A stretch of 64,000 bases of DNA from contig NZ_CP017157.1 of NCBI RefSeq assembly GCF_001729485.1, positions 5,084,001-5,148,000 of the forward strand, read 5' to 3'. A program made the position numbers and the translations under genes. Source of the stretch: Streptomyces lydicus. GTDB taxonomy: Bacteria; Actinomycetota; Actinomycetes; Streptomycetales; Streptomycetaceae. This document shows, in pieces, positions 1-64,000 of the stretch. The notes beneath the pieces were generated by a model. That model saw only the letters and a program-made list of their open reading frames with translations. It searched no databases and was not told the DNA's origin. Within the stretch, counting starts at the first letter, position 1; each line of letters opens with the position of its first letter.

Positions 1-1112
1 CACTTCTCGGCCAGCTCGTCGACCGCGCATTCCAGCGCGAAGGAGCCCGGCGCCTCGCCCGGTGCGCGCATGTAGGTGGGGGTGGGGACGTCGAGCGGGA
101 CGACGCGGTTGACGCTGTGGTGCGCGTCCGCGTCGTAGAGCGGGCGTCCGTAGTCGGCGCTGCGCTCGACGAATTCGTACACCGTCGAGGTCAGGCAGTC
201 CGCCTGGTGGTCGAGGACCCGCAGCCGCCCGTCGGGGTCGGCGCCGAGCCTGACGCGCTGTGCCGTGGGGCTGCGGTAGCCGGTGAGCGTGAACATCTGC
301 CGACGCGTCATCACGACCCGGACCGGGCGGTGCAGGACGGTCGCCGCCATCACCGCTCCCACCGCGTGCACCCGGGTCCCCTTGGACCCGAAGGCGCCGC
401 CGATGTGTTCGGAGCGCACCCGCACCGCGTCCGCGTCGAGCGAGAACAGCTTCGCGAGCTCGTCCGCGACGAACCGGCTGCCCTGGTTGGAGTCGACGAC
501 CTCCAGCCGGCCGCCGTCCCAGTGGGCCGTCGCCCCGTGCGGCTCCATCGGGCTGTGGTGCTCTTCCGGTGTGGTGTACTCCGCCTCCACCACGACGGCG
601 GACGCGGCGAGTTGGGCCTCCAGGTCGCCCTTGCCGGCCGCCGAGCCCTCCGGTGTGCGCATACCGGGGCGCCCCGCGGAGAACGCGACGTCGTGCGGTT
701 CCGTGTCGTACTCGACCGTGAGTGCCTCGGCCGCCTCCCGGGCCTGCTCGGAGGTCTCCGCGACGACCAGGGCCACCGGCCAGCCGACGTAGGGCACCCG
801 GTCGTGCTGGAAGAGCTGGAGAACCGGGTCGGGCGGTCCCAGCGGTCCCATGTAGTCGCCTTCGACGCGCGGGGCGTTGCCGTGGTGCAGCACGGTGAGG
901 ACGCCGGGCATCTCGAGGACGGGACCGGCCGCCACCGACCGGATCCGGCCGCGGGCGACGGTGGACAACACGAGCCAGCCGTGGGCGAGTTCGGCGAACG
1001 GTATCTCGCCGGCGTAGCGGGCCGCGCCGGTGACCTTGGCCAGGCCCTCCACCCGGGTGTGGGCGCTGCCGACGGCTCCGCTCAGCCCCGTGGTTCCCGT
1101 CGTCGTGGTCAT
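1..1112 (-). CDS. Xanthine dehydrogenase-family molybdopterin-binding subunit (partial, 3' end off the window)
   Basis: This is the large catalytic subunit of a molybdenum hydroxylase (xanthine/aldehyde dehydrogenase family), which oxidises a heterocycle or aldehyde at a Mo-molybdopterin centre. About 370 N-terminal residues are visible. They hold the alpha/beta hammerhead start (TRVEGLAKVTGAARYAGEIP) and the following Mo-binding start region, including a HIGGAFGSKG stretch. The C-terminal half lies beyond base 1. The ATG at 1112 overlaps the stop of the FAD subunit as ATGA, so the two are translationally coupled. The order 2Fe-2S, FAD, Mo subunit matches PaoABC/YagTSR-type enzymes. The substrate cannot be told from sequence. 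Confidence 0.9.
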   Translation of the reverse strand, partial: MTTTTGTTGLSGAVGSAHTRVEGLAKVTGAARYAGEIPFAELAHGWLVLSTVARGRIRSVAAGPVLEMPGVLTVLHHGNAPRVEGDYMGPLGPPDPVLQLFQHDRVPYVGWPVALVVAETSEQAREAAEALTVEYDTEPHDVAFSAGRPGMRTPEGSAAGKGDLEAQLAASAVVVEAEYTTPEEHHSPMEPHGATAHWDGGRLEVVDSNQGSRFVADELAKLFSLDADAVRVRSEHIGGAFGSKGTRVHAVGAVMAATVLHRPVRVVMTRRQMFTLTGYRSPTAQRVRLGADPDGRLRVLDHQADCLTSTVYEFVERSADYGRPLYDADAHHSVNRVVPLDVPTPTYMRAPGEAPGSFALECAVDELAEK

Positions 1113-2101
1113 CGGCCGGCCTCCTCGGTGAGCTCGGTCAGCAGGGCGACGACGAGATTGCGCATCAGTGTCACCTTGTATCCGTTGTCGGGCAGCGCCT
1201 GGGCGGCTGCCAGTTCGGCGTCCGCGGCGGTGGCGAACGCCTCGGCGGTCGCCGGCCCGCCGGTGAGCACCCGCTCGGCCTCCCGGGCCCGCCACGGCCG
1301 GGACGCCACCGCGCCGAAGGCGAGCCGCACGTCGTGGACGACGCCGTCGCGGACGTCGAGGGCGGCGGCGGCCGAGCCGATCGCGAAGGCGTAGGAGGCG
1401 CGCTCGCGCACCTTGCGGTAGCGGGAGTGGGCGGCGACCGGCGCCGGCGGGAGGGTCACCGCGGTGATCAGCGCGCCGGGCGGCAGCGCGGTCTCCTGGT
1501 GCGGGGTGTCGCCCACCGGCAGATAGAACTCCGCGAGCGGCACCTCGCCCGGGCCGTCCGCGGTCTCGTACGAGACGACGGCGTCGAAGGCGGCCAGCGC
1601 CACCCCCATGTCCGAGGGGTGCACGGCCACGCAGTGCGCGGAGGCTCCGAGGATCGCGTGGTTGCGGTGCTCGCCCTCGACGGCGGGGCAGCCGCTGCCC
1701 GGGGTGCGCTTGTTGCACGGCTTGGACAGGTCGGTGAAGTAGCCGCAGCGGGTGCGCTGGAGGAGGTTTCCGCCGACCGTGGCCATGTTGCGCAGTTGCC
1801 CGGAGGCGCCGGCCAGTACGGCCTGTGTCAACGCCGGGTACCTGCGGCGGACTTCGGGGTGTGCGGCGAGGTCGCTGTTGCTGACCGTGGCCCCGATGCG
1901 CAGCCCGCCGTCGTCGGTGGCCTCGATCCGGTCGAGGGGGAGGTCGCGCAGGTCGACCAGGAGGGCGGGCCGCTCCACGCCGGCCTTCATCAGGTCGACG
2001 AGGTTGGTGCCGCCGCCCAGGGCGCGCGCCTCGGGGTCGGCCCCCAGCACGGCGAGCGCACCGGGCACGTCGTGGGCCCGCTGATAGCCGAATTCCCTCA
2101 T
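1109..2101 (-). CDS. Molybdenum hydroxylase FAD-binding subunit
   Basis: A 330-residue FAD subunit that passes electrons from the FeS subunit to the final acceptor. The FAD-binding motifs LGGGTNLVDLMK (about residues 28-39) and ATVGGNLLQ (about 107-115) are present. It also has a cysteine-bearing insert with C119, C129, C138 and C157. This is the pattern of family members that carry an extra 4Fe-4S cluster (PaoB/YagS, 4-hydroxybenzoyl-CoA reductase beta subunit) and is absent from plain xanthine dehydrogenases. The ATG at 2101 overlaps the upstream stop. The enzyme is therefore more likely an aldehyde or aromatic oxidoreductase of the PaoABC kind than purine-specific, which is an inference. 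Confidence 0.9.
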   Translation of the reverse strand: MREFGYQRAHDVPGALAVLGADPEARALGGGTNLVDLMKAGVERPALLVDLRDLPLDRIEATDDGGLRIGATVSNSDLAAHPEVRRRYPALTQAVLAGASGQLRNMATVGGNLLQRTRCGYFTDLSKPCNKRTPGSGCPAVEGEHRNHAILGASAHCVAVHPSDMGVALAAFDAVVSYETADGPGEVPLAEFYLPVGDTPHQETALPPGALITAVTLPPAPVAAHSRYRKVRERASYAFAIGSAAAALDVRDGVVHDVRLAFGAVASRPWRAREAERVLTGGPATAEAFATAADAELAAAQALPDNGYKVTLMRNLVVALLTELTEEAGR

Positions 2102-2655
2102 GCCGTCACCTCCGCGTCGCCGGTGGCCTTGGCCCCGGCGGCCCGTGCGACCGCCCGGACGATCGAGACGTACGCACCGCAGCGGCACAGGTTGCCGCTC
2201 ATCCGCTCCCGGATCTCCTCGGCGGTCAGCGGCGGCACCTGGGGGCCGGGCCGCACGTCGGCGGTCGCGGCGCTCGGCCAGCCCGCCGCGTGTTCCTCGA
2301 TCACCGCGATGGCCGAACAGATCTGCCCCGGGGTGCAATAGCCGCACTGGTAGCCGTCCAGATCGAGGAACGCCTGCTGCACCGGGTGCAGTTGCTCGCC
2401 GTCCGCCACGCCCTCGATGGTGGTGATCTCCCGCCCTTCGGCGGCCACCGCGAGCTGGAGGCAGGAAACGGTCCGGCGGCCGTCGAGCAGCACCGTGCAG
2501 GCGCCGCACTGCCCTTGGTCGCAGCCCTTTTTGGTGCCCGTCAGATCGAGGCGTTCCCGCAGGGCGTCGAGCAGGGTGGTGCGGTGGTCGACGGGCAGCG
2601 CGTGCTTTTCGCCGTTGATGTTCAGGGTGATGGCGCTGGACGTCGATAGGGCCAT
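2098..2655 (-). CDS. Molybdenum hydroxylase 2Fe-2S subunit
   Basis: A 185-residue small subunit carrying two 2Fe-2S clusters. The N-terminal ferredoxin-type cluster is bound by C45, C50, C53 and C65. The C-terminal helical-domain cluster is bound by C104, C107, C157 and C159 (CGYC...CRC). The ATG at 2655 has a GAAGG Shine-Dalgarno about 8 bases upstream. It is first in the operon, so transcription starts between 2656 and 3047, next to palindromes probably bound by the divergent TetR product. There is no N-terminal Tat leader, unlike E. coli PaoA, so a cytoplasmic enzyme is likely. Confidence 0.92.
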   Translation of the reverse strand: MALSTSSAITLNINGEKHALPVDHRTTLLDALRERLDLTGTKKGCDQGQCGACTVLLDGRRTVSCLQLAVAAEGREITTIEGVADGEQLHPVQQAFLDLDGYQCGYCTPGQICSAIAVIEEHAAGWPSAATADVRPGPQVPPLTAEEIRERMSGNLCRCGAYVSIVRAVARAAGAKATGDAEVTA

Positions 2656-2952
2656 GAGCAGCCTTCTTTCGCGTATGAGAGGCGCGGCGGGCGTCGGGCG
2701 CGAGCCTGACGCCGGCGTGGTCGAGCGGGTGCGGCGGGAACGCGTGGGCAAGCGGCACTGGGGCACGGGAGCGACGTGGCGCAGGGGACGATCCCGGCGG
2801 CAGATCCTTGGGAGATGGCGCTGTACGGTACGTCGGCTCGGGTGCCGAGGGGGGTGTGGGGCGGATGCGAGGGGTACGGAGGAGTGACAGGCCGGCCGCG
2901 GCAGCCCCCGACCGTCCACGCCGGCCGCATCTGCCGCTATGGTGGAACTAAC

Positions 2953-2966
2953 CGGACAGCTGTCCG
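2953..2966. promoter_or_regulatory. Operator palindrome 1 (TetR type)
   Basis: A perfect 14-bp palindrome, CGGACAGCTGTCCG, lies between the divergent molybdenum hydroxylase operon and the tetR gene. It shares the half-site CGGACA with a second palindrome whose centre is 30 bp away. Paired sites on one helix face are common for TetR autoregulators. Binding by the adjacent TetR is inferred. Confidence 0.7.
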
Positions 2967-2980
2967 CTACGTGAAAATCT

Positions 2981-2998
2981 ACCGGACACCTGTCCGGT
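2981..2998. promoter_or_regulatory. Operator palindrome 2 (TetR type)
   Basis: Eight-bp inverted half-sites ACCGGACA/TGTCCGGT flank a CC centre, about 50 bp upstream of the preferred tetR start. It repeats the half-site of the palindrome at 2953-2966. The rest of the 392-bp interval 2656-3047 shows no convincing gene. Confidence 0.7.
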
Positions 2999-3047
2999 TA
3001 GCAAGGCCGGCGGCTCCGTGTATTCCCGGAAGCCGGAAGGAGGACAG

Positions 3048-3626
3048 GTGCAGCAGAAGAAGGACGCGCCCCTGCGCTCGGACGCGCAACGGAACCGCGA
3101 GCGCATCCTGGAGGTCGCCCTCGCCGAGCTGACCCACTCGGCCGACGCCCCGCTGAGCGCCATCGCGAAGAAGGCCGGCGTCGGACAGGGCACGTTCTAC
3201 CGCCACTTCCCCAACCGTGAGTCGCTCGTCCTGGAGGTCTACCGCTACGAGGTCCAGCAGGTCGCCGACACCGCGGCCCAGCTGCTGGAGACCCGCGCGG
3301 CCGACCGGGCCCTGCGGGAGTGGATGGACCGCCTCGCCCAGTACGCCATGGCCAAGGCCGGTCTGGCCGACGCGATGCGCAAGGCCACCAGCGCCCGCGG
3401 CACCCTGGCCGGCCTGGGGCACGGCGCGGTGACCTCGGCCGTCACGCTCCTGCTGGAGGCCAACGAGCAGGCCGGCACCATCCGCCCCGGCGTGAGCCCC
3501 GACGACTTCATGCTCGCCATCGCCGGCCTCTGGCAGATCGATCCGCACGGCGACTGGCAGCAACGCGCCGGCCGCCTCCTCGACCTGGTCATGGACGGCC
3601 TGCGCGCCGGCGCCCCCGGGGCCTGA
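3048..3626 (+). CDS. TetR-family transcriptional regulator
   Basis: A 192-residue repressor with an N-terminal helix-turn-helix (RERILEVA...GVGQGTFYRHFPNRESLVLEV) and an all-helical ligand-binding C-terminal domain. The GTG at 3048 is preferred over the in-frame GTG at 3018 because GGAAGGAGG sits just upstream of it. The gene diverges from the molybdenum hydroxylase operon, and two matching palindromes lie in the gap. It therefore probably represses both itself and that operon and is released by the substrate or a related small molecule (inference). It is convergent with the SDR gene downstream. Confidence 0.9.
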   Translation: MQQKKDAPLRSDAQRNRERILEVALAELTHSADAPLSAIAKKAGVGQGTFYRHFPNRESLVLEVYRYEVQQVADTAAQLLETRAADRALREWMDRLAQYAMAKAGLADAMRKATSARGTLAGLGHGAVTSAVTLLLEANEQAGTIRPGVSPDDFMLAIAGLWQIDPHGDWQQRAGRLLDLVMDGLRAGAPGA

Positions 3627-3628
3627 CC

Positions 3629-3644
3629 CCGGCCCCGGGGCCGG
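3629..3644. terminator. Possible bidirectional terminator between tetR and SDR
   Basis: A perfect GC palindrome (CCGGCCCCGGGGCCGG) lies in the 38-bp gap between two convergent genes. It can form a hairpin with a 4-base loop. There is no T-run, as is usual in Streptomyces. Confidence 0.35.
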
Positions 3645-3664
3645 CCCGGCACCGCCCGCCGGTC

Positions 3665-4399
3665 CTACTGCGGCGCGGCGGCCGGGCGCACCACGATCTC
3701 GTTCACCTCGACCTCCGGGGGCTGGGCGACGGCATAGGCGACGGCGTCGGCGACCGCGGCGGCGGGCAGGGCGACGGAGCGGTACATCTCCATGGCCTGC
3801 CGGGCCCGCGGATCGGTGAGGGAGTCGGCGAGTTCGGACTCCGTGACACCGGGAGAGACGACGGTGACGCGGATGTCGCCGCCGGACTCCTGGCGGAGCC
3901 CCTCGGAGAGCGCGCGTACCGCGAACTTGGTCGCGCAGTAGACCGCCGCCGTCGGAGACACCTCGTACGCCCCGACGGAGGCGATGTTGACGAAGTGTCC
4001 GCCGCCCTGGGCCCGCATCACGGGCAGTGCGGCGGCGATGCCGTGCAGCACACCGCGCACGTTCACGTCGAGCATCCGGTCCCAGTCGTCGACGCGCAGC
4101 GCCGCCAACGGCGAAAGGGGCATCACCCCGGCGTTGTTGACCATGACGTCGACCCGCCCGAACGCGGCGCGGGCCGCGTCGACGAAGGCGCGCACGCCGT
4201 CCGCGTCGGTGACGTCCACGCGCCGGTACGCGGCCGTACCTCCGGCGGCGACGAGCTGGTCGGTCAGTGCCGCGAGGCGGTCGGTGCGACGCGCGCCGAG
4301 GAAGACGCGGTGCCCGTCGGCGGCCAGTCGGCGTGCGGTCGCCTCGCCGATGCCGCTGCTGGCGCCAGTGATCACCACGGTCCGGGGATTGCCGTTCAC
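3665..4399 (-). CDS. Short-chain dehydrogenase/reductase (classical SDR)
   Basis: A 244-residue classical SDR that oxidises or reduces an alcohol/carbonyl with NAD(P). It has the nucleotide-binding TGASSGIG motif at 11-18, NNAG at 88-91, and the catalytic residues S141, Y154 and K158. An arginine after the second beta strand (GARRTDR) suggests NADP preference. The GTG at 4399 has AAGGAG 7-8 bases upstream. It is divergent from the ACP gene at 4694. It could supply ketoreduction to the neighbouring ACP/ketosynthase system, but this class is common as a free-standing oxidoreductase and the link is speculative. Confidence 0.85.
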   Translation of the reverse strand: MNGNPRTVVITGASSGIGEATARRLAADGHRVFLGARRTDRLAALTDQLVAAGGTAAYRRVDVTDADGVRAFVDAARAAFGRVDVMVNNAGVMPLSPLAALRVDDWDRMLDVNVRGVLHGIAAALPVMRAQGGGHFVNIASVGAYEVSPTAAVYCATKFAVRALSEGLRQESGGDIRVTVVSPGVTESELADSLTDPRARQAMEMYRSVALPAAAVADAVAYAVAQPPEVEVNEIVVRPAAAPQ

Positions 4400-4607
4400 A
4401 TCTGCTCCTTTGTCCCGTTGTCCGCGACCAGGCTCGGCCGCCGGACACGGGCGGGCCAGGCCGGGCCGCTCCTGGGTGCCGCGCGTCCACCCACCCGCAC
4501 GCCCCCGAAGGACAGGAAAAAACCGACACCGCGGACGGCTCCTCCCCGGGCCGCCACCGGGCCCGCCGGTCCGGCCCCGAAGTGCCTCACGCGGGGAAAA
4601 GCGCAGG

Positions 4608-4647
4608 TCGGAGCGGCACAGACAGGCACCGCTCCGAGCGGTAAACT
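4608..4647 (+). promoter_or_regulatory. Candidate promoter and operator of the ACP-KS-bioF unit
   Basis: A perfect 9-bp inverted repeat, TCGGAGCGG/CCGCTCCGA (4608-4616 and 4629-4637, 12-base spacer), ends four bases before a TAAACT -10-like hexamer at 4642-4647. That is about 45 bp upstream of the ACP start. The position suits a repressor site over the promoter of unit A. The binding protein is unknown, and no BirA-like or BioQ-like box was recognised. Nothing else was found in 4400-4693. Confidence 0.45.
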
Positions 4648-4693
4648 CCGGTCGGCGCGTGCCTGGACGTTCGTTCATGGGGAGGCCGTAGCA

Positions 4694-4930
4694 GTGAGCG
4701 ATGCAGTGTTCGAGACAGTCCGGTCGTGCGCGGTGGAAGTGCTGCAGGTCGCGCCGGAAGAAGTGACCATGGAAGCGGATTTCACGGACCACTTGGGGGC
4801 CACCAGCCTGACCCTCGTGGAGCTGGTCATGGCGATCGAGGAAGCCTGCTCCGTCGATCTGCCCGATGACGGCGTCGAGTCCGTACGGACCGTCCGCGAC
4901 GCCTGCGAGTTAGTGCGCGCGCGGATATGA
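4694..4930 (+). CDS. Dedicated acyl carrier protein
   Basis: A 78-residue acidic four-helix acyl carrier protein. The 4'-phosphopantetheine site is Ser38 in the motif GATSLTLVEL. The usual Asp before the serine (DSL) is replaced by Thr, which is unusual. The gene overlaps the downstream ketosynthase start by ATGA, so the pair is translationally coupled. Leu73 is encoded by the rare codon TTA (4910-4912), which in Streptomyces needs the developmentally controlled bldA tRNA. As first gene of a unit ending in bioF, it is the likely carrier for the growing pimeloyl chain (inference). GTG start; GGGGAGG lies 8-14 bases upstream. Confidence 0.88.
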   Translation: MSDAVFETVRSCAVEVLQVAPEEVTMEADFTDHLGATSLTLVELVMAIEEACSVDLPDDGVESVRTVRDACELVRARI

Positions 4931-6123
4931 GGGGCGACCGGCGGGTGGTCGTCACGGGCCTGGGCAGCGTCACCGCCGCCGGGGCCGGCCGGGACGCACT
5001 GTGGGCGGACCTGCTGGCGCCCCCGTCACCCGGGCACCGCCCGGTGGACGGCTGGGACGCCACGCCCTGGATGGACCGGGCCGCGATCCGGCACACCGAC
5101 CGCTGCGCCCAATTCGCGGTGGTGGCCGCCGAGTTGGCGGTCTCCGACGCCGGGGGCGCGAAGGCCCTGGCCGCGAGCGGCCGGCCGGAGCACGCGGGCG
5201 TCGTCCTCGGCACCGCACTGGCCGGGGTGACCACCATGGAACGGCAGTCGCTGGTGCGCGAGGCGCGCGGCGACAAACGCGTCTCGCCGTTCGTGGTACC
5301 GATGATCATGCCGAACGCGGCGGCCGCCGCGGTGTCCCAGCGGTTCGGCTGGCAGGGGCCCTGCGAGATGCTCACCACCGCCTGCTCCTCGGGAACGCAC
5401 GCCATCGCCGCGGCGGCCCGGCTGATCGCGTACGGCGTCTGCGACACCGTGCTCACCGGCGGCACCGAGGCCGCCGCGTACGGCACCGTCCTCGCCGGGT
5501 TCCGGAACATGCGCGCGCTGTCCGGCACCGGCCGCACCCGCCCCTTCGACAGCGGCCGGGACGGCTTCACGGTCGCCGAGGGCGCGGCGGCGCTGGTGCT
5601 GGAGGCGGCGGACACCGCGCGGGCACGCGGCGCCAGGGTCCTGGCCGAGGTGCTCGGCGCGGCGAGCACTGCCGACGCGTACGACGTGACCATGCCGTTG
5701 CCGGACGGCTCCGGCGCCGCCCGGTGCATGGACCTGGCCCTGCGGGAGGCGGCGCTGGCCCCGTCCGACGTGGCGCAGATCAACGCACACGGCACCGGCA
5801 CGCTCCAGGGCGACCTCGCCGAATCACGGGCCGTGGCGCGGGTCTTCGGCGCCGGCGGGCCCCCGGTCACCTCCGCCAAGGGCGCCACCGGACACGTCTT
5901 CGGCGCCAGTGGCGCGCTGGAGGCGGTGGCCGTGGTGCTGTCGATGACCCACCGTCTGATCCCGCCCGTGCAGGGCCTGACGGAGCCGGACCCCGGGCTC
6001 GCCCCGGGGCTCGACCTGGTGCGGGGGAAGCCGCGCCCCTGGACGCCGGGGCCGGCCCTGTCCAGTTCGTTCGGCTTCGGCGGCCACAACGGTTGCCTGG
6101 TGCTGGGGCCGGCCGAAGCGTGA
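4927..6123 (+). CDS. Beta-ketoacyl-ACP synthase, FabF type
   Basis: A 398-residue KAS I/II-type condensing enzyme. The catalytic triad is visible: C153 (TTACSSGTHA), H288 (NAHGTGT) and H323 (GATGHVFGASGA), with K318 alongside. It extends an ACP-bound acyl chain by two carbons from malonyl-ACP. Coupling with a private ACP upstream and bioF downstream suggests it builds the pimeloyl precursor outside housekeeping fatty acid synthesis. It is not the FabH-like BioZ known from alpha-proteobacteria, because the active-site order and length are of FabF type. No partner chain-length factor is present. Pathway role is inferred. Confidence 0.88.
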   Translation: MRGDRRVVVTGLGSVTAAGAGRDALWADLLAPPSPGHRPVDGWDATPWMDRAAIRHTDRCAQFAVVAAELAVSDAGGAKALAASGRPEHAGVVLGTALAGVTTMERQSLVREARGDKRVSPFVVPMIMPNAAAAAVSQRFGWQGPCEMLTTACSSGTHAIAAAARLIAYGVCDTVLTGGTEAAAYGTVLAGFRNMRALSGTGRTRPFDSGRDGFTVAEGAAALVLEAADTARARGARVLAEVLGAASTADAYDVTMPLPDGSGAARCMDLALREAALAPSDVAQINAHGTGTLQGDLAESRAVARVFGAGGPPVTSAKGATGHVFGASGALEAVAVVLSMTHRLIPPVQGLTEPDPGLAPGLDLVRGKPRPWTPGPALSSSFGFGGHNGCLVLGPAEA

Positions 6124-6167
6124 CCACGGGCGCGGCGGCGCGCCGGAGGAACCGAGGGAGCTGTTGC

Positions 6168-7340
6168 ATGGACCGTCCGGAGTACGCCCGTCAGCCGTCC
6201 CCCGAGGCCGTGTTCGGCTGGCTGGACGACAGCGCCCGGCGCCGGGAGCGCGCCGGTCTGCGCCGCCACCTGCGGGTCCGGGACGCCACCGACCCGGGGA
6301 TCAACCTCGCCGGGAACGACTACCTCGGTCTCGCCACGCACCCCGAGGTGACCGCCGCGGCGGCCGGGGCCGCCACGGTCTGGGGAGCCGGCGCGGGTGC
6401 GGCCCGGCTGGTGACCGGGACCACCCGGCTGCACGAGGAGCTGGAACGGGAACTCGCCGCGTTCTGCGGCACCGAGGCCGCCCTCGTCTTCTCCTCCGGC
6501 TACCTGGCCAACCTCGGGGCGCTCACCTCCCTGTGCCGGCCCGGCAGTCTGGTGGCGGCGGACGCCACCAACCACGCCTCGCTGATCGACGGCTGCCGGC
6601 TCTCGGGCGCGGAGGTGGTGGACCTCCCGCACCACGACACCACCGCGCTGGAGAAGGCGCTGGCGGACCGGCGGCAGCCCCGCGCGCTGGTGGTCACCGA
6701 ATCCGTCTTCTCGGTGGACGGCGACCTCACGGCTCTGGACGCGCTCGCCGCCGTCTGCCGCCGGCACGGTGCCGGGCTGCTGGTGGACGAGGCGCATGCG
6801 CTCGGTGTGATCGGCGAGCGCGGCCAGGGCGCGCTCGGCGCGGCCGGGCTGGCCGGGAGTCCGGACACGGTCGCCACGGTCACGCTGTCCAAGTCGCTCG
6901 GGGCGCAGGGCGGCGCGGTGCTGGGCCCGCGCCGGGTGATCGAGCACGTGCTCAACAGCGCCCGCGGCTTCCTGTTCGACACCGGCCTCGCCCCGGCCTG
7001 CGCCGCCGGCGCGCTGGCCGGGCTGCGCGTCCTGGTGCGGGAGCCCGGGCGGGTGGCCCGGGTCCGGGCGGTGGCCGCGCGGCTGCACGCCGGGCTGGCC
7101 GCCGCCGGGCTGCCGGTCGCCGCCGCGCAGGCCGCCGTCGTGTCCGTACGGGCCGGGTCCGCGCACGGTGCCGTCGCCTGGCGGGACGCCTGCCGGGCGG
7201 CGGGCGTCGAGGTCGGGTGTTTCCGTCCGCCGTCGGTGCCGGACCGGTTCTCCCGGCTGCGGCTCACCGCCCGGGCCGACCTGACGGATGATCAGGTCGA
7301 CCGGGCGGTGCAGGTGATCACGGACTGCCGCCCCGGCTGA
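6168..7340 (+). CDS. bioF: 8-amino-7-oxononanoate synthase (BioF)
   Basis: A 390-residue PLP enzyme of the alpha-oxoamine synthase family. It condenses pimeloyl-ACP/CoA with L-alanine to give 8-amino-7-oxononanoate, the first committed step of biotin ring assembly. Seen are NDYLGLA (50-56), the PLP-stacking H136, DEAH at 207-210 and the Schiff-base lysine K242 (SKSLGAQGG). The ATG at 6168 follows GAGGGAG at about 6 bases. The 3' end overlaps the convergent P450 gene by 23 bp. The other biotin genes nearby make BioF far more likely than the related KBL, CqsA or serine palmitoyltransferase. Confidence 0.93.
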   Translation: MDRPEYARQPSPEAVFGWLDDSARRRERAGLRRHLRVRDATDPGINLAGNDYLGLATHPEVTAAAAGAATVWGAGAGAARLVTGTTRLHEELERELAAFCGTEAALVFSSGYLANLGALTSLCRPGSLVAADATNHASLIDGCRLSGAEVVDLPHHDTTALEKALADRRQPRALVVTESVFSVDGDLTALDALAAVCRRHGAGLLVDEAHALGVIGERGQGALGAAGLAGSPDTVATVTLSKSLGAQGGAVLGPRRVIEHVLNSARGFLFDTGLAPACAAGALAGLRVLVREPGRVARVRAVAARLHAGLAAAGLPVAAAQAAVVSVRAGSAHGAVAWRDACRAAGVEVGCFRPPSVPDRFSRLRLTARADLTDDQVDRAVQVITDCRPG

Positions 7341-8598
7341 CCGTCGCGGCCCTGCGGACCGGCACGGCCGGCGGGGCGCGGAACGACAGCAGCCCGCGCA
7401 TCGGGACCGTGGACCCGGGATCGGCGAGCCGCAGGTCGGGCAGGCGCGCGGAGACCGCCCGCAGCACGGTCTCCGCCTCCATGCGGGCCAGCGCGGCCCC
7501 CGGGCAGCGGTGCCGCCCCAAGCCGAAGGACAGATGCTCCCGGCCGTGCGGCCGGTTCGGGCGGAGCAGCTCGGGGGCCTCGAAGACGGCCGGGTCCGAT
7601 CCGGTGGCGGCGAGCATCAGCAACAGCTTCGCGCCCTGCGGCAGTTCCACGCCGCCGAGCCGGGTGGGCCGGGCCGTCACCCTGCGCCAGGTGGTCAGCG
7701 GCGGTTCGCGGCGCAGCATCTCCTCGGCCCAGGCCGCGGCCAGGGCCGGCTCCCGGCCCAGCCGCGGCCACAGCCCGGGGTCGGAGAGGGCGCGCAGCAG
7801 CATCGTGGCGAGCATCTGCCCGGTGGTGGTCTGCCCGGCGATGACCATGAAGTAGCAGACGGCGACGATCTCCCGGCGGCTCAGCGGCGTACCGTCCGGC
7901 TTCCGGTGTGCGGCGAGCCGGGCGAGCAGACCGGTCCCGCCGGGCACCGCCCGCTCGGTGAGGCCGTCGAGCCACTGGTGGAACTCGGCGGCCAGCCGGG
8001 CGAGCGGCAGTTGGCGCTCGCGGGGCGGGGCGCCCCAGAACAGCTCCAGCGAGGCGTCGTTCCAACGGGCGAGCAGATCGATGTCCACGTCGACGTCGCC
8101 CGCCAGCCCCAGCACCCGGAGCATCACCTCGAACGGCAGGTCCCGGGTGAGGGTGACCACCAGGTCGCAGCTCCCCCGGTCCGCCAGCTCCTTCTCGATG
8201 CGGTCCAGACGCGGTGCCATCAGCTCGTGGACCAGCGGTACGGCGGCGGTCACCCGGTCCCGGCGGAGCATCCCGGTGACGATCCGGCGCAGACCGGCGT
8301 GGGTGTCCGTGCCGTTGTTGGCGAGCGTCGGCGGCAGCGTGAAACCGGCCGCCGCCAGGCAGCGCAACGCGGGCACGGACAGCGGGACCACCGCGTCGAG
8401 CGCGTTGTCCGGACGGTACAGCTCCGGGTCGAGCAGCACCCGCCGCACGTCGCGGTGGGTGCTGACGAGCCAGAGGCCGGTACCCGGGTCGTGGTGGACC
8501 GGCCCGGTCTCCCGCAGCGTCGCGTAGACCGGGTACGGGTCGTGCAGGAACTCCGGCGCGAAGAGGTCCACCGCCGGGCAGGGGTGGTCGGAGGTCAC
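7318..8598 (-). CDS. Cytochrome P450, candidate BioI-like pimeloyl-forming enzyme
   Basis: A 426-residue soluble P450. The heme-ligand motif is [10 protein letters not shown] with C365, and the K-helix ExxR is E293-R296. The I-helix reads AGQTTT (254-259), so the acidic residue of the usual AGxE/DT is a threonine. In Bacillus, the P450 BioI cleaves long acyl-ACP to pimeloyl-ACP, and the setting here suggests a similar oxidative step. The ATG at 8598 overlaps the bioB stop as ATGA, so it is the last gene of unit B. No ferredoxin or reductase gene is adjacent, so redox partners must come from elsewhere. Substrate is inferred from context only. Confidence 0.9.
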
Positions 8599-9725
8599 CT
8601 CTCGGCCTGCTGCTCGGGGGTGAGGGGCAGGGCGTTGGGCGGCAGCTCCGTGCCCGTACCGCGCCGGCGGACCTTCACCACGTCGTCCCGGTGCTCGGGC
8701 ATGGTGGTCTCCGTCACGCCCTCGACGACGAAGCCGGCGTCCCGGATCATCTCCAGGTCGGCGGCGCCGGGCTGGCCCTCACTGGTCAGATAGTCGCCGA
8801 GGAAGATCGAGTTGGCGATGTGCAGGGCCAGCGGCTGCATGCCGCGCAGATGGATCTCCCGTCCGCCGGCCAGCCGCACCTCGACGTCGGGGCAGATGAA
8901 CCGGACCATGGCCAGAATGCGCAGGCAGTACTGCGGGGTGAGGGCCCACTCGGTGGCCAGGGGCGTGCCCTTGAAGGGCATCAGGAAGTTCACCGGCACC
9001 GAGTCGGGGTCCAGGGCGCGCAGCGAGAACGCCACCTCGACCAGTTCCTCCGGGCCCTCGCCCATCCCGGCTATCAGCCCCGAACAGGGCGAGAGGCCGG
9101 CCGCCTTGGCCTGTTCGACGGTGTCCACCCGGTCGGTGTAGGTGTGCGTGGTGCAGATGTCCGCGTAGCGGTCGCCCGCCGTGTTGAGGTTGTGGTTGTA
9201 CGCGTCCGCGCCCGCCTCGGTGAGCTGCTCGGCCTGGCCCTCGGAGAGCAGGCCGAGGCAGGCGCAGACCTCGACTCCGGGGCTGTCCTCGCGGATGGCG
9301 GCGATGGTGTCCGCCACCCGTCCGATGTCACGGTCCGTCGGGCCGCGTCCGCTGGCCACCAGGCAGACCCGCTTGGCGCCCGCGGCGACGCCCTGCCGGG
9401 CGGCCTCCGCGGCCTCCTCGGGCTTGAGCCAGGTGTACTTGAGGATCTCGGCCTTCGAGCCGAGCCGCTGGGAGCAGTAGGAGCAGTCCTCCGGGCAGAG
9501 GCCGCTCTTGAGGTTGACCAGGAAGTTGAGCTTCACCCGGCGGCCGAAGTAGTGGTGGCGGACCCGGGAGGCGCCGGCGACCACGTCGAGGACCGCCTCG
9601 TCGGGGGTCTTCAGGAGGGCCAGGGCCTCGGCGGGGGTGGGTAATTCCCGGCGCAGCGCCTTGTCGACGAGTGTGCCGATCAGTTCGTGGTGGGTGGCAT
9701 GGGCGTCGGTGGGGGTGAGTTCCAC
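8595..9725 (-). CDS. bioB: Biotin synthase (BioB)
   Basis: A 376-residue radical SAM enzyme that inserts sulfur into dethiobiotin. The SAM-cluster cysteines are C77, C81 and C84 (CPEDCSYC). Downstream are YNHNLNT, the 2Fe-2S ligand region [10 protein letters not shown] and the GGREIHLR stretch typical of BioB. The C-terminus is somewhat extended. The GTG at 9725 follows GGGAAGGGAAA. A gap of 128 bp separates it from bioD, with a possible -10 sequence in it, so bioB-P450 may also have its own promoter. Confidence 0.96.
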
Positions 9726-9755
9726 GGGGTTTCCCTTCCCGTACGGACGTGTGCG

Positions 9756-9774
9756 AGCCGTTCTCGGTACGGCT
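9756..9774. promoter_or_regulatory. Inverted repeat in the bioB leader
   Basis: Six-bp inverted repeat AGCCGT/ACGGCT with a 7-base spacer lies about 30 bp upstream of the bioB start. Further upstream on the minus strand is a TA-rich GAATACT that could be a -10 element. It could be an operator or a leader hairpin. The evidence is weak. Confidence 0.3.
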
Positions 9775-9853
9775 GTCCCGGGGCCGAGTATTCTCCGGGC
9801 CGCCGTGCCGGGAAAGGACGCAGTCCGGCCAGCGGTGTGCGGGGGGCCTCCGT

Positions 9854-10570
9854 TCAGGAGTGCCACCGCGCGACGAGGTCCGCGGCCTTGAAGTCCCCGC
9901 CCAGCGGCGCGCCCAGACCGGCCCGGGCAGCCGCGGCGAAGGCGTCGCGGTCCAGCGCCGCCAGGCCCGGCGGCAGGGCTCCGATCAGCGGTGCCGCGGT
10001 CATGTCGGGGAGGTCGGTGAGGTTGCAGCGCATGGCCAGATCCGGCTGTGCGGGCCAGCTGCCGATGACCACTCCGGTGAGCTGCGCGCCCCGGCGTGCC
10101 AGCGCCTCGGCGGTCAGCGCGGCCGAGTTGAGGGTACCGAGGCCGGCGGTGGCGACCATGAGGACCGGCGCCGCCAGCTCCGCCGCGAGGTCGGCGAGCG
10201 TCCATCCCTCGTCGTCGAACCGTGCCAGCAGCCCGCCCGCCCCCTCGATCAGCACGAGGTCGTGGTCGGCGTCCAGCGCCCGCACCGCCTCGGCCACCGC
10301 GTCCTTCGGCAGTCCCGGCAGCCCCGCGCGGCGGGCGGCGGTGGCGGGCGCCAGCGGCTCGGGGTAGCGGGCGAGCTCCAGGGTCCGCACCGGGCCGGCC
10401 AGCCGCACCACCTCGGCGAGGTCGCCGTCCTGATCGGACGTCAGTCCGGTCTGTGCCGGTTTCACCACGGCGACGCGTTGTCCCGCGGTGCGTGCGAGCG
10501 CCGCCACGGCAGCCGTGGTGACGGTCTTCCCGACCTCCGTGCCGGTTCCGGTGACGGCCAGCAGCGCCAT
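9854..10570 (-). CDS. bioD: Dethiobiotin synthetase (BioD)
   Basis: A 238-residue ATP-dependent carboxylase that closes the ureido ring: 7,8-diaminononanoate plus CO2 gives dethiobiotin. The N-terminal P-loop is [10 protein letters not shown] (residues 7-16), followed by the conserved KPAQTG stretch and an EGAGGLL motif. The ATG at 10570 lies 51 bp downstream of the bioA stop in the same operon. Length and motifs are normal for the family. Confidence 0.95.
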
Positions 10571-10621
10571 GTCTCTCCCTCGTCTCGGCCCGATGTTCCG
10601 TGTCGCGTCGTGCCCGTGCCC

Positions 10622-11926
10622 TCAGCCCGCCCGTGCGGCGGCCACGACCGCCGCCGCGATGCCCGCCGTGTCGTCCGCCGAACACCGGTAGGGCGGCATG
10701 GTGTAGACGAGGTCGCGGAACGGCCGCAGCCACACGCCGTGGCGGGCGGCCGCCGCGGTCGCCGCGGTCACGTCCACCGGGTGGTCCAGCTGGACCACCC
10801 CGATGGCGCCCAGCACCCGTACGTCCGTGACGCCCGGCAGTTTCACCGCGTCGGCCAGTCCGTCCCGCAGGCCGGCCTCGACGCGTGCCACGTCCTGTCG
10901 CCAGCCGCCGTCCGCCAGCAGGTCCAGGGAGGCGCCGGCGACCGCGCAGGCCAGCGGGTTACCCATGAACGTGGGCCCGTGCGCGAGGACGGGGACCTCG
11001 CCCTCGGAGATCCCGCGGGCCACCTCGGTCGTGCACAAGGTGGCCGCCAGGGTGAGGTACCCGCCGGTCAGCGCCTTGCCCACGCACAGCACGTCCGGCC
11101 GTACCCCGGCGTGTTCGGCGGCGAAGAGCCGTCCGGTCCGGCCGAATCCGGTGGCGATCTCGTCGAGCACCAGCAGCACCCCGTGCTCCCGGGTGGCCTC
11201 GCGCAGCACGCGCAGGTAGCCGGGGTGGTGGAAGCGCATGCCGCCGGCTCCCTGCACCACCGGTTCGACGATGACGGCGGCCAGTTCCGGCGCGTGCCGG
11301 GCCACCGTCGCGGCCAGCCGGTCGGCGTAGGCGGGGTCCACCGGGGTGTCGAAGCCGCCGGGCGGCGCTTCGGCGAAGACCTGCGCCGGCAGTACGTCCC
11401 GCCACATGCCGTGCATCCCCCCGTCGGGATCGCACACCGACATGGCGTGCAGGGTGTCGCCGTGGTAGCCGCCGCGCCAGGTCAGCACCCGGTGCCGTTC
11501 CGGCCGGCCGCGCGAACGCCAGTACTGCAGGCACATCTTGAGCGCCACCTCGACCGACACCGAGCCGGAGTCGGCCAGGAAGACGTGGTCCAGGCCGTCC
11601 GGTGTGAGCGCGACCAGCCGGGCCGCCAGCTCCACCGCCGGCGCATGGGTGAGCCCGCCGAACATCACATGGCTGATCCGCCCGAGCTGGTCCCGCACCG
11701 CCGCGTCCAGCGCGGGGTGCGCGTACCCGTGGATCGCCGCCCACCAGGACGACATCCCGTCGATCAGCTCCGTACGGCCCTCGAACGGCGTCGCCAGCCG
11801 CAGCCGCACGCCGTGCCCGGACTCCACGACCAGCGGGGGCGGGGCGCCGGGCAGCGGCGCGTAGGGGTGCCACACGTGGTGGCGGTCGAACGCGAGTAAG
11901 TCCTCAGGCGTCACGGCCGAGAGCAT
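10622..11926 (-). CDS. bioA: Adenosylmethionine-8-amino-7-oxononanoate aminotransferase (BioA)
   Basis: A 434-residue class III PLP aminotransferase that converts 8-amino-7-oxononanoate to 7,8-diaminononanoate, normally with SAM as amino donor. It has the BioA-specific WHPYAP start, [11 protein letters not shown] (58-68), YHGDT, D255 and the PLP lysine K284 (GKALTGGY). Leu10 is encoded by TTA (11897-11899), so full expression should depend on bldA. No clear Shine-Dalgarno precedes the ATG at 11926; an in-frame GTG at codon 5 is an alternative that would keep the TTA. It lies 46 bp downstream of the reductase gene. Confidence 0.95.
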
Positions 11927-11972
11927 AGGCGCGTCGCGCGTCGCGCGAAATGGCGCCTCGGGAGCCGGCCGG

Positions 11973-12971
11973 TCAGCCGGTGAGGCGCAGCAGCACCTTG
12001 CCCGGCCGGCCCGGTTCCGCGTCCCGCAGCAGTGCCCGGCGGACGGCGGACAGCGGGTACACCCCGGCCACCTGCGAGGCGGCGGTGCCGTCCAGGACCA
12101 GCTCGTAGACCTCGGCGAGGGCTTCCGTGAGACGGTCCGGGTCCGTGGTGTGCACGCGGTGCACCCAGTCCCGGAGCCGGAACAGCACGAGCCGTACGTC
12201 GGGCCGCGCGGCGGGCAGGTCCGCCGGCAGCGGGCGTCCGGAGAGCAGGCCGTAGTGCACCAGGGCGCCGCCGGTGGCGAGGGCGCGGCCCAGCTCCGCG
12301 CCCTCGGCCCCGCCGACCGCGTCCAGCACCACGTCGGCCCCGCGGCCGCCGGTGAGTTCGCGCACGGCTTCGCCCGCGGCACGGTCGGCGGTGCACACCG
12401 CGGCGGTCAGCCCGGCCCCGGCCAGCGCCGCCAGGCCGCGGGGGTGCCGGACGACGGCGATCGGCCGGATTCCCGCGCGGTTCAGCATCCGGATCAGCAT
12501 CCGGCCGATGGTGGACGCGGCGGCGTTGACCACGACCAGCTCCGCCCCGGCCGCCACGACGTGCTGACGCACCATCAGATGCGCGGTGAGCGGGTTGATG
12601 TACGCGGTGGCGGCCTGCTCGTCGCTGAGTTCGGGGCGGACCGGGAGGCACCACCGGCCGTCGGTGACCTTCGTCTGCTGCCAGGCGCCCGCGCTGCCGA
12701 GCGGGAGCACCCGCTGGCCCGGCCGGAGGTCCCGCACGTCCGGGCCGGTCTCCTCCACCACCCCGACGCCTTCGAAGCCGGGCACGAACGGCAGCACGGT
12801 GCGGGAGGCGTACGCACCGGAAATGGTCACCAGGTCGGACGGGTTGACGGCGGCCAGCAGCATGCGGACGGCCACCTCGCCGGGCCCCGGCCGGGCCGGC
12901 CGGTACTCCTCGGTGCCGACCACCTCGACTGCCGGGCCGAATGTCCTGACGATGCTGCGGAGGCGGGACAT
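11973..12971 (-). CDS. MECR/ETR-like 2-enoyl thioester reductase (MDR family)
   Basis: A 332-residue zinc-free medium-chain dehydrogenase/reductase. The run from NPSD (43-46) through SGAYASR to PGFEGVG (65-70) matches mitochondrial 2-enoyl thioester reductases, with Tyr54 at the position of their catalytic tyrosine. GAWQQ (95-99) and the NPLTAHLM stretch (126-133) are also family marks. Such enzymes reduce trans-2-enoyl-ACP/CoA with NADPH. As first gene of the unit leading to bioA, bioD, bioB and the P450, it could do the enoyl reduction of pimelate chain building (inference). Start at 12971 has GAGGA upstream; ATG 12986 is an alternative. It could also be a generic quinone oxidoreductase. 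Confidence 0.82.
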
Positions 12972-12991
12972 CGGCGAAGTCCTCATACGGT

Positions 12992-13059
12992 GGTGACAGT
13001 TGGGTGACGGTCTGGGTACCGTGCTGTACGCAGGCACACAGTCACAGACAGCTGGTGAC
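12992..13059. promoter_or_regulatory. Divergent promoter region with GGTGAC repeats
   Basis: The 110-bp gap between the divergent units B and C holds GGTGAC at 12992-12997, 13003-13008 (11 bp on, about one helical turn) and 13054-13059. A GTCAC at 13041-13045 forms an inverted repeat with the last copy. Repeats in a shared promoter region suggest one regulator acting on both biotin units. The regulator is not identified. Confidence 0.4.
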
Positions 13060-13081
13060 CCTACACGGATTGCGGGGGTTC

Positions 13082-13513
13082 GTGCGGCAGCGAGTTCCGT
13101 TCTCGGACGTCGACATGCACGGTCATGTGCACAACGGCGTGTACTGCTCCTACGCGGAGACCGCGATCAACGAGTTCCTCCGCGAGGCGGGGCTGTCCGA
13201 GCGCTTCGACCCCCGCGCCGACTCCCACGGCGTCGTGTACCACGTGAAGAAGGTCGAGCTCTGCTACGACGGTTCGGCGGGCTTCGACGACGTCCTGGAC
13301 ATCACCGCGGGCGTCCGGCGGATCGGCACCAGCAGCCTGACGTTCTCCGCCGCCATGGTGCACGCCGGGGACCGCGCGCCGGTCGCGCGCGCCGAGGTCG
13401 TCTGGGTCTGCGTCGACCGGGCCACCGGCCGGGCCCGCCCCGTCCCCGAGCCGACCCGCGAGGCGCTGACCGCCGCGGCCGCCCCGGCACCGACCGCGAC
13501 CGAGGGCCGGTGA
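13082..13513 (+). CDS. Hotdog-fold acyl-thioesterase (4HBT/FadM-like)
   Basis: A hotdog-fold protein of about 143 residues with the signature PFSDVDMHGHVHNGVYCSYAE, close to the D-x-GHVNN-x-Y active-site run of 4-hydroxybenzoyl-CoA thioesterase and FadM families. It would release acyl chains from CoA or ACP; a dehydratase role is less likely. The GTG at 13082 gives normal family length and leaves room for the divergent promoters. An upstream in-frame GTG at 13004 would add 26 residues with no family resemblance. It is followed within 2 bp by the ECF ATPase gene. Confidence 0.8.
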   Translation: MRQRVPFSDVDMHGHVHNGVYCSYAETAINEFLREAGLSERFDPRADSHGVVYHVKKVELCYDGSAGFDDVLDITAGVRRIGTSSLTFSAAMVHAGDRAPVARAEVVWVCVDRATGRARPVPEPTREALTAAAAPAPTATEGR

Positions 13514-13514
13514 C

Positions 13515-14192
13515 GTGCGCATCACTCTGGACGGCGTCTCCGTGCGGTTCGGCACGCGCACGGTGCTGGACGCGCTGGACGTCGAGCTGACCGAGCAGCG
13601 GATCGGAATCATCGGCTCCAACGGCTCCGGGAAGAGCACCTTCGCCCGGCTGCTCAACGGCCTGGTCCTGCCCGACGAGGGAACGGTCCTGGTCGGTGGC
13701 CACGACACCGCGAAGGACGTCCGGCGCATCCGCCGGCAGGTCGGGTTCGTCTTCCAGAACCCCGACAACCAGATCGTGCTGCCCCTCGTCGAGGAGGACA
13801 TGGCCTTCGGCCTGCGGAACACCGGCGTGCCCCGCAAGGAGATACCCGGCCGGGTCCGCGAACAGCTGGCGCACCTCGGCATCGCGGCCCTGGCCGACCG
13901 GCCCAGCCATGCCCTGAGCGGTGGCGAGAAGCAACTCGTCGCGCTGGCCGCGGTGCTGGTCATGCGGCCGGAGACGGTGGTGTTCGACGAGCCCACCACC
14001 CTGCTGGACCTGCGCAACCGCAATCTGATCCGGGACACCGTCGCCGCCCTGCCCCAGCAGGCCGTCGTCCTCACCCACGACCTCGACCTGCTGACCGGCT
14101 TCGACCGGGTCCTGGTCCTCGACCGGGGCCGCGTGGCGCACGACGGCCCGCCGCGGACCGCCGTGCCCTGGTACGTGGAACGCTGCTCATGA
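13515..14192 (+). CDS. bioM: ECF transporter ATPase for biotin (BioM/EcfA)
   Basis: A 225-residue ABC ATPase of the CbiO/BioM type. Walker A GSNGSGKST lies at 34-42, the Q-loop QNPDNQ at 81-86, the signature LSGGEKQ at about 134-140, and Walker B is VVFDEP. It powers biotin import together with EcfT and BioY encoded immediately downstream. There is a single ATPase gene, as in BioMNY systems, rather than the EcfA1/A2 pair of Firmicutes. The GTG start is one base after the stop of the hotdog gene, and its stop overlaps the next ATG. Confidence 0.92.
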   Translation: MRITLDGVSVRFGTRTVLDALDVELTEQRIGIIGSNGSGKSTFARLLNGLVLPDEGTVLVGGHDTAKDVRRIRRQVGFVFQNPDNQIVLPLVEEDMAFGLRNTGVPRKEIPGRVREQLAHLGIAALADRPSHALSGGEKQLVALAAVLVMRPETVVFDEPTTLLDLRNRNLIRDTVAALPQQAVVLTHDLDLLTGFDRVLVLDRGRVAHDGPPRTAVPWYVERCS

Positions 14193-14845
14193 GGATGTCG
14201 CTGTACGTCCCCGGCACCTCCCCGCTGCACCGGACCGGGGCCCGGTGGAAGCTGGCGGCGCTGCTGCTGTGCGGCGTGGCCGTCTTCCTCACCACCTCCG
14301 TGGCCGTCCTCGGCCCGGCCGCCGCCGTCGCGCTGGCCCTGCTGCTGTCCGTACGCGCGCCCCAAGAGCAGCTCGTCCGGCAACTCCGCGGGCCGCTGCT
14401 GATCCTGGCCGCCGTGGTGGCGGTGGCGGCGCTCACCGAGTCGGTGCACGCCGCGCTCGTGGTGGGGTTGCGGCTGGTCGTGCTGCTGCTGTCCGCGCTG
14501 AGCGTCACGCTCACCACCCGGACCTCGGAGCTGCAGGAGGTGCTGGAGCTGGTGCTGCGGCCGCTGGACCGGGCGGGGCTGGTGAACGCCTCCGCCGTCG
14601 CGCTGGCGGTGTCGCTGGCGCTGCGCTTCATCCCGGAGGTGTTCCGGCAGTTCCAGGAGATCCGGGAGGCGCAGGCGGCGCGCGGTCTGCGGGGCAGTCC
14701 GCTCGCGCTCGTCGTGCCGCTGGTGATCCGGGTGCTGCGGTCGGCGGAGGACATCGCGGCCGCGATCGACGCGCGCTGCTACCCGCCGGCCCGTTCCGGC
14801 CACCTCGACCGTCAGGAACGGCCCAGCGGAAAGGCAACCGGATGA
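14189..14845 (+). CDS. bioN: ECF transporter transmembrane coupling protein (BioN/EcfT)
   Basis: A 218-residue membrane protein with four to five hydrophobic segments in the N-terminal two thirds. The cytoplasmic helices carry the Ala-Arg-Gly coupling motif (AQAARGLRGS), which contacts the ATPase in EcfT proteins. It links ATP hydrolysis by BioM to substrate release by BioY. Start and stop overlap both neighbours by 4 bp, so stoichiometric translation is likely. Confidence 0.9.
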   Translation: MRMSLYVPGTSPLHRTGARWKLAALLLCGVAVFLTTSVAVLGPAAAVALALLLSVRAPQEQLVRQLRGPLLILAAVVAVAALTESVHAALVVGLRLVVLLLSALSVTLTTRTSELQEVLELVLRPLDRAGLVNASAVALAVSLALRFIPEVFRQFQEIREAQAARGLRGSPLALVVPLVIRVLRSAEDIAAAIDARCYPPARSGHLDRQERPSGKATG

Positions 14846-15423
14846 CCGCACGCACCCGTCCCTTGATGTCCACCCAGGACATCGTGCTGATCTCCCTGTT
14901 CTGCGCGATCATCGTCGCCCTGGGGCTGATCCCCCCGGTCAACATCGCCATCGTCCCGGTCCCGATCACCCTGCAGACACTCGGGGTGATGCTCGCCGGA
15001 GCGGTACTGGGTCCGGTCCGCGGCGCGTGCGCCTGCGCGCTGGTGGTGCTGCTGACGGTGCTGGGGCTGCCGGTGCTGGCCGGTGGCCGGGGCGGACTGG
15101 GCGTGATACCCGGGCCGACCGGCGGCTATCTGCTGGGCTGGATCCCCGGTGCGTATGTCACCGGGCTGCTGGTGAAGACGTTCGCGATGCGGGTGAGCCG
15201 CCGCGCCCCGCAGCTCGCCGCGTACTTCGCGGCCTGCGTCGCGGGCGGACTGGTCGTCGTCTATGCGATCGGCATCCCCTGGACGGCGGTCAGCACCGGG
15301 CTCGGCATGGGCAAGGCCGCGGTCGGTGCCCTGTACTTCGCGGTCGGCGACACGCTGAAGGCGGCGGCCGCGGCGGCCGTGGCGCACAACGTACGCCGCT
15401 CCTATCCGATCGAACCGAGGTGA
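14842..15423 (+). CDS. bioY: Biotin ECF substrate-binding component (BioY)
   Basis: A 193-residue six-helix S-component that binds biotin in the membrane. The family hallmarks are the run PVPITLQTLGVMLAGAVLGP and the later GPTGGYLLGW. The ATG at 14842 overlaps the bioN stop. Finding BioMNY in the same cluster as a full synthesis pathway means the strain can both make and import biotin. That also argues that the surrounding acyl-modifying genes serve biotin rather than an unrelated metabolite. Confidence 0.95.
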   Translation: MTARTRPLMSTQDIVLISLFCAIIVALGLIPPVNIAIVPVPITLQTLGVMLAGAVLGPVRGACACALVVLLTVLGLPVLAGGRGGLGVIPGPTGGYLLGWIPGAYVTGLLVKTFAMRVSRRAPQLAAYFAACVAGGLVVVYAIGIPWTAVSTGLGMGKAAVGALYFAVGDTLKAAAAAAVAHNVRRSYPIEPR

Positions 15424-15429
15424 GCGCGG

Positions 15430-17004
15430 ATGCCGTTGGCACAGCGGGTGGCGCGGACGGGGACGGGACCGCGCCGCGACGAGCCGGCCTTCGTCCTGGA
15501 CGGGCATGCCCTCACCCATCGTCAGCTGGCGGAACGGTCCGCGGCGGTGGCCGCGGGTCTGCGGGCGTTACGGCCGCCGGACCGGCAGTGGCTGCCGGCC
15601 GGCGCTCCGCTGCTCGCCCTCGGCACGGGCAACCACCCCGTCTTCGCCGAGCTGTTCACCGGCGGGACCGCGGGTGACGGCGTCTGCGCCGTCCTCGACC
15701 CGCAATGGGGCACGGAGCAGACCCGCGCGGTGCTGGAACGGCTCCGCCCCGACCTGCTGGTGCTGTCGGCCGGACAGGCCGCGCTGCACGAGGTCGCCGA
15801 GCGGCTCGGCATCCGTACGCTGCTCGCCGGCGGCGCCGGCTCCCCCGGCTCCTACGAGGAGTGGCTCGCCGCGGGGCTCGGCGCCGACCCGGCGGAGCAG
15901 CTGCGGGCCGGCGACGACTCCGCTCCCTTCCTGGTCGGGTTCACGTCCGGGAGCACCGGTCTCCCGCAGGCGTTCCTCCGCTCCCGCGGCTCCTGGCGGA
16001 TCAGCCTGGCCGACGGCCGCAAGGTCTGGGGCATGGACGCGGACCGGCACACGCTCGCGCCGGGGCCGCTCGCCCACGGTCTGAGCCTCTACGCGCTCGC
16101 CGAGTGCCTGGAGAGCGGGGCGGCCTTCCACGGGCTCGGAAAATTCGACGCCGCGGCGGTGCTCCGGGAGCTGGAACGGGCCCCGGTACGCCGGCTGATC
16201 GTGGTACCGACGATGCTCCGCGCGCTGTGCACGGCCGCCGCCGGGGCACCGGACGCGCCCGGCCGGCGGTTCACCACCGTCGAGACGGTGGTCAGCGGAG
16301 GCGCCAAACTCCCTCCGCAACTGCTCGGCCCCGTCGCCGCGTTGCTGCCCGAGGCGCAGGTACGGGAGTACTACGGCGCCTCGGAACTCGGCTTCGTCAC
16401 CGTGGGCTCGCCGGGTCCCGGAGCGGCCGACCAGGACGTCGGCACGCCCTTCCCCTCCGTCACCCTGGAACTCCGCGACGCCGAGGGCGCCCCCGTACCG
16501 CCCGGTTCGCCCGGTGTGGTGCACGTGCGCAGTCCGCTGGTCTGCGACGGCTATGTGTGGGGCGAGGGCAGCTTCCGCACCGAAGGGGGCTGGGCCACCG
16601 TCGGGGACACCGGCCGGCTCACGCCGGACGGGCACCTCCATCTCCTGGGCCGCGGCGGCATGGTGATCACCGGTGGGCTGAACGTCTACCCCTCCGAGGT
16701 GGAGAACGCGCTGATCCGGCTGGACCGGATAGACACCGCGCTGGTGACCTCGGTGCCCGACAGCTATCTGGGCCGGGCGCTGGTCGCCGTCGTCTCCGGG
16801 GCGGGCACACGGGGGCTGAGCCAGGCCGCGGTGCGCGACCTGTGCGCCGCCGTCCTCCCCCGCTACCAGGTCCCCCGCCGTTTCTACACCCTGGACTCGT
16901 GGCCGCTGACGTCGAGCGGCAAGATCGCACGGGGCCGGGTCGAGGAGTGGATCGCCCATGACGACGCACGGCTCGTCCCGCTCCCGGACGCGTCCGGTGA
17001 CTGA
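15430..17004 (+). CDS. AMP-forming acyl-CoA synthetase
   Basis: A 524-residue ANL-superfamily adenylating enzyme with the phosphate-binding loop FTSGSTGLPQ, where the usual Lys is Gln. It also has YYGASELG, the hinge-region LGRGGMVITGGLNVYP, and the A10 catalytic lysine in SSGKIARG. It activates a carboxylic acid to its CoA or ACP thioester. In this cluster the substrate may be a dicarboxylate such as glutarate or pimelate (inference; the family does not reveal substrate by eye). Codon 47 is TTA (15568-15570), the third bldA-type codon in the cluster. It begins 6 bp after bioY. Confidence 0.88.
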   Translation: MPLAQRVARTGTGPRRDEPAFVLDGHALTHRQLAERSAAVAAGLRALRPPDRQWLPAGAPLLALGTGNHPVFAELFTGGTAGDGVCAVLDPQWGTEQTRAVLERLRPDLLVLSAGQAALHEVAERLGIRTLLAGGAGSPGSYEEWLAAGLGADPAEQLRAGDDSAPFLVGFTSGSTGLPQAFLRSRGSWRISLADGRKVWGMDADRHTLAPGPLAHGLSLYALAECLESGAAFHGLGKFDAAAVLRELERAPVRRLIVVPTMLRALCTAAAGAPDAPGRRFTTVETVVSGGAKLPPQLLGPVAALLPEAQVREYYGASELGFVTVGSPGPGAADQDVGTPFPSVTLELRDAEGAPVPPGSPGVVHVRSPLVCDGYVWGEGSFRTEGGWATVGDTGRLTPDGHLHLLGRGGMVITGGLNVYPSEVENALIRLDRIDTALVTSVPDSYLGRALVAVVSGAGTRGLSQAAVRDLCAAVLPRYQVPRRFYTLDSWPLTSSGKIARGRVEEWIAHDDARLVPLPDASGD

Positions 17005-18208
17005 CGCCACCGGGTACCACCTCCCCGACGACCGGCAACCGGTGGTGGTCGCCGCCCGCCGGACCCCGATCGGCCGGGCCGGCGGCGCGCTGGCCGGCGT
17101 CGAGGCGTCGCAGCTGCTCGCGACCGTGATCGGGGACGTGCTGGCCGACGCGCGCGCCGACCCGGCGGAGGTCGGCGAGGTCATCGTCGGGAACGCGGCC
17201 GGCGGGGGCGGCAACCTCGCGCGGCTGGCCGCACTGGAGGCGGGACTGCCGACGGAGGTGCCCGGCGTCACCGTGGACCGGCAGTGCGGCTCCGGCCTGG
17301 AGGCGATCGTCCTCGCCTGCCGGATGGTGGCCGCCGGGGCCGGCGAGGTGTATCTCGCGGGCGGCGGCGAGAGCGTCAGCACCGCCCCCTGGCGGGTGCG
17401 GCAGCCGTCCCGCCCGGGCGGCCTCCCCGAGTTCTACGCCCGCGCCCGCTTCGCCCCGGAGTCGGTGGGCGACCCCGACATGGGCGTGGCCGCGGAGAAC
17501 GTCGCCGCCCGGTACGGCATCGGCCGCCGCCGGCAGGACGAGTTCGCCCTGCGCAGCCACCGGCGCGCCGTCGAGGCCCGGGAGGACGGCCGTTTCACCG
17601 CGGAGATCACCCCGGTGCGCACCGCCCGCGCGACGGTCACCCTCGACGAGTGCCCGCGCCCCGACACCTCCCTGGCCGCGCTGTCCGCGCTGCGGCCGCT
17701 CTTCGCCGCCCCCGGCGAGGGCACGGTCACCGCGGGCAACTCCTGTCCGTTGAACGACGGCGCGGCCATGGTCGTGGTCACCAGCCGGTCGCGGGCCCGC
17801 GCGCTGGGCCACCGCCGGGTCCTCGGCTTCGTCGACGCGAGCGCGGCCGGTGTGGACCCCAACCTGCTGGGCATCGGCCCGATCGCCTCCACCCGGCGCC
17901 TGCTGGCCCGGTGCCCGGACCTCGCCACCGCCGAACGCATCGAGTTCAACGAGGCGTTCGCCGCCCAGGTCCTGGCCTCGCTCGACGCCCTGGGCATCGC
18001 CGAGGAGCGGATCAACCTCGACGGCGGTGCCCTCGCCCTGGGTCATCCCTTCGGCGCCTCCGGCGCGGTCCTGGTGACCCGCCTCTTCACCCAGCTCGTC
18101 CGCGCGCCCGCGCCGGACCTCCCCCTCGGCTCCCGTGGCCTGGCCATGTTGGGCATCGCCGGAGGGCTGGGACTCACCGCGCTGTTCGCCGCGCAGGGGA
18201 CGGACTGA
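16958..18208 (+). CDS. Thiolase-family acetyl-CoA C-acyltransferase lacking the second catalytic Cys
   Basis: A 416-residue thiolase-family protein. The acyl-accepting nucleophile is C110 (DRQCGSG); NEAFAAQ and the ALGHPFGASGA histidine are present. At the C-terminus, where thiolases have the catalytic Cys of LCIGGG, this protein has LGIAGG, with Gly at about residue 399. It could still transfer acyl groups or act as a decarboxylating or scaffold variant. Its start overlaps the end of the ligase gene; a GTG at 16997 is an alternative. Last gene of unit C. A role in joining acetyl-CoA and a dicarboxyl-CoA unit is only a hypothesis. Confidence 0.85.
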   Translation: MTTHGSSRSRTRPVTDATGYHLPDDRQPVVVAARRTPIGRAGGALAGVEASQLLATVIGDVLADARADPAEVGEVIVGNAAGGGGNLARLAALEAGLPTEVPGVTVDRQCGSGLEAIVLACRMVAAGAGEVYLAGGGESVSTAPWRVRQPSRPGGLPEFYARARFAPESVGDPDMGVAAENVAARYGIGRRRQDEFALRSHRRAVEAREDGRFTAEITPVRTARATVTLDECPRPDTSLAALSALRPLFAAPGEGTVTAGNSCPLNDGAAMVVVTSRSRARALGHRRVLGFVDASAAGVDPNLLGIGPIASTRRLLARCPDLATAERIEFNEAFAAQVLASLDALGIAEERINLDGGALALGHPFGASGAVLVTRLFTQLVRAPAPDLPLGSRGLAMLGIAGGLGLTALFAAQGTD

Positions 18209-18226
18209 GCGGCGGCGGCGCGGCGT

Positions 18227-18568
18227 TCAGACCACGCTGACCGGCGCGGTCAGCACGTCGGTGGGCTCCGGGGGGACGGTGATCGTCCGGGTGTTGATCA
18301 GGTCGCCCGACTCGACGGAGCCGGTTCCGGCGAGGTCGATGTGGACGCGGAGGCCGTAGGTGGCGGCGGGGTCGAGGTCCGGCACCTCCACGCTGAAGGG
18401 GAACCGGCCGTGCGGGGCCAGCGGCACGTCCGTGAGGACCTGTGCGGCCACCACCGTGGAGGGGGCGTCGGCCAGCGAGACGTCCCGGACCTCCACCAGG
18501 GCCCGGGCCGCCGGGGTGGCGGGCGTTTCGGCGGGCAGTGCCACGACGCCGCGGACGAGGCGGGTCAT
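18227..18568 (-). CDS. Small beta-sandwich protein, YbaY-like
   Basis: A 113-residue protein with alternating beta strands (FPFSVEVPDLDPAATYGLRV, then VHIDLAG, GDLINTRTI). This resembles the YbaY/YscW-type domain usually seen in lipoproteins and chaperones. It has no signal peptide or lipobox. The ATG overlaps the stop of the ATP-grasp gene as ATGA, and it is the last gene of the long minus-strand operon. Its tight coupling suggests it serves the ATP-grasp enzyme or the injection apparatus, for example as a chaperone. This assignment is tentative. Confidence 0.6.
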   Translation of the reverse strand: MTRLVRGVVALPAETPATPAARALVEVRDVSLADAPSTVVAAQVLTDVPLAPHGRFPFSVEVPDLDPAATYGLRVHIDLAGTGSVESGDLINTRTITVPPEPTDVLTAPVSVV

Positions 18569-19557
18569 GCGGCGCTGCCGGCCAGGGGCGGCGGTGCCGC
18601 CGTGCGTTCCGGTTCCCGGTCGTCGAGCCGTGCCAGGAGCGCGGCGACCGCGGCGGAGATCGGCAGGCCGGTGCGGTGCTCCACGAAGAGCCACTGCCCC
18701 GCCGGGTTGACCTCGAAGAACACATACTGTCCGTCCGGGCGGCGGCGCAGGTCGACGGCGCCGTACACCAGGCCGAGGCCGCCCATCAGCCGCAGCAGGG
18801 CGTCGGTGAGAGGCGGCGGGAGCGTCACCGGCCGCACCGGGGCCTGATCGACCACCGTCCTCATGTCGACGGGGTAGCTGGTCGCCGACGCGTCGATCTC
18901 GGCGGCGAAGAGACGTTCGCCGACCACGGTGACGCGCAGATCGGCCCCGGGGACGAACTCCTGGAAGATCACCGGCGCGTAGCGGACCGCGTCGAGCTGC
19001 ACCAGGTCCTCGGGCCGCACCAGTCTGGTCTCCCGCCATGCCTCCGTGTGGGCCAGGAACGCCTTGAAGACGGTGCGCCCGATACCGACGTCCCGGATGA
19101 ACTCACGGGCCCGCTCCGGCTGGTTGGTGACCAGGGTGCGCGGCAGCGTCAGCCCGGCCCGGCGGGCCGTCTCCCACTGGTAGGGCTTGTGGTGCGCGAG
19201 GGCGTCCAGGGACGGCGGGTTGACCCAGGTGCAGGGCAGCGAGTGGAACAGGCCGTGCAGGGACTGGCCGGTCTCACTGGCCGCGAAGCCCTGGTCCCGG
19301 GCCGTGCGCAGCCGCTGATCGACGGTGAAGGGGCGCACCCGGCGCCACCAGGCGGCCCGGCAGCCGCCCAGGGACGCGTATCCCGTGCGGGTCGTCAGGC
19401 CGCAGTCCGGCCGCTCTCCGTCGGCGTAGTCGAGGTTGACCACCGCACGGGCGGGGAAGTCCGCCAGGTCGACCCGGATCACCTCGCGGCCGGCGCGCTC
19501 CAGCCGGCGCACCACGTCCAGGGTGTGGTCCTCGTCGTAGGAGACGACGAGGATCAT
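18565..19557 (-). CDS. MvdD/TgmB-like ATP-grasp ligase
   Basis: A 330-residue ATP-grasp enzyme related to the graspetide (microviridin-type) peptide ligases. The N-terminal pre-ATP-grasp part begins MILVVSYDEDHTLDVV and contains a WWRR segment. The central ATP-binding lysine region is VFKAFLAH, and the C-terminal Mg/ATP motif is FFEVNPAGQW. Such enzymes form ester or amide crosslinks between Glu/Asp and Ser/Thr/Lys side chains in a precursor. No separate small precursor gene was seen. The gene overlaps both the upstream astacin gene and the downstream YbaY-like gene by 4 bp, so the astacin's own tail is a candidate substrate (inference). Confidence 0.82.
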   Translation of the reverse strand: MILVVSYDEDHTLDVVRRLERAGREVIRVDLADFPARAVVNLDYADGERPDCGLTTRTGYASLGGCRAAWWRRVRPFTVDQRLRTARDQGFAASETGQSLHGLFHSLPCTWVNPPSLDALAHHKPYQWETARRAGLTLPRTLVTNQPERAREFIRDVGIGRTVFKAFLAHTEAWRETRLVRPEDLVQLDAVRYAPVIFQEFVPGADLRVTVVGERLFAAEIDASATSYPVDMRTVVDQAPVRPVTLPPPLTDALLRLMGGLGLVYGAVDLRRRPDGQYVFFEVNPAGQWLFVEHRTGLPISAAVAALLARLDDREPERTAAPPPLAGSAA

Positions 19558-20771
19558 GACAGCTGCCCGGTGCCGTCCCGGCCGGCGAGCAGCGGGCCGA
19601 GCCGGGTCAGGAGGCTGTGGTGGCTCGCGGACACGGCCGCGAGGTCCTGCTGGAGGGAGCCGACCAGCTGGGTGAGCCGGTGCACCTGCTCGGCCAGCCC
19701 ATCGGGCGAGCCGGTCAGTGCGGGCGCCTGGTGCGGGGTGGCCAGCACGAACGGGCTGCCGCCGGCCGGGCTCTGGAGTTCCAGGGGCGGTGGCGGCTTG
19801 GGGGGCGCGTCGTTCACCGGGTCCTTGGCCTGCTCCTTGAGCGTGAAGTCGCTCTCCGGATCCTTGGCGAGCTCCTTCGCCGTGGACGGGGCGTTGGGGT
19901 AGAGGGTCTGGACGCCGGCCAGGTCGCCCTGGGACAGCGCGGTCCGCTGGCCCATCACCACGCCGGGCGGCAGCGGCTGCTTGGCGACGATGGTCGGCTG
20001 GTTCGGGTCGATCGCGAAGGCCCCGGGCGAGTAGTGCATGATCGAGCCGTAGTCGTACGGCCCGATGTCGTCACCGTCGGAGATCTGCTGCAGGAAGTTG
20101 TGCTGCTGGGCCGGGTCGATGTTGCCGAACACGATGGTGACGAAGCGGTCGCGGTCCTCGCGGCTCTGCTCGTGCCACAGGCCCACGGTGTGGCCGATCT
20201 CGTGGATGGCGTTGCCGGCGGAGCAGTCGTCGCCCAGCGTGATCTGTTGCATGCCGCCCTGTCGGCCGACCGAGGAGGAGCAGCCGTCCCCGGGGACGAA
20301 GCGTACGAAGTCGGGGAAGAGTGCCTCGTTGTCGTCGGTCCGGGACTCGAACTGGATCCGGGTGCGGGACCTCCAGTGGGCGAGCGCGTCGAACACGCGG
20401 TCCACGTCGGGCAGGGCCGGGTCGATCTCGAAGGGGACGACGGCGTTCGGCCAGCGGAACTGCTGCCCCGTGATGCCGACGGAGCGGAACAGCACGGCGT
20501 TGCCGCCCTCGGCCGCGGCCTCCTGCACCTCCTTCACGGTGCCGATCACGATGTCGCCCTCGACGACGGCCATTCCGTTCACGTCGGCGTACTGGACGCC
20601 CTTCGCGCGGAACGTGGCCCCGTCCAGCAGCGCGGTGCCGCAGATCGGGCCGGACCGGTACTCGCCGCCGCAGCCTGCGGCGGCCTTGCTCGCCCGTCCG
20701 CCCCGGGCGGGGGGCTTGGCGGCGGCGGTCTTCTGTGTCCGGCGGGGGGACGCGGACTGGCTGGCATTCAT
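19554..20771 (-). CDS. Astacin-like (M12A) metalloprotease without signal peptide
   Basis: A 405-residue zinc protease. The astacin zinc motif HExxHxxGxxH spans 190-200 (H190, E191, H194, H200) and continues ExxRxDR. The Met-turn SIMHY is at 243-247. There is no signal peptide; the first 35 residues are Arg/Lys/Ala/Ser-rich. After the catalytic domain comes a 110-residue tail with acidic AKDP-containing repeats, a proline stretch, an SPFVLA sequence and a predicted coiled coil (357-390). Lack of a leader and location in the injection operon suggest a cargo enzyme. The coupled ATP-grasp gene may modify the tail. Good GAGGTGAACG Shine-Dalgarno. Confidence 0.88.
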   Translation of the reverse strand: MNASQSASPRRTQKTAAAKPPARGGRASKAAAGCGGEYRSGPICGTALLDGATFRAKGVQYADVNGMAVVEGDIVIGTVKEVQEAAAEGGNAVLFRSVGITGQQFRWPNAVVPFEIDPALPDVDRVFDALAHWRSRTRIQFESRTDDNEALFPDFVRFVPGDGCSSSVGRQGGMQQITLGDDCSAGNAIHEIGHTVGLWHEQSREDRDRFVTIVFGNIDPAQQHNFLQQISDGDDIGPYDYGSIMHYSPGAFAIDPNQPTIVAKQPLPPGVVMGQRTALSQGDLAGVQTLYPNAPSTAKELAKDPESDFTLKEQAKDPVNDAPPKPPPPLELQSPAGGSPFVLATPHQAPALTGSPDGLAEQVHRLTQLVGSLQQDLAAVSASHHSLLTRLGPLLAGRDGTGQLS

Positions 20772-20962
20772 CGTTCACCTCGGTGCGTGCGGGCAGGCGC
20801 TCTCGTCACCTGCGATGACTTCCGGCCGGCTCCGCTCGCGGCGTACGGCCGTCCGGCGCCGGCGCAGTCGCAACCGGACGGCGCCGTGCGGTGGCGGGGC
20901 CGGCCTTCGCTCCCGATGCGCGTCGGGGCACCTCCTTCCGCTGCGGGGTGACCGGGCGCCGA

Positions 20963-22234
20963 TCAGACCCTCTCCGGTTCCTCCACGCGGCGCTCCCGCG
21001 TCACGGCCTCGGGGTGCCGGAGCAGCGCGATCGACCGCTCGGCCGGCTGCCCGTGGGCCTCCGGATGCAGGTAGTAGCCGCGCTCCTCGGGTTCCTTCCT
21101 GCCGTCCGCGACGACCGGGTGGGTGCGCGCCCAGGCGTCCCGGCGGGCTCCGGTGACCTGCCAGCAGACCTGCTGCCCCGGCTCGCCGCCCGCGATCGCG
21201 AAGTGGTTGTCCTCGACAGCGCGGCTGATGTGCAGGCCGGGTGCCGGCCCGCCGACCGCCGTGAGCTGGTACCGGAAGTTCTCGTTCAACGCGTCGAACC
21301 AGTCGGGCAGTCGGACCGTCGCGGCGCCCTCCTCGTCGAGGGTGGCGGTGCCGTCGTAGACGTTCTTCATCTCCGCTGACTGCACGAAGGTGTGGTCCAG
21401 GAAGCGGTTCTCGGGGTCGAGCGGATGGTCGATGTGGAAGCCGCCGCCGCCCTGGATCAGGGAGCCGGTCACATGGACGTCTCCGTTGAACTGGCCCGCC
21501 ACGGGCTGCCCGCTGGCGAAGACTCCCAAGGCGCCGAAGGCGCTCACCCCTGTTTCGCTGAAGGAGAATCCGTGCACACCGGAGCCGTTGAAGCTGGTGC
21601 CCATGACACCGGGGGCGTTGTTGGGGCTGAAGCCGAAGCCGAAGCCGCCCGAGTCGCTGTGGCCGCACTGGCCGAGGATGCCGATGCCGTCGAAGCTGTA
21701 GGCCGTGATCCCGGAGCCCGTGTCGCTGTGGGCCGTGATCCCGGCACCCGCGACGCTGTCGGCCTTGAGCCCCGGGCCGCTCTGGCTGCCGGCGACCACG
21801 CCGGTTCCGCCCGTGCTGGTGCCGGACGCGCCGCTTCCGGCCGTGCTGACGCCCGACACCCCGTTCCCGGCCGTGCTGGAGCCGGTGACCCCGTCACCGT
21901 CCTTGCTGACGCCGGCGACTCCGGGATTGGCGCCCTTGCTGCGGCCGGCCACGCCGGTGCCCTGCGCGCTGGTGCCGAGGACGGCCGTCCCGGTGTTCGC
22001 GTCGGCGCGGCCCAGCACGCCGATGCCCTGGCTCTCCTGGTTGATGCCGAAGGTGCCCGCTCCGCCGGGGACCGGCCCGCTCGGGCCGGTGGTGCCCGGC
22101 CGTCCGCTGCTGCCGACGACACCCGCCCCGACCGAACTGTCGCCCCACACGCCGAACTTGACCGGCGGGTCCTCCTGCCCCGGGTCGAAGCCGCTGGGGC
22201 CTTCCTGTGCCTGAGGTGGTCCGATGGGTGACAT
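20963..22234 (-). CDS. Repeat-rich tail-fibre-like protein
   Basis: A 423-residue protein. After a Gly/Pro-rich start, residues 91-190 form ten units of exactly ten residues fitting xxGxG[VI]xxxS. This is a pattern expected of a beta-solenoid or trimeric fibre. The C-terminal 150 residues form a conserved-looking head (GGFHIDHPLDPENRFLDHTF, DGTATLDEEGAATVRLPDWF, YQLTAVG, VCWQVTG). Such an arrangement suits a receptor-binding fibre or surface attachment protein of the contractile particle. It sits downstream of the baseplate genes, as fibre genes usually do. Target unknown. Confidence 0.7.
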   Translation of the reverse strand: MSPIGPPQAQEGPSGFDPGQEDPPVKFGVWGDSSVGAGVVGSSGRPGTTGPSGPVPGGAGTFGINQESQGIGVLGRADANTGTAVLGTSAQGTGVAGRSKGANPGVAGVSKDGDGVTGSSTAGNGVSGVSTAGSGASGTSTGGTGVVAGSQSGPGLKADSVAGAGITAHSDTGSGITAYSFDGIGILGQCGHSDSGGFGFGFSPNNAPGVMGTSFNGSGVHGFSFSETGVSAFGALGVFASGQPVAGQFNGDVHVTGSLIQGGGGFHIDHPLDPENRFLDHTFVQSAEMKNVYDGTATLDEEGAATVRLPDWFDALNENFRYQLTAVGGPAPGLHISRAVEDNHFAIAGGEPGQQVCWQVTGARRDAWARTHPVVADGRKEPEERGYYLHPEAHGQPAERSIALLRHPEAVTRERRVEEPERV

Positions 22235-22253
22235 CGTTTTCTCCTCCTTGCGG

Positions 22254-22901
22254 TCATTGGTAGGTGATCTGGAAGCAGAACAGCTTGACGGTGTCCCCGA
22301 CCGGCACCGTCGGGAGGTCCACCTGGAGGAAGTGGCGGTGGCTCCGGTTGTTCACCACGGCCTGCACCGCAGGGGCGGCCGGGGTGCCGAACTGGCTGAC
22401 CCTGACGATCTCCTCCGCGCCTTCGTTGCCCGCGACCACGCGGCGGCGCAGCACGATCGTCGGCATGACGCCGTCCGGCGGCTGCCGGGTGCCGGTCACC
22501 AGCAGCGACTTGATCTCGACGCCGTCCGGGAGCGTGATGTTCATGATGCCGTGCGCCTCGGTGGCCGTGCCGGGCTTCTGCGCGATGTCGTTGACCAGCT
22601 CCCAGTGCACCGGGGGCGGCGGCTGCGGCAGCGGCTGGCCCGGCTGCGGGGTCAGCGGCGGGTTCGCGGGCTGGTCGACCTGCTTGCTCGGGGCCAGTAT
22701 CGGCACCAGGGAGAGGCAGGCCTCCGCTTTGCTCAACGCGCCGATCACCGGGTTGAGGTGGTCCCTGGCCAGCGCCGCGAACTCGGATTCCAGGTTGTGG
22801 AACCGGATGTTGAAGCCGTTCTCGCCGCCGGCCTGGACGCGGTCCTCGTTGTCGATCCAGTCGGTGTGCGAGAACTTGGGTACGTAGAGGGGGATCATCA
22901 C
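22254..22901 (-). CDS. Hypothetical tail-associated protein
   Basis: A 215-residue protein not recognised from sequence. It has a helical N-terminal part (to about residue 65), a proline-rich linker (about 74-98), then a beta-rich C-terminal domain with ITLPDGVEIKSLLVTG and VIVLRRRVVAG-like strands ending in LFCFQITYQ. The start ATG overlaps the stop of the giant tail protein (ATGA). Position between that protein and the fibre suggests a fibre-attachment or baseplate-periphery role (inference). Confidence 0.6.
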   Translation of the reverse strand: MMIPLYVPKFSHTDWIDNEDRVQAGGENGFNIRFHNLESEFAALARDHLNPVIGALSKAEACLSLVPILAPSKQVDQPANPPLTPQPGQPLPQPPPPVHWELVNDIAQKPGTATEAHGIMNITLPDGVEIKSLLVTGTRQPPDGVMPTIVLRRRVVAGNEGAEEIVRVSQFGTPAAPAVQAVVNNRSHRHFLQVDLPTVPVGDTVKLFCFQITYQ

Positions 22902-25900
22902 TGGTCATCCTTGTCGGATCGGCGGAATCGGGCGGGGCGCCGGTCGGCGGTGTGGTACGTCGGGAAGGTGTAGGCCGGCAGCAGATCGGCGGCGCTGCCG
23001 GACAGCTCCCGCACGTGGGCGCGCAGCCCTTCGGTGCGGAACTCCACACCGAGGGGGTGGAACCAGTTGAGGATGTTCAGCACGAGGTCGTAGCGTTCCT
23101 TGCCGATCTCGGCCCCGGTGCCGTCGAGTTCCTCGGTGAGCCGGACCTCGCACCGGTAGGGGGGCAGCCCGCCGCTCGGGAGGTAGCCGGCCCGCACCGG
23201 AACGGTGCCCGGCGCCACGCCCTCGACCCGGTTGACGGGGTCGGTCAGCGAGGCGGCCGCCACCCGGCCGTGGCCGGACGCGTCCACCGACCAGGTGAGT
23301 TCCTGGTCTCCCCCGGGCCCCAGCGGGCGCCGGGAGACCAACTGCGGTGGCAGGGGCGGGGACTGGCCGAGCGGGGCCGGGTCGGCCAGCAGCACGCTCG
23401 CCGAGCCCCCGGGGGCGGCCAGCAGACAGCGGCGGTAGGGCGCCGCGGCGGGGCTGACCGCCAGGGCACGGCAGTCGCCGCCGGGGGTCAGCGCCTGGGG
23501 CAGCAGCACGTCGGTGCCGGTGTCGATGACGTGCACCCGGCCGGCCGCCGCTCCGGATCCGGCCGTGGCGACGTACAGGTGCCTGCCGTCCGGGTCGGCG
23601 CGCAGGGCCAGCGGCGAGGTGTCCGCCGGAAAGCCGTCGACGGTGGCGCTCGCCGGGGCGGATCCGCCCGGGTACACCTTGATCGAGGCGGCGTGCACCA
23701 CGGGGTCCAGGGCCACGTACAGCTTCGAACCGTCGGGTGTGAAGGCCGCGGTGCGGGCCTCGGTGCCGGGGCCGGTACCGACCGGGGCGCCCTGGAGGGC
23801 GAGCGTGGCCCGGTCGGCCAGGCAGAACCGGCCGCCGTCGAGCAGGACGGCCAGCACCGGGCCGGCCGGACTCACGGCGAGCGCACGGGGCACCCCGGGC
23901 AGCGCCACGCTGCGGAGCGGCTGCGGGTTCTGCGGATCGTACGCGCGCAGGGTGCGGTCGCCGGCGTACGCGACGAAGAGACGGCCGCCGTCGGTGCCCA
24001 GGGCGACGGGGCGCGGGCCGGTGAGGGCGGGGGCGGCGGGCGTCAGATCGGTCGGATCGAGTACCGAGACCGTGTCCGCCAGAGTGTGCGCCACGCACAC
24101 CCGTCCGCCGGCGAAGCAGAGCGCGCCGGGGAACGGCGGCACCGGGACGGAGCGGTCGAGGACCAGCCGCGGGAGGTCACCCTGGGCGGGGGCCGCCACG
24201 GTGAAGGAAGCGATCCGGTGGCTGCCCGGCAGCGCGACGCAGACGCGGGCGCCGTCGGGGGCGAAGCAGGCGTCGGCGGGCGTCGGCTGCGGTACCGCGA
24301 TGACCGTGTCGGTCTCGCCGGTGATCAGCTCGGGCGGCCCCAGCACGCCGATCTGATCGCCGGCGGCCACCGCCACCTCGACGTGCGACGGGCCCGCGGC
24401 CGACGGCGGACCGTCCGGGGCGACCTTGACGAAGTCGAAGCCGGCGTCGAAGGCGCGCGCGGACAACTCGCCCGCGGACAGCTTGGAGTGCCGTAGCACC
24501 AGGGCCCGGCCCTGGGCGCGCAGGCCGGTCAGGGCCGGGTCGTGGGCGCCGGTCACCAGGAGCTCGCCGTCCTCGCCGTGGAGCCGGTCGAGCAGCCGGT
24601 CCAGGGCGAGGGCGGTGACGCGCTGCATGCGCCGGTTGGCCAGGTCCTGCCCGTAGTTGACGCCGCGGTGGGTGCCGGTCAGGTCGTCGGTGCGCAGGAG
24701 CAGGAAGCCCTCGTCGAAGTCGTCGGTGGGCGGCCCGGCCGCCTGCGTCTCGGTGACGGCGGGCACTCCGGTGCTGCTGACCGACTCGCCGGTGCCGAGC
24801 CCGCCGGCGGGCAGGCCGATGCGCACGGCCCGGCTGCCGCCGCGGGTGTGGCCGGCGTGGGTGACCTCCACCTGGACCGTGACCTCGCCGGGCGCCTCGG
24901 TGTGCAGCACCGCCGGGCTGCCGGGCCGCACTTCGGCGTCACCGGGCCCGCAGCGGGTGACGGACCAGCGGACCCCGGCCCCCGCGAGCCGGGCGGGGTC
25001 CGGGTCCGGTGCGAGGGTCAGCTCGTCGCCGGCCCGTACGCGCGGGGCCGGCGGGGTGGTGAGGACGCGGAAGGCCGGGGCGGGCGGCTGGGCGACGTGG
25101 ACCAGGCCGTCGCGGGTGTGCTGGACCCAGCCGAATCCCGCGGCGTGGGCGTGCACGCCGAGTTCGTCGGGCGGGACGGTGTCGTGGCGCAGGAGCAGGG
25201 CCCGGCCGACCCGGTGCAGGTCGGTGGCGGTCGGGTCGTAGGACCGCAGGACGCTCAGCGTCCCGCGCCGCCCGGCGAGCCGCTCCCGCAGGGCGTCCAG
25301 CGTCAGCAGGACGCCGAGCTGCATCAGGCGTTGGTCCTCGTCCGTGCCGAGGTCGAGCCCGTCGCGGTCCTCGTGGCGGCAGAGCCAGCCCGGGTCGAAA
25401 TCGGGTTCGTCCTCCGGGGTGCCGACGACCGCGTCCTCGGCGGCCCGCTGGTCGCCGTCGGCCGCGATGCTCTGTCCCTGGGTGAGCGCGCTCGGGAGCA
25501 CGCGCAGGGTGCGGGAGCCGGTCACCGGCCGGTCGGTCGCCTCGACGACGTCGAAGGGCTCGTCGTGCCCGGCGATCGGGCCCGCCTCGTTGAGTGCCGC
25601 GCGCAGGGCGTCCGGCGTGGGCAGCAACCAGCGCTGGAAGAGCCGGAGGCGCATCCGGTAGTGGTCGTCGCCCTCCCCGGTCACCGGCTCGAAGGAGGTC
25701 CGGGCGGTCCGCGAGATCCGTACCTCCTGGAGCAGGCCCGCGTACTGCGCGTCGGGGGACGTGGCGGCCGGTGATTCCCGGCCCAGGCCGAACACGACCG
25801 GCTCGTCGTTGGACAGTGCGCCCAGCCCGTCCCGGCGCTCCCGCGCCACGGTCACCCCGTCGAGGTGGAGCCGTACCGCGGTCGGCCGCGCGCCGGAGCC

Positions 25901-27004
25901 GGGGGGCCGGGGCAGGCGCTCCACCACCCCGGCCACGTGGTGGAAGACGCCGTCGCCGAGGTCCCGGTCGGCGAAGAGTTCCACCAGCGTGTGGCCGTCG
26001 GAGACCGACAGCCGCAGGTTCCGGTCGAGTCCGCGGAAGCGTCCGACGGTCAGCGACCATCCCGGGGCGGCCGCGGAGTCGAGCAGCGCGCACTTGGCGA
26101 GGACGGCACCGGTCGCGGTGGCGGCGGGGTCCGGCCGTACGACCGCCTCGACGGTGTACGAGGTGTCCGGCCCGACGGCGAAGTCGGGAGCGGTGTCGAC
26201 GGTGACCCGGCCCGGCCCCGCGAACTCGAAGGCCGCCGAGAACCGCCCGGTGCGCCCGCTGTGCGCCCCCGCGTTGGTGCCCGGGTGGTCGGGGGCGCCG
26301 AACCGCGCGCCGGCGTCGGCGACGCGCACCACCTCCGGCGCCGCACCGGGTGCGTCCGTCGTGCGGGCCGGCGGCCGGTCGTCCAGGTGGTAGAGCGCCA
26401 CCGTCAGGTCGTCCCAGCCGTAGGGCCGGGGCGGGAAGCGGGGCGCACCGAGGTCCTCGCCGAGCAGGTCCAGGCTGGCGCCGCGGGCGCTGTGCGCGAA
26501 GCGCTGGGCGGCCACGTCCCCGAGCCGTTCGGTCAGTTCCTCGTAGTCGCGGCCGATCACCCAGAGCAGCTTGGCGAGGTTGCCGAGCAGGGCAGTGACC
26601 TCCCAGTCGGCTGCCGCGCCGGGGGCGGGGACGAGCGGCTGGACGCGGGTCAGCGTCACCAGGTGGCTCAGCTCGGCAGCGCGGCCGGGCAGTTCGACCG
26701 CCAGGCTCCGGCCGGCCGGCCAGCCCGCGGGGACCGGCACGTCGACGGCTTCCTCGTCCCGGCCCGGCGTGCGGGTGAACCAGACCCGGACGACGAGCGG
26801 TTCGGTGCTCTCCCTCCGGGGCGTGAGCAGGTACCGGGGTGCGTCGGGCAGCCGGCCGTAGCGGTCCAGGTAGTCGCGGAAGTCGTAGCGGGCGTGCAGG
26901 GTCCCGTCGTCGTGCGGCACGAGCTGGACGGTGAGCCGCTCCATGCCGCGGTCGTACGCCGGGGTGAGCCCACCGCGCAGGACGTCGAGGAAGTCGGTGG
27001 TCAT
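22898..27004 (-). CDS. Giant multidomain tail/baseplate protein with LamG and beta-propeller domains
   Basis: A 1368-residue protein immediately after baseplate J, in the slot of phage tail protein I. The N-terminal ~200 residues look gpI-like. Residues about 205-445 read as a LamG/concanavalin-like jelly roll (SYTVEAVVRP, DGVFHHVAGVVE, GLLQEVRISR). Next come two related modules near 535 and 760, each with a GRALVLRH-type helix and a following beta segment. Residues about 885-1205 are a YVTN-like beta-propeller (PDGARVCVALPG, DGGRLFVAYAG, PDGSKLYVALDP). LamG and propellers bind glycans or proteins, so target recognition is plausible. The start overlaps the baseplate J stop. Confidence 0.8.
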   Translation of the reverse strand: MTTDFLDVLRGGLTPAYDRGMERLTVQLVPHDDGTLHARYDFRDYLDRYGRLPDAPRYLLTPRRESTEPLVVRVWFTRTPGRDEEAVDVPVPAGWPAGRSLAVELPGRAAELSHLVTLTRVQPLVPAPGAAADWEVTALLGNLAKLLWVIGRDYEELTERLGDVAAQRFAHSARGASLDLLGEDLGAPRFPPRPYGWDDLTVALYHLDDRPPARTTDAPGAAPEVVRVADAGARFGAPDHPGTNAGAHSGRTGRFSAAFEFAGPGRVTVDTAPDFAVGPDTSYTVEAVVRPDPAATATGAVLAKCALLDSAAAPGWSLTVGRFRGLDRNLRLSVSDGHTLVELFADRDLGDGVFHHVAGVVERLPRPPGSGARPTAVRLHLDGVTVARERRDGLGALSNDEPVVFGLGRESPAATSPDAQYAGLLQEVRISRTARTSFEPVTGEGDDHYRMRLRLFQRWLLPTPDALRAALNEAGPIAGHDEPFDVVEATDRPVTGSRTLRVLPSALTQGQSIAADGDQRAAEDAVVGTPEDEPDFDPGWLCRHEDRDGLDLGTDEDQRLMQLGVLLTLDALRERLAGRRGTLSVLRSYDPTATDLHRVGRALLLRHDTVPPDELGVHAHAAGFGWVQHTRDGLVHVAQPPAPAFRVLTTPPAPRVRAGDELTLAPDPDPARLAGAGVRWSVTRCGPGDAEVRPGSPAVLHTEAPGEVTVQVEVTHAGHTRGGSRAVRIGLPAGGLGTGESVSSTGVPAVTETQAAGPPTDDFDEGFLLLRTDDLTGTHRGVNYGQDLANRRMQRVTALALDRLLDRLHGEDGELLVTGAHDPALTGLRAQGRALVLRHSKLSAGELSARAFDAGFDFVKVAPDGPPSAAGPSHVEVAVAAGDQIGVLGPPELITGETDTVIAVPQPTPADACFAPDGARVCVALPGSHRIASFTVAAPAQGDLPRLVLDRSVPVPPFPGALCFAGGRVCVAHTLADTVSVLDPTDLTPAAPALTGPRPVALGTDGGRLFVAYAGDRTLRAYDPQNPQPLRSVALPGVPRALAVSPAGPVLAVLLDGGRFCLADRATLALQGAPVGTGPGTEARTAAFTPDGSKLYVALDPVVHAASIKVYPGGSAPASATVDGFPADTSPLALRADPDGRHLYVATAGSGAAAGRVHVIDTGTDVLLPQALTPGGDCRALAVSPAAAPYRRCLLAAPGGSASVLLADPAPLGQSPPLPPQLVSRRPLGPGGDQELTWSVDASGHGRVAAASLTDPVNRVEGVAPGTVPVRAGYLPSGGLPPYRCEVRLTEELDGTGAEIGKERYDLVLNILNWFHPLGVEFRTEGLRAHVRELSGSAADLLPAYTFPTYHTADRRPARFRRSDKDDQ

Positions 27005-28317
27005 TGGCTCAGTACCTGGAGGTCGATGAGCGGGCTGTCGAGGGCGAAGCGGGCGATCTCGTCGGGCGCGAGCACCAGGTTCTCGCCGACGGACAGCTCC
27101 TGCGCGTTGCCGAACACCGCGCCGTCGAGGGTGACGTCGCCGAAGGCCGGGGCGCAGCGGCGCAGCCGGAGGTTCTGGACGTCCACCACTCCGGCGGTCG
27201 CGCGCGCGGCGAGCACGATGTCGGAGTGCAGGACGCCGCGGCCGAGGCGGAGCCGGTCCACTCCGGCCTGGACGGCGCTGAGGATCTCGCCCTTGATGGC
27301 GTCCGGGTCGTGGCCGGCCTGGATCAGCAGGGTGGCCCGGATGCCGACGTCGACCTGGTTGGCCGGATTGATGTTGGGGAAGATCGACACCGGTCGCCAC
27401 TGCCGGACGATGTCGAGGACGGCGTCGTGCACGGCGGGGACGGCACCGTCCGACGGGCGCCAGGGCCAGCCGGGTTCGACCGCCACGACCACGTCGAAGT
27501 AGTACGGCGAGCCGGTCTGGCGCTGCGCGGAGAAGGGGCGCCGGCCGAACAGGTAGGTGTTGAACCGGCTGTGGGAGGCGTCCACCCCGCCGTACGGGTC
27601 GAAGATCGCCGCGTCCCGTACCCCCGGCACGTCCAGGATGCGTGCCAGCACCGCGTCCTGGGTCCACAGCGTGCGGGGCACGCCGAGCAGTCGGGCCCGG
27701 TAGACGTCGTCGGGTTCGACCAGTTCGCCGCCGACGATCGGCGCGGGATTGGCGGGGGTGACGGTGGCGGGGCCCAGGTTGAGGTGCAGTTGGGCCCAGG
27801 TGGGCTCCAGTCGCAGCGGCCGGCGGGCCGGCAGGTTGCCCTCCGGGCCGCGGTCGACGGCCTGGACGCCGACGGTGACCGCGGGGTCGCCGGCGGACAG
27901 CCGGACCGGCGCGGTGGTGCGCAGACGCTTCCTGGGCGGGTCGGTGGTCTCGATCACGGTGCCCTGCGGCAGGACGAACCGGCGCTCCGGTTCGGCACCG
28001 GCGAGGGTCAGGGTGATCTCGCCGGTGGCCTGGAGGGGTTGCCTCGGCAGGCCGAGGTCGGTGCCGAGGAGGTCCAGGGCGGGCCCCTGCGCGGTGGTGG
28101 CGAAGTTGGCGTAGTACTGGGCCTCCAGGCCGCGCCACAACTCCTGCACGTGCACGGCGGCGGCGTCCAGGACCTTGCGCAGGGCGCTCCCCGAGGTGAG
28201 GTCGACGTCGCTGCCGAACATGGCGCGGGCGCGGGCCTGCTGGTCGGCGATGATGCGGTCGATGCCCTTGACCACGAAGCCGTCCGCGGTCACGCCGAAC
28301 TGGTCGAGGTCATTCAA
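27001..28317 (-). CDS. Baseplate J-like protein
   Basis: A 438-residue baseplate J (gp47/gpJ) family protein. Its N-terminal helical segment has the typical SGSALRKVLDAAA...LDLLGTDLGLPR run. It is followed by the beta-rich middle (GTVIETTDPPRKRLRTT) and the GVRDAAIFDPYGG region. It forms the wedge of the contractile baseplate together with the gp25 homologue encoded upstream. Start overlaps the gp25 gene by 8 bp and stop overlaps the giant tail protein by 4 bp, so the block is a single translational cassette. Confidence 0.88.
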   Translation of the reverse strand: MNDLDQFGVTADGFVVKGIDRIIADQQARARAMFGSDVDLTSGSALRKVLDAAAVHVQELWRGLEAQYYANFATTAQGPALDLLGTDLGLPRQPLQATGEITLTLAGAEPERRFVLPQGTVIETTDPPRKRLRTTAPVRLSAGDPAVTVGVQAVDRGPEGNLPARRPLRLEPTWAQLHLNLGPATVTPANPAPIVGGELVEPDDVYRARLLGVPRTLWTQDAVLARILDVPGVRDAAIFDPYGGVDASHSRFNTYLFGRRPFSAQRQTGSPYYFDVVVAVEPGWPWRPSDGAVPAVHDAVLDIVRQWRPVSIFPNINPANQVDVGIRATLLIQAGHDPDAIKGEILSAVQAGVDRLRLGRGVLHSDIVLAARATAGVVDVQNLRLRRCAPAFGDVTLDGAVFGNAQELSVGENLVLAPDEIARFALDSPLIDLQVLSQ

Positions 28318-28855
28318 GGCGTCCCCCTGACTGCAGCGTCAGCGTGTCGCCGGCGACGGTGTCGACGAGCGCGAAGACCGTGTACGTACGGCCGGTCCGG
28401 GCCGCCTCGGCGATCCGCTCCCGGGCCGCGTCGTCGAGGCCCGGCCGGAGTTCGAAGAAGCGCGGGTCGTCCTGGAAGAACACCTCGCGGACGTCGGTGA
28501 CGCGACGGTCCGCGCTGAGGCAGCGGACCAGCTCCATCTTGAGGTACTCCTTGCGCGCGTGGACGCCGAGGGCGTAGCGGCCCACGGCGAGGCGGTCGAA
28601 TCCGAAGCCGGTGTTGAGGCGGTCGCTGCCCAGCTGGGTCTCGACGGTCAGCACCAGGGCCTGGGCCAGCGCGTCCAGCCCCTCCACCGTCGTGAGCCGG
28701 CCGGTCCGGTCGTCGACGACGAGGTCGCCGGCGTCGGCCCGGAGGCTGCGGCCGAGGCTGGGCGCGCCGCCGTCGGGGGTGCCGGGTCCCGGCAGGCCGA
28801 GGCCCGGTGTGCCGGGGACGGGCCCGGGGAGCCCGGGGGTGCCGGGGTCGGTCAT
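28310..28855 (-). CDS. GPW/gp25-family baseplate wedge protein
   Basis: A 181-residue gp25-like protein with an N-terminal Gly/Pro-rich extension of about 35 residues, followed by the lysozyme-like gp25 fold (LVVDDRTGRL..., ALAQALVLTVETQLGSDRLNTGFGFD). In contractile systems gp25 binds baseplate J and nucleates sheath assembly. The ATG shares a base with the PAAR gene stop (TGATG). The proline/glycine extension is not usual for the family. Confidence 0.85.
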   Translation of the reverse strand: MTDPGTPGLPGPVPGTPGLGLPGPGTPDGGAPSLGRSLRADAGDLVVDDRTGRLTTVEGLDALAQALVLTVETQLGSDRLNTGFGFDRLAVGRYALGVHARKEYLKMELVRCLSADRRVTDVREVFFQDDPRFFELRPGLDDAARERIAEAARTGRTYTVFALVDTVAGDTLTLQSGGRLE

Positions 28856-29235
28856 CAGATCGCCTCCAGGGTGGACTGCCCGGGATCGGCGACACTCCAG
28901 GTGCCCGGTGCCGGGCTGCTGACGGTGGTTCCGGTGGCGGTGTCCAGCAGCACCGGCTTGCCGCCGACCGTGAGCTTCGTCGCCAGGCCCGCCGGTGTCG
29001 CGGGCGCCGCGATGGTGCACGGCAGCGGGGAGCTGCCGTCGGGCGTGCGGATCGGGCAGGGGGTGAGCATGCCCGGGACGGGCAGGTCGGCGGCGCCGAA
29101 CCGGAAGCCGACCTCCGCGCCCGCGGTGACGACGCCGTGCCCCTGCACGGTGACCGTCGGCGCACCGGCGGTGAGCCGGGTCTGCCCGCCGTGCGAACAC
29201 TGGAGGACCGCGCCCTCCGTGAGTACCCGTGGCAT
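28855..29235 (-). CDS. PAAR-like spike tip protein
   Basis: A 126-residue protein with CSHGGQTRL near the N-terminus and a second Cys pair (CPIRTP...LPC), ending in KPVLLDTATG and a beta-rich tail. This resembles PAAR-like (DUF4280-type) proteins that cap the VgrG/gpD spike and sharpen it for membrane puncture. The gene directly follows the spike gene, as in other contractile injection systems. Zinc binding by Cys/His is inferred. Confidence 0.8.
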   Translation of the reverse strand: MPRVLTEGAVLQCSHGGQTRLTAGAPTVTVQGHGVVTAGAEVGFRFGAADLPVPGMLTPCPIRTPDGSSPLPCTIAAPATPAGLATKLTVGGKPVLLDTATGTTVSSPAPGTWSVADPGQSTLEAI

Positions 29236-31019
29236 CAGCTGATCGCCACCTTTCCCTCACCGACCGTCAGGGTGGCTCCACCGGCGCTGAGGGCCACCTT
29301 GCCGCCGCTCGCGGAGACCGTGACGTCCTTCCCGGCGCCGGCCGAGACCGTGACGTTGCCGTCCTTGTCGATGCGTACCTCGGCGCCCGAGCTGTGGCTC
29401 AGCACGAATTCCTCCGCCGGGCCCTCGGTGGGCCGCTCCCCGACGTCGGAGCAGCCGGACGTGCCGACCGTCAGCTTCAGCCCGACCGCTTCCACCACCC
29501 GGCGGCCGTCCGCCGCGGTGAGGTCGCTGACGCCCTTCCCCTCGGGCCGCGGCGGGCTGCCGGCCGACAGCTTGGTGGGCAGACACAGCCACCAGTCGCC
29601 GGCTTGCGCCTTCGGGCGGTCCATCGGCTCCTCGTTGGTCCACAGGAACCCGGTGACCACGGAGTCCTCCCGGGAGCCGCGGACCTCGTTGAGCAACGCC
29701 CGCATGCCCTCGTACACCGGCACCGACAGGCCGACCTTGTGCCAGGCGAACGGGGCGGCCAGTGGCTTGTCGCGCAGTACGGACCCGCTGTCCTCGACCG
29801 GCAGGTCGACGCTCGGCGAGACGGCGGCCGGGGCGTCGTCCTGTCCGTAGACCACGTCGGCCACCCGTTTGTCGTGCTTCGCCGAGCGGACCCGGCCCGC
29901 GTCGACGGAGGGGGAGACGGTCCGCGCGTCACGGATCCGTCCGGCGATCGCGTCGGCGATCGCCATCGGGCTGCCCAGCCGGGCGGCCTCCGTGTTGCGC
30001 CGGTTCTCCGCGCCGTCCTTGAGTACGGCGGCGCGCCCGGTGCAGACGTAGCCGGTGCGGGGCGAGAAGGAGTGCGTGACCTGGAGGAGCCGGAAGCCCT
30101 GGAACGGGTTCTGGTAGCCCTCCACGCTGGCCGCGACCCGCTGGCCGGCCCGCAGTTCCGGCAGGCCCAGGACGGTGAAGTCGAAGGCCGGTACGGAGGT
30201 CTGTGCCGGGAGGTCGGTGACCACCCGTTGCTTGCCCGTCGCGCCGGCCTGGACCGGTTCGAACTCGGCGAGCCGGGCGGTGGCCTTGCTCCCGGGCACG
30301 ATCAGGCTGTCCTCCCCGTTGAGCAGCGCCAGCACGGCGGCCTGGTCGGACGGCAGGGCCGGGCCGGTGGCCGCGGGGTGGGTGACGGCGGTGCCGAACT
30401 GCACCACGCCCTCCTGCACCAGGACTTCGGCGCCGTACTGGCCGGCGAGCTGTTCCAGCAGGTCGAAGGCGTTGCGCCCGTCCAGGTTGATGCCGGGCTG
30501 CCGCGGTTCCTTCGGGGTCGCCCCGTCGGCCAGCGTCGCGTGCGCCATCGTGACGATCGTGTCGGCGGCTTCGGCGGGCGTGGAGTTCGCCGCGGACAGC
30601 TGGGCCGCCCGGGGCCTGCCGTCCTTGCCGCGGATGTTCTGGGTGGTCAGCAGTTTGAACGCGGCCTCCTCGTAGCCGGTGAGCCGCACGCCCAGCGGGG
30701 GGAAGCGCTCCGAGACCGTCATGCCGTCCACCCGGCCGGTCAGGACGGGCCTGCGTGACCCCGGCGACTCCAGGTAGCCGAGGGTGATCTCCACCTCGAC
30801 GCCGCCCGCGGTGCCCCGCTCGCCGGTGAGCTCACCGGCCAGCTTCCGGTGCGCCGACAGCGGCAGGGCGGCGAGGTGGACGTCGAACTTCCCGGGCTGC
30901 CCGAAGCCGTACTCGACCGTGATGTCGGCGTCGCTGAGGATCGCGCCGCCGGAGACGTCGTTGGACACCGTCAGTTGCAGCCGCGGGAACGCCACGCGGT
31001 ACCAGAGGATCACGCCCAT
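29235..31019 (-). CDS. VgrG/gpD-like spike protein
   Basis: A 594-residue spike/hub protein. The N-terminal half (DADITVEYGFGQPGKFDVHL, GYEEAAFKLL, GRNAFDLLEQLAGQYGAEVLVQEG) follows phage gpD/VgrG hub domains. The C-terminal end carries regular short repeats of the spike beta-helix (VRIDKDGNVTVSAG, GKDVTVSASGG, GKVALSAGG). The middle 370-490 region is not recognised. It should form the trimeric needle below the tube, tipped by the PAAR-like protein. It overlaps the upstream gene by 10 bp. Confidence 0.85.
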   Translation of the reverse strand: MGVILWYRVAFPRLQLTVSNDVSGGAILSDADITVEYGFGQPGKFDVHLAALPLSAHRKLAGELTGERGTAGGVEVEITLGYLESPGSRRPVLTGRVDGMTVSERFPPLGVRLTGYEEAAFKLLTTQNIRGKDGRPRAAQLSAANSTPAEAADTIVTMAHATLADGATPKEPRQPGINLDGRNAFDLLEQLAGQYGAEVLVQEGVVQFGTAVTHPAATGPALPSDQAAVLALLNGEDSLIVPGSKATARLAEFEPVQAGATGKQRVVTDLPAQTSVPAFDFTVLGLPELRAGQRVAASVEGYQNPFQGFRLLQVTHSFSPRTGYVCTGRAAVLKDGAENRRNTEAARLGSPMAIADAIAGRIRDARTVSPSVDAGRVRSAKHDKRVADVVYGQDDAPAAVSPSVDLPVEDSGSVLRDKPLAAPFAWHKVGLSVPVYEGMRALLNEVRGSREDSVVTGFLWTNEEPMDRPKAQAGDWWLCLPTKLSAGSPPRPEGKGVSDLTAADGRRVVEAVGLKLTVGTSGCSDVGERPTEGPAEEFVLSHSSGAEVRIDKDGNVTVSAGAGKDVTVSASGGKVALSAGGATLTVGEGKVAIS

Positions 31020-31468
31020 CGCTGCGCCACCCCGATCACGATGCTGCTGCCGTAGTGGCCGCGCCCGTTGAGGTTGCCGCGGGCCACCTTGGCCTCCAGC
31101 AGGCGGATCGCCAACCGTGCGGTGCGGTGGACGAGTGGGGGCTCGGCGACCAGTTTGCACAGGAACTCCACCCGCGGCCCCTCCGGGCCCAGGCGCACCA
31201 CCCGCAGCACCAGATAGCCGGGGGGCGGCACCGGGACGCTGATCCGGGCCGGCGCGGCCAGGTCGTAGAGCGTCCCCGGCGGGTCGTCGTCGCCGGTCTC
31301 CAGGTTGGCGTAGAGGCCGAAGTCGTACGCCGTGTCACCGATCGGGCAGGTGAATGCCTGCGGCAGGCCCTCGTCGGGATCGACGGGCAGCTGACGGAAG
31401 TCGAGCGTGTCCACGGTGTCGGACGGATACGCGGTGCCGGGTGCGGCCACGGTGGCGGACGGGTTCAT
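31010..31468 (-). CDS. Hypothetical baseplate-associated protein
   Basis: A 152-residue beta-rich protein, not recognised. It has hydrophobic strands (PPPGYLVLRVVRLG, VEFLCKLVAEPPL) and ends with ARGNLNGRGHYGSSIVIGVA. It lies between a hub-like gene and the spike gene with 4-bp and 10-bp overlaps. That is a common place for small hub or plug components in contractile tails. No nuclease, lysozyme or membrane segment is seen. Confidence 0.6.
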   Translation of the reverse strand: MNPSATVAAPGTAYPSDTVDTLDFRQLPVDPDEGLPQAFTCPIGDTAYDFGLYANLETGDDDPPGTLYDLAAPARISVPVPPPGYLVLRVVRLGPEGPRVEFLCKLVAEPPLVHRTARLAIRLLEAKVARGNLNGRGHYGSSIVIGVAQRWA

Positions 31469-31974
31469 ACCTGGCCTCCGAGCTGGCGCCGTGCCGGCAC
31501 CATGTCGCTGACGGTGGGGACGGCGGCCGTACCGGCGGCCAGGGCGAGGTCCAGCGCCTCGCCGAGGACGGCCGTCAGGCTGGAGCGCGGTACCTGCTCC
31601 AGCGTGACGCTGACGTCGAGGGCGTCGCGCTTCTGGTTGGACTGGGTGAAGCGCAGGCTGGTGATCTGCATGTCGAGGCTGATGGTCATGCCGCAGACCA
31701 CGGGGAGGCCGGCCAGGTTCATCGCGGGGGCGGTGGCCGGTGCCAGTGCCCGGGAGGTCAGTGCCATCGCCTCCAGGCTCTTCTTGATGAGCAGCCGGGT
31801 CCGCCCGACCAGCACCGCCTCCACCGTGATCGTCCTGGCGGTCGGTGACACCAGCTGGGCGAGTCTGCTGCCCGCGATCCGGGCCACCTGGTAGCCCTCG
31901 TTGAGGGTGAGGCTGGTGACGGTGAGCAGGGGCACCGCACCGATCAGGACGGGGACGTTCACTCCGGCGGCCAT
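31465..31974 (-). CDS. Putative baseplate hub/adaptor protein
   Basis: A 169-residue protein with the run RFTQSNQKRDALDVSVTLEQ and a beta-rich N-terminus. It is similar in feel to phage hub or tube-initiator adaptors, but no LysM domain is recognisable. Gene order (between the tape-measure-like gene and the spike) fits the protein joining tube to spike. The ATG of the next gene overlaps its stop. The assignment rests mainly on position. Confidence 0.55.
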   Translation of the reverse strand: MAAGVNVPVLIGAVPLLTVTSLTLNEGYQVARIAGSRLAQLVSPTARTITVEAVLVGRTRLLIKKSLEAMALTSRALAPATAPAMNLAGLPVVCGMTISLDMQITSLRFTQSNQKRDALDVSVTLEQVPRSSLTAVLGEALDLALAAGTAAVPTVSDMVPARRQLGGQV

Positions 31975-31983
31975 GGCACGGCC

Positions 31984-34900
31984 CTACCTCTTCTGGTCCT
32001 CGTCGCCCGGTTCCCGCCGCTCCGCGGGTGGTGCGGGTGCGGTGGGAGTGGCGAGTGGTGCGAGTGGAACGGGGGTGGTGGTGGCGCGGGGCCGGCGGCG
32101 GGTGGCCTCGATGATCTCCGCCAGTTCGTCCGTCGTCAGCCAGTCGAAGTCCGTCTCGTGCCGCAGCAGCCAGTCGGCGAACCGCTCGCCGCGGGTCGCG
32201 CCGTCCTCGACGTGGAAGAACCGCCCGTTCTTCAGCTCCTCCTTGAGCACCGCCAGCGTTTCCCGGACGGTGTTCGAGCGTTTGGCCTCGATCAGGCGGA
32301 GCGTCAGCTCCTTGTAGTACGCGTCGGTGTGCAGGGTGGGGTGCCGGGTCGCCGCCTCGGCGACGGTGCGCGGATCGGTCGAGGTACGCGGCAGGTGGAT
32401 GCCGTTCTCCGCGCCCTGGCGCACGTCGATCTCGGCGTCCTCCAGGATGCGGCGGGCGATCTCGGCCCGTGGGTCGGCCTCCGGCACGATGTGGTGGGTC
32501 TCGTGGCCGGGCGGGCGCGGGTCACCGGCCTCGGCCATGTTGCGCTCCAGCGCGTCCGAGGGCCGACCGCCCGTGGTGACCGGCTTGTCGGGGGTGTCGG
32601 AGAGCGTGGGCGCCTCCGGCGGCGTCTCCCCCGCCTCGTGCAGCAGCGCCTGCTCGTCGTGGCTCGCCCACGTGGCGGCGTCGTCCCATGCCGCGGCCAG
32701 GTCGTCCGCGTCGGCGAAGCGGCCGGCCCGGTCCAGGCGGCGCTGCTCGAACGCCTCGATGATCTCCATGGCCAGGCGGGGGTCCTTCTTGGACAGCCTC
32801 CGCAGGGCCTCCAGCCGCCGCTGCAGCGCGGCCCGGTCCACCGCCCGGCCCCGGTACCGGGCCCGGATCGACCTGATCCGGCCCAGCACGGCGGCGTGTT
32901 CGACCTGTGGGACCACCGCGCGGGCGCCGGCGACCAGGCGCCATGCCTCCGCGTCACCGCGCTCCAGTTGTTGCAGCATCGCATGGAAGGCCGTGACCCG
33001 TTTCGTCCTGCGGGCCTCGTCCTGCAGCCGTGCCAGCTCCAGCAGGAGGGCGTCCCAGGTCGCCACCTCGCCCCCGGCCTGGTCCAGAGCCACCTGCACC
33101 ACCCGCCAGCCGACCTCCCGTACGGCGTCCATCCGGCGAGTGTCCGCGGCCAGCACGGTGAGGAAGTCAATGCCGACCTCCGCTGCCGGACCGATCCGGG
33201 CGAGGCCGATCCGGTCCACAGCGGCCAGGAACGTCCTGCCCTCTCCGGGCTTCAACGCCGCGGCGAGCGAGCCCAGTTCCGCGTCGGTGAAGCCGCCCGG
33301 GCCGGCCAGGTGCCGGAACGCCGTCCCCAGCTCCTCGCTCAGCCCGCCCGACTTGGCGGCCAGCGTCTGCAGGATCTCCGTCTTGCGCAGCGAGTCCCGC
33401 ACGGCGGGCCCGAGTTCGGCATGGGCGGTCAGTTCCGCGAGGCTGCTGCCCTCGGTGACGTCGAACCGTTCGAGCAGCCCCACGAGCCGCCGCTCGTCCT
33501 CCACCGGGAGGTGGGAGAGCAGTTGCAGGACCTCGCGCTCGCCCTCGACGTCCCGCAACACGGTGCTGCCGGCGTGCATCGCACGGGCCACCCGGCTCAG
33601 CCCGACCGCGATCCGCTGGCCCTCGGCCGACTCCGCCACCTTGCCGACGAGCCCCAGGAACCGCGCCACCAGCGCCAGCTTCTCGCTCAGGCCGACGGCC
33701 TCGGCCACCGCCTTGAGTTCCCCGATCCCGACGAACCAGGACGCGGCCTCCACGATCACGGCCCATTTGATCCTGGCCGTCACGTTCGGGCCGACGTGCA
33801 GCACGGCCGCGCCGCGGAAGCCGTCCGCCAGCTTCGGGCCGATCTGCTGGACCACCAGCGCGCACTCGGCCCGGGCGGGTGGGTAGCCGTATCCGGCCAG
33901 CTGGAACATCACGGCCGTCCGGGCCAGTTGGCCGAGCCCTTCGAGCAGCTGCGCGGGCCGGGTGACCAGCATCGCCAGCCCCTCGATCATCCCGCGCACC
34001 AGGCCCACGACGGCGCCGACGGCAGCGTCGACCTCGATCCACGCCGACCGTGCCAGCTGGACGGTTTCGCCCACCACCACGTTGTTCCGGATCGACTCCC
34101 GTACCTCGGGCGGCAGTTGGAACGCCTCGTCGACCAGCCGTCCCACGGTGGCGACCGTGAACGGGTCCTTCTTCCCGAACTTCCCGCCGACGGTGACCAG
34201 CAGGTCCCACAAGGTGTCCCCGAGGTCGTCGAACAGCTGGTCCGCCACCCCGGCCGCGGCCAGCATCTCCCGGACGGACTCCAGCTCCGTGACGCTGCGG
34301 AGCGACCGCATGATCTCGACGATCGCCCGCTCCTGGCTCTCCCCCGTCCATGCCTTGACCAGGACCTGCAGATAGCGGGACTTGGTCGCCAGGTCGACGA
34401 GGCCGAACGCCACGGCGTCCAGCGCGGCCAGCCGTTCGGCGGCTTCCTGGAGCCGGCTGTCGTCCTCGCCCAGCACCTGGTCGACCAGCCGGTCGAGGTC
34501 CTCGAACACCAGCCGGCGGGCCTCCTCCTCCGGCAGCTCCGGCCCGCCCTCCGCCAGCCGCGCGTACAGCCGGCGGCCGGCCGCGCGGTCCGCGGTCAGC
34601 GGGTTGCGCTCCTTCGACAGCACCGCGAGCACGTCGTAGCGGTGCCCGGCGGGGTCCGCCACGCTCCGCAGGATCTTGCTGTGCAGGACGGCCGCCATCT
34701 GCTGCCCCGTGGGCAGCCGGTCCCCGGCGACCTCCAGGTCCTGGTTGGAGACGACCGGCGTGGTCGCCACCACCCACAGCCTGCTGTCCGACGCGCCCAC
34801 CGGGCCCTCCAGCAGCGCGAACGACGTGGTGCCGAAGACGGCGCGGCCGAGTTGGACGGCCCGGGTCAGGTTGCTCGCCCGGATGTACCGGGTGGCTCCG

Positions 34901-35481
34901 CCCAGGGTCACGATCCGGGTGCCGGGCAGAATGATCACCGCCCGGCCCTCCAGTCCGCTGAGCCCCTCGACCACGTCGTCCCCCTCGTCCCGGCCGTTCC
35001 CGGAGGGCTCGGGGCCGGCGGGGCGGGCGCCGGCCGGGGCGGGCGGCGGGGGCGCCGCCGGAGCGGGGGCCGCGGCGGCGGGGGCGGTTGCCCGGGGGGC
35101 CGGCCCGCTCGGGGGTGCCGTCGGAACGGGTTCCGGCGCCTCGGGGCCGGCCGCCCGGTCCGTCACGTCCTCCCCCAGGTCGGCGGGCACCGCGAAGGCC
35201 GGCCGGAGGCCGCCGGGCGTCGTTGCGCCGGCCGCTTCGGCCGTCACCGCCCCCGCGGTCGCGGCCGCCGTGGCGGACGGCGTGCAGGGCGCCCGGCCCG
35301 CCGGTGGCGGCGCGCCGGCGACCCGCAGGCCGGACTCCCGCAGCCCGTCAGCGGCCCGGGCGACCGCCCGCAGCAGCACCCGCTCCCACGCCCGCTGCCG
35401 GTCCGGCGCCGGCTCCCGGTCGAACGTCACCGACTCCGGCAGGTGCAGCCGGATGGTCAGCGTGTCGCCTCCGGTGGTCAT
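31984..35481 (-). CDS. Tape-measure-position protein with C-terminal AHH nuclease toxin domain
   Basis: An 1165-residue protein. The N-terminus has a short folded part followed by a long Ala/Pro-rich linker (about 60-165). The middle 800 residues are strongly helical with hydrophobic stretches such as VVGLVRGMIEGLAMLV and AVMFQLAGYG. At about 990-1065 lies an AHH-type HNH nuclease: HETHHIVPEADP, then ENGIHLP and HPTLHTDAYY, with H996/H997 as likely catalytic histidines. The layout matches a polymorphic toxin delivered by a contractile system. The gene also sits where a tape measure would be. No immunity gene is adjacent. Start overlaps the previous stop. Confidence 0.82.
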   Translation of the reverse strand: MTTGGDTLTIRLHLPESVTFDREPAPDRQRAWERVLLRAVARAADGLRESGLRVAGAPPPAGRAPCTPSATAAATAGAVTAEAAGATTPGGLRPAFAVPADLGEDVTDRAAGPEAPEPVPTAPPSGPAPRATAPAAAAPAPAAPPPPAPAGARPAGPEPSGNGRDEGDDVVEGLSGLEGRAVIILPGTRIVTLGGATRYIRASNLTRAVQLGRAVFGTTSFALLEGPVGASDSRLWVVATTPVVSNQDLEVAGDRLPTGQQMAAVLHSKILRSVADPAGHRYDVLAVLSKERNPLTADRAAGRRLYARLAEGGPELPEEEARRLVFEDLDRLVDQVLGEDDSRLQEAAERLAALDAVAFGLVDLATKSRYLQVLVKAWTGESQERAIVEIMRSLRSVTELESVREMLAAAGVADQLFDDLGDTLWDLLVTVGGKFGKKDPFTVATVGRLVDEAFQLPPEVRESIRNNVVVGETVQLARSAWIEVDAAVGAVVGLVRGMIEGLAMLVTRPAQLLEGLGQLARTAVMFQLAGYGYPPARAECALVVQQIGPKLADGFRGAAVLHVGPNVTARIKWAVIVEAASWFVGIGELKAVAEAVGLSEKLALVARFLGLVGKVAESAEGQRIAVGLSRVARAMHAGSTVLRDVEGEREVLQLLSHLPVEDERRLVGLLERFDVTEGSSLAELTAHAELGPAVRDSLRKTEILQTLAAKSGGLSEELGTAFRHLAGPGGFTDAELGSLAAALKPGEGRTFLAAVDRIGLARIGPAAEVGIDFLTVLAADTRRMDAVREVGWRVVQVALDQAGGEVATWDALLLELARLQDEARRTKRVTAFHAMLQQLERGDAEAWRLVAGARAVVPQVEHAAVLGRIRSIRARYRGRAVDRAALQRRLEALRRLSKKDPRLAMEIIEAFEQRRLDRAGRFADADDLAAAWDDAATWASHDEQALLHEAGETPPEAPTLSDTPDKPVTTGGRPSDALERNMAEAGDPRPPGHETHHIVPEADPRAEIARRILEDAEIDVRQGAENGIHLPRTSTDPRTVAEAATRHPTLHTDAYYKELTLRLIEAKRSNTVRETLAVLKEELKNGRFFHVEDGATRGERFADWLLRHETDFDWLTTDELAEIIEATRRRPRATTTPVPLAPLATPTAPAPPAERREPGDEDQKR

Positions 35482-37286
35482 GGCGCCGGCTCCAACCCGG
35501 CCAGTTGTGCGGCCAGTTGGTCGCGTCGCCGCTGGGAGGCGCGTTCCTGCTCGGGGGTGGCGGACCGGGCGCCCGCCGCCTCCTCCTCCGCCGCGATCTC
35601 CGCCCGGAGCACGGCCGCCAGCTCCGCCGTGCCCAGGGGCTCCAGCTCGACCGAGTAGCTGGTCCTGACCAGGTCGCGTACCACCCGGAGCCCGTGCCAG
35701 GGGTGGGTGCGCACGTACTCGACCGTGCTGTGCTCGACGCGTTCGGCCGCGACCGAGACGGAGACCAACTGGATGTCGCAGCTCTCCAGTTCCGTGTCGT
35801 CCTCGCCGCCCCGTTCGAGGGTGGTCAGGATGCCGACGACGGCGTACAGCGGCCGGCCGGGATGCCGCAGCTGGAGGTCCACCAGTTCTTCGAGCCGGTC
35901 GTCGAGCCGGGCCTGGATCTCCGGTTCGAACGCCTTCAGCTTCGGCTCGGCCCACCGGGTCAGGAACCAGTTCTCGATCGCCTGGTCGACCTTGGCCATG
36001 ACGGCGTTCCAGAGCACCATCACACCGATCCTGGCCAGGCCGAGCCCGGCGCTCCGCACCTGACTCCTGATCCGGACCGCGACCCGCACCCGCACCGGCT
36101 GCCGGGACAGCACCCCGCCCACTTTGCGGCGCATGGCCTCGGTTTCCGCGTGGGACCGCGGGCGGCCGGGGTTGACCTTGTTCTTCCGGGCGTCGGCGAT
36201 GTTTTGCCTGCGCGCCTCCCGGATCTCCGGGCCGACGACGTCCTCGTACTCCACGCCGGGCGGCAGGTTGCGCGCACCGTGCGCGTACCCGCCGGCGTTC
36301 GTCAGCTTCAGCCGCACCTTGAGTTCCGGCGGGATGGGCTTGCCGGCCCGGACGGCGGTCAGCGAGGCGTCGAGCCGGTGCAGCACGTCCGCCTTCTCGG
36401 GGAAGTCCGGCATCGCCCGGATCTTCGCGATCGCCTCCTCCAGGCTGCTCGGGAGGTTCCTGCCGAGGGCGGTGGCCTTCTTGCCCTCGGCCTTGTCGAG
36501 GCTGCCGTAGCTCTTGTTGTCGTACAGCAGGAGCTCGCCGTTCTGCGGGTCGACGCCGACGGCGTCGAAGCCGTGGCCGGTGAGCGCGTGCGCGCCCGGA
36601 CCGGACGAGGTGATCACGAGGCGGATCCCGCGCCGTCCCAGCAAGAACGGCAGGTCGTGCTCGCCGTAGGTGCCGCCGGCGTGCGCGCCGGTCACCGCGA
36701 TCTCCTCGTCGTGCGGCGCCGCGCCTCCGCCCGACATCATGGCGGGCGGCGGGGCGACCGGGGTGCGGGGCGGCGGGCCGGTGCCGCCGGTCCTCGGTCC
36801 GGAACCGGCCGGGCCGCCCGCCGCCGCGGTGGATGCCGCGGGAGCGCGGCGGAGCAACTCCGCTTCCAGGGCCTCCAGGTACGCCTTGGTGGCGGCGTAG
36901 CCGGCGTCCACCCGCTGGTGGCCGAGGAGCCAGTTCCGGGCGTGCCCGTACTCGGCTTCCAGGTCGGTGTCGGAGAGCGTCGCGGGGTCGCGCTGCCCGG
37001 GCTGCGCGGTCTCCAGCCGCACGGGCTTCAGGGCGCCGCCGCCGTCGTACGCGGGCACCCGGTAGACCTGCCCGGTGGCGCCGATCCTGCCCCGGTCCAG
37101 TGTTTCGCCGGCCTCCACCGGGACGGCCGGGGCCCGGCCGGTGACCGTCTCCAGGTGCCGGCGGGCGAGCCTGAACCGTGCGGCGAGCGCCTCCTCGACG
37201 ACGCGGCCGAGCTTCTCGACCGCCGCCGGTGAGGGCTCTCCGACGACCGTCACCGTGATCGGGAAGTGACACGACAACCGTGGCAT
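35478..37286 (-). CDS. Putative effector with PD-(D/E)XK-like nuclease core
   Basis: A 602-residue protein. Residues 1-150 are mixed helix, 150-190 a Pro/Gly linker, and 195-275 contain GFDAVGVDPQNGELLLYDNKSYG. There D241 followed by D256-x-K258 fits a restriction-endonuclease-like active site. The C-terminal half is helical and charged, with one hydrophobic segment near 415-435. Linker-separated modules inside an injection operon suggest a cargo toxin, but a structural role is not excluded. It is followed by the AHH-nuclease gene with an ATGA overlap, so the two may be co-loaded. Confidence 0.65.
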   Translation of the reverse strand: MPRLSCHFPITVTVVGEPSPAAVEKLGRVVEEALAARFRLARRHLETVTGRAPAVPVEAGETLDRGRIGATGQVYRVPAYDGGGALKPVRLETAQPGQRDPATLSDTDLEAEYGHARNWLLGHQRVDAGYAATKAYLEALEAELLRRAPAASTAAAGGPAGSGPRTGGTGPPPRTPVAPPPAMMSGGGAAPHDEEIAVTGAHAGGTYGEHDLPFLLGRRGIRLVITSSGPGAHALTGHGFDAVGVDPQNGELLLYDNKSYGSLDKAEGKKATALGRNLPSSLEEAIAKIRAMPDFPEKADVLHRLDASLTAVRAGKPIPPELKVRLKLTNAGGYAHGARNLPPGVEYEDVVGPEIREARRQNIADARKNKVNPGRPRSHAETEAMRRKVGGVLSRQPVRVRVAVRIRSQVRSAGLGLARIGVMVLWNAVMAKVDQAIENWFLTRWAEPKLKAFEPEIQARLDDRLEELVDLQLRHPGRPLYAVVGILTTLERGGEDDTELESCDIQLVSVSVAAERVEHSTVEYVRTHPWHGLRVVRDLVRTSYSVELEPLGTAELAAVLRAEIAAEEEAAGARSATPEQERASQRRRDQLAAQLAGLEPAP

Positions 37287-37302
37287 CCCGGGCTCCTCGG
37301 TC

Positions 37303-37560
37303 TCAACTAAGCGCCTGGTACAGCGCGTTCCAGATCCTGATCTCGACGGCGCTCCCGGTCTCCTTCGTGACGTCCCCCGCCATCACCACATGGACCGGGA
37401 AGTAGTAGTGGACCTCGGTGGCCGAGCGGGCGGCCACCGCCGCCTCCGAGCCCGGCGCGGGGACGACCTTGTCGCCCTCGTGCACCTCGATCAGCCCGGG
37501 ACGCTCGACGGCCTGTGCCTGTTCCTGGTCCGGTACCGGGTCCTGGTTCGGGTCCGACAT
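37303..37560 (-). CDS. Small hypothetical protein in the tail operon
   Basis: An 85-residue acidic protein. The N-terminal 25 residues are disordered (DPNQDPVPDQEQAQ), and a strand-helix segment (EVHYYFPVHVVMAGDVT, EIRIWNALYQAL) follows. It lies directly after the tube gene, the usual place of tail assembly chaperones. No family was recognised, so the chaperone idea rests on position alone. Confidence 0.6.
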   Translation of the reverse strand: MSDPNQDPVPDQEQAQAVERPGLIEVHEGDKVVPAPGSEAAVAARSATEVHYYFPVHVVMAGDVTKETGSAVEIRIWNALYQALS

Positions 37561-37597
37561 GGGGGTCTCCGTCCGCCCGCCGGGCGTCGTCCGCCGG

Positions 37598-37999
37598 CTA
37601 GGCGCCGGTGGGGACGGCCTGCAGGCTGATGCAGTTGAAGGTGGTGGTGGGCACGCCGTCGATCACGATGGTGCTGGCGACGGACGTGATGTAGCAGTCG
37701 TTCAGCGCGATGCTCTTGAACGTCCAGTCGCTGCCCTTCCCCTGCTGCACGACGACGCTGAAGGCGGTGTTCTCCATCGCGAGACCGGTGAGCGTCGCCA
37801 CGGACGTGCCGATCGCCTTGACCGCCATGGTGAAGGTGAACGCCTGCGGCTGGACGATGTGCGCGACGTTGTCGGCCTCCAGCGAGTGCAGCGGCTGGAC
37901 CGGGACGTTGAACGTCGGGTTGAAGGAGTCGATGGGGGTCACCGGTTTGGCATCCACCGACACTGCCAGCCGGGTGTCCCATTTCAGGGTGTCGGGCAT
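37598..37999 (-). CDS. Tail tube protein
   Basis: A 133-residue beta-barrel protein (MPDTLKWDTRLAVSVDAKPV, FTMAVKAIGTS, WTFKSIALNDCYITSVAS) right after the sheath gene. Size, beta content and position match the Hcp-like inner tube protein of contractile tails. Only one tube gene is present, whereas classical Afp/PVC-type clusters have several paralogues. Confidence 0.75.
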   Translation of the reverse strand: MPDTLKWDTRLAVSVDAKPVTPIDSFNPTFNVPVQPLHSLEADNVAHIVQPQAFTFTMAVKAIGTSVATLTGLAMENTAFSVVVQQGKGSDWTFKSIALNDCYITSVASTIVIDGVPTTTFNCISLQAVPTGA

Positions 38000-38046
38000 G
38001 GTCTCTCACTTCCTCGGGTTCCCTCGTTGCCGTCCGCCGGGCGCGG

Positions 38047-39345
38047 TCAGCCGGTGAAGACCAGTTGGACGGCGAGCCGGTGGATGGCGCCGGCGTAGAC
38101 GACCTCGATGGTCATGTCGGCCCGGCGGGTGCCGCGGGCGTCCTTGATCTGCTTGGCCTCCGCCGCCGTCAGGTCGGCCGGGTCCTTGTCCAGGAGCGTC
38201 AGCAGCGGGATCACGACGGTGAAGCGCTCGATCACCTCCTGCGGCACCAGCGGGGCGAGCACCGACTCCACCAGCGTGGCGACGGAGCGCAGGCCGACCC
38301 GGCTGATCCGCAGGTTCCCGATCGCCTGGATCAGCGCCGCCTTGATCCGGAAGTTGACGTCGTCGAGGGTCCGCACGATGTCGATGTACTTCTTGTTGTG
38401 GCTGGAGTCGGCCGTGTAGCCCTCGCCCAGGTAGAGCGCCTGGCCGGGCAGCAGCACCGGGCTGGTGATCCAGTTGATGAGGTGGCTGTCGTACTTGTCG
38501 ATCTCCGATTCGGAGAACCGCTGCGTCATCGCGATGCTGATCGGTTTGAGCAGCAGCGAGATGTGCGGCCGGTACCCGGCGATGACGCCGGCGGTGGCGG
38601 CCGCCACGTCGTCGGTGGACCGGTGCGCGACCAGCACCATCCGCTCCTTCTGCACCGCCCCGGTGTTCAGGGCGATCGCCTCGTCGGCAGTCAGCAAACC
38701 GTCGAGCATGGCCACGCCGATGCGCTCCTTGCCGTCGCCCTCGATGGTCGAGACGTGGGTCGCCAGCTTGCCGACCGTCTGCGCGTTCGCCGAGTTGAGG
38801 GGCGTGTTCGCGAGCACCACGATCTGCACGTCCAGCTTGCCCGTCGTGGCCAGCGCCGCGTCCCAGTCGGGTCCGGTGGAGTCCACCTGGACACCCCAGA
38901 CCCTCGTCGGTGGCGGCGACTGGTTGAACGCGGCACCGATGGCCCGCACGAGGTCGTTGGCGCTCTCCTGCGTCACCGTCTCTCCGCTGGTGTGGGCGTG
39001 TGCCAGGGCCGCGTCCAGGGTGAGCGTGAAGCCCGTCGCGGCGGACGCCGCGTTGGTCACCGTACGGACCTCCGAGGCCGTGCCGGTACCGATCCGCACG
39101 GTGGTGGCGGCCGGGACGTTGAGGGTGGCGGTGACGCTGGTCGCGCCTTCGGCGGCGTCGGCGGCCAGCGTGGTCGACCCGTCCGTGTAGGCGTCGGCCG
39201 CGGCCGACGGCGAGGTGAAGTCCTTGGGCGGCGACTCCGCGGTGCCGATCCCGCCCCTGCCGATGATGGCGATGTCCCCGAACGCCCGGACGGCGGGCGC
39301 GAACAGATTGCTGCTGGCGGTGACATCGATGTACTTGACCGCCAT
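38047..39345 (-). CDS. Contractile tail sheath protein with inserted domain
   Basis: A 432-residue sheath protein. The N-terminus (VTASSNLFAPAVRAFGDIAIIGRG) and C-terminal part (DIVRTLDDVNFRIKAALIQAIG, ISRVGLRSVATLVESVL, RADMTIEVVYAGAIHRLAVQL) follow the phage sheath pattern. In these, the last strand and termini interlock with neighbours. Residues about 57-126 are a separate beta-rich module (TTLAADAAEGATSVTATLNV to HTSGETVTQ) interrupting the sheath fold and probably exposed on the surface. The ATG at 39345 follows GGAGCG. It powers contraction of the particle. Confidence 0.87.
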   Translation of the reverse strand: MAVKYIDVTASSNLFAPAVRAFGDIAIIGRGGIGTAESPPKDFTSPSAAADAYTDGSTTLAADAAEGATSVTATLNVPAATTVRIGTGTASEVRTVTNAASAATGFTLTLDAALAHAHTSGETVTQESANDLVRAIGAAFNQSPPPTRVWGVQVDSTGPDWDAALATTGKLDVQIVVLANTPLNSANAQTVGKLATHVSTIEGDGKERIGVAMLDGLLTADEAIALNTGAVQKERMVLVAHRSTDDVAAATAGVIAGYRPHISLLLKPISIAMTQRFSESEIDKYDSHLINWITSPVLLPGQALYLGEGYTADSSHNKKYIDIVRTLDDVNFRIKAALIQAIGNLRISRVGLRSVATLVESVLAPLVPQEVIERFTVVIPLLTLLDKDPADLTAAEAKQIKDARGTRRADMTIEVVYAGAIHRLAVQLVFTG

Positions 39346-39441
39346 CGACCGCTCCTTACGTGAGGCGTGACGCCCGCCCGGCCGGACGTCGCGCCGGGTG
39401 CGGCCCGGCCCCGAGCCCTGCACCGGTACGGCTGCGCGTGC

Positions 39442-40263
39442 TCATGCGACGTCCTCGAACGCGGCCACGAAGCCCTCGGCGGCCAGCAGGTCGGACACCT
39501 GCTTCTCGGTCCCCGGGGCGGTGTCGGACACGAGCGTGGCGGCGGGGAACACCGCCAGCCACGCACTGGCGGCGAGCAGAGCCCCGCCGTCGTACTCGTC
39601 GGGCCGCGGGCGCGTGTCGTCCAGCGCCTGTCGGCACTGGACCAACCTGCGCAGCGCGGCGCCGAGATCCAGGTCGGGAAAGAACAGCACGGAGACGCGC
39701 AGCCGGTAGGTACGGCCGAGCGCGCCCGGGTCGAAGGGCGGCGGTTCCGCGTAGTGCAGGCGGTAGAGCCGGGGGAACTGCGCCTGCAGCTCCGCGTAGT
39801 CGGCGACGCCGGCCCGGCGCATCAGCTCGGTGAGGTCCAGGAAGTCGAACCGCGCGGCGAACTCCTCCTCGGAGAGCCCGGAGAGGTCCTCGGAACCGAG
39901 GGAGTCGAGCGCACCGGAGGTCAATACCACCCGGGCCGTCACCACGGTGTCCAGTTCCAGGTCTGTCCAGTACGGCGGTGCGACCGCCGGGATGTCGAGG
40001 GTGGCCCGGGCCTGCGCGGCGTCCGGCAGCAGCTTCTCCCAGCTGCCGCGGACCGTTACGGGCGGGCTCACCGGTACCTGGAACCGGGTGGTGGTGACCC
40101 GGACCTCGTCCACGAACCGGACTTCGAGCAGGCTGGGCTCGTAGACCGCGGCGAGCAGTGCGCGAACCCGGTGCCGGTCGGGATCGTCCGGGGGCACCAG
40201 CAGACGCGCCACCTGCGCCGGTTCCAGGTACCGGAGCATCAGCCGGTCGGCGAAACCGTTCAT
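39442..40263 (-). CDS. First gene of the tail operon; possible tail terminator or cap
   Basis: A 273-residue protein not matched to a family by eye. It is beta-rich in the first half (FQVPVSPPVTVRGSWEKLL, LELDTVVTARVVLTSG) and helical later. In tailed phages the gene just before the sheath encodes the tail terminator or neck, so a capping role is a reasonable guess. The ATG at 40263 is the first start of the operon that runs to 18227. Confidence 0.6.
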   Translation of the reverse strand: MNGFADRLMLRYLEPAQVARLLVPPDDPDRHRVRALLAAVYEPSLLEVRFVDEVRVTTTRFQVPVSPPVTVRGSWEKLLPDAAQARATLDIPAVAPPYWTDLELDTVVTARVVLTSGALDSLGSEDLSGLSEEEFAARFDFLDLTELMRRAGVADYAELQAQFPRLYRLHYAEPPPFDPGALGRTYRLRVSVLFFPDLDLGAALRRLVQCRQALDDTRPRPDEYDGGALLAASAWLAVFPAATLVSDTAPGTEKQVSDLLAAEGFVAAFEDVA

Positions 40264-40658
40264 GGCATTTCCCGCGTCACAGCGGCGCTCACGGGCCGGC
40301 GCGGGCCGGGCGCCTGGTTCCGGCCAGGCCGGGCCGACCCGTGGGTGCACCGCTCGTAGGCGTGTAGGAACCCGTCGCACCGGTGCGTACGGCGTTCCGC
40401 ACACATCGGTGACCCGGGATGGGACCTGGCCGGAGGGCACTGACGGGCGACGCTTCGGACCTGGTCCTTCTCCCTTTTCACGCTACGCCGTTCGCGTGGC
40501 GTCGGCATGTCGGACCGTCCGGCCGGCAGCGCACCGGAGGAACGGCCGGAGGCACCGCAGACGATCTTCTTCGCCGGCCACGACCACGTCAGGCAACCTT
40601 CGGCACCGGAATTGCCTCCTTACCCGCAGGGACAGGTACGTGAGGAACGGAGGAAGCC
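40264..40658. other. Divergent intergenic region upstream of the tail operon
   Basis: A 395-bp gap between the divergent tail operon and a lipoprotein gene. It must hold the promoters of both. Short open frames on both strands lack Shine-Dalgarno sequences and family features. The lipoprotein side has GGAGGAAGCC before its GTG. No clear operator palindrome was found by eye. Confidence 0.5.
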
Positions 40659-41219
40659 GTGCTGCGGCGTTCACTTCTCGGGGCGACCACCGCCGCGCTG
40701 GCACTGACCGTCATCGCCGGGCTGGGTCTGGTGGGCTGCGGTTCGCCGCGGATGGCGGCGCTGCACGCCAACTGCACGACCAAGGGCCTGAAGTGGAAGC
40801 TCACGGTCCTGCACAAGGCGCCGCACAGCACACATCGTGAGGCCCGGCTGTCCGTCGTCAACAAGAACACCCGGCCCTGCGTCTTCGGCGGCTACCCGCT
40901 CTTCGAGGTCCACGTCGGCAAGGGGCCGGAGGCCGACGGGGCGGGTCGGGGAACGGCCACGCCGATCGATCTGCGGGGCGGGGGCACGGTGACCACGGCG
41001 CTGCGCTACAAGGACACCGACGGAGCCGCCGGCCCGGCCTCCACGGCCTCCTCCCCCGGCTGCATCGTCAGCAACGACGAGGCCATCGTCGCCGCCCCGC
41101 ACGACCACGAGGGCGGCCGCCGGCCGATAGTCGCCCGCGACGAGTCGGGCCGGCGCACCCTGCTGGACGTCTGCGAGGACACGATCTGGATGAGCCCGCC
41201 CGCGGAAGTCGCCAAGTAG
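40659..41219 (+). CDS. DUF4232-like lipoprotein
   Basis: A 186-residue exported protein with an Arg-rich N-terminus, a hydrophobic core and the lipobox LVGC at about residue 27, so it should be lipid-anchored outside the membrane. The mature part has the C...(R/N)PCVFGGYPLFEV pattern with paired cysteines seen in actinobacterial DUF4232 proteins, a family without known function. GTG start with strong GGAGGAAG. It stands alone and is divergent from the tail operon. Confidence 0.82.
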   Translation: MLRRSLLGATTAALALTVIAGLGLVGCGSPRMAALHANCTTKGLKWKLTVLHKAPHSTHREARLSVVNKNTRPCVFGGYPLFEVHVGKGPEADGAGRGTATPIDLRGGGTVTTALRYKDTDGAAGPASTASSPGCIVSNDEAIVAAPHDHEGGRRPIVARDESGRRTLLDVCEDTIWMSPPAEVAK

Positions 41220-41423
41220 CACCGCCCCCGGCGGCACTCCTTTCCAGCTCCGGCCGTCCTCCGCTCCCGGCAGCCGCGGCCCCGGCCGTGCCTGACGTTG
41301 CGTCAGAAGGGCCCGGCTTGTGAGCCCCTCGCGCCCGGCGCCGGAGCGGCTGCTGCCTTCGTCCGGGTGACGCACCGGAGTGTCGTTTGGACGGGCCCCG
41401 GCCGTCCGACACCGTGAGGGTCC

Positions 41424-41948
41424 GTGCGCCCTTCTCTTCTTCGCCTCGTCACCGCAGCGGCCCTCCTCGTGGCGACCGCCGGCTGCGTCTCCGTGCCGGA
41501 CAGCCCCTCCGGGCCGGGGCCCGCCCCCGCACACGACGGACGGACCCTGGCTCCCGACCGGCCCGCACCGCTGCGCCTGCCCACCCCGGACCGGCCCCCT
41601 GAGCGGATGGCGGTCGCCGAAGCCCACCGGGACGGGAAGCGGCCGTCGGGGCCGCACGCCACCGGTCACCGACACAGGCACCGGCACCGGCCGCGCGCTC
41701 ACCGGGCCACGGCACACACGAAAACGGCGTCGCGGGAGCGGCGGACGCCCCGCCCGCCCCGCGCCGCCGCCGCACGGCCGCGCCCGGCCGGGGCCCGCCC
41801 GGCGCACCGGCGGCACGCCGCCCCGCCCACGGCGCGGAGGCCGCCCCGTCCGCGGGCCACGGTCGACCCCGGCGTGGTGTGCCGGATGGCCTCCCCGCAC
41901 GTCCGGAAGGACCTGGTGACACTGTGCCGCGGCGTCTACGGAAGCTGA
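41424..41948 (+). CDS. Arg/His/Pro-rich lipoprotein, hypothetical
   Basis: A 174-residue protein. The first 21 residues form a lipoprotein signal ending in the lipobox ATAGC. The next ~120 residues are low-complexity Pro, Arg, His and Ala, including HRHRHRHRP. The short C-terminus (VDPGVVCRMASPHVRKDLVTLCRGVYGS) has two cysteines and looks folded; this end recurs in streptomycete secreted proteins of unknown function. GTG start with GAGGG. The basic linker may sit in the cell wall. Function unknown. Confidence 0.6.
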   Translation: MRPSLLRLVTAAALLVATAGCVSVPDSPSGPGPAPAHDGRTLAPDRPAPLRLPTPDRPPERMAVAEAHRDGKRPSGPHATGHRHRHRHRPRAHRATAHTKTASRERRTPRPPRAAAARPRPAGARPAHRRHAAPPTARRPPRPRATVDPGVVCRMASPHVRKDLVTLCRGVYGS

Positions 41949-42023
41949 GGCCATCGGCTCACCGGCCCTTCCGGGGCCGCCCGGGCGGCCAACCACCGTC
42001 CCCCGCAGGCAAGTTGTTGAACC

Positions 42024-42053
42024 TTGAGCGAATCCGTTGTGTCTTGGTATGTC
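42024..42053 (+). promoter_or_regulatory. Candidate promoter of the lamin-tail gene
   Basis: TTGAGC at 42024-42029 and TATGTC at 42048-42053 with an 18-base spacer form a plausible SigA/HrdB-type promoter about 100 bp upstream of the ATG at 42155. The surrounding stretch is less GC-rich than its neighbours. Confidence 0.45.
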
Positions 42054-42154
42054 GCGACTGGGTAACGTCGGCACGCTTTCCCGCACCCGGTCCTTAATCT
42101 GAGCGTCCGCCGGGCCCGCAGTGGGGGGTGCCCGGCCCGAACCCAAGGACTCTC

Positions 42155-42604
42155 ATGCTCCGTTTGCGTGCTCTTGCCGTCGCTGCCGTCACGGCCTGTG
42201 CCGGCGCCGCCTTGCTGCCCGCGCCCGCGCAGGCCGCCGGCTCCGTCCACCTCTACAAGATCTACTACGACAGCCCCGGCCCGGACACCCGCTCCGCCAA
42301 GAGCCTCAACGCCGAGTACGTACAGATCAAGAACTCCACCGGCAGGGCCGTCAGCCTCACCGGGTGGACGCTGACGGACGCCTCCCGGCACACGTACACC
42401 TTCGGCTCCTACGCGCTCGGCGCGGGGAAGACGGTCACCGTCCACACCGGCAAGGGCACGAACACCGCGGCGCACCGCTACCAGGGCCGCGGCGCGTACG
42501 TGTGGAACAACGACCGCGACACGGCCACGCTGAGGCGGGCGAGCGGCAGCACGGCCGACAGCTGCTCCTACAACTCCACGCGGACCGACTACAAGATGTG
42601 CTGA
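42155..42604 (+). CDS. Secreted lamin-tail-domain protein
   Basis: A 149-residue secreted protein. The signal peptide spans about 1-27 and ends AQAA. It is followed by an Ig-like lamin tail domain (VHLYKIYYDSPG, NAEYVQIKNSTG, SLTGWTLTDASRHTYTFGSY, WNNDRDTATLRRASG). The C-terminus carries a cysteine pair (SCSY...KMC). Such domains are common in Streptomyces exoproteins and mediate binding; here the domain stands alone. ATG at 42155 with AAGGAC. Confidence 0.88.
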   Translation: MLRLRALAVAAVTACAGAALLPAPAQAAGSVHLYKIYYDSPGPDTRSAKSLNAEYVQIKNSTGRAVSLTGWTLTDASRHTYTFGSYALGAGKTVTVHTGKGTNTAAHRYQGRGAYVWNNDRDTATLRRASGSTADSCSYNSTRTDYKMC

Positions 42605-42610
42605 CGGCAC

Positions 42611-42651
42611 GCGCACGGCGCCCCTGCCCAGCGGGCGGGGACGCCGTGCGC
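42611..42651. terminator. Bidirectional terminator between convergent genes
   Basis: A perfect 10-bp stem, GCGCACGGCG/CGCCGTGCGC, is extended by an inner CCCC...GGGG stem. It lies in the 70-bp gap between the lamin-tail gene and the convergent gamma-glutamyltransferase gene. Confidence 0.75.
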
Positions 42652-42674
42652 GCTCCTGCTTCGGTGTTCGGAGG

Positions 42675-44531
42675 CTAGGGGGTCTCGTGCAGCACCATCG
42701 CGGACCCGCCACCACGCCGCTTCGGCTCGGCCACCGCCTGGGTCCGGCCGTCGGAGAGGAACTCCAGGGCGGCCACCGCGCCGATCTCCGGCGACGGGGT
42801 GAATGCCTTCGGGGCCTCGACGAAGTGCTGGCCCAGCCGGTCCAGGGCGGCGCGCTCAGGGGACTTGAGGAAGGCCGGTTCGGCCTCGGTGTCCGTACGG
42901 TTGCGCTGGGAGATCCGGGGTGCGGCCACCGCTTCGGGCAGCGTCATGCCCAGGTCCACGCGGTTGACCAGGGTCTGCAGCACGGTCGTGATGATCGTGG
43001 CGCCTCCGGGCGAGCCGACGGCGAGGAGCGGCCGGCCGTGCTTCAGGACGATCGTCGGGGACATGCTGCTGCGCGGCCGCTTGCCCGGACCGGGCAGGTT
43101 CGGGTCGGGCACGTCCTTGGCGAGAGGCGTGAAGTCGAAGTCGGTCAGCTCGTTGTTGAGCAGGAAGCCGCGTCCCGGCACGGTGATCGCGGAGCCACCG
43201 GTCTGCTCGATCGTGAGGGTGTACGACACCACGTTGCCCCAGCGGTCGGAGGCCACCAGGTGCGTGGTCGAGGGGCCTTCGTACGGGTCGGTGGTACCGG
43301 TCCGCTTGGTGCACCCGGCACTCGGCCGACGCGGGTCCGCGGGCGCGACCGGGCTGGTCAGGGTGGCCGTGGGGCTGATCAGGCAGGCGCGGTCCTTGGC
43401 GAACTTCTTGGCCAGCAGCGCCTTGGTGGGCACGTCGGAGAACGCCGGGTCGCCCACCCACCGGTTGCGGTCGGCGAACGCGATCCGGCTGGCTTCGAGG
43501 TAGTGGTGGAGCGCCTGCACCCGGTCGGCCGCCGACAGGTGGAAGTTCTCCAGGATGTTGAGCGCCTCGCCGACGGTGGTGCCACCGGAGGAGGAGGGCG
43601 CCATGCCGTACACGTCGAGGCCACGGTAGGTGGTGTGGGTCGGATCGCGGCGCAGCGCGGTGTACTTGGCGAGGTCGCCGGCCGCCATCAGCCCGGGGCG
43701 CACCTTGGCGTCGGAGCCCGGCGCCACCGGCGGGTGCTGCACGGTGCGGACCACATCGCGTCCGACGGCGCCGCGGTACAGCGCGTCCATCCCGTCGCGG
43801 GCGAGCTGCCGGTAGGTGCGCGCGAGGTCCGGGTTGCGGAACCGCGAGCCCACGACGGGGAGTTCGCCGTGCGGCAGGAAGAGCTTCGCGGTGGAGGAGA
43901 TGTTCCGGAAGCGCTTCTCGTTCATCTCGGTCTGGGCGCGGAACTCGTCGTTGACGACGAAGCCGTCCGCGGCGAGCCGGGTCGCCGGCCGCAGCGCCTT
44001 GGCCGGCGAGATCGTCCCCCAGTCGCGGAGGGCCTTCTCCCAGGTCGCCGGAGTGCCCGGCACGCCAACGGAGAGGCCGGAGTTGACGGCATCGTTGAAC
44101 GGGATCGGCTTGCCGGTCGCGGGATCGAGGAAGGCGTCCGACTTCATCCGGGCCGGAGCGGTCTCCCGCCCGTCGATGGTGCTGACCTTGCCGGTACGGG
44201 CGTTGTAGTAGGTGAAGTAGCCGCCGCCCCCGATGCCCGCCGAGTACGGCTCGACGACGCCCAGCGCCGCGGCGGTGGCGACCGCGGCGTCGACGGCGTT
44301 GCCACCGTGCCGCAGCACCTCCATGCCGGCGCGGGAGGCGTAGGGGTTGACGCTGGCGACCGCGCCGCCGCTGCCGGTGGCGACGGCCTCCTTGGCGGGC
44401 GGCTTGAGCCCGGACGCGGATGCGGACGCGGAGCCGGTGCTCGGCTGGGCGCCGGCATTGACGGCGAGGACGAGGGGAACGGCGATCACCGCGACTGATG
44501 CGGCGGCGACCACGGTACGACGGACAGGCAC
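42675..44531 (-). CDS. ggt: Gamma-glutamyltransferase, secreted
   Basis: A 618-residue Ntn-hydrolase precursor that cleaves gamma-glutamyl bonds of glutathione and related peptides. A signal peptide (VRRTVVAAASVAVIAVPLVLAVNAGAQ) leads it outside. The autocleavage/nucleophile region is GPSTTHLVASDRWGNVVS, where the chain splits before a Thr. Later motifs are NNELTDFD and SMSPTIVLKHGRPLLAVGSPGG. The GTG at 44531 is preferred over an upstream in-frame start because GGAGG precedes it closely. Monocistronic and divergent from the BTAD regulator. Confidence 0.93.
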   Translation of the reverse strand: MPVRRTVVAAASVAVIAVPLVLAVNAGAQPSTGSASASASGLKPPAKEAVATGSGGAVASVNPYASRAGMEVLRHGGNAVDAAVATAAALGVVEPYSAGIGGGGYFTYYNARTGKVSTIDGRETAPARMKSDAFLDPATGKPIPFNDAVNSGLSVGVPGTPATWEKALRDWGTISPAKALRPATRLAADGFVVNDEFRAQTEMNEKRFRNISSTAKLFLPHGELPVVGSRFRNPDLARTYRQLARDGMDALYRGAVGRDVVRTVQHPPVAPGSDAKVRPGLMAAGDLAKYTALRRDPTHTTYRGLDVYGMAPSSSGGTTVGEALNILENFHLSAADRVQALHHYLEASRIAFADRNRWVGDPAFSDVPTKALLAKKFAKDRACLISPTATLTSPVAPADPRRPSAGCTKRTGTTDPYEGPSTTHLVASDRWGNVVSYTLTIEQTGGSAITVPGRGFLLNNELTDFDFTPLAKDVPDPNLPGPGKRPRSSMSPTIVLKHGRPLLAVGSPGGATIITTVLQTLVNRVDLGMTLPEAVAAPRISQRNRTDTEAEPAFLKSPERAALDRLGQHFVEAPKAFTPSPEIGAVAALEFLSDGRTQAVAEPKRRGGGSAMVLHETP

Positions 44532-44738
44532 GGCGCCTCCGGGTCTCTCGGGAGCTGAGATTGCCGAAACCCTGACAGGCGGTGACCGGCGCAGCAACGC
44601 CTGCCGGTAATAATTGCGCTACTTCTGAGGTTCCCACTCGGTAACCCGCCGTCCGGCCCCACGCGGTGCTCAGCCACCGGCCCACCAGGCGTTGTTGACC
44701 CGGGGATGCCTGCCGAACACCCGTGGCAAAATCAGCGG

Positions 44739-47700
44739 GTGCAGATCGGGATGCTGGGGCCATTGGAGGTGCGCACGGACGACGGCGGCTCGGCCGACGT
44801 GCCGGGCGCGCGGTTGCGCGGACTGCTGATCGCCCTTGCGCTCAAGCCGGGTCAGGTGGTCCCGAAATCGTCGCTCGTCGACTGGATCTGGGGGGAGCAC
44901 CCGCCCGCCGATGCGACGAACGCCTTGCAGCGCTTGGTTTCCCGGCTGCGGAAGGCACTGCCGGACGGGGTGGTCGAGGGGCAGCCGGAGGGCTACCGGT
45001 TGGCGGTGCGGCCCGACGCCGTCGACGCGGTGCGGTTCGAACGCCTCGTCAGCGCGGGCCAGGCCCGTACCGAGGACGGTTCCCGGCGGGTGCGGCTGCT
45101 GCGCGAGGCCCTCGGACTGTGGCGCGGTGCGGCCCTCCAGGACGTCGGCCTGCAGGACAGTCCCGCGTTCGACGCCGCGGTCGACCGGCTGGAGGGGTTG
45201 CGCCTGACGGCCACGGAGGAGCGGGCCGACGCGGACGTCACCCTCGGGCGCGGGGCGGAGCTGGTCACGGAGCTGACCGACCTGGTGGCCGCCCACCCGG
45301 TGCGGGAACGGCTCGTCGGCACGCTGATGCGCGCCCTCGTCGCGGCCGGTCGGGACAGCGAGGCGCTGCTGGTGTACCAGCGCGCCAGGGAGGCCCTGGC
45401 CGACACGCTGGGCGCCGACCCCTCACCGGAGCTGTCCGCGTTGCACGTCGCGCTGCTGCGGGGCGAGTTGGGACGGCGCGAGGAGAGCCGCCGGACCAAC
45501 CTGCGTGCCGAACTCACCAGCTTCGTCGGCAAGGACGCCGACGTCGCCGCGGTCCGCGAACTCCTCGCCGGACACCGGCTCACCACCCTGATCGGGCCGG
45601 GCGGCTCGGGCAAGACCAGGCTGGCCACCGAGACCGCCCGCACCCTGCTCGGCGACCTGCCGGACGGGGCCTGGCTGGTGGAGCTCGCCGCCGTCGGGGC
45701 GGACGGCGACGTGGCGCAGTCGACGCTCGCCGGGCTCGGCCTCCGGGACACCCTGCTGGGCGAGGCCCCGCACGCGGAGCTGACGGACCGGATCGTCGCC
45801 GCGATCCGTGAGCGGGAGGCGCTGCTGATCCTGGACAACTGCGAGCACGTGATCGAGTCCGCGGCGGTGTTCGCCCACCGGGTGCTCGGGGAGTGCCGGC
45901 GGCTGCGGATCCTGGCGACGAGCCGGGAGCCGCTCGGCATCACCGGGGAGGCGCTGTGGCCGGTCGAGCCGCTGGCCCTGCCGGAGGGGGACGCGGGCCC
46001 GGACGAGATCGCGTCCTCACCCGCCGTCCAGCTGCTGCGGGACCGGGCCGGAGCGGTGCGCCGGGATCTCACGGTCGACGCCCCCACCCTGGCGACGATG
46101 GTGCGCATCTGCCGGGCGCTGGACGGGATGCCCCTGGCGATCGAACTGGCCGCGGCCAGGCTGCGCACCATGTCCGTCGACCAGCTCGCCCACCGGCTCG
46201 ACGACCGGTTCCGCCTGCTGACCGGCGGCAGCCGCACCGCGCTGCCGCGGCACCGGACGCTGCGCGCGGTGGTCGACTGGAGCTGGGAACTGCTCAGCGA
46301 CGCCGAACGGACGGTCCTGCGCAGACTCTCGGTGTTCTCCGGCGGGGCGAGCCTGGAGGCGGCCGAACGGGTCTGTGCGGGCGACGCGGTCGGGCCGGAG
46401 CAGGTACTCGAACTGCTCACCGCGCTGACCGAGAAGTCGCTGCTGCTCGCCGAGGACGGCAGCGTCCCGCGCTACCGCATGCTCGGCACGATCAAGGAGT
46501 ACGCCGGGCAACGGCTCGCGGAGGCGGGCGAATCGGACCTGGCGCGCCACGCGCACCTCGACTACTTCACCGGACTCGCCGAGGCCGCGGAACCGTGTCT
46601 TCGCCGCGCCGAGCAGTTGGACTGGCTGACCACGCTCGGGGCCGAGCACGACAACATCGGTGCCGCGATGCACGGCGCGCTCGCGGCCGGCGAGGCGCAG
46701 GCGGCGATGCGGCTGGCGGCGGGCGCCGGCTGGTACTGGTGGCTCAGCGGGCACAAGACCGAGGGCATGGAGCACCTCACCGCGGCCACCGAGGTGCCCG
46801 GCGAGGTGACCGACGAGGTCCGGGCCGTCGTGTACGCGCTGATCGTGAATTTCGTGACCTCCGGTCCGGGCGACGAACACCAGGCCGCGGAGTGGATCCA
46901 CAAGGCGTACGAGTTCAGCCGGCGCAGCCTGCACAGTCCGTCCCGCCACCCCCTGATGGGGTTCATCACCCCGCTGGAACGCATGCTCCGGGCGCCCGAC
47001 GCGTTCCTGCCCGCCTTCGAGTCGCTGCTCGACGACGAGGACCCCTGGGCGCGCGCGCTGGCACGGCTGCACCTGGGCAAGATGCGGATCGTGCTCGGTC
47101 AGGAGGGGCGGGACGCGGACGTCTACCTGGAGAAGGCGCTGGCCGAGTTCCGGGCGATCGGCGAGCGGTTCGGGATCTCGTTCGCGCTGACCGAGCTGGC
47201 GGAGCGGATCGCCGTGCGGGGCGAGTTCGCCGCTGCCTGCGAGCACTACGAGGAGGCCATCGCGGTCGTCACCGAGCTGGGCGCCGCCGAGGACGTCCTG
47301 CGGATGCGGTCGCAGCAGGCGCGGCTGTACTGGCTGCTGGGCGACGAGGACGCCGGCGCGGCCGCCGTCGCCGAGGCGGAGCGGCACGCGGAGCGGGCCA
47401 CCTGGCCGGGCGCGCTGGCCCTGCTGGCCCTCGCGAAGGCGGGACTCGCCCGGTGGGGCGGCGACGCAGCGGAGGCGCACCGGCAACTCGGCGTCGCGAC
47501 CGCCCTGTTGGGCGACGAGGCGCAGCGGGCGAACATCCGCGCGGTGACGCACGACCTGCTCGGCTACCTCGCCGACGACCTCGGCGAGGCCCGGGCGCAC
47601 CGCGCGGCGGCCTGCCGGGCGGCGGCCGAGGCGGGGCACGCCCCGCTGATCGCCCAGGTGCTGGTCGGCGTCGCGGACCTGGCGCTGCGCCACGACGAGC

Positions 47701-47891
47701 ACGAGCAGGCCGTGCGGCTGCTCGCGGCGAGCGCGGACGTACGCGGCCTGCAGGACCGCTCCCACCCGGACGTGACCCGGATCGAGCAGGCCGCGCGGCG
47801 CCGCCTCGGCGACGCGCGGTTCGCCGAGGCGGCCCGGGAGGGCACCCGGACCGACTGGTCCCATCTGGTCGAGGCCACGCTCGCCTCCTGA
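44739..47891 (+). CDS. BTAD/AfsR-like regulator with NTPase and TPR regions
   Basis: A large regulator of about 1050 residues. An N-terminal OmpR/SARP-type winged helix (VQIGMLGPLEV...RLRKALP, about 1-90) is followed by a bacterial transcriptional activation domain (about 95-245). Next is an NTPase domain with Walker A LIGPGGSGKTRLA (near 285) and Walker B LLILDNCEHV, then a long alpha-helical TPR-like tail. Such proteins switch on secondary metabolism or stress genes. No biosynthetic cluster is adjacent, so its target is unknown. The GTG at 44739 suits a leaderless transcript with CAAAAT as a -10; ATG 44706 is an alternative. Confidence 0.88.
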   Translation: MQIGMLGPLEVRTDDGGSADVPGARLRGLLIALALKPGQVVPKSSLVDWIWGEHPPADATNALQRLVSRLRKALPDGVVEGQPEGYRLAVRPDAVDAVRFERLVSAGQARTEDGSRRVRLLREALGLWRGAALQDVGLQDSPAFDAAVDRLEGLRLTATEERADADVTLGRGAELVTELTDLVAAHPVRERLVGTLMRALVAAGRDSEALLVYQRAREALADTLGADPSPELSALHVALLRGELGRREESRRTNLRAELTSFVGKDADVAAVRELLAGHRLTTLIGPGGSGKTRLATETARTLLGDLPDGAWLVELAAVGADGDVAQSTLAGLGLRDTLLGEAPHAELTDRIVAAIREREALLILDNCEHVIESAAVFAHRVLGECRRLRILATSREPLGITGEALWPVEPLALPEGDAGPDEIASSPAVQLLRDRAGAVRRDLTVDAPTLATMVRICRALDGMPLAIELAAARLRTMSVDQLAHRLDDRFRLLTGGSRTALPRHRTLRAVVDWSWELLSDAERTVLRRLSVFSGGASLEAAERVCAGDAVGPEQVLELLTALTEKSLLLAEDGSVPRYRMLGTIKEYAGQRLAEAGESDLARHAHLDYFTGLAEAAEPCLRRAEQLDWLTTLGAEHDNIGAAMHGALAAGEAQAAMRLAAGAGWYWWLSGHKTEGMEHLTAATEVPGEVTDEVRAVVYALIVNFVTSGPGDEHQAAEWIHKAYEFSRRSLHSPSRHPLMGFITPLERMLRAPDAFLPAFESLLDDEDPWARALARLHLGKMRIVLGQEGRDADVYLEKALAEFRAIGERFGISFALTELAERIAVRGEFAAACEHYEEAIAVVTELGAAEDVLRMRSQQARLYWLLGDEDAGAAAVAEAERHAERATWPGALALLALAKAGLARWGGDAAEAHRQLGVATALLGDEAQRANIRAVTHDLLGYLADDLGEARAHRAAACRAAAEAGHAPLIAQVLVGVADLALRHDEHEQAVRLLAASADVRGLQDRSHPDVTRIEQAARRRLGDARFAEAAREGTRTDWSHLVEATLAS

Positions 47892-47930
47892 GCCTGGCGG
47901 CCGCCCACCCCTCTCCGGTGCCGGGCGGTC

Positions 47931-48977
47931 TCACACCGGCAGTTCCAGGACCTCCAGGTGACGGGGGTCGAGAACCCGCCCCCGGTCACCCAGGATGCCC
48001 TGGAGCGTGTCGACGACCTGCCGGTTGACGCGGTCGTGGACCCGCGGATCGTCCAACGGCGTGACCATGTCGTCATGGTGGCTGGGCACGACGACGCGCG
48101 GCCAGCCGAGCGCCTTCAGCACCCGCTCGAAATAGTCGTACACCGCCGCGTTGCCGCTGGCGCCCAGGACGAGCACGTCCGGCCGGGCCCCCGCGACCTC
48201 GCGCTCGACGAAGTTGGCGGTGCCGCTGAGGAACATCACCCGCGGCCCGCTGCCCACGGTGACCTGGTAGCCGAGCGAGCCGCCCTCCACCAGATCGCCG
48301 ATCGTGGCCGGCGCGGCGGGTGGCCGGATCAGCGTGCCGGTGGGCGCGAAGCCGTAACCGCCCACCTGGCTGTGCAGGCTGCGGAAGACCTCGATCGTGT
48401 AGGCGGGTCGGGGGGATTCGGCGCTCCGCAGGGGGTGGCGGAGGTGCTCGCCGCCCGTGACGAGGAGGAGGTCGCCCGTCCGCGACGACGGCACACCGGA
48501 CGCTCTCAGCAGGTTCAGATGCGTCTCACCGCCGAGCACACGGACCTGCTCGTGCCGCCACTTCGGGTGGTTCAACAGGGGTGCGACGTCGGCCAGATGG
48601 TCGAAGTGGCCGTGGGTGACGAGGACGAACTCGGGGGCGGCGGTCAGGTGGCGCTCCAGTACCCAGTCGATGATCCGCGCGTTCACCTGGAGCGGTCGGG
48701 CCAGGTCCATCCCGCCCTGCGGGTCCTGGTAGGGCTGGCGGGTCAGATACGGGTCGACGAGCAGGCGGTGCCCGCCGAACGTCATCTCCCAGCCCGCGAC
48801 GCCCAGCCACCGCAAACGGACCCCGGCGCCCCGCCGCGGCCCCGCCCCGGTGGCGCGGGCGGCGGAAGTTGGGGCCGCCCCGGAGGTGAGCGCGGCCGCT
48901 CCGGCGGCTCCGGCGGCCGCCCTGAAGATCCTCCGCCGGGTAACGGTCCCGGTCGGGGTGGCACACGAAAGACACAT
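47931..48977 (-). CDS. Tat-exported MBL-fold metallo-hydrolase
   Basis: A 348-residue protein with a twin-arginine leader (VTRRRIFRAAAGAAGAAALTSG) and an UlaG-like metallo-beta-lactamase fold. It has WLGVAGWEMTFGG, the zinc motif HGHFDH (THGHFDHL), and later HHDDMVTPLDD. It is a probable extracytoplasmic metal-dependent hydrolase of unknown substrate. Start ATG 48977 (MCLSCATPTG). Convergent with the BTAD regulator; a CCGCCC/GGGCGG stem lies in the 39-bp gap. Confidence 0.85.
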   Translation of the reverse strand: MCLSCATPTGTVTRRRIFRAAAGAAGAAALTSGAAPTSAARATGAGPRRGAGVRLRWLGVAGWEMTFGGHRLLVDPYLTRQPYQDPQGGMDLARPLQVNARIIDWVLERHLTAAPEFVLVTHGHFDHLADVAPLLNHPKWRHEQVRVLGGETHLNLLRASGVPSSRTGDLLLVTGGEHLRHPLRSAESPRPAYTIEVFRSLHSQVGGYGFAPTGTLIRPPAAPATIGDLVEGGSLGYQVTVGSGPRVMFLSGTANFVEREVAGARPDVLVLGASGNAAVYDYFERVLKALGWPRVVVPSHHDDMVTPLDDPRVHDRVNRQVVDTLQGILGDRGRVLDPRHLEVLELPV

Positions 48978-49236
48978 GGCGGACTCCTTGAAGTGGGTGA
49001 AGTGCCCGGGAACGGTGGCCGGTTCGCTTCCCGCCGGCGACGCCTTCGGTCGCCGGGCCCCAGGCAGCGGGCAGCCGACAGCGGCCGGCGGGCAGGGCGA
49101 GGCGCCGCCGTCCGGGGAGACGATCTTTGACGGCCTCACCTCAGCAGCCCACCGCACCCGCTGTCCAAGACGCAGCCGCCGCCCGGTCCATAGCCGAACG
49201 CATATCAGCGCTGGTCACCGCGGTCGCGAGGGGCCG

Positions 49237-50238
49237 CTACCCGTCGTAGACGACCGCCCAGGGGCCCGTGGAGTCCCCGATACCGGCCAGGCCCGGAACG
49301 CTCCCCACCGGCCCCGGCCGGCCGCCGCCACCGCCGTCGTTGCGACCGCCGCTGTCCGACTGCGCCCGGGCCACCACCTCTCCGAAACGCGCGGCCAGGG
49401 GATGCGCCGACCTCCTCGGCCAGGCCGCGAAGACGTGCCCCCGCAACGGCTCACCGGCCAGCCGCCGCCAGACCACGCGCGGCTCGTGCCGCGCGGCTTC
49501 CTCGGCCACGAGGCCCACCCCGCGGCCGGCCACCACCAGCGCCAGCAGCACCTCCGCGCTCTCCGCCGCACGCACCCGCCCGGGGACGTAACCGGCCTGC
49601 CGGCACCGCGCCAGCACCTCGTCGTGCCGCTCCGGGGAGGTCCGGCGGGGGAAGAGGACCACGTCGTGCCCGACCAACTCGCCCAGCTCCACCTGCGGTT
49701 GGCGGGCCAGCGCGGACAGACGGGGCAGCACCACCCCGAGCCGTTCCTCGGCCACCGGAACGGTCCGCAGTTCCGGCGCGGCCACCGGATGCCGGAGCAG
49801 CCCCAGGTCCAGTCGCCCGTCCAGCAGCATCCGCGCCTGCTCCGCCCCGGGGATCTCCCGCAGTTCCACCTCCCCTTCCGGTGCCTGCTCCGTGATACCG
49901 ACCAGCAGTTCACGCACCACGGACGCCGGCGTTCCCGGCACCAGCCCCACCCGCAACGGAGCCCGGGCGGCGGCCGCGCGGGCCTCGGCCATCCTCGCCC
50001 GCAGGCGTCGGTCGGCCGCCAGCATCGCGCGGGCCTCCGGTACCAGCGCCTGCCCCGCGGACGTCAGAGCCACCCGCCGCCCCGAGCGGTCGAACAGCTC
50101 CACCTCCAGCTCGCGCTCCAGCCGCCGGACCGACTGGCTCAACGGCGGCTGCGCCATCCCCAGCGCCTCGGCCGCCCGGCCGAAGTGCAACGCGTCTGCC
50201 ACGGCGAGGAAGTGACGAAGGTGCCGCTGAAGATCCAC
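49237..50238 (-). CDS. LysR-family transcriptional regulator
   Basis: A 333-residue LysR protein. Winged helix-turn-helix at 1-60 (HLRHFLAVADALHFGRAAEALGMAQPPLSQSVRRLERE) is followed by a periplasmic-binding-like effector domain. The last ~30 residues are Gly-rich. The GTG at 50238 seems leaderless. It diverges from the lspA remnant and the serine beta-lactamase-like gene, an arrangement reminiscent of AmpR-AmpC, so it may control that pair (inference). The effector is unknown. Confidence 0.9.
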   Translation of the reverse strand: MDLQRHLRHFLAVADALHFGRAAEALGMAQPPLSQSVRRLERELEVELFDRSGRRVALTSAGQALVPEARAMLAADRRLRARMAEARAAAARAPLRVGLVPGTPASVVRELLVGITEQAPEGEVELREIPGAEQARMLLDGRLDLGLLRHPVAAPELRTVPVAEERLGVVLPRLSALARQPQVELGELVGHDVVLFPRRTSPERHDEVLARCRQAGYVPGRVRAAESAEVLLALVVAGRGVGLVAEEAARHEPRVVWRRLAGEPLRGHVFAAWPRRSAHPLAARFGEVVARAQSDSGGRNDGGGGGRPGPVGSVPGLAGIGDSTGPWAVVYDG

Positions 50239-50353
50239 AGCCCGTACGCTACTGAACTTGCGAAAGCCGGGCGAAAGCGCCTGCTGGACATTTTCAGCGC
50301 CGCAAGCGCTCGTTCTGCCGTAACGTGTCCCCGTCCCGGGCGGATCGTCATCA

Positions 50354-50719
50354 ATGGAGCGGATCATTCCTACCGACAATGCCTCGCAACCCCGGCCCGG
50401 GACGGCAACGCCGGCCGTCGGTGCGCGCGGACCGGCTCGGAGCCGTCTGATCGCGCTGTTGGCGGCGTCCGTTCTCGCCTACGGCCTGGATCTCGGCAGC
50501 AAGCTCGTGGCCGTCGCGCGGTGGGAAGGCCATGAGCCGGTTGACGTCGTCGGCCACGTCGCGGTGTTCAACCTCGCCGATTCGGCCCTCGTCTGCGGCG
50601 GTGCCCTGGTGGTCCTCCTCTCCTTCCTCGGCGCGTCCCTGGACGGCTCGGCCCCGCGAGACCGGCAGGCCCGGGGCATGCGCGCGCCGCGGTGGGCCGC
50701 GCCCGGTCCGAAGGCTTGA
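50354..50719 (+). pseudogene. lspA: Internally deleted lipoprotein signal peptidase (lspA remnant)
   Basis: A 121-residue frame whose first ~60 residues match the start of signal peptidase II (LIALLAASVLAYGLDLGSK). Residues 65-93 match its C-terminal catalytic segment (VAVFNLADSALVCGGALVVLLSF, with FNxADS). The ~90 residues between, including the NxGAAF region, two membrane segments and the GNxxDR aspartate, are missing without a frameshift, with the joint near 50536-50548. Only one of the two catalytic aspartates remains, so it should be inactive as a lipoprotein peptidase. It overlaps the next gene by 28 bp. Confidence 0.75.
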
Positions 50720-51630
50720 CCGCCGTCCCCAGCGGTCTCGGCGCCGTACTCGCGCAGGCGGACGCCGGCATACAGCTCCACGCCGTGGACCTGGACACCG
50801 GCGGTGAGGTTGCCGTCGCGGCCGACCAACAGGTGGTCATCGCGTCCGTCGCGAAGATCCTCATCGTCCTGGAGTTCGCCAGGCAGGCGGCCGCCGGCCA
50901 GCTCGATCCGGGAGCGCACGTCACCCTCCGCGCCGAGGACCGGCTGGGCGGCTGGGGAATCGCGGGCTGCGCCGACGACGTGGACATCTCCCTCCGCGAC
51001 TGCGCCTACTTCGCCATGTCGCTGAGCGACAACACCGCCGCCGACGCGCTCATCCGCCGGGTCGGCGGGGACGCGGTCCGGATGCTCGTCGCGGAACTCG
51101 GCCTGGACCGGACGCGGTTCCTCGGTGGCCCGCGGCATCTGCTGCGCAGCATGTACGCCGACCTCGGGGCACGCGACGACCGGGAGTTCGCCGCCCGTTA
51201 CCGGGCCCTGTCCCCCACCGAACGGCGTCGCTCGCTGAGCGTCTTCGACCCGCGGCGCACCACCTCCAGCACCGCCCGCGACATGACCCGGCTGCTCGGC
51301 CTGATCTGGCACGACCGGGCCGGTACCGCCGACGCCTGCGCCGCCGTCCGGCGCCTCATGACCCGGCAGTTGTCGTCCACCCGGCTGGCGTCCGGCTTCC
51401 CGCCCCCGGTGACCGTGGCCGCCAAATCGGGCACGCTGCCCGGCATGCACATGGAGGCAGGAGTCGTCCGGTACCCGGACGGCCGCCGGTACGCGCTGGC
51501 CGTCTTCGCCACCGCGCGGGACCTCCACACCCGCCCCGCCGACCTCGACGAGACGATCGGCCGGGTGGCCCACGCCGCCGTGGAGACGATCCGCGAGGGC
51601 CACGATGAGGCGGCGGGGAGCAGCAGGTAG
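50692..51630 (+). CDS. Class A beta-lactamase-like serine hydrolase
   Basis: A 312-residue penicillin-interacting serine hydrolase. SxxK is S52-V-A-K55, SDN is S112-D-N114, and KSG is K245-S-G247. There is no clear ExxLN deacylation glutamate, and neither signal peptide nor lipobox is present. It may therefore be a cytoplasmic or non-antibiotic hydrolase rather than a true beta-lactamase. The GTG at 50692 overlaps the lspA remnant; a start further in is possible. Expression may be set by the divergent LysR. Confidence 0.8.
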   Translation: MGRARSEGLTAVPSGLGAVLAQADAGIQLHAVDLDTGGEVAVAADQQVVIASVAKILIVLEFARQAAAGQLDPGAHVTLRAEDRLGGWGIAGCADDVDISLRDCAYFAMSLSDNTAADALIRRVGGDAVRMLVAELGLDRTRFLGGPRHLLRSMYADLGARDDREFAARYRALSPTERRRSLSVFDPRRTTSSTARDMTRLLGLIWHDRAGTADACAAVRRLMTRQLSSTRLASGFPPPVTVAAKSGTLPGMHMEAGVVRYPDGRRYALAVFATARDLHTRPADLDETIGRVAHAAVETIREGHDEAAGSSR

Positions 51631-51677
51631 CGGGCCCGGGGCGCGTCACGCCTTCAGGCACTCGGGCCGTCGGGCCA

Positions 51678-52421
51678 TCAGGACGAAGCAGCCCCGGCAC
51701 GGTCGATGAGGGCCTGCACGCCGTCCAGAATGCAGTTCATGCCGAAGGCGAGGGGGTCGGGATCGGGTGCGAAACCACCGTCGGCGAGGGCTTTGGTGAG
51801 GGCGGGGAAACGGTCGGCGTGCCGGTCCAGCAACTCGCCGGTGAGGCGGTTCCACTCCCGGTCCCGCTCCGCGTCGAAGTCGAGTGACTGCTGAGCGAGG
51901 TTGCGGACCAGGCCGACGACGAGGATGAAGACGTGGTGCCGCTGGGCCGCGGTCAGCCCGGTCGGTTCCAGCGCCGCGAGCGCGGCGTCCAGCCAGCCGA
52001 GCTGGTGCGGACCCATCGCCTGGCGCCGCATCGCGGTGGCCGCGAGCAGCCAGGTGTGGCCCTGGTAGACGCGCAGACACCGACGGGCCCACTCGGTCAC
52101 CTGAGCCCGCCAGCCGTCCCCCGCCGCCGACAGGTCGGGCCGCTCGGCGAGGATCGACTCGATCATGAGGTCGAAGAGTTCGCCCTTGCCGGGGACGTAG
52201 CGGTACAGCGCCATCGCCGAGACGTCGAAGGTGGCGGCGACCTTGTTCATGGAGACGGCGTCCAGGCCCTCGGCGTCGGCCAGTGCCACGGCGGCCTGTG
52301 CGATACGGCCGGGCGTGAGGCTGGGCTTGGGCCCGCGGGAGGGCTGCTCCTGCTCGCCCCACAGCAGCGCGAGGCTCGCGCCCACATCACGCGCCTCCTT
52401 GGCCCTTCCGTTCCTGGCCAT
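51678..52421 (-). CDS. TetR-family regulator (TetR_C type)
   Basis: A 247-residue TetR protein. The HTH is in residues about 35-80 (GRIAQAAVALADAEGLDAVSMNKVAATFDVSAMALYRYVPGK), with a long helical C-terminal domain of the tetracycline-repressor kind. The ATG at 52421 is supported by AAGGAG 8 bases upstream. It diverges from an alpha/beta hydrolase across a notably AT-rich promoter region with imperfect CTGTATA/TAAACAG half-sites, so it probably represses that hydrolase and itself. Confidence 0.9.
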   Translation of the reverse strand: MARNGRAKEARDVGASLALLWGEQEQPSRGPKPSLTPGRIAQAAVALADAEGLDAVSMNKVAATFDVSAMALYRYVPGKGELFDLMIESILAERPDLSAAGDGWRAQVTEWARRCLRVYQGHTWLLAATAMRRQAMGPHQLGWLDAALAALEPTGLTAAQRHHVFILVVGLVRNLAQQSLDFDAERDREWNRLTGELLDRHADRFPALTKALADGGFAPDPDPLAFGMNCILDGVQALIDRAGAASS

Positions 52422-52460
52422 GCCGGTACTCCTTCTCAACAGCGTTCAGCGACGGGCGCG

Positions 52461-52515
52461 TTGACATCCACGCTCACTGTATATACCGTAAATTCAATTG
52501 CTGACGCAGTAAACA
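52461..52515 (+). promoter_or_regulatory. AT-rich promoter/operator between tetR and the hydrolase
   Basis: Consensus TTGACA at 52461-52466 is followed by overlapping TATATA/TATACC -10 candidates (about 52480-52487). Imperfect inverted half-sites CTGTATA and TAAACAG flank the likely start point. This is one of the most AT-rich stretches in the window, fitting a strong promoter under TetR control. Confidence 0.55.
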
Positions 52516-52531
52516 GTTTAGGGGGAACACC

Positions 52532-53617
52532 ATGCTCGGCACCATCGTGACCGCTTCCGCCGCGGCCGTCGTCGCCGGCCCCGCCGCCGGCCTGCTGGGT
52601 TACCGGCAGTTCAAGCGCGCCGCCCACACGCGGCGGCTGCGCATCGCGTCTCCCGAGGGCATCGACGAATCCGGCTTCGTCCGGATCGGCGGCATCGACC
52701 AGTACGTGTCCGTCCGCGGCGAGGACCGCCGCAACCCCGTGATCCTGGAGATCCACGGCGGCCCCGGCGCCTCCAACCTCGTCTTCGCGCCGCGCACCCG
52801 GGCCTGGGAGAAGCACTTCACCCTCGTGCGGTGGGACCTGCCCGGCGCCGGTAAGACCTTCGGCCGCGGCGGACCGACCGGACAGGGCGAGATGAGCCTG
52901 GCCCGGCTGGAGCGCGACGCCGTGGAGCTGACCGAGCACGTACGCGCCCGGCTCGGGGTCGACAAGGTGCTCCTGGTCGCCAACTCCTTCGGCAGCGTCA
53001 TCGGGCTCCGTCTGGCCCGCAGCCACCCCGAGCTCTACTCCGCGTACGTCGGCACCGACCAGAACATCGCCGCGGGCGGCCGCGACCGGGCGGCCGCCCA
53101 CCACGCCCTGTGCGAGCGGCTGCGCGCGGCGGGCAAGCACAAGGAACTCGCCACCGTCACCGCCATGACGGCGGACGCGACGGTCTGGAGTGCCCAGCAG
53201 TGGTCGCAGTACGCCAAGCTCGTCGTCACCACCGACCCGCTGACCTACGACACCATGAAGACCGTGGTCATCCGCTCCCTGTGGTTCTCCCCGCTCCACA
53301 CGCTCCGCGAGCTGTCCACGTACCTGAAGGGCATGACCTTCGCCGAACAGCTCGGGCCGCAGGCCGTCGCCATCGACGAGCACGCCGAAGGCACCGCGTT
53401 CCGCTTGCCGGTCTTCATCTTCCAGGGCGACCAGGACGTCGTCACTCCGCCCGAGCCGGCCCGGCAGTTCCTCGACGACATCACCGCGCCGGTCAAGGAC
53501 TTCGCCCTCATCCGGGACGCCGGCCACTTCGCGTCCTTCCGCCACCCCGACCAGTTCCTCGACCTCATGCTCACCAAGGTCCGCCCGGTGCTCACCCGGA
53601 ATCCGGTCAGCAGCTGA
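52532..53617 (+). CDS. Alpha/beta hydrolase, proline iminopeptidase-like
   Basis: A 361-residue alpha/beta hydrolase. The oxyanion region is HGGPG (75-79), the nucleophile is S152 in NSFGS, then GDQDVVTP with the acid and a C-terminal GHF histidine. The HGGPG motif and cap are those of proline iminopeptidase-type S33 enzymes. An N-terminal hydrophobic segment (4-23) may anchor it in the membrane. GGGGGA precedes the ATG. Regulation by the divergent TetR suggests a substrate-induced detoxifying or catabolic role (inference). Confidence 0.87.
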   Translation: MLGTIVTASAAAVVAGPAAGLLGYRQFKRAAHTRRLRIASPEGIDESGFVRIGGIDQYVSVRGEDRRNPVILEIHGGPGASNLVFAPRTRAWEKHFTLVRWDLPGAGKTFGRGGPTGQGEMSLARLERDAVELTEHVRARLGVDKVLLVANSFGSVIGLRLARSHPELYSAYVGTDQNIAAGGRDRAAAHHALCERLRAAGKHKELATVTAMTADATVWSAQQWSQYAKLVVTTDPLTYDTMKTVVIRSLWFSPLHTLRELSTYLKGMTFAEQLGPQAVAIDEHAEGTAFRLPVFIFQGDQDVVTPPEPARQFLDDITAPVKDFALIRDAGHFASFRHPDQFLDLMLTKVRPVLTRNPVSS

Positions 53618-53638
53618 CGACCACCTGCCGGCCCCACC

Positions 53639-53665
53639 GGGCGGGCGGCCACGCGCCGCCCGCCC
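53639..53665. terminator. Bidirectional terminator
   Basis: Perfect 11-bp stem GGGCGGGCGGC/GCCGCCCGCCC with a 5-base loop sits between the convergent hydrolase and MFS genes. Confidence 0.8.
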
Positions 53666-53696
53666 TCCGCCCGTCGGACGAACAGCGTCAGAACCG

Positions 53697-54950
53697 CTAC
53701 GAGGACCGCGACTGCATTCCCCGTACCGAAGGGACCACGAGGGGGCAGAGGGTGAGGACGATCCACAGGAATCCGCCGAGCAGTGCCACCCGGGGAGCCC
53801 CGAACGCGTTCGCCAGCGGGGCTGCGGAGAGTTGCCCCACCGGGATGGCGAGGAAGGAACCGAGATTGTCGTACGAGGAGATCCTGGCGATCACGTTCCT
53901 CGGGATCTGCTCCTGCAAGGTGCTGTCCCAGGCAATGCTGTAGAAGCCGAGGCTCAACCCCGCGACAAAGGTGGCGGCGGCGAGCCAGTACACGTTCGTC
54001 ACGAGGCCCAGCGCGATCAGCGGAAGGCCCATCAGCGCCGCGCAGGTCTGCGCCACGGGGAGCAGGCGCTTCAAGGTGATCCGGTACAACAGCACGGCCA
54101 TGAGCAGCAGACCGACCGCCCTGACGCTGAGCACGAGCCCCCAGGAGGTCTCGCCGATGCGCTGCTTCGCGATGAGCGGGCCGAGCACGGTCCAGATGCC
54201 GACCTGAATGCAGTTCGCCATGCCGAAGGACGCGACGATCGTCCACACCCAGGTTCGCGACCTGAATTCCGTCCAGCCCTCACGCAGGGACCTCAGGACG
54301 CCGGCCGTGCGGGGCGGCGGGCTGCCGGTCACCTTCAGCCGCGCCATGCAGAGCGCCGCGACCAAGTAGGTGGCGGCGTCGAGGGAAATGGCCCAGCCAC
54401 CGCCTCCGGTGGCGACGATCGTGGCGGCGACGGTCGGCCCCAGCACCTTCGCGGCGTTCTTCGCCGATCCGAGAGCGGAATTCGCCCGCTGGATCTGCGA
54501 CGTGGGAACGAGGTCCGGCACGATGCCGCGCAGGGCCGGATTCGTGAAGGCCGCCGTGGTTCCGTTGAGGGCCTCCAGCAGGATCAGGGAACCGAGGTCG
54601 TAGTTCCCGGAGAGCAGCAGGAAGGCGACGACCGCTTGCGTCAGCGCGGCACCGAGGTGGGAGACGAGGAGGACCAGACGTCGCGGGAACCGGTCACCGA
54701 CGACGCCGCCGGCCAGGGTGAAGACGATGAGCGGGACGGTGTTGGCGGTCAGCACCGCCCCCATGTCACCGGCGCTGTTCGACGCGTTGAGCACCGAAAG
54801 GGACAACGCCACCGGCGTCATCGCACTGCCCAGCAGCGAGACGAGCCGGCCGGCGAAGAACCATCGGAATGCCGGCAGCGCGAAGGGACTACCGGCCGCG
54901 TCGGGCGGGTCTTCCGCCGCGCTCTCGACTTTGAGGCTCATTTTCTCCAC
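53697..54950 (-). CDS. MFS exporter (EntS/MFS_3-like)
   Basis: A 417-residue membrane protein with twelve predicted helices and the loop motif GGVVGDRFPRRLVLL between helices 2 and 3. It resembles the MFS_3 exporters that include the enterobactin exporter EntS. Substrate unknown; no siderophore gene is next to it. Start may be the GTG at 54950 or the ATG at 54941, and neither has ideal Shine-Dalgarno spacing. Confidence 0.85.
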   Translation of the reverse strand: MEKMSLKVESAAEDPPDAAGSPFALPAFRWFFAGRLVSLLGSAMTPVALSLSVLNASNSAGDMGAVLTANTVPLIVFTLAGGVVGDRFPRRLVLLVSHLGAALTQAVVAFLLLSGNYDLGSLILLEALNGTTAAFTNPALRGIVPDLVPTSQIQRANSALGSAKNAAKVLGPTVAATIVATGGGGWAISLDAATYLVAALCMARLKVTGSPPPRTAGVLRSLREGWTEFRSRTWVWTIVASFGMANCIQVGIWTVLGPLIAKQRIGETSWGLVLSVRAVGLLLMAVLLYRITLKRLLPVAQTCAALMGLPLIALGLVTNVYWLAAATFVAGLSLGFYSIAWDSTLQEQIPRNVIARISSYDNLGSFLAIPVGQLSAAPLANAFGAPRVALLGGFLWIVLTLCPLVVPSVRGMQSRSS

Positions 54951-55105
54951 TCGAACGACCCGGAGGCGGCAGGGCTGCGGGGATGCAGCAGAGCCCGAAG
55001 CCGAACGAGCCTACCGGGCCAACTCGCCTGATTCACGCGAATATTGGCCGGGGAGCGCGGGGCCGCGGAGGCGCCGGCGGACCAGCGGCGCCTCCGCGGA
55101 CGGAT

Positions 55106-56029
55106 TCAGCTCACACGCAGGGTGAGGGCGGCGGTGTGCAGCGTGCCCGCGGTCCGGAACTGCAGGAACAGCCGCCAGTTGCCGGACTTGGGCAGCTCGG
55201 CGTGGAAGGACAGGCGCGGCCCGCCGCGGCGCCCCTTGGCCTCGGTCTCCGGGTGGAGGTGGGCGAAGGCTTGATCGCCTTCGTGGAAGGCGGTCAGGTG
55301 CGCGTAGGTGCCCAGGTACGGCTGAAGGTCGGTGACCGGCTTGCCGTCCTTGCTGACGGTCACGGTCAGCGGGTGGGCCATGCCGGCCATCAGCTCACCG
55401 TGCACGGTGACGGTGTAGCCGTCGGCGGTGGTGGTCGTGGCCGCCTTCGGCAGGACGGCGGTGGCTGCCGAGCCGGGCACGGTGACGGTGCGGCTGAGCA
55501 CGAAGTCCTTTCCCTTGCCCGCGCCGGTCCGGGGCGTGAACTGGGTGAACAGCCGCCAGGAGCCGGGCCGGAGCGCGGCGAGGCCGGCGGTCCAGGTGCC
55601 GTCGTCGGCCATGGTGGGGTGCAGGTGCTGGAAGCCGGTCAGATCGGAGCGGATGGCGTAGAAGTGCAGGCGCTTGGTCTGCTCGACGGCGAAGTCGGTG
55701 ACCGGCTCGCCGTTCGGGCCGGTGATGGCGAACCGGTAGTCGGTGGCCTTTCCGGAGGGCAGCGTGGCGGCCTTCGCGGCCAGCGTGTAGCCGTCCTTCT
55801 TGGTGACCAGGCCGTCCCCGGTGTTCATGTTCATGCCGGGCATGCCGGGCATGGCGGAGTCGCCGTGGTGGCTGCCCGGGGCCGCGGAGGACGGCGTAGC
55901 CCTTCCCGGAGCCGAGGAGGCCGGCGAGGTGGGGGAGCCGCACGCGGTCAATGCCAGCACGAGGGCGCCGCCGAGGGAGGCGGCGATCGTGGTGCGGCGG
56001 CGTGCGGACGAACGGGAAACGAGGGACAT
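55106..56029 (-). CDS. Met/His-rich lipoprotein, possible copper-handling
   Basis: A 307-residue lipoprotein with lipobox LTAC. The first mature stretch is Ser/Pro-rich, then HHGDSAMPGMPGMNMN, a soft metal-binding type of sequence. Two copies of a beta domain follow, each with a LHFYAIRSDLTGFQHLHP / AHLTAFHEGDQAFAHLHP core and a SWRLF(T/L)QF strand. The Met/His composition and the DUF6153-like neighbour suggest extracellular copper binding or sensing (inference). ATG at 56029. Function not established. Confidence 0.7.
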   Translation of the reverse strand: MSLVSRSSARRRTTIAASLGGALVLALTACGSPTSPASSAPGRATPSSAAPGSHHGDSAMPGMPGMNMNTGDGLVTKKDGYTLAAKAATLPSGKATDYRFAITGPNGEPVTDFAVEQTKRLHFYAIRSDLTGFQHLHPTMADDGTWTAGLAALRPGSWRLFTQFTPRTGAGKGKDFVLSRTVTVPGSAATAVLPKAATTTTADGYTVTVHGELMAGMAHPLTVTVSKDGKPVTDLQPYLGTYAHLTAFHEGDQAFAHLHPETEAKGRRGGPRLSFHAELPKSGNWRLFLQFRTAGTLHTAALTLRVS

Positions 56030-56128
56030 CGCGAGAGTCTTTCGAGGGGGCGCACCACGCCGGGCGGTGCGCGGGTGAACAGGACGCCGTCTCGGGCCCG
56101 GGATGAATCCGGGTCCGTCAGGCACCTG

Positions 56129-56605
56129 TCACGTCCGCGTGACGCACACCCGCAGCAGCACTCCTCGCCCGTCTCTGGGCGGCCCTCTCCACCGCGTGAC
56201 AGCGGCGGTCAACAGCCCGCACCCCAGGGCGCCGCACGCTCCGAGGTCCACCGCGGCCGGCGCGCCGAGCGCCGGCAGCGACGGGGAGGGATGCGCGGGG
56301 GTGGAGACGCACAGTGTGCCGGCCGCGGCGGAGGAGGTCGGAGGGGAACTATCGGCGCGGTGCCCGGTCGGGAATGCCTCCGCGTGCGAGCCGCTCACAG
56401 CGGGCGCGCCGTGCGCCCCCGGCATGGACCCCGCCATGGACCCGGCCATCGCCCCGTGGCACCCGCCGGCAGCCGAAGCCGGCGACCCGTGCATCAGGAA
56501 CAGCCCCAGGAGGACGACGCAGACCGCCAGCAGCCGGGCCACTGGTGGCCTGCTCGGCGTTCCGGTGCGGTTCACGGGGCGGCCCTTCCCTGACTCTGTG
56601 CGCAT
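56129..56605 (-). CDS. DUF6153-like small exported protein
   Basis: A 158-residue protein with a single N-terminal hydrophobic segment containing LFLMHGSPASA. It is followed by His/Met/Gly/Ser-rich sequence (CHGAMAGSMAGSMPGAHGAP) and a second hydrophobic stretch ending near two cysteines. This is the look of the small streptomycete DUF6153 proteins, whose function is unknown. It lies just upstream of the Met/His-rich lipoprotein on the same strand, so the two may be co-expressed. ATG 56605 is chosen; a longer start would add a low-complexity serine run. Confidence 0.6.
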   Translation of the reverse strand: MRTESGKGRPVNRTGTPSRPPVARLLAVCVVLLGLFLMHGSPASAAGGCHGAMAGSMAGSMPGAHGAPAVSGSHAEAFPTGHRADSSPPTSSAAAGTLCVSTPAHPSPSLPALGAPAAVDLGACGALGCGLLTAAVTRWRGPPRDGRGVLLRVCVTRT

Positions 56606-56702
56606 CGCCGGCGCAGCACGCGAGGATGCCGACGAAGAGAACGACGACGAGGAAGACGATACCCCTACCCCGTATCCACGGAACGGGGGGTCCGGGTAAG
56701 CC

Positions 56703-57257
56703 TCACCCGAGTCGGAGGTTCCAGCGGCCGGCACGGCCCGTGAGGTGGACGCGGGTGAGCGGCCGCAGGTCGATGCGCCAGAACGCGTGCGGGGGCGCGG
56801 TCAGCGCGTGGACGACGGCGGCGCGGGCCACGGAGGGGTCCGCGAGGGCCAGGACGCGGCCGGTGCCGTCGGGCAGCTGATCCATCCAGTCGGCGATGCG
56901 CCGGCACAACTGGCTGACGGATTCGCCACCGTGGGGAGCGGCGTCAGGGTCGGTCGTCCAGGCCGCCAGCGCGTCCGGATCGGTGGCGGCCAGCTCGTCG
57001 AGGGCGCGGCCGCGCCAGGTGCCCAGGTCGAGCTCGCGCAGCGCGGGGTCGACCGCGGGGTCCAGGCCGAGGGCCGCGGCGGTTTCCCGGCAGCGCCGGC
57101 TCGGGCCGGAGAGCTGGCGGTCGCCCGTCGGCAGGTCGCCGGCGAGCGCCCGGGCCTGCTGCCGGCCGGGCTCGTCCAACGAGCCGTCGTCATCCACCCG
57201 CGCCTCGCGCAGGGCGGGCCCGGGGGCCGGGGTGAGCAAGGTCAACCTGATCGTCAT
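56703..57257 (-). CDS. Histidine phosphatase-family protein (degenerate motif)
   Basis: A 184-residue phosphoglycerate mutase-like protein. ELDLGTWRG and PHGGES keep the family pattern, but the catalytic RHG near the N-terminus is replaced by TPAPG, so the phospho-accepting histidine is missing. CobC-like phosphatases of the cobalamin pathway belong to this fold, and the gene lies beside a cobalamin riboswitch on the opposite strand. It may be non-catalytic or bind cobalamin precursors (speculative). Confidence 0.75.
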   Translation of the reverse strand: MTIRLTLLTPAPGPALREARVDDDGSLDEPGRQQARALAGDLPTGDRQLSGPSRRCRETAAALGLDPAVDPALRELDLGTWRGRALDELAATDPDALAAWTTDPDAAPHGGESVSQLCRRIADWMDQLPDGTGRVLALADPSVARAAVVHALTAPPHAFWRIDLRPLTRVHLTGRAGRWNLRLG

Positions 57258-57380
57258 GGGCGGAAGGCTAGGGGGTGTCTCCCCCGGGCCCTGCACCGGC
57301 GGCGGGGACCGGGGCAGCAGGAAAGGAGGCAGGGCATCTTGGCTTGTATGGGTCGGTGCCGGTACCGTCTGGTGCGATAG

Positions 57381-57494
57381 GACGACGGCGCGAACGGAAG
57401 TCCGGTGCAAGCCCGGCACGGTCGCGCCACTGTGTGCTGTACGACCCCCGCACCGCGGGAAGTTGTGCAGTGAGTCAGACCCGGCGCCGTCGTC
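57381..57494 (+). ncRNA. Cobalamin riboswitch
   Basis: The leader of cbtB holds the cobalamin-riboswitch core: AAGTCCGGTGCAAGCCCGGC followed by the B12-box-type GGTCGCGCCACTGT, and a GTCAGACC element near the 3' end. The 11-bp closing stem GACGACGGCGC (57381-57391) pairs with GCGCCGTCGTC (57484-57494). Between it and the GAGGAGG of cbtB lies GGGA...TCCC, a possible sequestering hairpin. Cobalamin binding would lower expression of the CbtBA transporter. Confidence 0.93.
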
Positions 57495-57539
57495 GCGTGC
57501 TCCAACGAACGGGACGCGTGTTCCCGAGGAGGTACCGCC

Positions 57540-57761
57540 GTGGCTCACACCTCAGCCGCTCCTGCCCCCCTGTCCTCGCCGGCCGTGACGAAGCTGCCGA
57601 TCCGGGCGATCCTGCCCTGGGCGGCGTTCTTCGGCCTGCTGATGCTGGTCCTGCTGTACTTCGTCGGCGCCGAGCAGGGCGCCACCTCCCTCCTCTCCGG
57701 CGCGGGCGTCCACGAGTGGGTGCACGATGGCCGGCACCTGCTCGGATTCCCCTGCCACTGA
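57540..57761 (+). CDS. cbtB: Cobalt transporter subunit CbtB
   Basis: A 73-residue protein with one membrane helix (ILPWAAFFGLLMLVLLYFVG) and the metal-binding C-terminus HEWVHDGRHLLGFPCH, the CbtB hallmark. Together with CbtA it is predicted to import cobalt for B12 synthesis. GTG start 57540 with GAGGAGG, directly under the cobalamin riboswitch. cbtA begins 20 bp later. Confidence 0.93.
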   Translation: MAHTSAAPAPLSSPAVTKLPIRAILPWAAFFGLLMLVLLYFVGAEQGATSLLSGAGVHEWVHDGRHLLGFPCH

Positions 57762-57780
57762 CGACGGGCGGGACAGCCGC

Positions 57781-58533
57781 ATGAATTCCGCCACCGTCCG
57801 TACGCTGCTGGTCCGCGGCATGCTGGCCGGCCTGGCCGCGGGTCTGCTGGCCTTCGGGCTGGCCTACCTGATCGGCGAGCCGGGAGTGAACGCGGGCATC
57901 GCGTACGAGGACGCCCACACCCACGAGCACGAGATGGAACTCGTCAGCCGTGCGGTGCAGTCCACCGGCGGCCTGGCCACCGCGGTGCTGGTCTTCGGCA
58001 CCGCGGTGGGCGGGATCGCCGCGTTGGTGTTCTGCTGCGCCCTGGGGCGCATCGGCCGGTTCGGCGCACGGGCGACCGCCGCCCTGATCGCCGCAAGCGC
58101 CTTCGTCGCCGTCTACCTGGTGCCGTTCTTGAAGTACCCGGCCAATCCACCGGGGTCCAACGAGCCCGACACCATCGGCAAGCGCACCGCGCTGTACTTC
58201 GGGATGATCGCGCTGACCGTGCTGGTCGGCGTCGGCGCGGTGATCGTCGGCCGCCGCCTGGCCGGACGGTTCGGCAACTGGAACGCCACCCTCGGCGCGG
58301 CGGCGGGTTTCCTCGCGGTCATCGCCCTGGCCATGGCGTTCCTTCCCGCGGTCAACGAGACGCCCGAGGACTTCCCGGCCACCGTGCTGTGGCAGTTCCG
58401 TCTCGCCTCACTCGGCATTCAGGCACTGCTGTGGACCGCCTTCGGCGTGATCTTCGGCATCCTCGCCGAGCGGGCCCTACGACCGCACACCCCGCAGGCG
58501 GACCGGGCGACGGAACTGCCCACACCCGCCTGA
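57781..58533 (+). CDS. cbtA: Cobalt transporter subunit CbtA
   Basis: A 250-residue membrane protein with about six helices, including a His-rich first loop (YEDAHTHEHEMELVSR) typical of CbtA and thought to contact cobalt. It lies in an operon with cbtB under the cobalamin riboswitch. A strong terminator follows at 58546. Confidence 0.93.
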   Translation: MNSATVRTLLVRGMLAGLAAGLLAFGLAYLIGEPGVNAGIAYEDAHTHEHEMELVSRAVQSTGGLATAVLVFGTAVGGIAALVFCCALGRIGRFGARATAALIAASAFVAVYLVPFLKYPANPPGSNEPDTIGKRTALYFGMIALTVLVGVGAVIVGRRLAGRFGNWNATLGAAAGFLAVIALAMAFLPAVNETPEDFPATVLWQFRLASLGIQALLWTAFGVIFGILAERALRPHTPQADRATELPTPA

Positions 58534-58545
58534 CCGACCGCACCT

Positions 58546-58585
58546 GAGGGGCCCGTGCCGGGGGCGCGACCGGCACGGGCCCCTC
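58546..58585. terminator. Strong bidirectional terminator after cbtA
   Basis: Perfect 15-bp stem GAGGGGCCCGTGCCG/CGGCACGGGCCCCTC with a 10-base loop separates convergent cbtA and the glycosidase gene. Confidence 0.85.
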
Positions 58586-58650
58586 GTGCACGCCACGGAC
58601 GGGCGACCGGTGAGCGTCGCGCGGGGCCGGGTGCCGGCCGTTCGGCATGC

Positions 58651-59631
58651 CTACGACAGCGGCTGCGTGATCACGCCGAAGAAATTCCCGACGGCGCGCT
58701 GAACTCCCGGGAACGACTCGGCGCCGTACGGGACGTTCATCAGGATCGGGTTGTTGTTGCCGTCGCGGCACGCCATCGCGGTGGAGCCCCCGCCGTCGAG
58801 ATTGAGCGCCTTGGCGGCCCCGGCGATGATCAGCCATTGCGCGATGTCGTAGAAGGCGCCTCCGTTGGGCCACGCGGCGTTCTCGCACCCGTCGAGCGTC
58901 ACGAGGTACAGGTACTGCCCGTCGGCGCTCACACCGACCGCGGTGCGCCCGGCCACCCTCTCGGAGGGAGACGCCGAGGGCGTCGCCATGTTGACCCCGT
59001 TGTCGACCAGTAGCAGCGGCTGCCCCGGCTGGTACAGCTGAGGTGGCCAGCCCGCGCCCGGGTTCGGGCTGCCCGCGATCGCCGTGTACGTACCCGACGG
59101 CCAATGCGGATCGGCCTCCGTGACGAGTTGGAAGGTCACCTCGTTCCCCTGCGAGATCAGCATCGCCATCGCGCCGGCGTAGTTCTGGTTCGGCACGTCG
59201 GCAGTCTGCTGCGGAGTGGGTTGCGGCGCCGGGACCCTGGGATCGCACACGACATTTCCGTGCGAGATGGCGAGTCCCATCAGCGAGAAATTGCCACCGG
59301 CGACGTCCGTGTCGTACCAGGAGAAGTTCGCGTTGATCGCGACCATCACGGTCGGGTTCGCACTCAAGAACCCGGTCACCGTGTCTCCGAGCGTCTGGTA
59401 CTTCCCACCCGCCGGCGTGGTGCAGAAGGAGACGTTCGCATTCTGCAGGTCGATGCGCACCACATTGACGTTCTGCTTTCGCGCGACCGGCAGAGCGGTG
59501 TCGAAGGCGAGATCGGCCGTGCCCACCGCGCGGCAGATCCCCTGGTACCACGGCTGCCAGTCGGTGAAGAGGTACGGCGTGGCGGTCGACGTCTCCGTCG
59601 AGAGATCTGCACTGGTGACGGCCTGGTCCAT
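58651..59631 (-). CDS. Phosphodiester glycosidase-family (NAGPA-like) protein
   Basis: A 326-residue protein with the NAGPA domain signature NLDGGGSTAMA near the C-terminus and a conserved DNGVNM. It starts directly with the domain; no signal peptide is seen from ATG 59631, which has GGAGAG upstream. An upstream in-frame ATG at 59739 would add 36 residues but still no clear leader. The family removes N-acetylglucosamine-phosphodiester caps or trims exopolysaccharide linkages. The lack of an export signal is odd for that role. Confidence 0.8.
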   Translation of the reverse strand: MDQAVTSADLSTETSTATPYLFTDWQPWYQGICRAVGTADLAFDTALPVARKQNVNVVRIDLQNANVSFCTTPAGGKYQTLGDTVTGFLSANPTVMVAINANFSWYDTDVAGGNFSLMGLAISHGNVVCDPRVPAPQPTPQQTADVPNQNYAGAMAMLISQGNEVTFQLVTEADPHWPSGTYTAIAGSPNPGAGWPPQLYQPGQPLLLVDNGVNMATPSASPSERVAGRTAVGVSADGQYLYLVTLDGCENAAWPNGGAFYDIAQWLIIAGAAKALNLDGGGSTAMACRDGNNNPILMNVPYGAESFPGVQRAVGNFFGVITQPLS

Positions 59632-60050
59632 GGCGACTCTCCGCGGTGTCTTCGTCGAGTTTGCACAGCAATATTCCTGAGCGGCATGATGCCGCCCTTT
59701 TCGCGCGCCGCATTGTTGCCACGCCACGGCGGAAAACACCGGCCGCTAGCCCGCGCAGGTCAATGCCGCTGACGGCAATTCATGCACGCGAAGAGACACG
59801 GCGGATATCTTTTCCCGGCCTCCCGTCCACTTTTTCCGAGATCGGGAATGAAGAGCCTGGCTGCTGACCGGGGGGACGGGGCCGCCGAACGTTCCGGGCC
59901 ATCGCACCCACCGGGGAAGGATGGCGTGGGCATGATGAGTGCGCTTCCCTTTCGCACCGTAGGACGAGGGTCGCGCAACGGGGGGCGGCGCATCGATCCG
60001 CGGCCCCGGACGGTTCGGGCCGGGGCCGCGTGGACGGGAGGAGCGTGCGC
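59632..60050. other. Intergenic region with small palindrome
   Basis: A 419-bp gap between the divergent glycosidase and LysR genes, less GC-rich than average near 59650-59700. It contains GCGGCATGATGCCGC (59681-59695), a near-perfect palindrome followed by CCTTTT. Short frames here show no family features. A LysR site is plausible but unproven. Confidence 0.4.
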
Positions 60051-61010
60051 ATGGAGCTGGAGCTTCGGCACCTGAGGGTGCTGTGTGCGATCGCCGACGC
60101 CGGGAGCGTGGGCCGGGCCGCGTCGGAGCTGGGGTACTCGCAGCCGGCCATGAGCACCCAACTCCAGCGCATCGAGCAGTACTTCGGCCATCCGCTGTTC
60201 GAGCGGAACTCCTCGGGCGTGGAGCTGACGCGGTACGGCACGGAAGTCCTGGCCCAGGCCCGTGACGTCCTGGCCCGCGCGGCCGCGATCGGGCGCCGGC
60301 CGACCGCGGACGGCGTGGGAACGCCCCGCCCGCTGCGGCTGGCCGCGACCAACACACCGGCCCTCGCCGGCATGCTCATCCGGCTCCGCAGCCGACTGCC
60401 CGACCTGGCCCTCACGGTGAGCAGTGTGTATCCGTCCTCGGAGATCGTCGAACTCCTGGAGCAGGACGAGCTGGACGCCGCGATCGCCGCGGACTACCCC
60501 GGACTCGAACTGCGGCACTCGACGGCCGTGGCACACCGCGGGATCGTCACCGAGCCGTCCTTCGTCGCGCTGCCGGCCGGGCATCGGCTGCGGCACTTCC
60601 GGGAGGTGGCGCTCGCCGACCTCGCCGACGACGCGTGGTTCCTGACCCCGGACGACGGGGCGGGCTGGCCCGGGGTGTTCTACGCGGCCTGCCGCGCGGC
60701 CGGATTCACCCCGGCGACGGTCCACGAATTCCTGGGCGACCAGCAGCAGTTGCAGAACATGATTGCCGAAGGCATCGGGGTTTCCGTCGTGCAAGCGACG
60801 CTCCGGCCGCTCCCCGGTGTCCTCGTCAAACCGCTGGTCGGCACACCCCTGTGGTGCCGTTACGTGCTGGCCTGGCGGCGCGGGGGCCTCGCCGACGAGG
60901 TGGGGGACGCGCTTCTCGCCTCCGCCGCCGCGGCATACCGCGCTCTCATCGCGCAGTCACCGCACTTCCGCACGTGGGCCGCGCGGACCTGGAGTGTGGC
61001 CAGGCGCTGA
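60051..61010 (+). CDS. LysR-family transcriptional regulator
   Basis: A 319-residue LysR protein: winged helix at 1-60 (ELRHLRVLCAIADAGSVGRAASELGYSQPAMSTQLQRIEQ) and an effector domain. GGGAGGAG precedes the ATG. It is divergent from the NAGPA-like gene and upstream of the collagenase in the same direction, with 184 bp between. It may control either; no direct evidence. Confidence 0.9.
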   Translation: MELELRHLRVLCAIADAGSVGRAASELGYSQPAMSTQLQRIEQYFGHPLFERNSSGVELTRYGTEVLAQARDVLARAAAIGRRPTADGVGTPRPLRLAATNTPALAGMLIRLRSRLPDLALTVSSVYPSSEIVELLEQDELDAAIAADYPGLELRHSTAVAHRGIVTEPSFVALPAGHRLRHFREVALADLADDAWFLTPDDGAGWPGVFYAACRAAGFTPATVHEFLGDQQQLQNMIAEGIGVSVVQATLRPLPGVLVKPLVGTPLWCRYVLAWRRGGLADEVGDALLASAAAAYRALIAQSPHFRTWAARTWSVARR

Positions 61011-61194
61011 CCGGCCCGTTCCCCCGTGCCCGTCGCCGCCCCAACGTTCGGATTCGCCGCCTCCACCCGGATGTTATGGCGCATGCGTCTCAAGTGCTAT
61101 GTCACACCTTATTGTTGCCCGTCGCGTGCGCTGAGAAGGTGCCACACACGCCTCAGCTCAACCTCGAGGCGCATCTGCCCACAAAGGAGCACGG

Positions 61195-63195
61195 ATGCGC
61201 TACCGCTTCCCCCTGCCCAGACCCCTGGCTGGCGGCCTGACCGCCTTCCTCGCCACGGCCGGCCTGCTGGCCGCGCCCGCACAGGCGGCCCCACCCGCGC
61301 CGACCGCCGTCCGGCCCGTCACCGCGCCCCGACCCGCCCCCCACGCCGTCCCACCGACGGGTCCCGCGACGGACGCGAACGAACGGCCCGCACTGCGGGG
61401 CCGACCGCTCGGCACCGCCCACCCCCGCCCGCTCGGCGCGAAGAATCCCCCCATTTCTTCGACCGCGGCGGCACGGCACAAGGGCGGAAAGCACGGCCCC
61501 GCGGCCTCCTGCAGCCCGTCCGATTTCGGCAGCCGGACCGGATCCGAACTGGTCACGTTCGTCAAAGCCGCGACGACGGACTGCGTCAACACCCTGTTCA
61601 GCGTCACCGGAAAGGACGCGCACGACATCTTCCGCGAGGACCAGATGGTCACCCTCGCCCACGCCTTCCGGAGCGGGGCGACGACGTACCCCGGTGACAA
61701 CTCGGACCACGTGTGGCAGCTCGTGCTGTTCCTGCGCGCCGGCTACTACGTGCAGTCCAACCATCCGGACGACGTCGGGACATACGGCCCGACCCTGGCG
61801 GCGGCCACCCGGAGCAGCCTGGACGCCTTCTTCGCCAACGCCCGCTCCAGGAACGTCACTTCGGACAACGGTGACGTCCTGGGCGAGGTCATCATCCTCA
61901 CGGACAGCGCCGACGAACAGGCCCGCTATCTGAACACCTACAAGCAGGTGCTCGGCGGGTACGACAGCTCCTACGACGACATCCCCAGCATGCTGGCGGC
62001 CGTCAACGACGTCTACACGCCTCTCTGGCGCGGGAACTGGAACCCCGACTACGTCAGCGCGGTCACCGCCGATCCCAGCATCATCGACACCCTCAATTCC
62101 TTCGCGCTCGACCACCTGGATCTGCTCGGCACCGGCAATTCCTACCTCGACTCCAACGCGGGAATGAACGTCGCGCGCTACGTCGAGCACCCGGCCCTCC
62201 AGGACCGGGTCCGGCCGCTCATGAAGGGCCTGCTGGACGCCTCGAAGATCACCGGCCCGACCGCGCCCCTGTGGGTCACCGTCGCTTCCCAGGCCGACGC
62301 CTACGACAAGGCCAACTGCTCGTACTACGGCGCGTGCGACCTGCCCGGCCGGCTGACCGAGGCGGCCCTGCCTGTCACCCGCGCCTGCGATGCGACGCAC
62401 ACCGTACGGGCGCAGTCACTGACCCCCGAGGAGCTCGATGCGACCTGCGCCGGCGTCCTGGGCCAGGGCCCGTACTTCCACGACTTGGTGAAGGACGACG
62501 GCCCGATACCCGGCCAGTACGAATCCACCGTCCAGCTCGTCGTCTTCGGCAGTCGCAACGACTACCGGACCTACGCCGGGGCCATCTTCGGCGTCGACAC
62601 CGACAACGGCGGCATCACCCTGGTCGGGGACCCCACCGAACCGGACAACCAGCCCCTGTCCATCATGTACCAGAAGGACTCCGACGACGGCTTCCCGGCC
62701 CGGATCTGGAACCTCAACCACGAGTACACCCACTACCTCGACGCGCGTGACGACATGAAGGGCGACTTCGGCCGGCAGACATCGGTCCCGGACATCTGGT
62801 GGATCGAGGGCCTCGCCGAATACGTCTCGTACAGCTACCGGCACGTCACCGACACCGAGGCGGTCACCGAGGCCGGCAAGCACACGTACGCGCTGAGCAC
62901 GTTGTTCCAGAGCACCTACGCCAACAGCGACGTCACCCGCACCTACCCCTGGGGCTACCTCGCGGCCCGCTACATGATCGAGAAGCACCCCTCGGACGTC
63001 GCCACCGTGCTCGGGCACTTCCGGACGGGCGACTACGCCGGTGGCTACGCCGTCTACCACACCGATATCGGCACGCGTTACGACGCCGACTTCGACGCCT
63101 GGCTCACCACCTGCGCGGCGGGCGCCTGCGCCGCGGCGCCGGGTCCGACGACCACGCCTCCGGCACACCGGCCGCTGCCCCACCCGACAGCCTGA
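61195..63195 (+). CDS. Secreted M9-family collagenase
   Basis: A 666-residue exported metalloprotease. The signal peptide ends near AQAA (about 32). A Pro-rich propeptide follows, then the M9 N-terminal activator region (about 105-330) and the peptidase domain with zinc motif H509-E-Y-T-H513 and a later GLAEY glutamate near 542. It ends soon after the catalytic domain, without the PKD or collagen-binding repeats of clostridial enzymes. AAAGGAG precedes the ATG. It degrades collagen-like or other extracellular protein. Confidence 0.92.
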   Translation: MRYRFPLPRPLAGGLTAFLATAGLLAAPAQAAPPAPTAVRPVTAPRPAPHAVPPTGPATDANERPALRGRPLGTAHPRPLGAKNPPISSTAAARHKGGKHGPAASCSPSDFGSRTGSELVTFVKAATTDCVNTLFSVTGKDAHDIFREDQMVTLAHAFRSGATTYPGDNSDHVWQLVLFLRAGYYVQSNHPDDVGTYGPTLAAATRSSLDAFFANARSRNVTSDNGDVLGEVIILTDSADEQARYLNTYKQVLGGYDSSYDDIPSMLAAVNDVYTPLWRGNWNPDYVSAVTADPSIIDTLNSFALDHLDLLGTGNSYLDSNAGMNVARYVEHPALQDRVRPLMKGLLDASKITGPTAPLWVTVASQADAYDKANCSYYGACDLPGRLTEAALPVTRACDATHTVRAQSLTPEELDATCAGVLGQGPYFHDLVKDDGPIPGQYESTVQLVVFGSRNDYRTYAGAIFGVDTDNGGITLVGDPTEPDNQPLSIMYQKDSDDGFPARIWNLNHEYTHYLDARDDMKGDFGRQTSVPDIWWIEGLAEYVSYSYRHVTDTEAVTEAGKHTYALSTLFQSTYANSDVTRTYPWGYLAARYMIEKHPSDVATVLGHFRTGDYAGGYAVYHTDIGTRYDADFDAWLTTCAAGACAAAPGPTTTPPAHRPLPHPTA

Positions 63196-63207
63196 CGCAT
63201 GCCCCAC

Positions 63208-63236
63208 ACGGCCCGGCGGTGCCACCGCCGGGCCGT
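63208..63236. terminator. Terminator after the collagenase gene
   Basis: Perfect 13-bp stem ACGGCCCGGCGGT/ACCGCCGGGCCGT with a 3-base loop, 13 bp after the collagenase stop. Confidence 0.85.
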
Positions 63237-63402
63237 CCCGCACGAAACGGCGGGCGCACCCGGCGCGCCCGGCATTCGACTGTCGGGGTGGTCGTCGCCG
63301 AACGGGCCGTGCCGCGGTCCCCGGGGCGGCGGCCGGGCCAGCACGATGGGCAGCGCTGTGCCGCCGTGACCCGCACGGTGGCAGGACTCCCGGGAGTGCT
63401 CC

Positions 63403-64000
63403 TTGTCCGCCCAGTCACCCTCCACCGATATCCCGCCGGCGCGCTACGACGACCTGCGGGCCCTCGTGTTCAACTGCACCCTCAAACGGTCGCCGGAGCG
63501 CAGCAACACCCAAGGGCTCATCGACCGCAGCGTGGGCATCATGACGGCGCAGGGTGTCCACGTCGACGTCGTACGGGCCGTCGACCATGACATCGCCACC
63601 GGCGTATGGCCGGACATGACCGAACACGGCTGGCAGACCGACGCCTGGCCGGGGCTGTACGAACAGGTCATGGCGGCCGACATCCTCGTGCTGGCCGGCC
63701 CCATCTGGCTGGGCGACAACAGCTCGGTCACCAAGCGGGTGATCGAACGTCTCTACGCGTGCTCCAGCCTCCTCAACGAGGCGGGCCAGTACGCCTACTA
63801 CGGGCGGGTCGGGGGCTGTCTCATCACCGGCAACGAGGACGGCGTCAAGCACTGCGCCATGAACGTCCTCTACAGCCTCCAGCACCTCGGCTACACCATC
63901 CCCCCGCAGGCCGACGCCGGTTGGATCGGCGAGGCAGGGCCCGGTCCCTCCTACCTCGACCCCGGCTCGGGCGGCCCGGACAACGACTTCACCAACCGCA
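63403..64000 (+). CDS. Flavodoxin-family NAD(P)H-dependent oxidoreductase (partial, 3' end off the window)
   Basis: About 199 residues are visible of an FMN-binding flavodoxin-fold reductase: RALVFNCTLKRSPERSNTQ binds the FMN phosphate, followed by ILVLAGPIWLGDNSSVTKRVIERL and GGCLITGNEDGVKH. The start is read as TTG 63403 with GGGAG upstream, because the frame has a stop shortly before and no ATG or GTG in between. The gene continues beyond the right edge. Confidence 0.82.
   Translation, partial: MSAQSPSTDIPPARYDDLRALVFNCTLKRSPERSNTQGLIDRSVGIMTAQGVHVDVVRAVDHDIATGVWPDMTEHGWQTDAWPGLYEQVMAADILVLAGPIWLGDNSSVTKRVIERLYACSSLLNEAGQYAYYGRVGGCLITGNEDGVKHCAMNVLYSLQHLGYTIPPQADAGWIGEAGPGPSYLDPGSGGPDNDFTNR

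Follow-up and report, generated by a model that had tools for sequence, protein, structure and literature searches.

The block between positions 4694 and 18208 of the window, by which we mean the whole stretch of 64,000 nucleotides of Streptomyces lydicus DNA that was analysed, probably consists, judging from its sequence, of two modules joined together: an mdb-type antimetabolite cluster (4694-11926) and a cassette linked to a biotin transporter (11973-18208). The private biotin genes of the left half very probably make a toxic biotin mimic and not biotin itself. Thus, the tempting reading of the block as a new biotin pathway is corrected to that of a biotin-antimetabolite cluster, in agreement with a report from 2026 (PMC13336041).

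The 14 named genes are open frames with coding-type G+C and family matches, and their identities and positions, as given in an earlier note on this DNA, are borne out by these properties and by their motifs.

4694..4930, + strand: private acyl carrier protein (ACP), MkpB-like (PF00550, 46 bits; GATSL attachment-serine motif)
4927..6123, + strand: FabF-type ketosynthase (KS), MkpC-like (TIGR03150, 376 bits, below the model cut-off of 494; Cys-His-His motifs)
6168..7340, + strand: BioF-like 2-oxoamine synthase, MkpD-like (TIGR00858, 382 bits, below the model cut-off of 426)
7318..8598, - strand: cytochrome P450, MkpG-like (PF00067; haem-Cys motif)
8595..9725, - strand: second BioB (TIGR00433, over cut-off; CxxxCxxC)
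9854..10570, - strand: second BioD (TIGR00347, over cut-off)
10622..11926, - strand: second BioA (TIGR00508, over cut-off)
11973..12971, - strand: MECR-like enoyl-thioester reductase (MDR-type; PDB matches)
13070..13513, + strand: hotdog thioesterase, YbgC/FadM type (4HBT_2, PF13279; DxDxxGHxHN motif)
13515..14192, + strand: BioM, ECF ATPase (TIGR04520, 216 bits; Walker and signature motifs)
14189..14845, + strand: BioN, ECF T subunit, CbiQ-type (PF02361)
14863..15423, + strand: BioY, biotin-type S subunit (PF02632, 130 bits, over cut-off)
15430..17004, + strand: AMP-forming acyl-CoA ligase (LIG), PRK07638-like (adenylation motifs present)
16997..18208, + strand: thiolase-fold protein (THIO; TIGR01930, over cut-off)

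In each of the 12 proteins scanned, one or more of the motifs expected for catalysis or ligand binding is present; the second cysteine of the thiolase-fold protein is missing. The genes are tightly spaced, with overlaps of 4-8 bp at ACP/KS, P450/BioB, BioM/BioN and LIG/THIO. The description of the block as self-contained holds only in part: the ACP, the KS and the acyl genes do lie within it, but no dehydratase, malonyltransferase or ketoreductase was found between 4694 and 18208, and the window bioF, bioA, bioD and bioB are not the sole set in the genome, which also has a primary-type bioF-bioB-bioA-bioD locus (C1:4790416-4794935) and a second BioY gene.

The earlier note had taken the block for a single route to biotin itself, in which every acyl enzyme would work on the dedicated ACP to form the pimelate portion ahead of the BioF step. 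In favor of such a pathway, the genes are adjacent, and their order is kept in the Streptomyces genome G302 (14 of 14 genes) and, minus bioA, on a megaplasmid of S. cattleya (13 of 14), with protein identities of 61-83% across the two; furthermore, in G393, another actinobacterial genome, the bioB-A-F-D operon itself includes a P450 gene (39.5% identical). Nevertheless, we regard this reading as extremely unlikely and have rejected the idea of one continuous pimelate route. The ordinary biotin locus lies elsewhere in the same genome, and the window BioF clusters with MkpD and separately from housekeeping BioF (tree of 12 sequences, joint-clade support of 0.98; our trees contain 8 to 12 sequences each), which together make a route to biotin itself unlikely. 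The KS is also rare, with matches at E <= 1e-115 in only 4 of 392 Streptomyces, the same four in which LIG is matched, in searches that scored 3 to 5 first-look candidates per genome. Finally, the published product of the homologous clusters is alpha-methyl-KAPA (PMC13336041), and genes of the acyl cassette are found apart, including in genomes that have neither bioA nor bioB over the cut-off.

The assignment of the left half to the mdb type, which also rests on sequence, is highly likely. Its ACP is 51% identical to the ACPs encoded at the mkp loci of S. avidinii and S. katrae, its KS 62% identical to the S. avidinii copy, and its P450 57-59% identical to the mkp-locus P450s and 71-72% to the G302 and S. 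cattleya copies. The second BioB is 83% identical to the G302 cluster copy and 69% to the housekeeping BioB of its own genome, and in the tree it joins housekeeping Streptomyces BioB (0.76), not the cluster copies of G302 and S. cattleya, which counts against the assignment. In S. lydicus NRRL ISP-5461, which we take to be equivalent to DSM 40461 (same ISP number), the gene order is the same from xdhB as far as BioY and the beginning of LIG, where the locus ends, at 93-100% identity (95% for the KS).

Deletion of mkpC (KS), mkpD (BioF-like) or mkpG (P450) in the homologous mkp cluster abolishes alpha-methyl-KAPA (PMC13336041), and to that extent the proposal that a chain is built on the dedicated ACP and handed to BioF stands, with a product other than biotin. 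According to the main text of the same report, S. lydicus DSM 40461 makes alpha-methyldesthiobiotin, a biotin antimetabolite derived from alpha-methyl-KAPA, by means of mkp genes with bioADB in addition (mdb), and MdbA/MdbB are active in vitro; the product, the gene requirement and the BioA/BioD step are demonstrated for the homologous clusters, while the chain-building steps are proposed (PMC13336041). For this window, we infer all of the steps by homology. A branched starter, either isobutyryl-CoA or 2-methylbutyryl-CoA, would be lengthened by the ACP and KS with the aid of primary fatty-acid enzymes, and oxidation of the branched end of the chain by the P450 would create a carboxyl and so a 6-methylpimeloyl thioester. 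From this thioester and alanine, the BioF-like enzyme would form alpha-methyl-KAPA, which the extra BioA and BioD would convert into alpha-methyldesthiobiotin. The extra BioB may serve as protection from this end product.

The right half is a separable and little-studied cassette. In S. lydicus, G302 and S. cattleya, it is joined to the antimetabolite cluster, but in other actinobacteria and in alpha-proteobacteria it stands alone, whole or in part. It lies without nearby mdb genes in G699, G582 and S. meliloti (where the ligase shows up as two tblastn pieces and is not among the listed genes of the record), as well as in three Azospirillum, which also lack the reductase and thioesterase there, and in two Rhizobium loci (L135 and L136), which have no adjacent BioMNY. 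LIG/THIO-type genes adjoin a BioY-type transporter gene in the window, G302, S. cattleya, G699, G582, G650, S. meliloti and the three Azospirillum, and we consider it quite probable that this module is biotin-linked. Near the ligase/thiolase-like pairs of G650 and G393, gene calling gave neither a reductase nor a thioesterase, and near that of G393 it gave no BioY either. Beyond the window, genes were called with a simple G+C-position script, whose start sites may be off. In L135 this script overlooked the thioesterase gene and a portion of LIG, and in L136 it overlooked LIG, THIO and a portion of the reductase; record annotation and tblastn filled these gaps. G582 and G650, both rated 100% complete, carry ligase, thiolase-like and transporter genes of the cassette kind with no bioA or bioB over the cut-off, while G699 and G393 possess both, so the cassette genes are not confined to auxotrophs.

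The occurrence of the reductase, thioesterase, ligase and thiolase-like genes without the ACP, KS or P450 nearby speaks against placing all of the acyl genes in one route, as the earlier note had done, and also against a role for them in antimetabolite assembly, in which loading or priming with the branched starter would fall to LIG and THIO, dedicated enoyl reduction to the MECR-like protein and the editing or release of chains to the thioesterase. Such a role is suggested by the way the genes lie together in the window, in G302 and in S. cattleya, by the presence of LIG and THIO homologues (mkpE and mkpF by gene order) inside the mkp locus of G042, which is without BioMNY, and by the published proposal that MkpF primes with isobutyryl-CoA (PMC13336041). 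However, disruption of mkpE or mkpF leaves alpha-methyl-KAPA production unchanged, for which, in the case of mkpF, the authors invoke host FabH (PMC13336041), and a look at the mkp loci of S. avidinii and S. katrae turned up no THIO. The tree places the window LIG with the cassette ligases and not with MkpE, so we have rejected it as a simple mkpE orthologue, and we find the assembly role as a whole unlikely.

The proteins themselves offer some guidance. The best PDB matches of the reductase are a putative quinone reductase (3gms, 159 bits) followed by mitochondrial enoyl reductases (103-104 bits), with which it aligns at the GAY/GNY stretch, the site of the catalytic Tyr; its copy in G302 is 71% identical and the next best 48% (392 Streptomyces; 3 to 5 first-look candidates per genome). 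The sole PDB match of BioY is BioY itself (4dve). Of the canonical thiolase residues Cys89, His348 and Cys378, THIO retains the first two as Cys97 and His350, but the equivalent of Cys378 is Gly386, so that its set of canonical residues is incomplete. The second catalytic cysteine is absent in all 129 aligned THIO-type sequences (the 120 database thiolase relatives being the best listed of 6609 matches) and present in all 19 readable control thiolases. A promoter stretch common to four housekeeping bioF-bioB promoters had no match in the window with 3 mismatches allowed, which lends no support to a common operator for the window and the housekeeping biotin genes.

As to what the cassette does, two handles are its conserved loss of a catalytic cysteine and the presence of copies where neither bioA nor bioB is over the cut-off. 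BioMNY may import biotin or a biotin-like acid, which the ligase would convert to a CoA thioester; the reductase could saturate an alpha,beta double bond, and the thioesterase would free the acid. Being without the cysteine needed for thiolase carbon-carbon chemistry, THIO is probably an acyl transferase. In the producer, the cassette would ensure a supply of biotin when its synthesis is blocked by the product, and would also salvage or detoxify side-chain-altered biotins. We put forward salvage or detoxification of biotin-like acids as a tentative guess. A bolder and rather doubtful extension is that the cassette is an unrecognised vitamin-salvage system across actinobacteria and alpha-proteobacteria, kin to yhfTS of Firmicutes, which would import side-chain-altered biotins (dehydrobiotin, norbiotins or similar), form CoA thioesters, resaturate the side chain and release biotin, and which an antibiotic producer might have captured for self-protection against its own biotin mimic.

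The main rival to this guess of biotin uptake with salvage or detoxification is plain fatty-acid activation or scavenging under limitation for biotin, and hence for acetyl-CoA carboxylase, with the cassette lying beside BioMNY since both respond to biotin shortage. The Rhizobium copies without adjacent BioMNY indicate that the substrate need not be biotin-like, and B. subtilis YhfT has been assigned a part in surfactin production (PMC6323116), which points to plain fatty acids and lowers the odds of the salvage reading. We nevertheless see this rival as possible rather than probable, because it leaves unexplained both the reductase and thioesterase set and the fusion to a biotin-antimetabolite cluster.

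Alpha-dehydrobiotin is a historical antimetabolite of S. lydicus, and the cassette might be thought to make it, the ligase forming biotinyl-CoA, a host acyl-CoA dehydrogenase adding the double bond and the thioesterase releasing the acid. A ligase, a thioesterase and a biotin transporter do adjoin a biotin-antimetabolite cluster here, but the cassette contains no acyl-CoA dehydrogenase gene, the reductase runs in the opposite direction, and the cassette genes also occur in rhizobia, from which we know of no product of this type. Thus, although early papers on alpha-dehydrobiotin exist (reference list of PMC6909392), we consider this origin very unlikely.

Among known systems, the closest is the mdb cluster of S. 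lydicus DSM 40461, with extra bioADB and mkp-type genes in the same species (PMC13336041). The main text of that report gives only bioADB and mkp for mdb, does not contain the words BioY, enoyl, importer or thiolase, and names a thioesterase and a transporter only for nda; we infer the exact borders of the published cluster relative to the window. In S. virginiae and S. avidinii, the mkp cluster for alpha-methyl-KAPA has ACP, KS, BioF-like and P450 homologues at 48-67% identity, together with a ligase homologue of another clade than the window LIG; in the window, no ligase gene lies between BioF and the P450. It differs further in that an mkpA-type MFS gene adjoins the ACP gene in G042 (by Pfam) and in S. 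avidinii and S. katrae (by similar proteins), whereas the window has none between its ACP gene and an SDR gene at 3665-4399. In G042, a streptavidin-type gene sits beside the mkp locus, and no second bioB or bioD, reductase, thioesterase or BioY was found in the mkp stretches read, while in S. avidinii a bioA (70% identical) adjoins mkp. The missing mkpA-type and ligase genes count against the assignment of the left half to the mdb type. The published mdb cluster may likewise be without the mkpA-type gene. The SDR gene, just outside the block, had no counterpart in a search of the G302 stretch.

The cassette resembles bioY and yhfS-yhfT of B. subtilis and S. aureus, described in passages of PMC6391492, PMC11089781 and PMC7235819 as members of the BirA-regulated biotin regulon, in that a ligase and thiolase-like pair is tied to a biotin transporter or regulon. 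B. subtilis has a match to PRK07638, also the best NCBIfam model of the window LIG, and YhfT is a probable relative of the cassette ligase. However, LIG scores 240 bits, far below the cut-off of 518, which was exceeded in none of eight genomes, and the window adds EcfA/EcfT, the reductase and the thioesterase. The biotin regulon of Bacillus and Staphylococcus includes probable relatives of the ligase and thiolase-like protein, to which the passages concerned assign roles that are putative or in surfactin production; we found no literature linking vraA/vraB to biotin.

The window resembles the BioI-BioW system of Bacillus in that the carboxyl of a biotin-type pathway comes from a P450. The authors call MkpG a BioI homologue (PMC13336041). 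An identification of the window P450 as BioI itself was unsupported, none of the 60 PDB matches listed (of 448) being named BioI. The window differs from BioI-BioW in that it has a dedicated ACP and KS, with no match to the BioW model in the block, and its expected product would bear an extra methyl group.

The window lies in a single-contig genome of 8,201,357 bases (G000:C1:5084001-5148000), and family matches, spacing and a motif scan place 14 genes at 4694-18208, arranged as three tight runs:

Run 1, + strand: ACP, ketosynthase (KS), BioF
Run 2, - strand throughout, in order of position: P450, BioB, BioD, BioA, MECR-like reductase
Run 3, + strand: hotdog thioesterase, BioM, BioN, BioY, AMP ligase, thiolase-like protein

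The gene list of the earlier note, which had described a self-contained biotin supercluster, proved accurate, as every named gene is present by family matches, motifs and spacing. The expected motifs are intact for the KS (Cys-His-His), ACP (serine), BioF (lysine), BioB (CxxxCxxC), P450 (haem cysteine) and ligase (adenylation) in the motif scan. No ketoreductase, dehydratase or malonyltransferase was found in the 14-gene block; an SDR gene lies directly outside it (3665-4399) and had no match in the stretch searched of G302, another Streptomyces genome. The window KS shares 95% identity with its counterpart in S. lydicus NRRL ISP-5461. In that strain (L005:8216-9560), two genes lie between those for the SDR and the ACP, one for a basic protein of 56 residues and one for a CobW protein; both are absent from 4400-4693 of the window.

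The proposal that the whole block forms one distinct pimelate route was half right: the left half (4694-11926) is best placed with the known mdb type, and the right half joined to it (11973-18208) is a separable cassette. Without mdb genes nearby, the cassette genes stand as reductase // thioesterase-BioMNY-ligase-thiolase-like in G699, probably a Nocardiopsis, and all on one strand in G582. The order on S. meliloti pSymB is BioM-N-Y, ligase, thiolase-like, thioesterase (other strand) and reductase, with the ligase recovered as two tblastn pieces and absent from the gene listing. Three Azospirillum plasmids carry BioMNY-ligase-thiolase-like, and the two Rhizobium plasmids read carry reductase // thioesterase-ligase-thiolase-like without BioMNY. 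Ligase-thiolase-like pairs also occur in G393 and, beside BioN-M-Y, in G650; none was found in the stretch listed near BioY of Dinoroseobacter and Kocuria plasmids. G582 and G650, both rated 100% complete, had no bioB (eight genomes tested) and no bioA (six tested) over the cut-off, G582 having a bioA-like aminotransferase at 308 bits against a cut-off of 405. Thus, in at least these two genomes, a role of the cassette genes in biotin synthesis by the usual route is unlikely. Both bioA and bioB are carried by G699 and G393. In G393, the last gene of the operon bioB-bioA-bioF-bioD (L145, G393:C16:75000-81743) encodes a P450 that shares 39.5% identity with the window P450; the operon is a candidate for a BioI-type route in a different family of actinobacteria.

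All 129 aligned sequences of the thiolase-like protein (nine taken from loci, counting the window, plus the best 120 of 6609 database matches) retain the nucleophilic Cys and the His, and the position of the second catalytic Cys holds Gly in 126, Ser in two and Ala in one. Gly also occupies this position in six alpha-proteobacterial copies taken from annotated loci, of which one belongs to the 129 as well, and in the control, the other thiolases with a usable frame (30 loci read, six genomes), 19 of 19 have Cys. In the thiolase mechanism, an acyl-enzyme is still possible without the second Cys; the making or breaking of C-C bonds should be poor. Given the absence of this residue, we infer from sequence and mechanism that the protein would act in acyl transfer.

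The best NCBIfam model for the ligase is PRK07638 (240 bits, cut-off 518), matched among 14 control genomes by B. subtilis and Thermus, one of the two over the cut-off. We take this model to cover YhfT. Three reports describe biotin-dependent control of bioY and yhfS-yhfT by BirA in S. aureus or B. subtilis (PMC6391492, PMC11089781, PMC7235819), and another describes yhfT as involved in surfactin production (PMC6323116), which favours a fatty-acid substrate. Our first choice is that the cassette would combine biotin supply with salvage or detoxification of biotin-like acids; fatty-acid activation is about as likely. The literature searched, mostly at listing level, assigned no function to the complete cassette, and a 2025 bioRxiv preprint on a Streptomyces biotin megacluster, cited in PMC13336041, may cover part of it. 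It is the joined cassette that deserves a second look, the left half being best assigned to a known type.

As for the joined unit, G302 has all 14 genes at 61-83% identity and the S. cattleya megaplasmid 13 of 14 (L134, pSCATT NC_017585, about 422396-434498), with bioB and bioD present and no bioA found in a stretch that lacks gene annotation in its record. With scoring limited to the top three or four first-look candidates in each genome, the KS (E <= 1e-115) occurred in four of 392 Streptomyces genomes and the ligase (E <= 1e-66) in the same four. For independent genomes, an assumption that does not hold here, the chance of such full coincidence would be 1e-9. Since the ligases of two of these, S. 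avidinii (G039) and the mkp-bearing G042, are of the type found in mkp, the published alpha-methyl-KAPA cluster (38-41% identity), the cassette-type ligase is found in two of 392 genomes, each of which has the full cluster. At E <= 1e-60 the reductase is found in six of 392, with a gap between G302 (71% identity) and the next best (48%).

Several neighbouring genes were also observed. In the G302 cluster (L123:12276-13004, 17471-18373), a phosphopantetheinyl transferase gene adjoins the P450 gene and a SAM methyltransferase gene adjoins that for the ACP, while in G042 (L125:17619-18179) a streptavidin-type gene (PF01382) adjoins the mkp P450, like the published streptavidin nexus. A bioA 70-73% identical to that of the window lies beside mkp in S. 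avidinii (L126:14879-16183) and S. katrae (L006:1-333); the S. avidinii protein is placed near the housekeeping BioA group in a tree, and these genes may be resistant target copies. Acidimicrobiia-type metagenome bins account for many of the 80 KS loci retained, and in the three that were read (L008, L009, L014) the order SDR-ACP-KS suggests an origin in ordinary fatty-acid synthase.

The window's genome has another bioB over the cut-off, as part of a compact bioF-bioB-bioA-bioD locus; the proteins encoded there share 64-72% identity with their window counterparts, and the same locus occurs in G302, G042 and S. avidinii. Alignment of the four housekeeping bioF-bioB promoters compared (L127, L141, L142, L143) shows a common stretch around GGTGTGGYRATACACACACC, with variations, and a script found inverted arms of 6 bases in two of them; the pattern of this stretch has no match within the window, and the stretch is a candidate biotin-repressor site. 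In small trees, window BioF joined the cluster BioF and MkpD sequences (support 0.98), apart from housekeeping BioF, and cluster proteins grouped together for BioD (0.96) and weakly for BioA (0.30). The BioB tree mixes the cluster and housekeeping sets, with window BioB beside housekeeping Streptomyces BioB (0.76). BioY was found in 59 of 61 sampled genomes, in two separate full-length copies only in the window's genome; in G010 a full copy is accompanied by a split one.

Two further loci lie on the - strand of the window. At 18565-20771, a gene for an astacin-type metalloprotease (PF01400) is overlapped by one of the ATP-grasp family, whose MvdD-type pre-ATP-grasp domain scores 249 bits against GRASP_SAV_5884 (cut-off 350); the arrangement suggests a peptide-processing pair. 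The long one-strand run at 22898-39345 includes a Baseplate_J protein (27001-28317), a LamG protein of 1368 residues and a weak match of Dit-like type, and it resembles a locus for a contractile, phage-tail-like particle.

PMC13336041 (Adv Sci, May 2026) assigns alpha-methyl-KAPA to the seven-gene mkp cluster and, in S. lydicus DSM 40461, alpha-methyldesthiobiotin to mkp beside extra bioADB, named mdb. Its construct description has a promoter upstream of mdbG and gives mdbA as bioA, mdbB as bioD and mdbC as bioB; mdbA-G would accordingly run from BioA through ACP (4694-11926 in the window), leaving the reductase and the BioMNY run outside. The published MkpF, described there as similar to FabH, is probably the thiolase-fold protein, judging by the G042 gene order (MFS, ACP, KS, BioF, ligase, thiolase-like, P450); no thiolase-like gene was found in the stretches read of the S. 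avidinii and S. katrae mkp loci.

In the proposed pathway, isobutyryl and two malonyl units would give a 6-methylheptanoyl chain, one methyl of which would become the carboxyl, with four valine deuteriums retained (+4 Da); a 2-methylbutyryl starter would lose its last carbon and retain two threonine carbons (+2 Da). Our carbon count for both starters agrees with the label data in PMC13336041 and requires two condensations in total, whereas the wording there, one condensation by MkpF and two MkpC cycles, is readable as three. The ACP, KS, BioF and P450 of the left half are 48-67% identical to their mkp counterparts in S. avidinii, S. katrae and G042.
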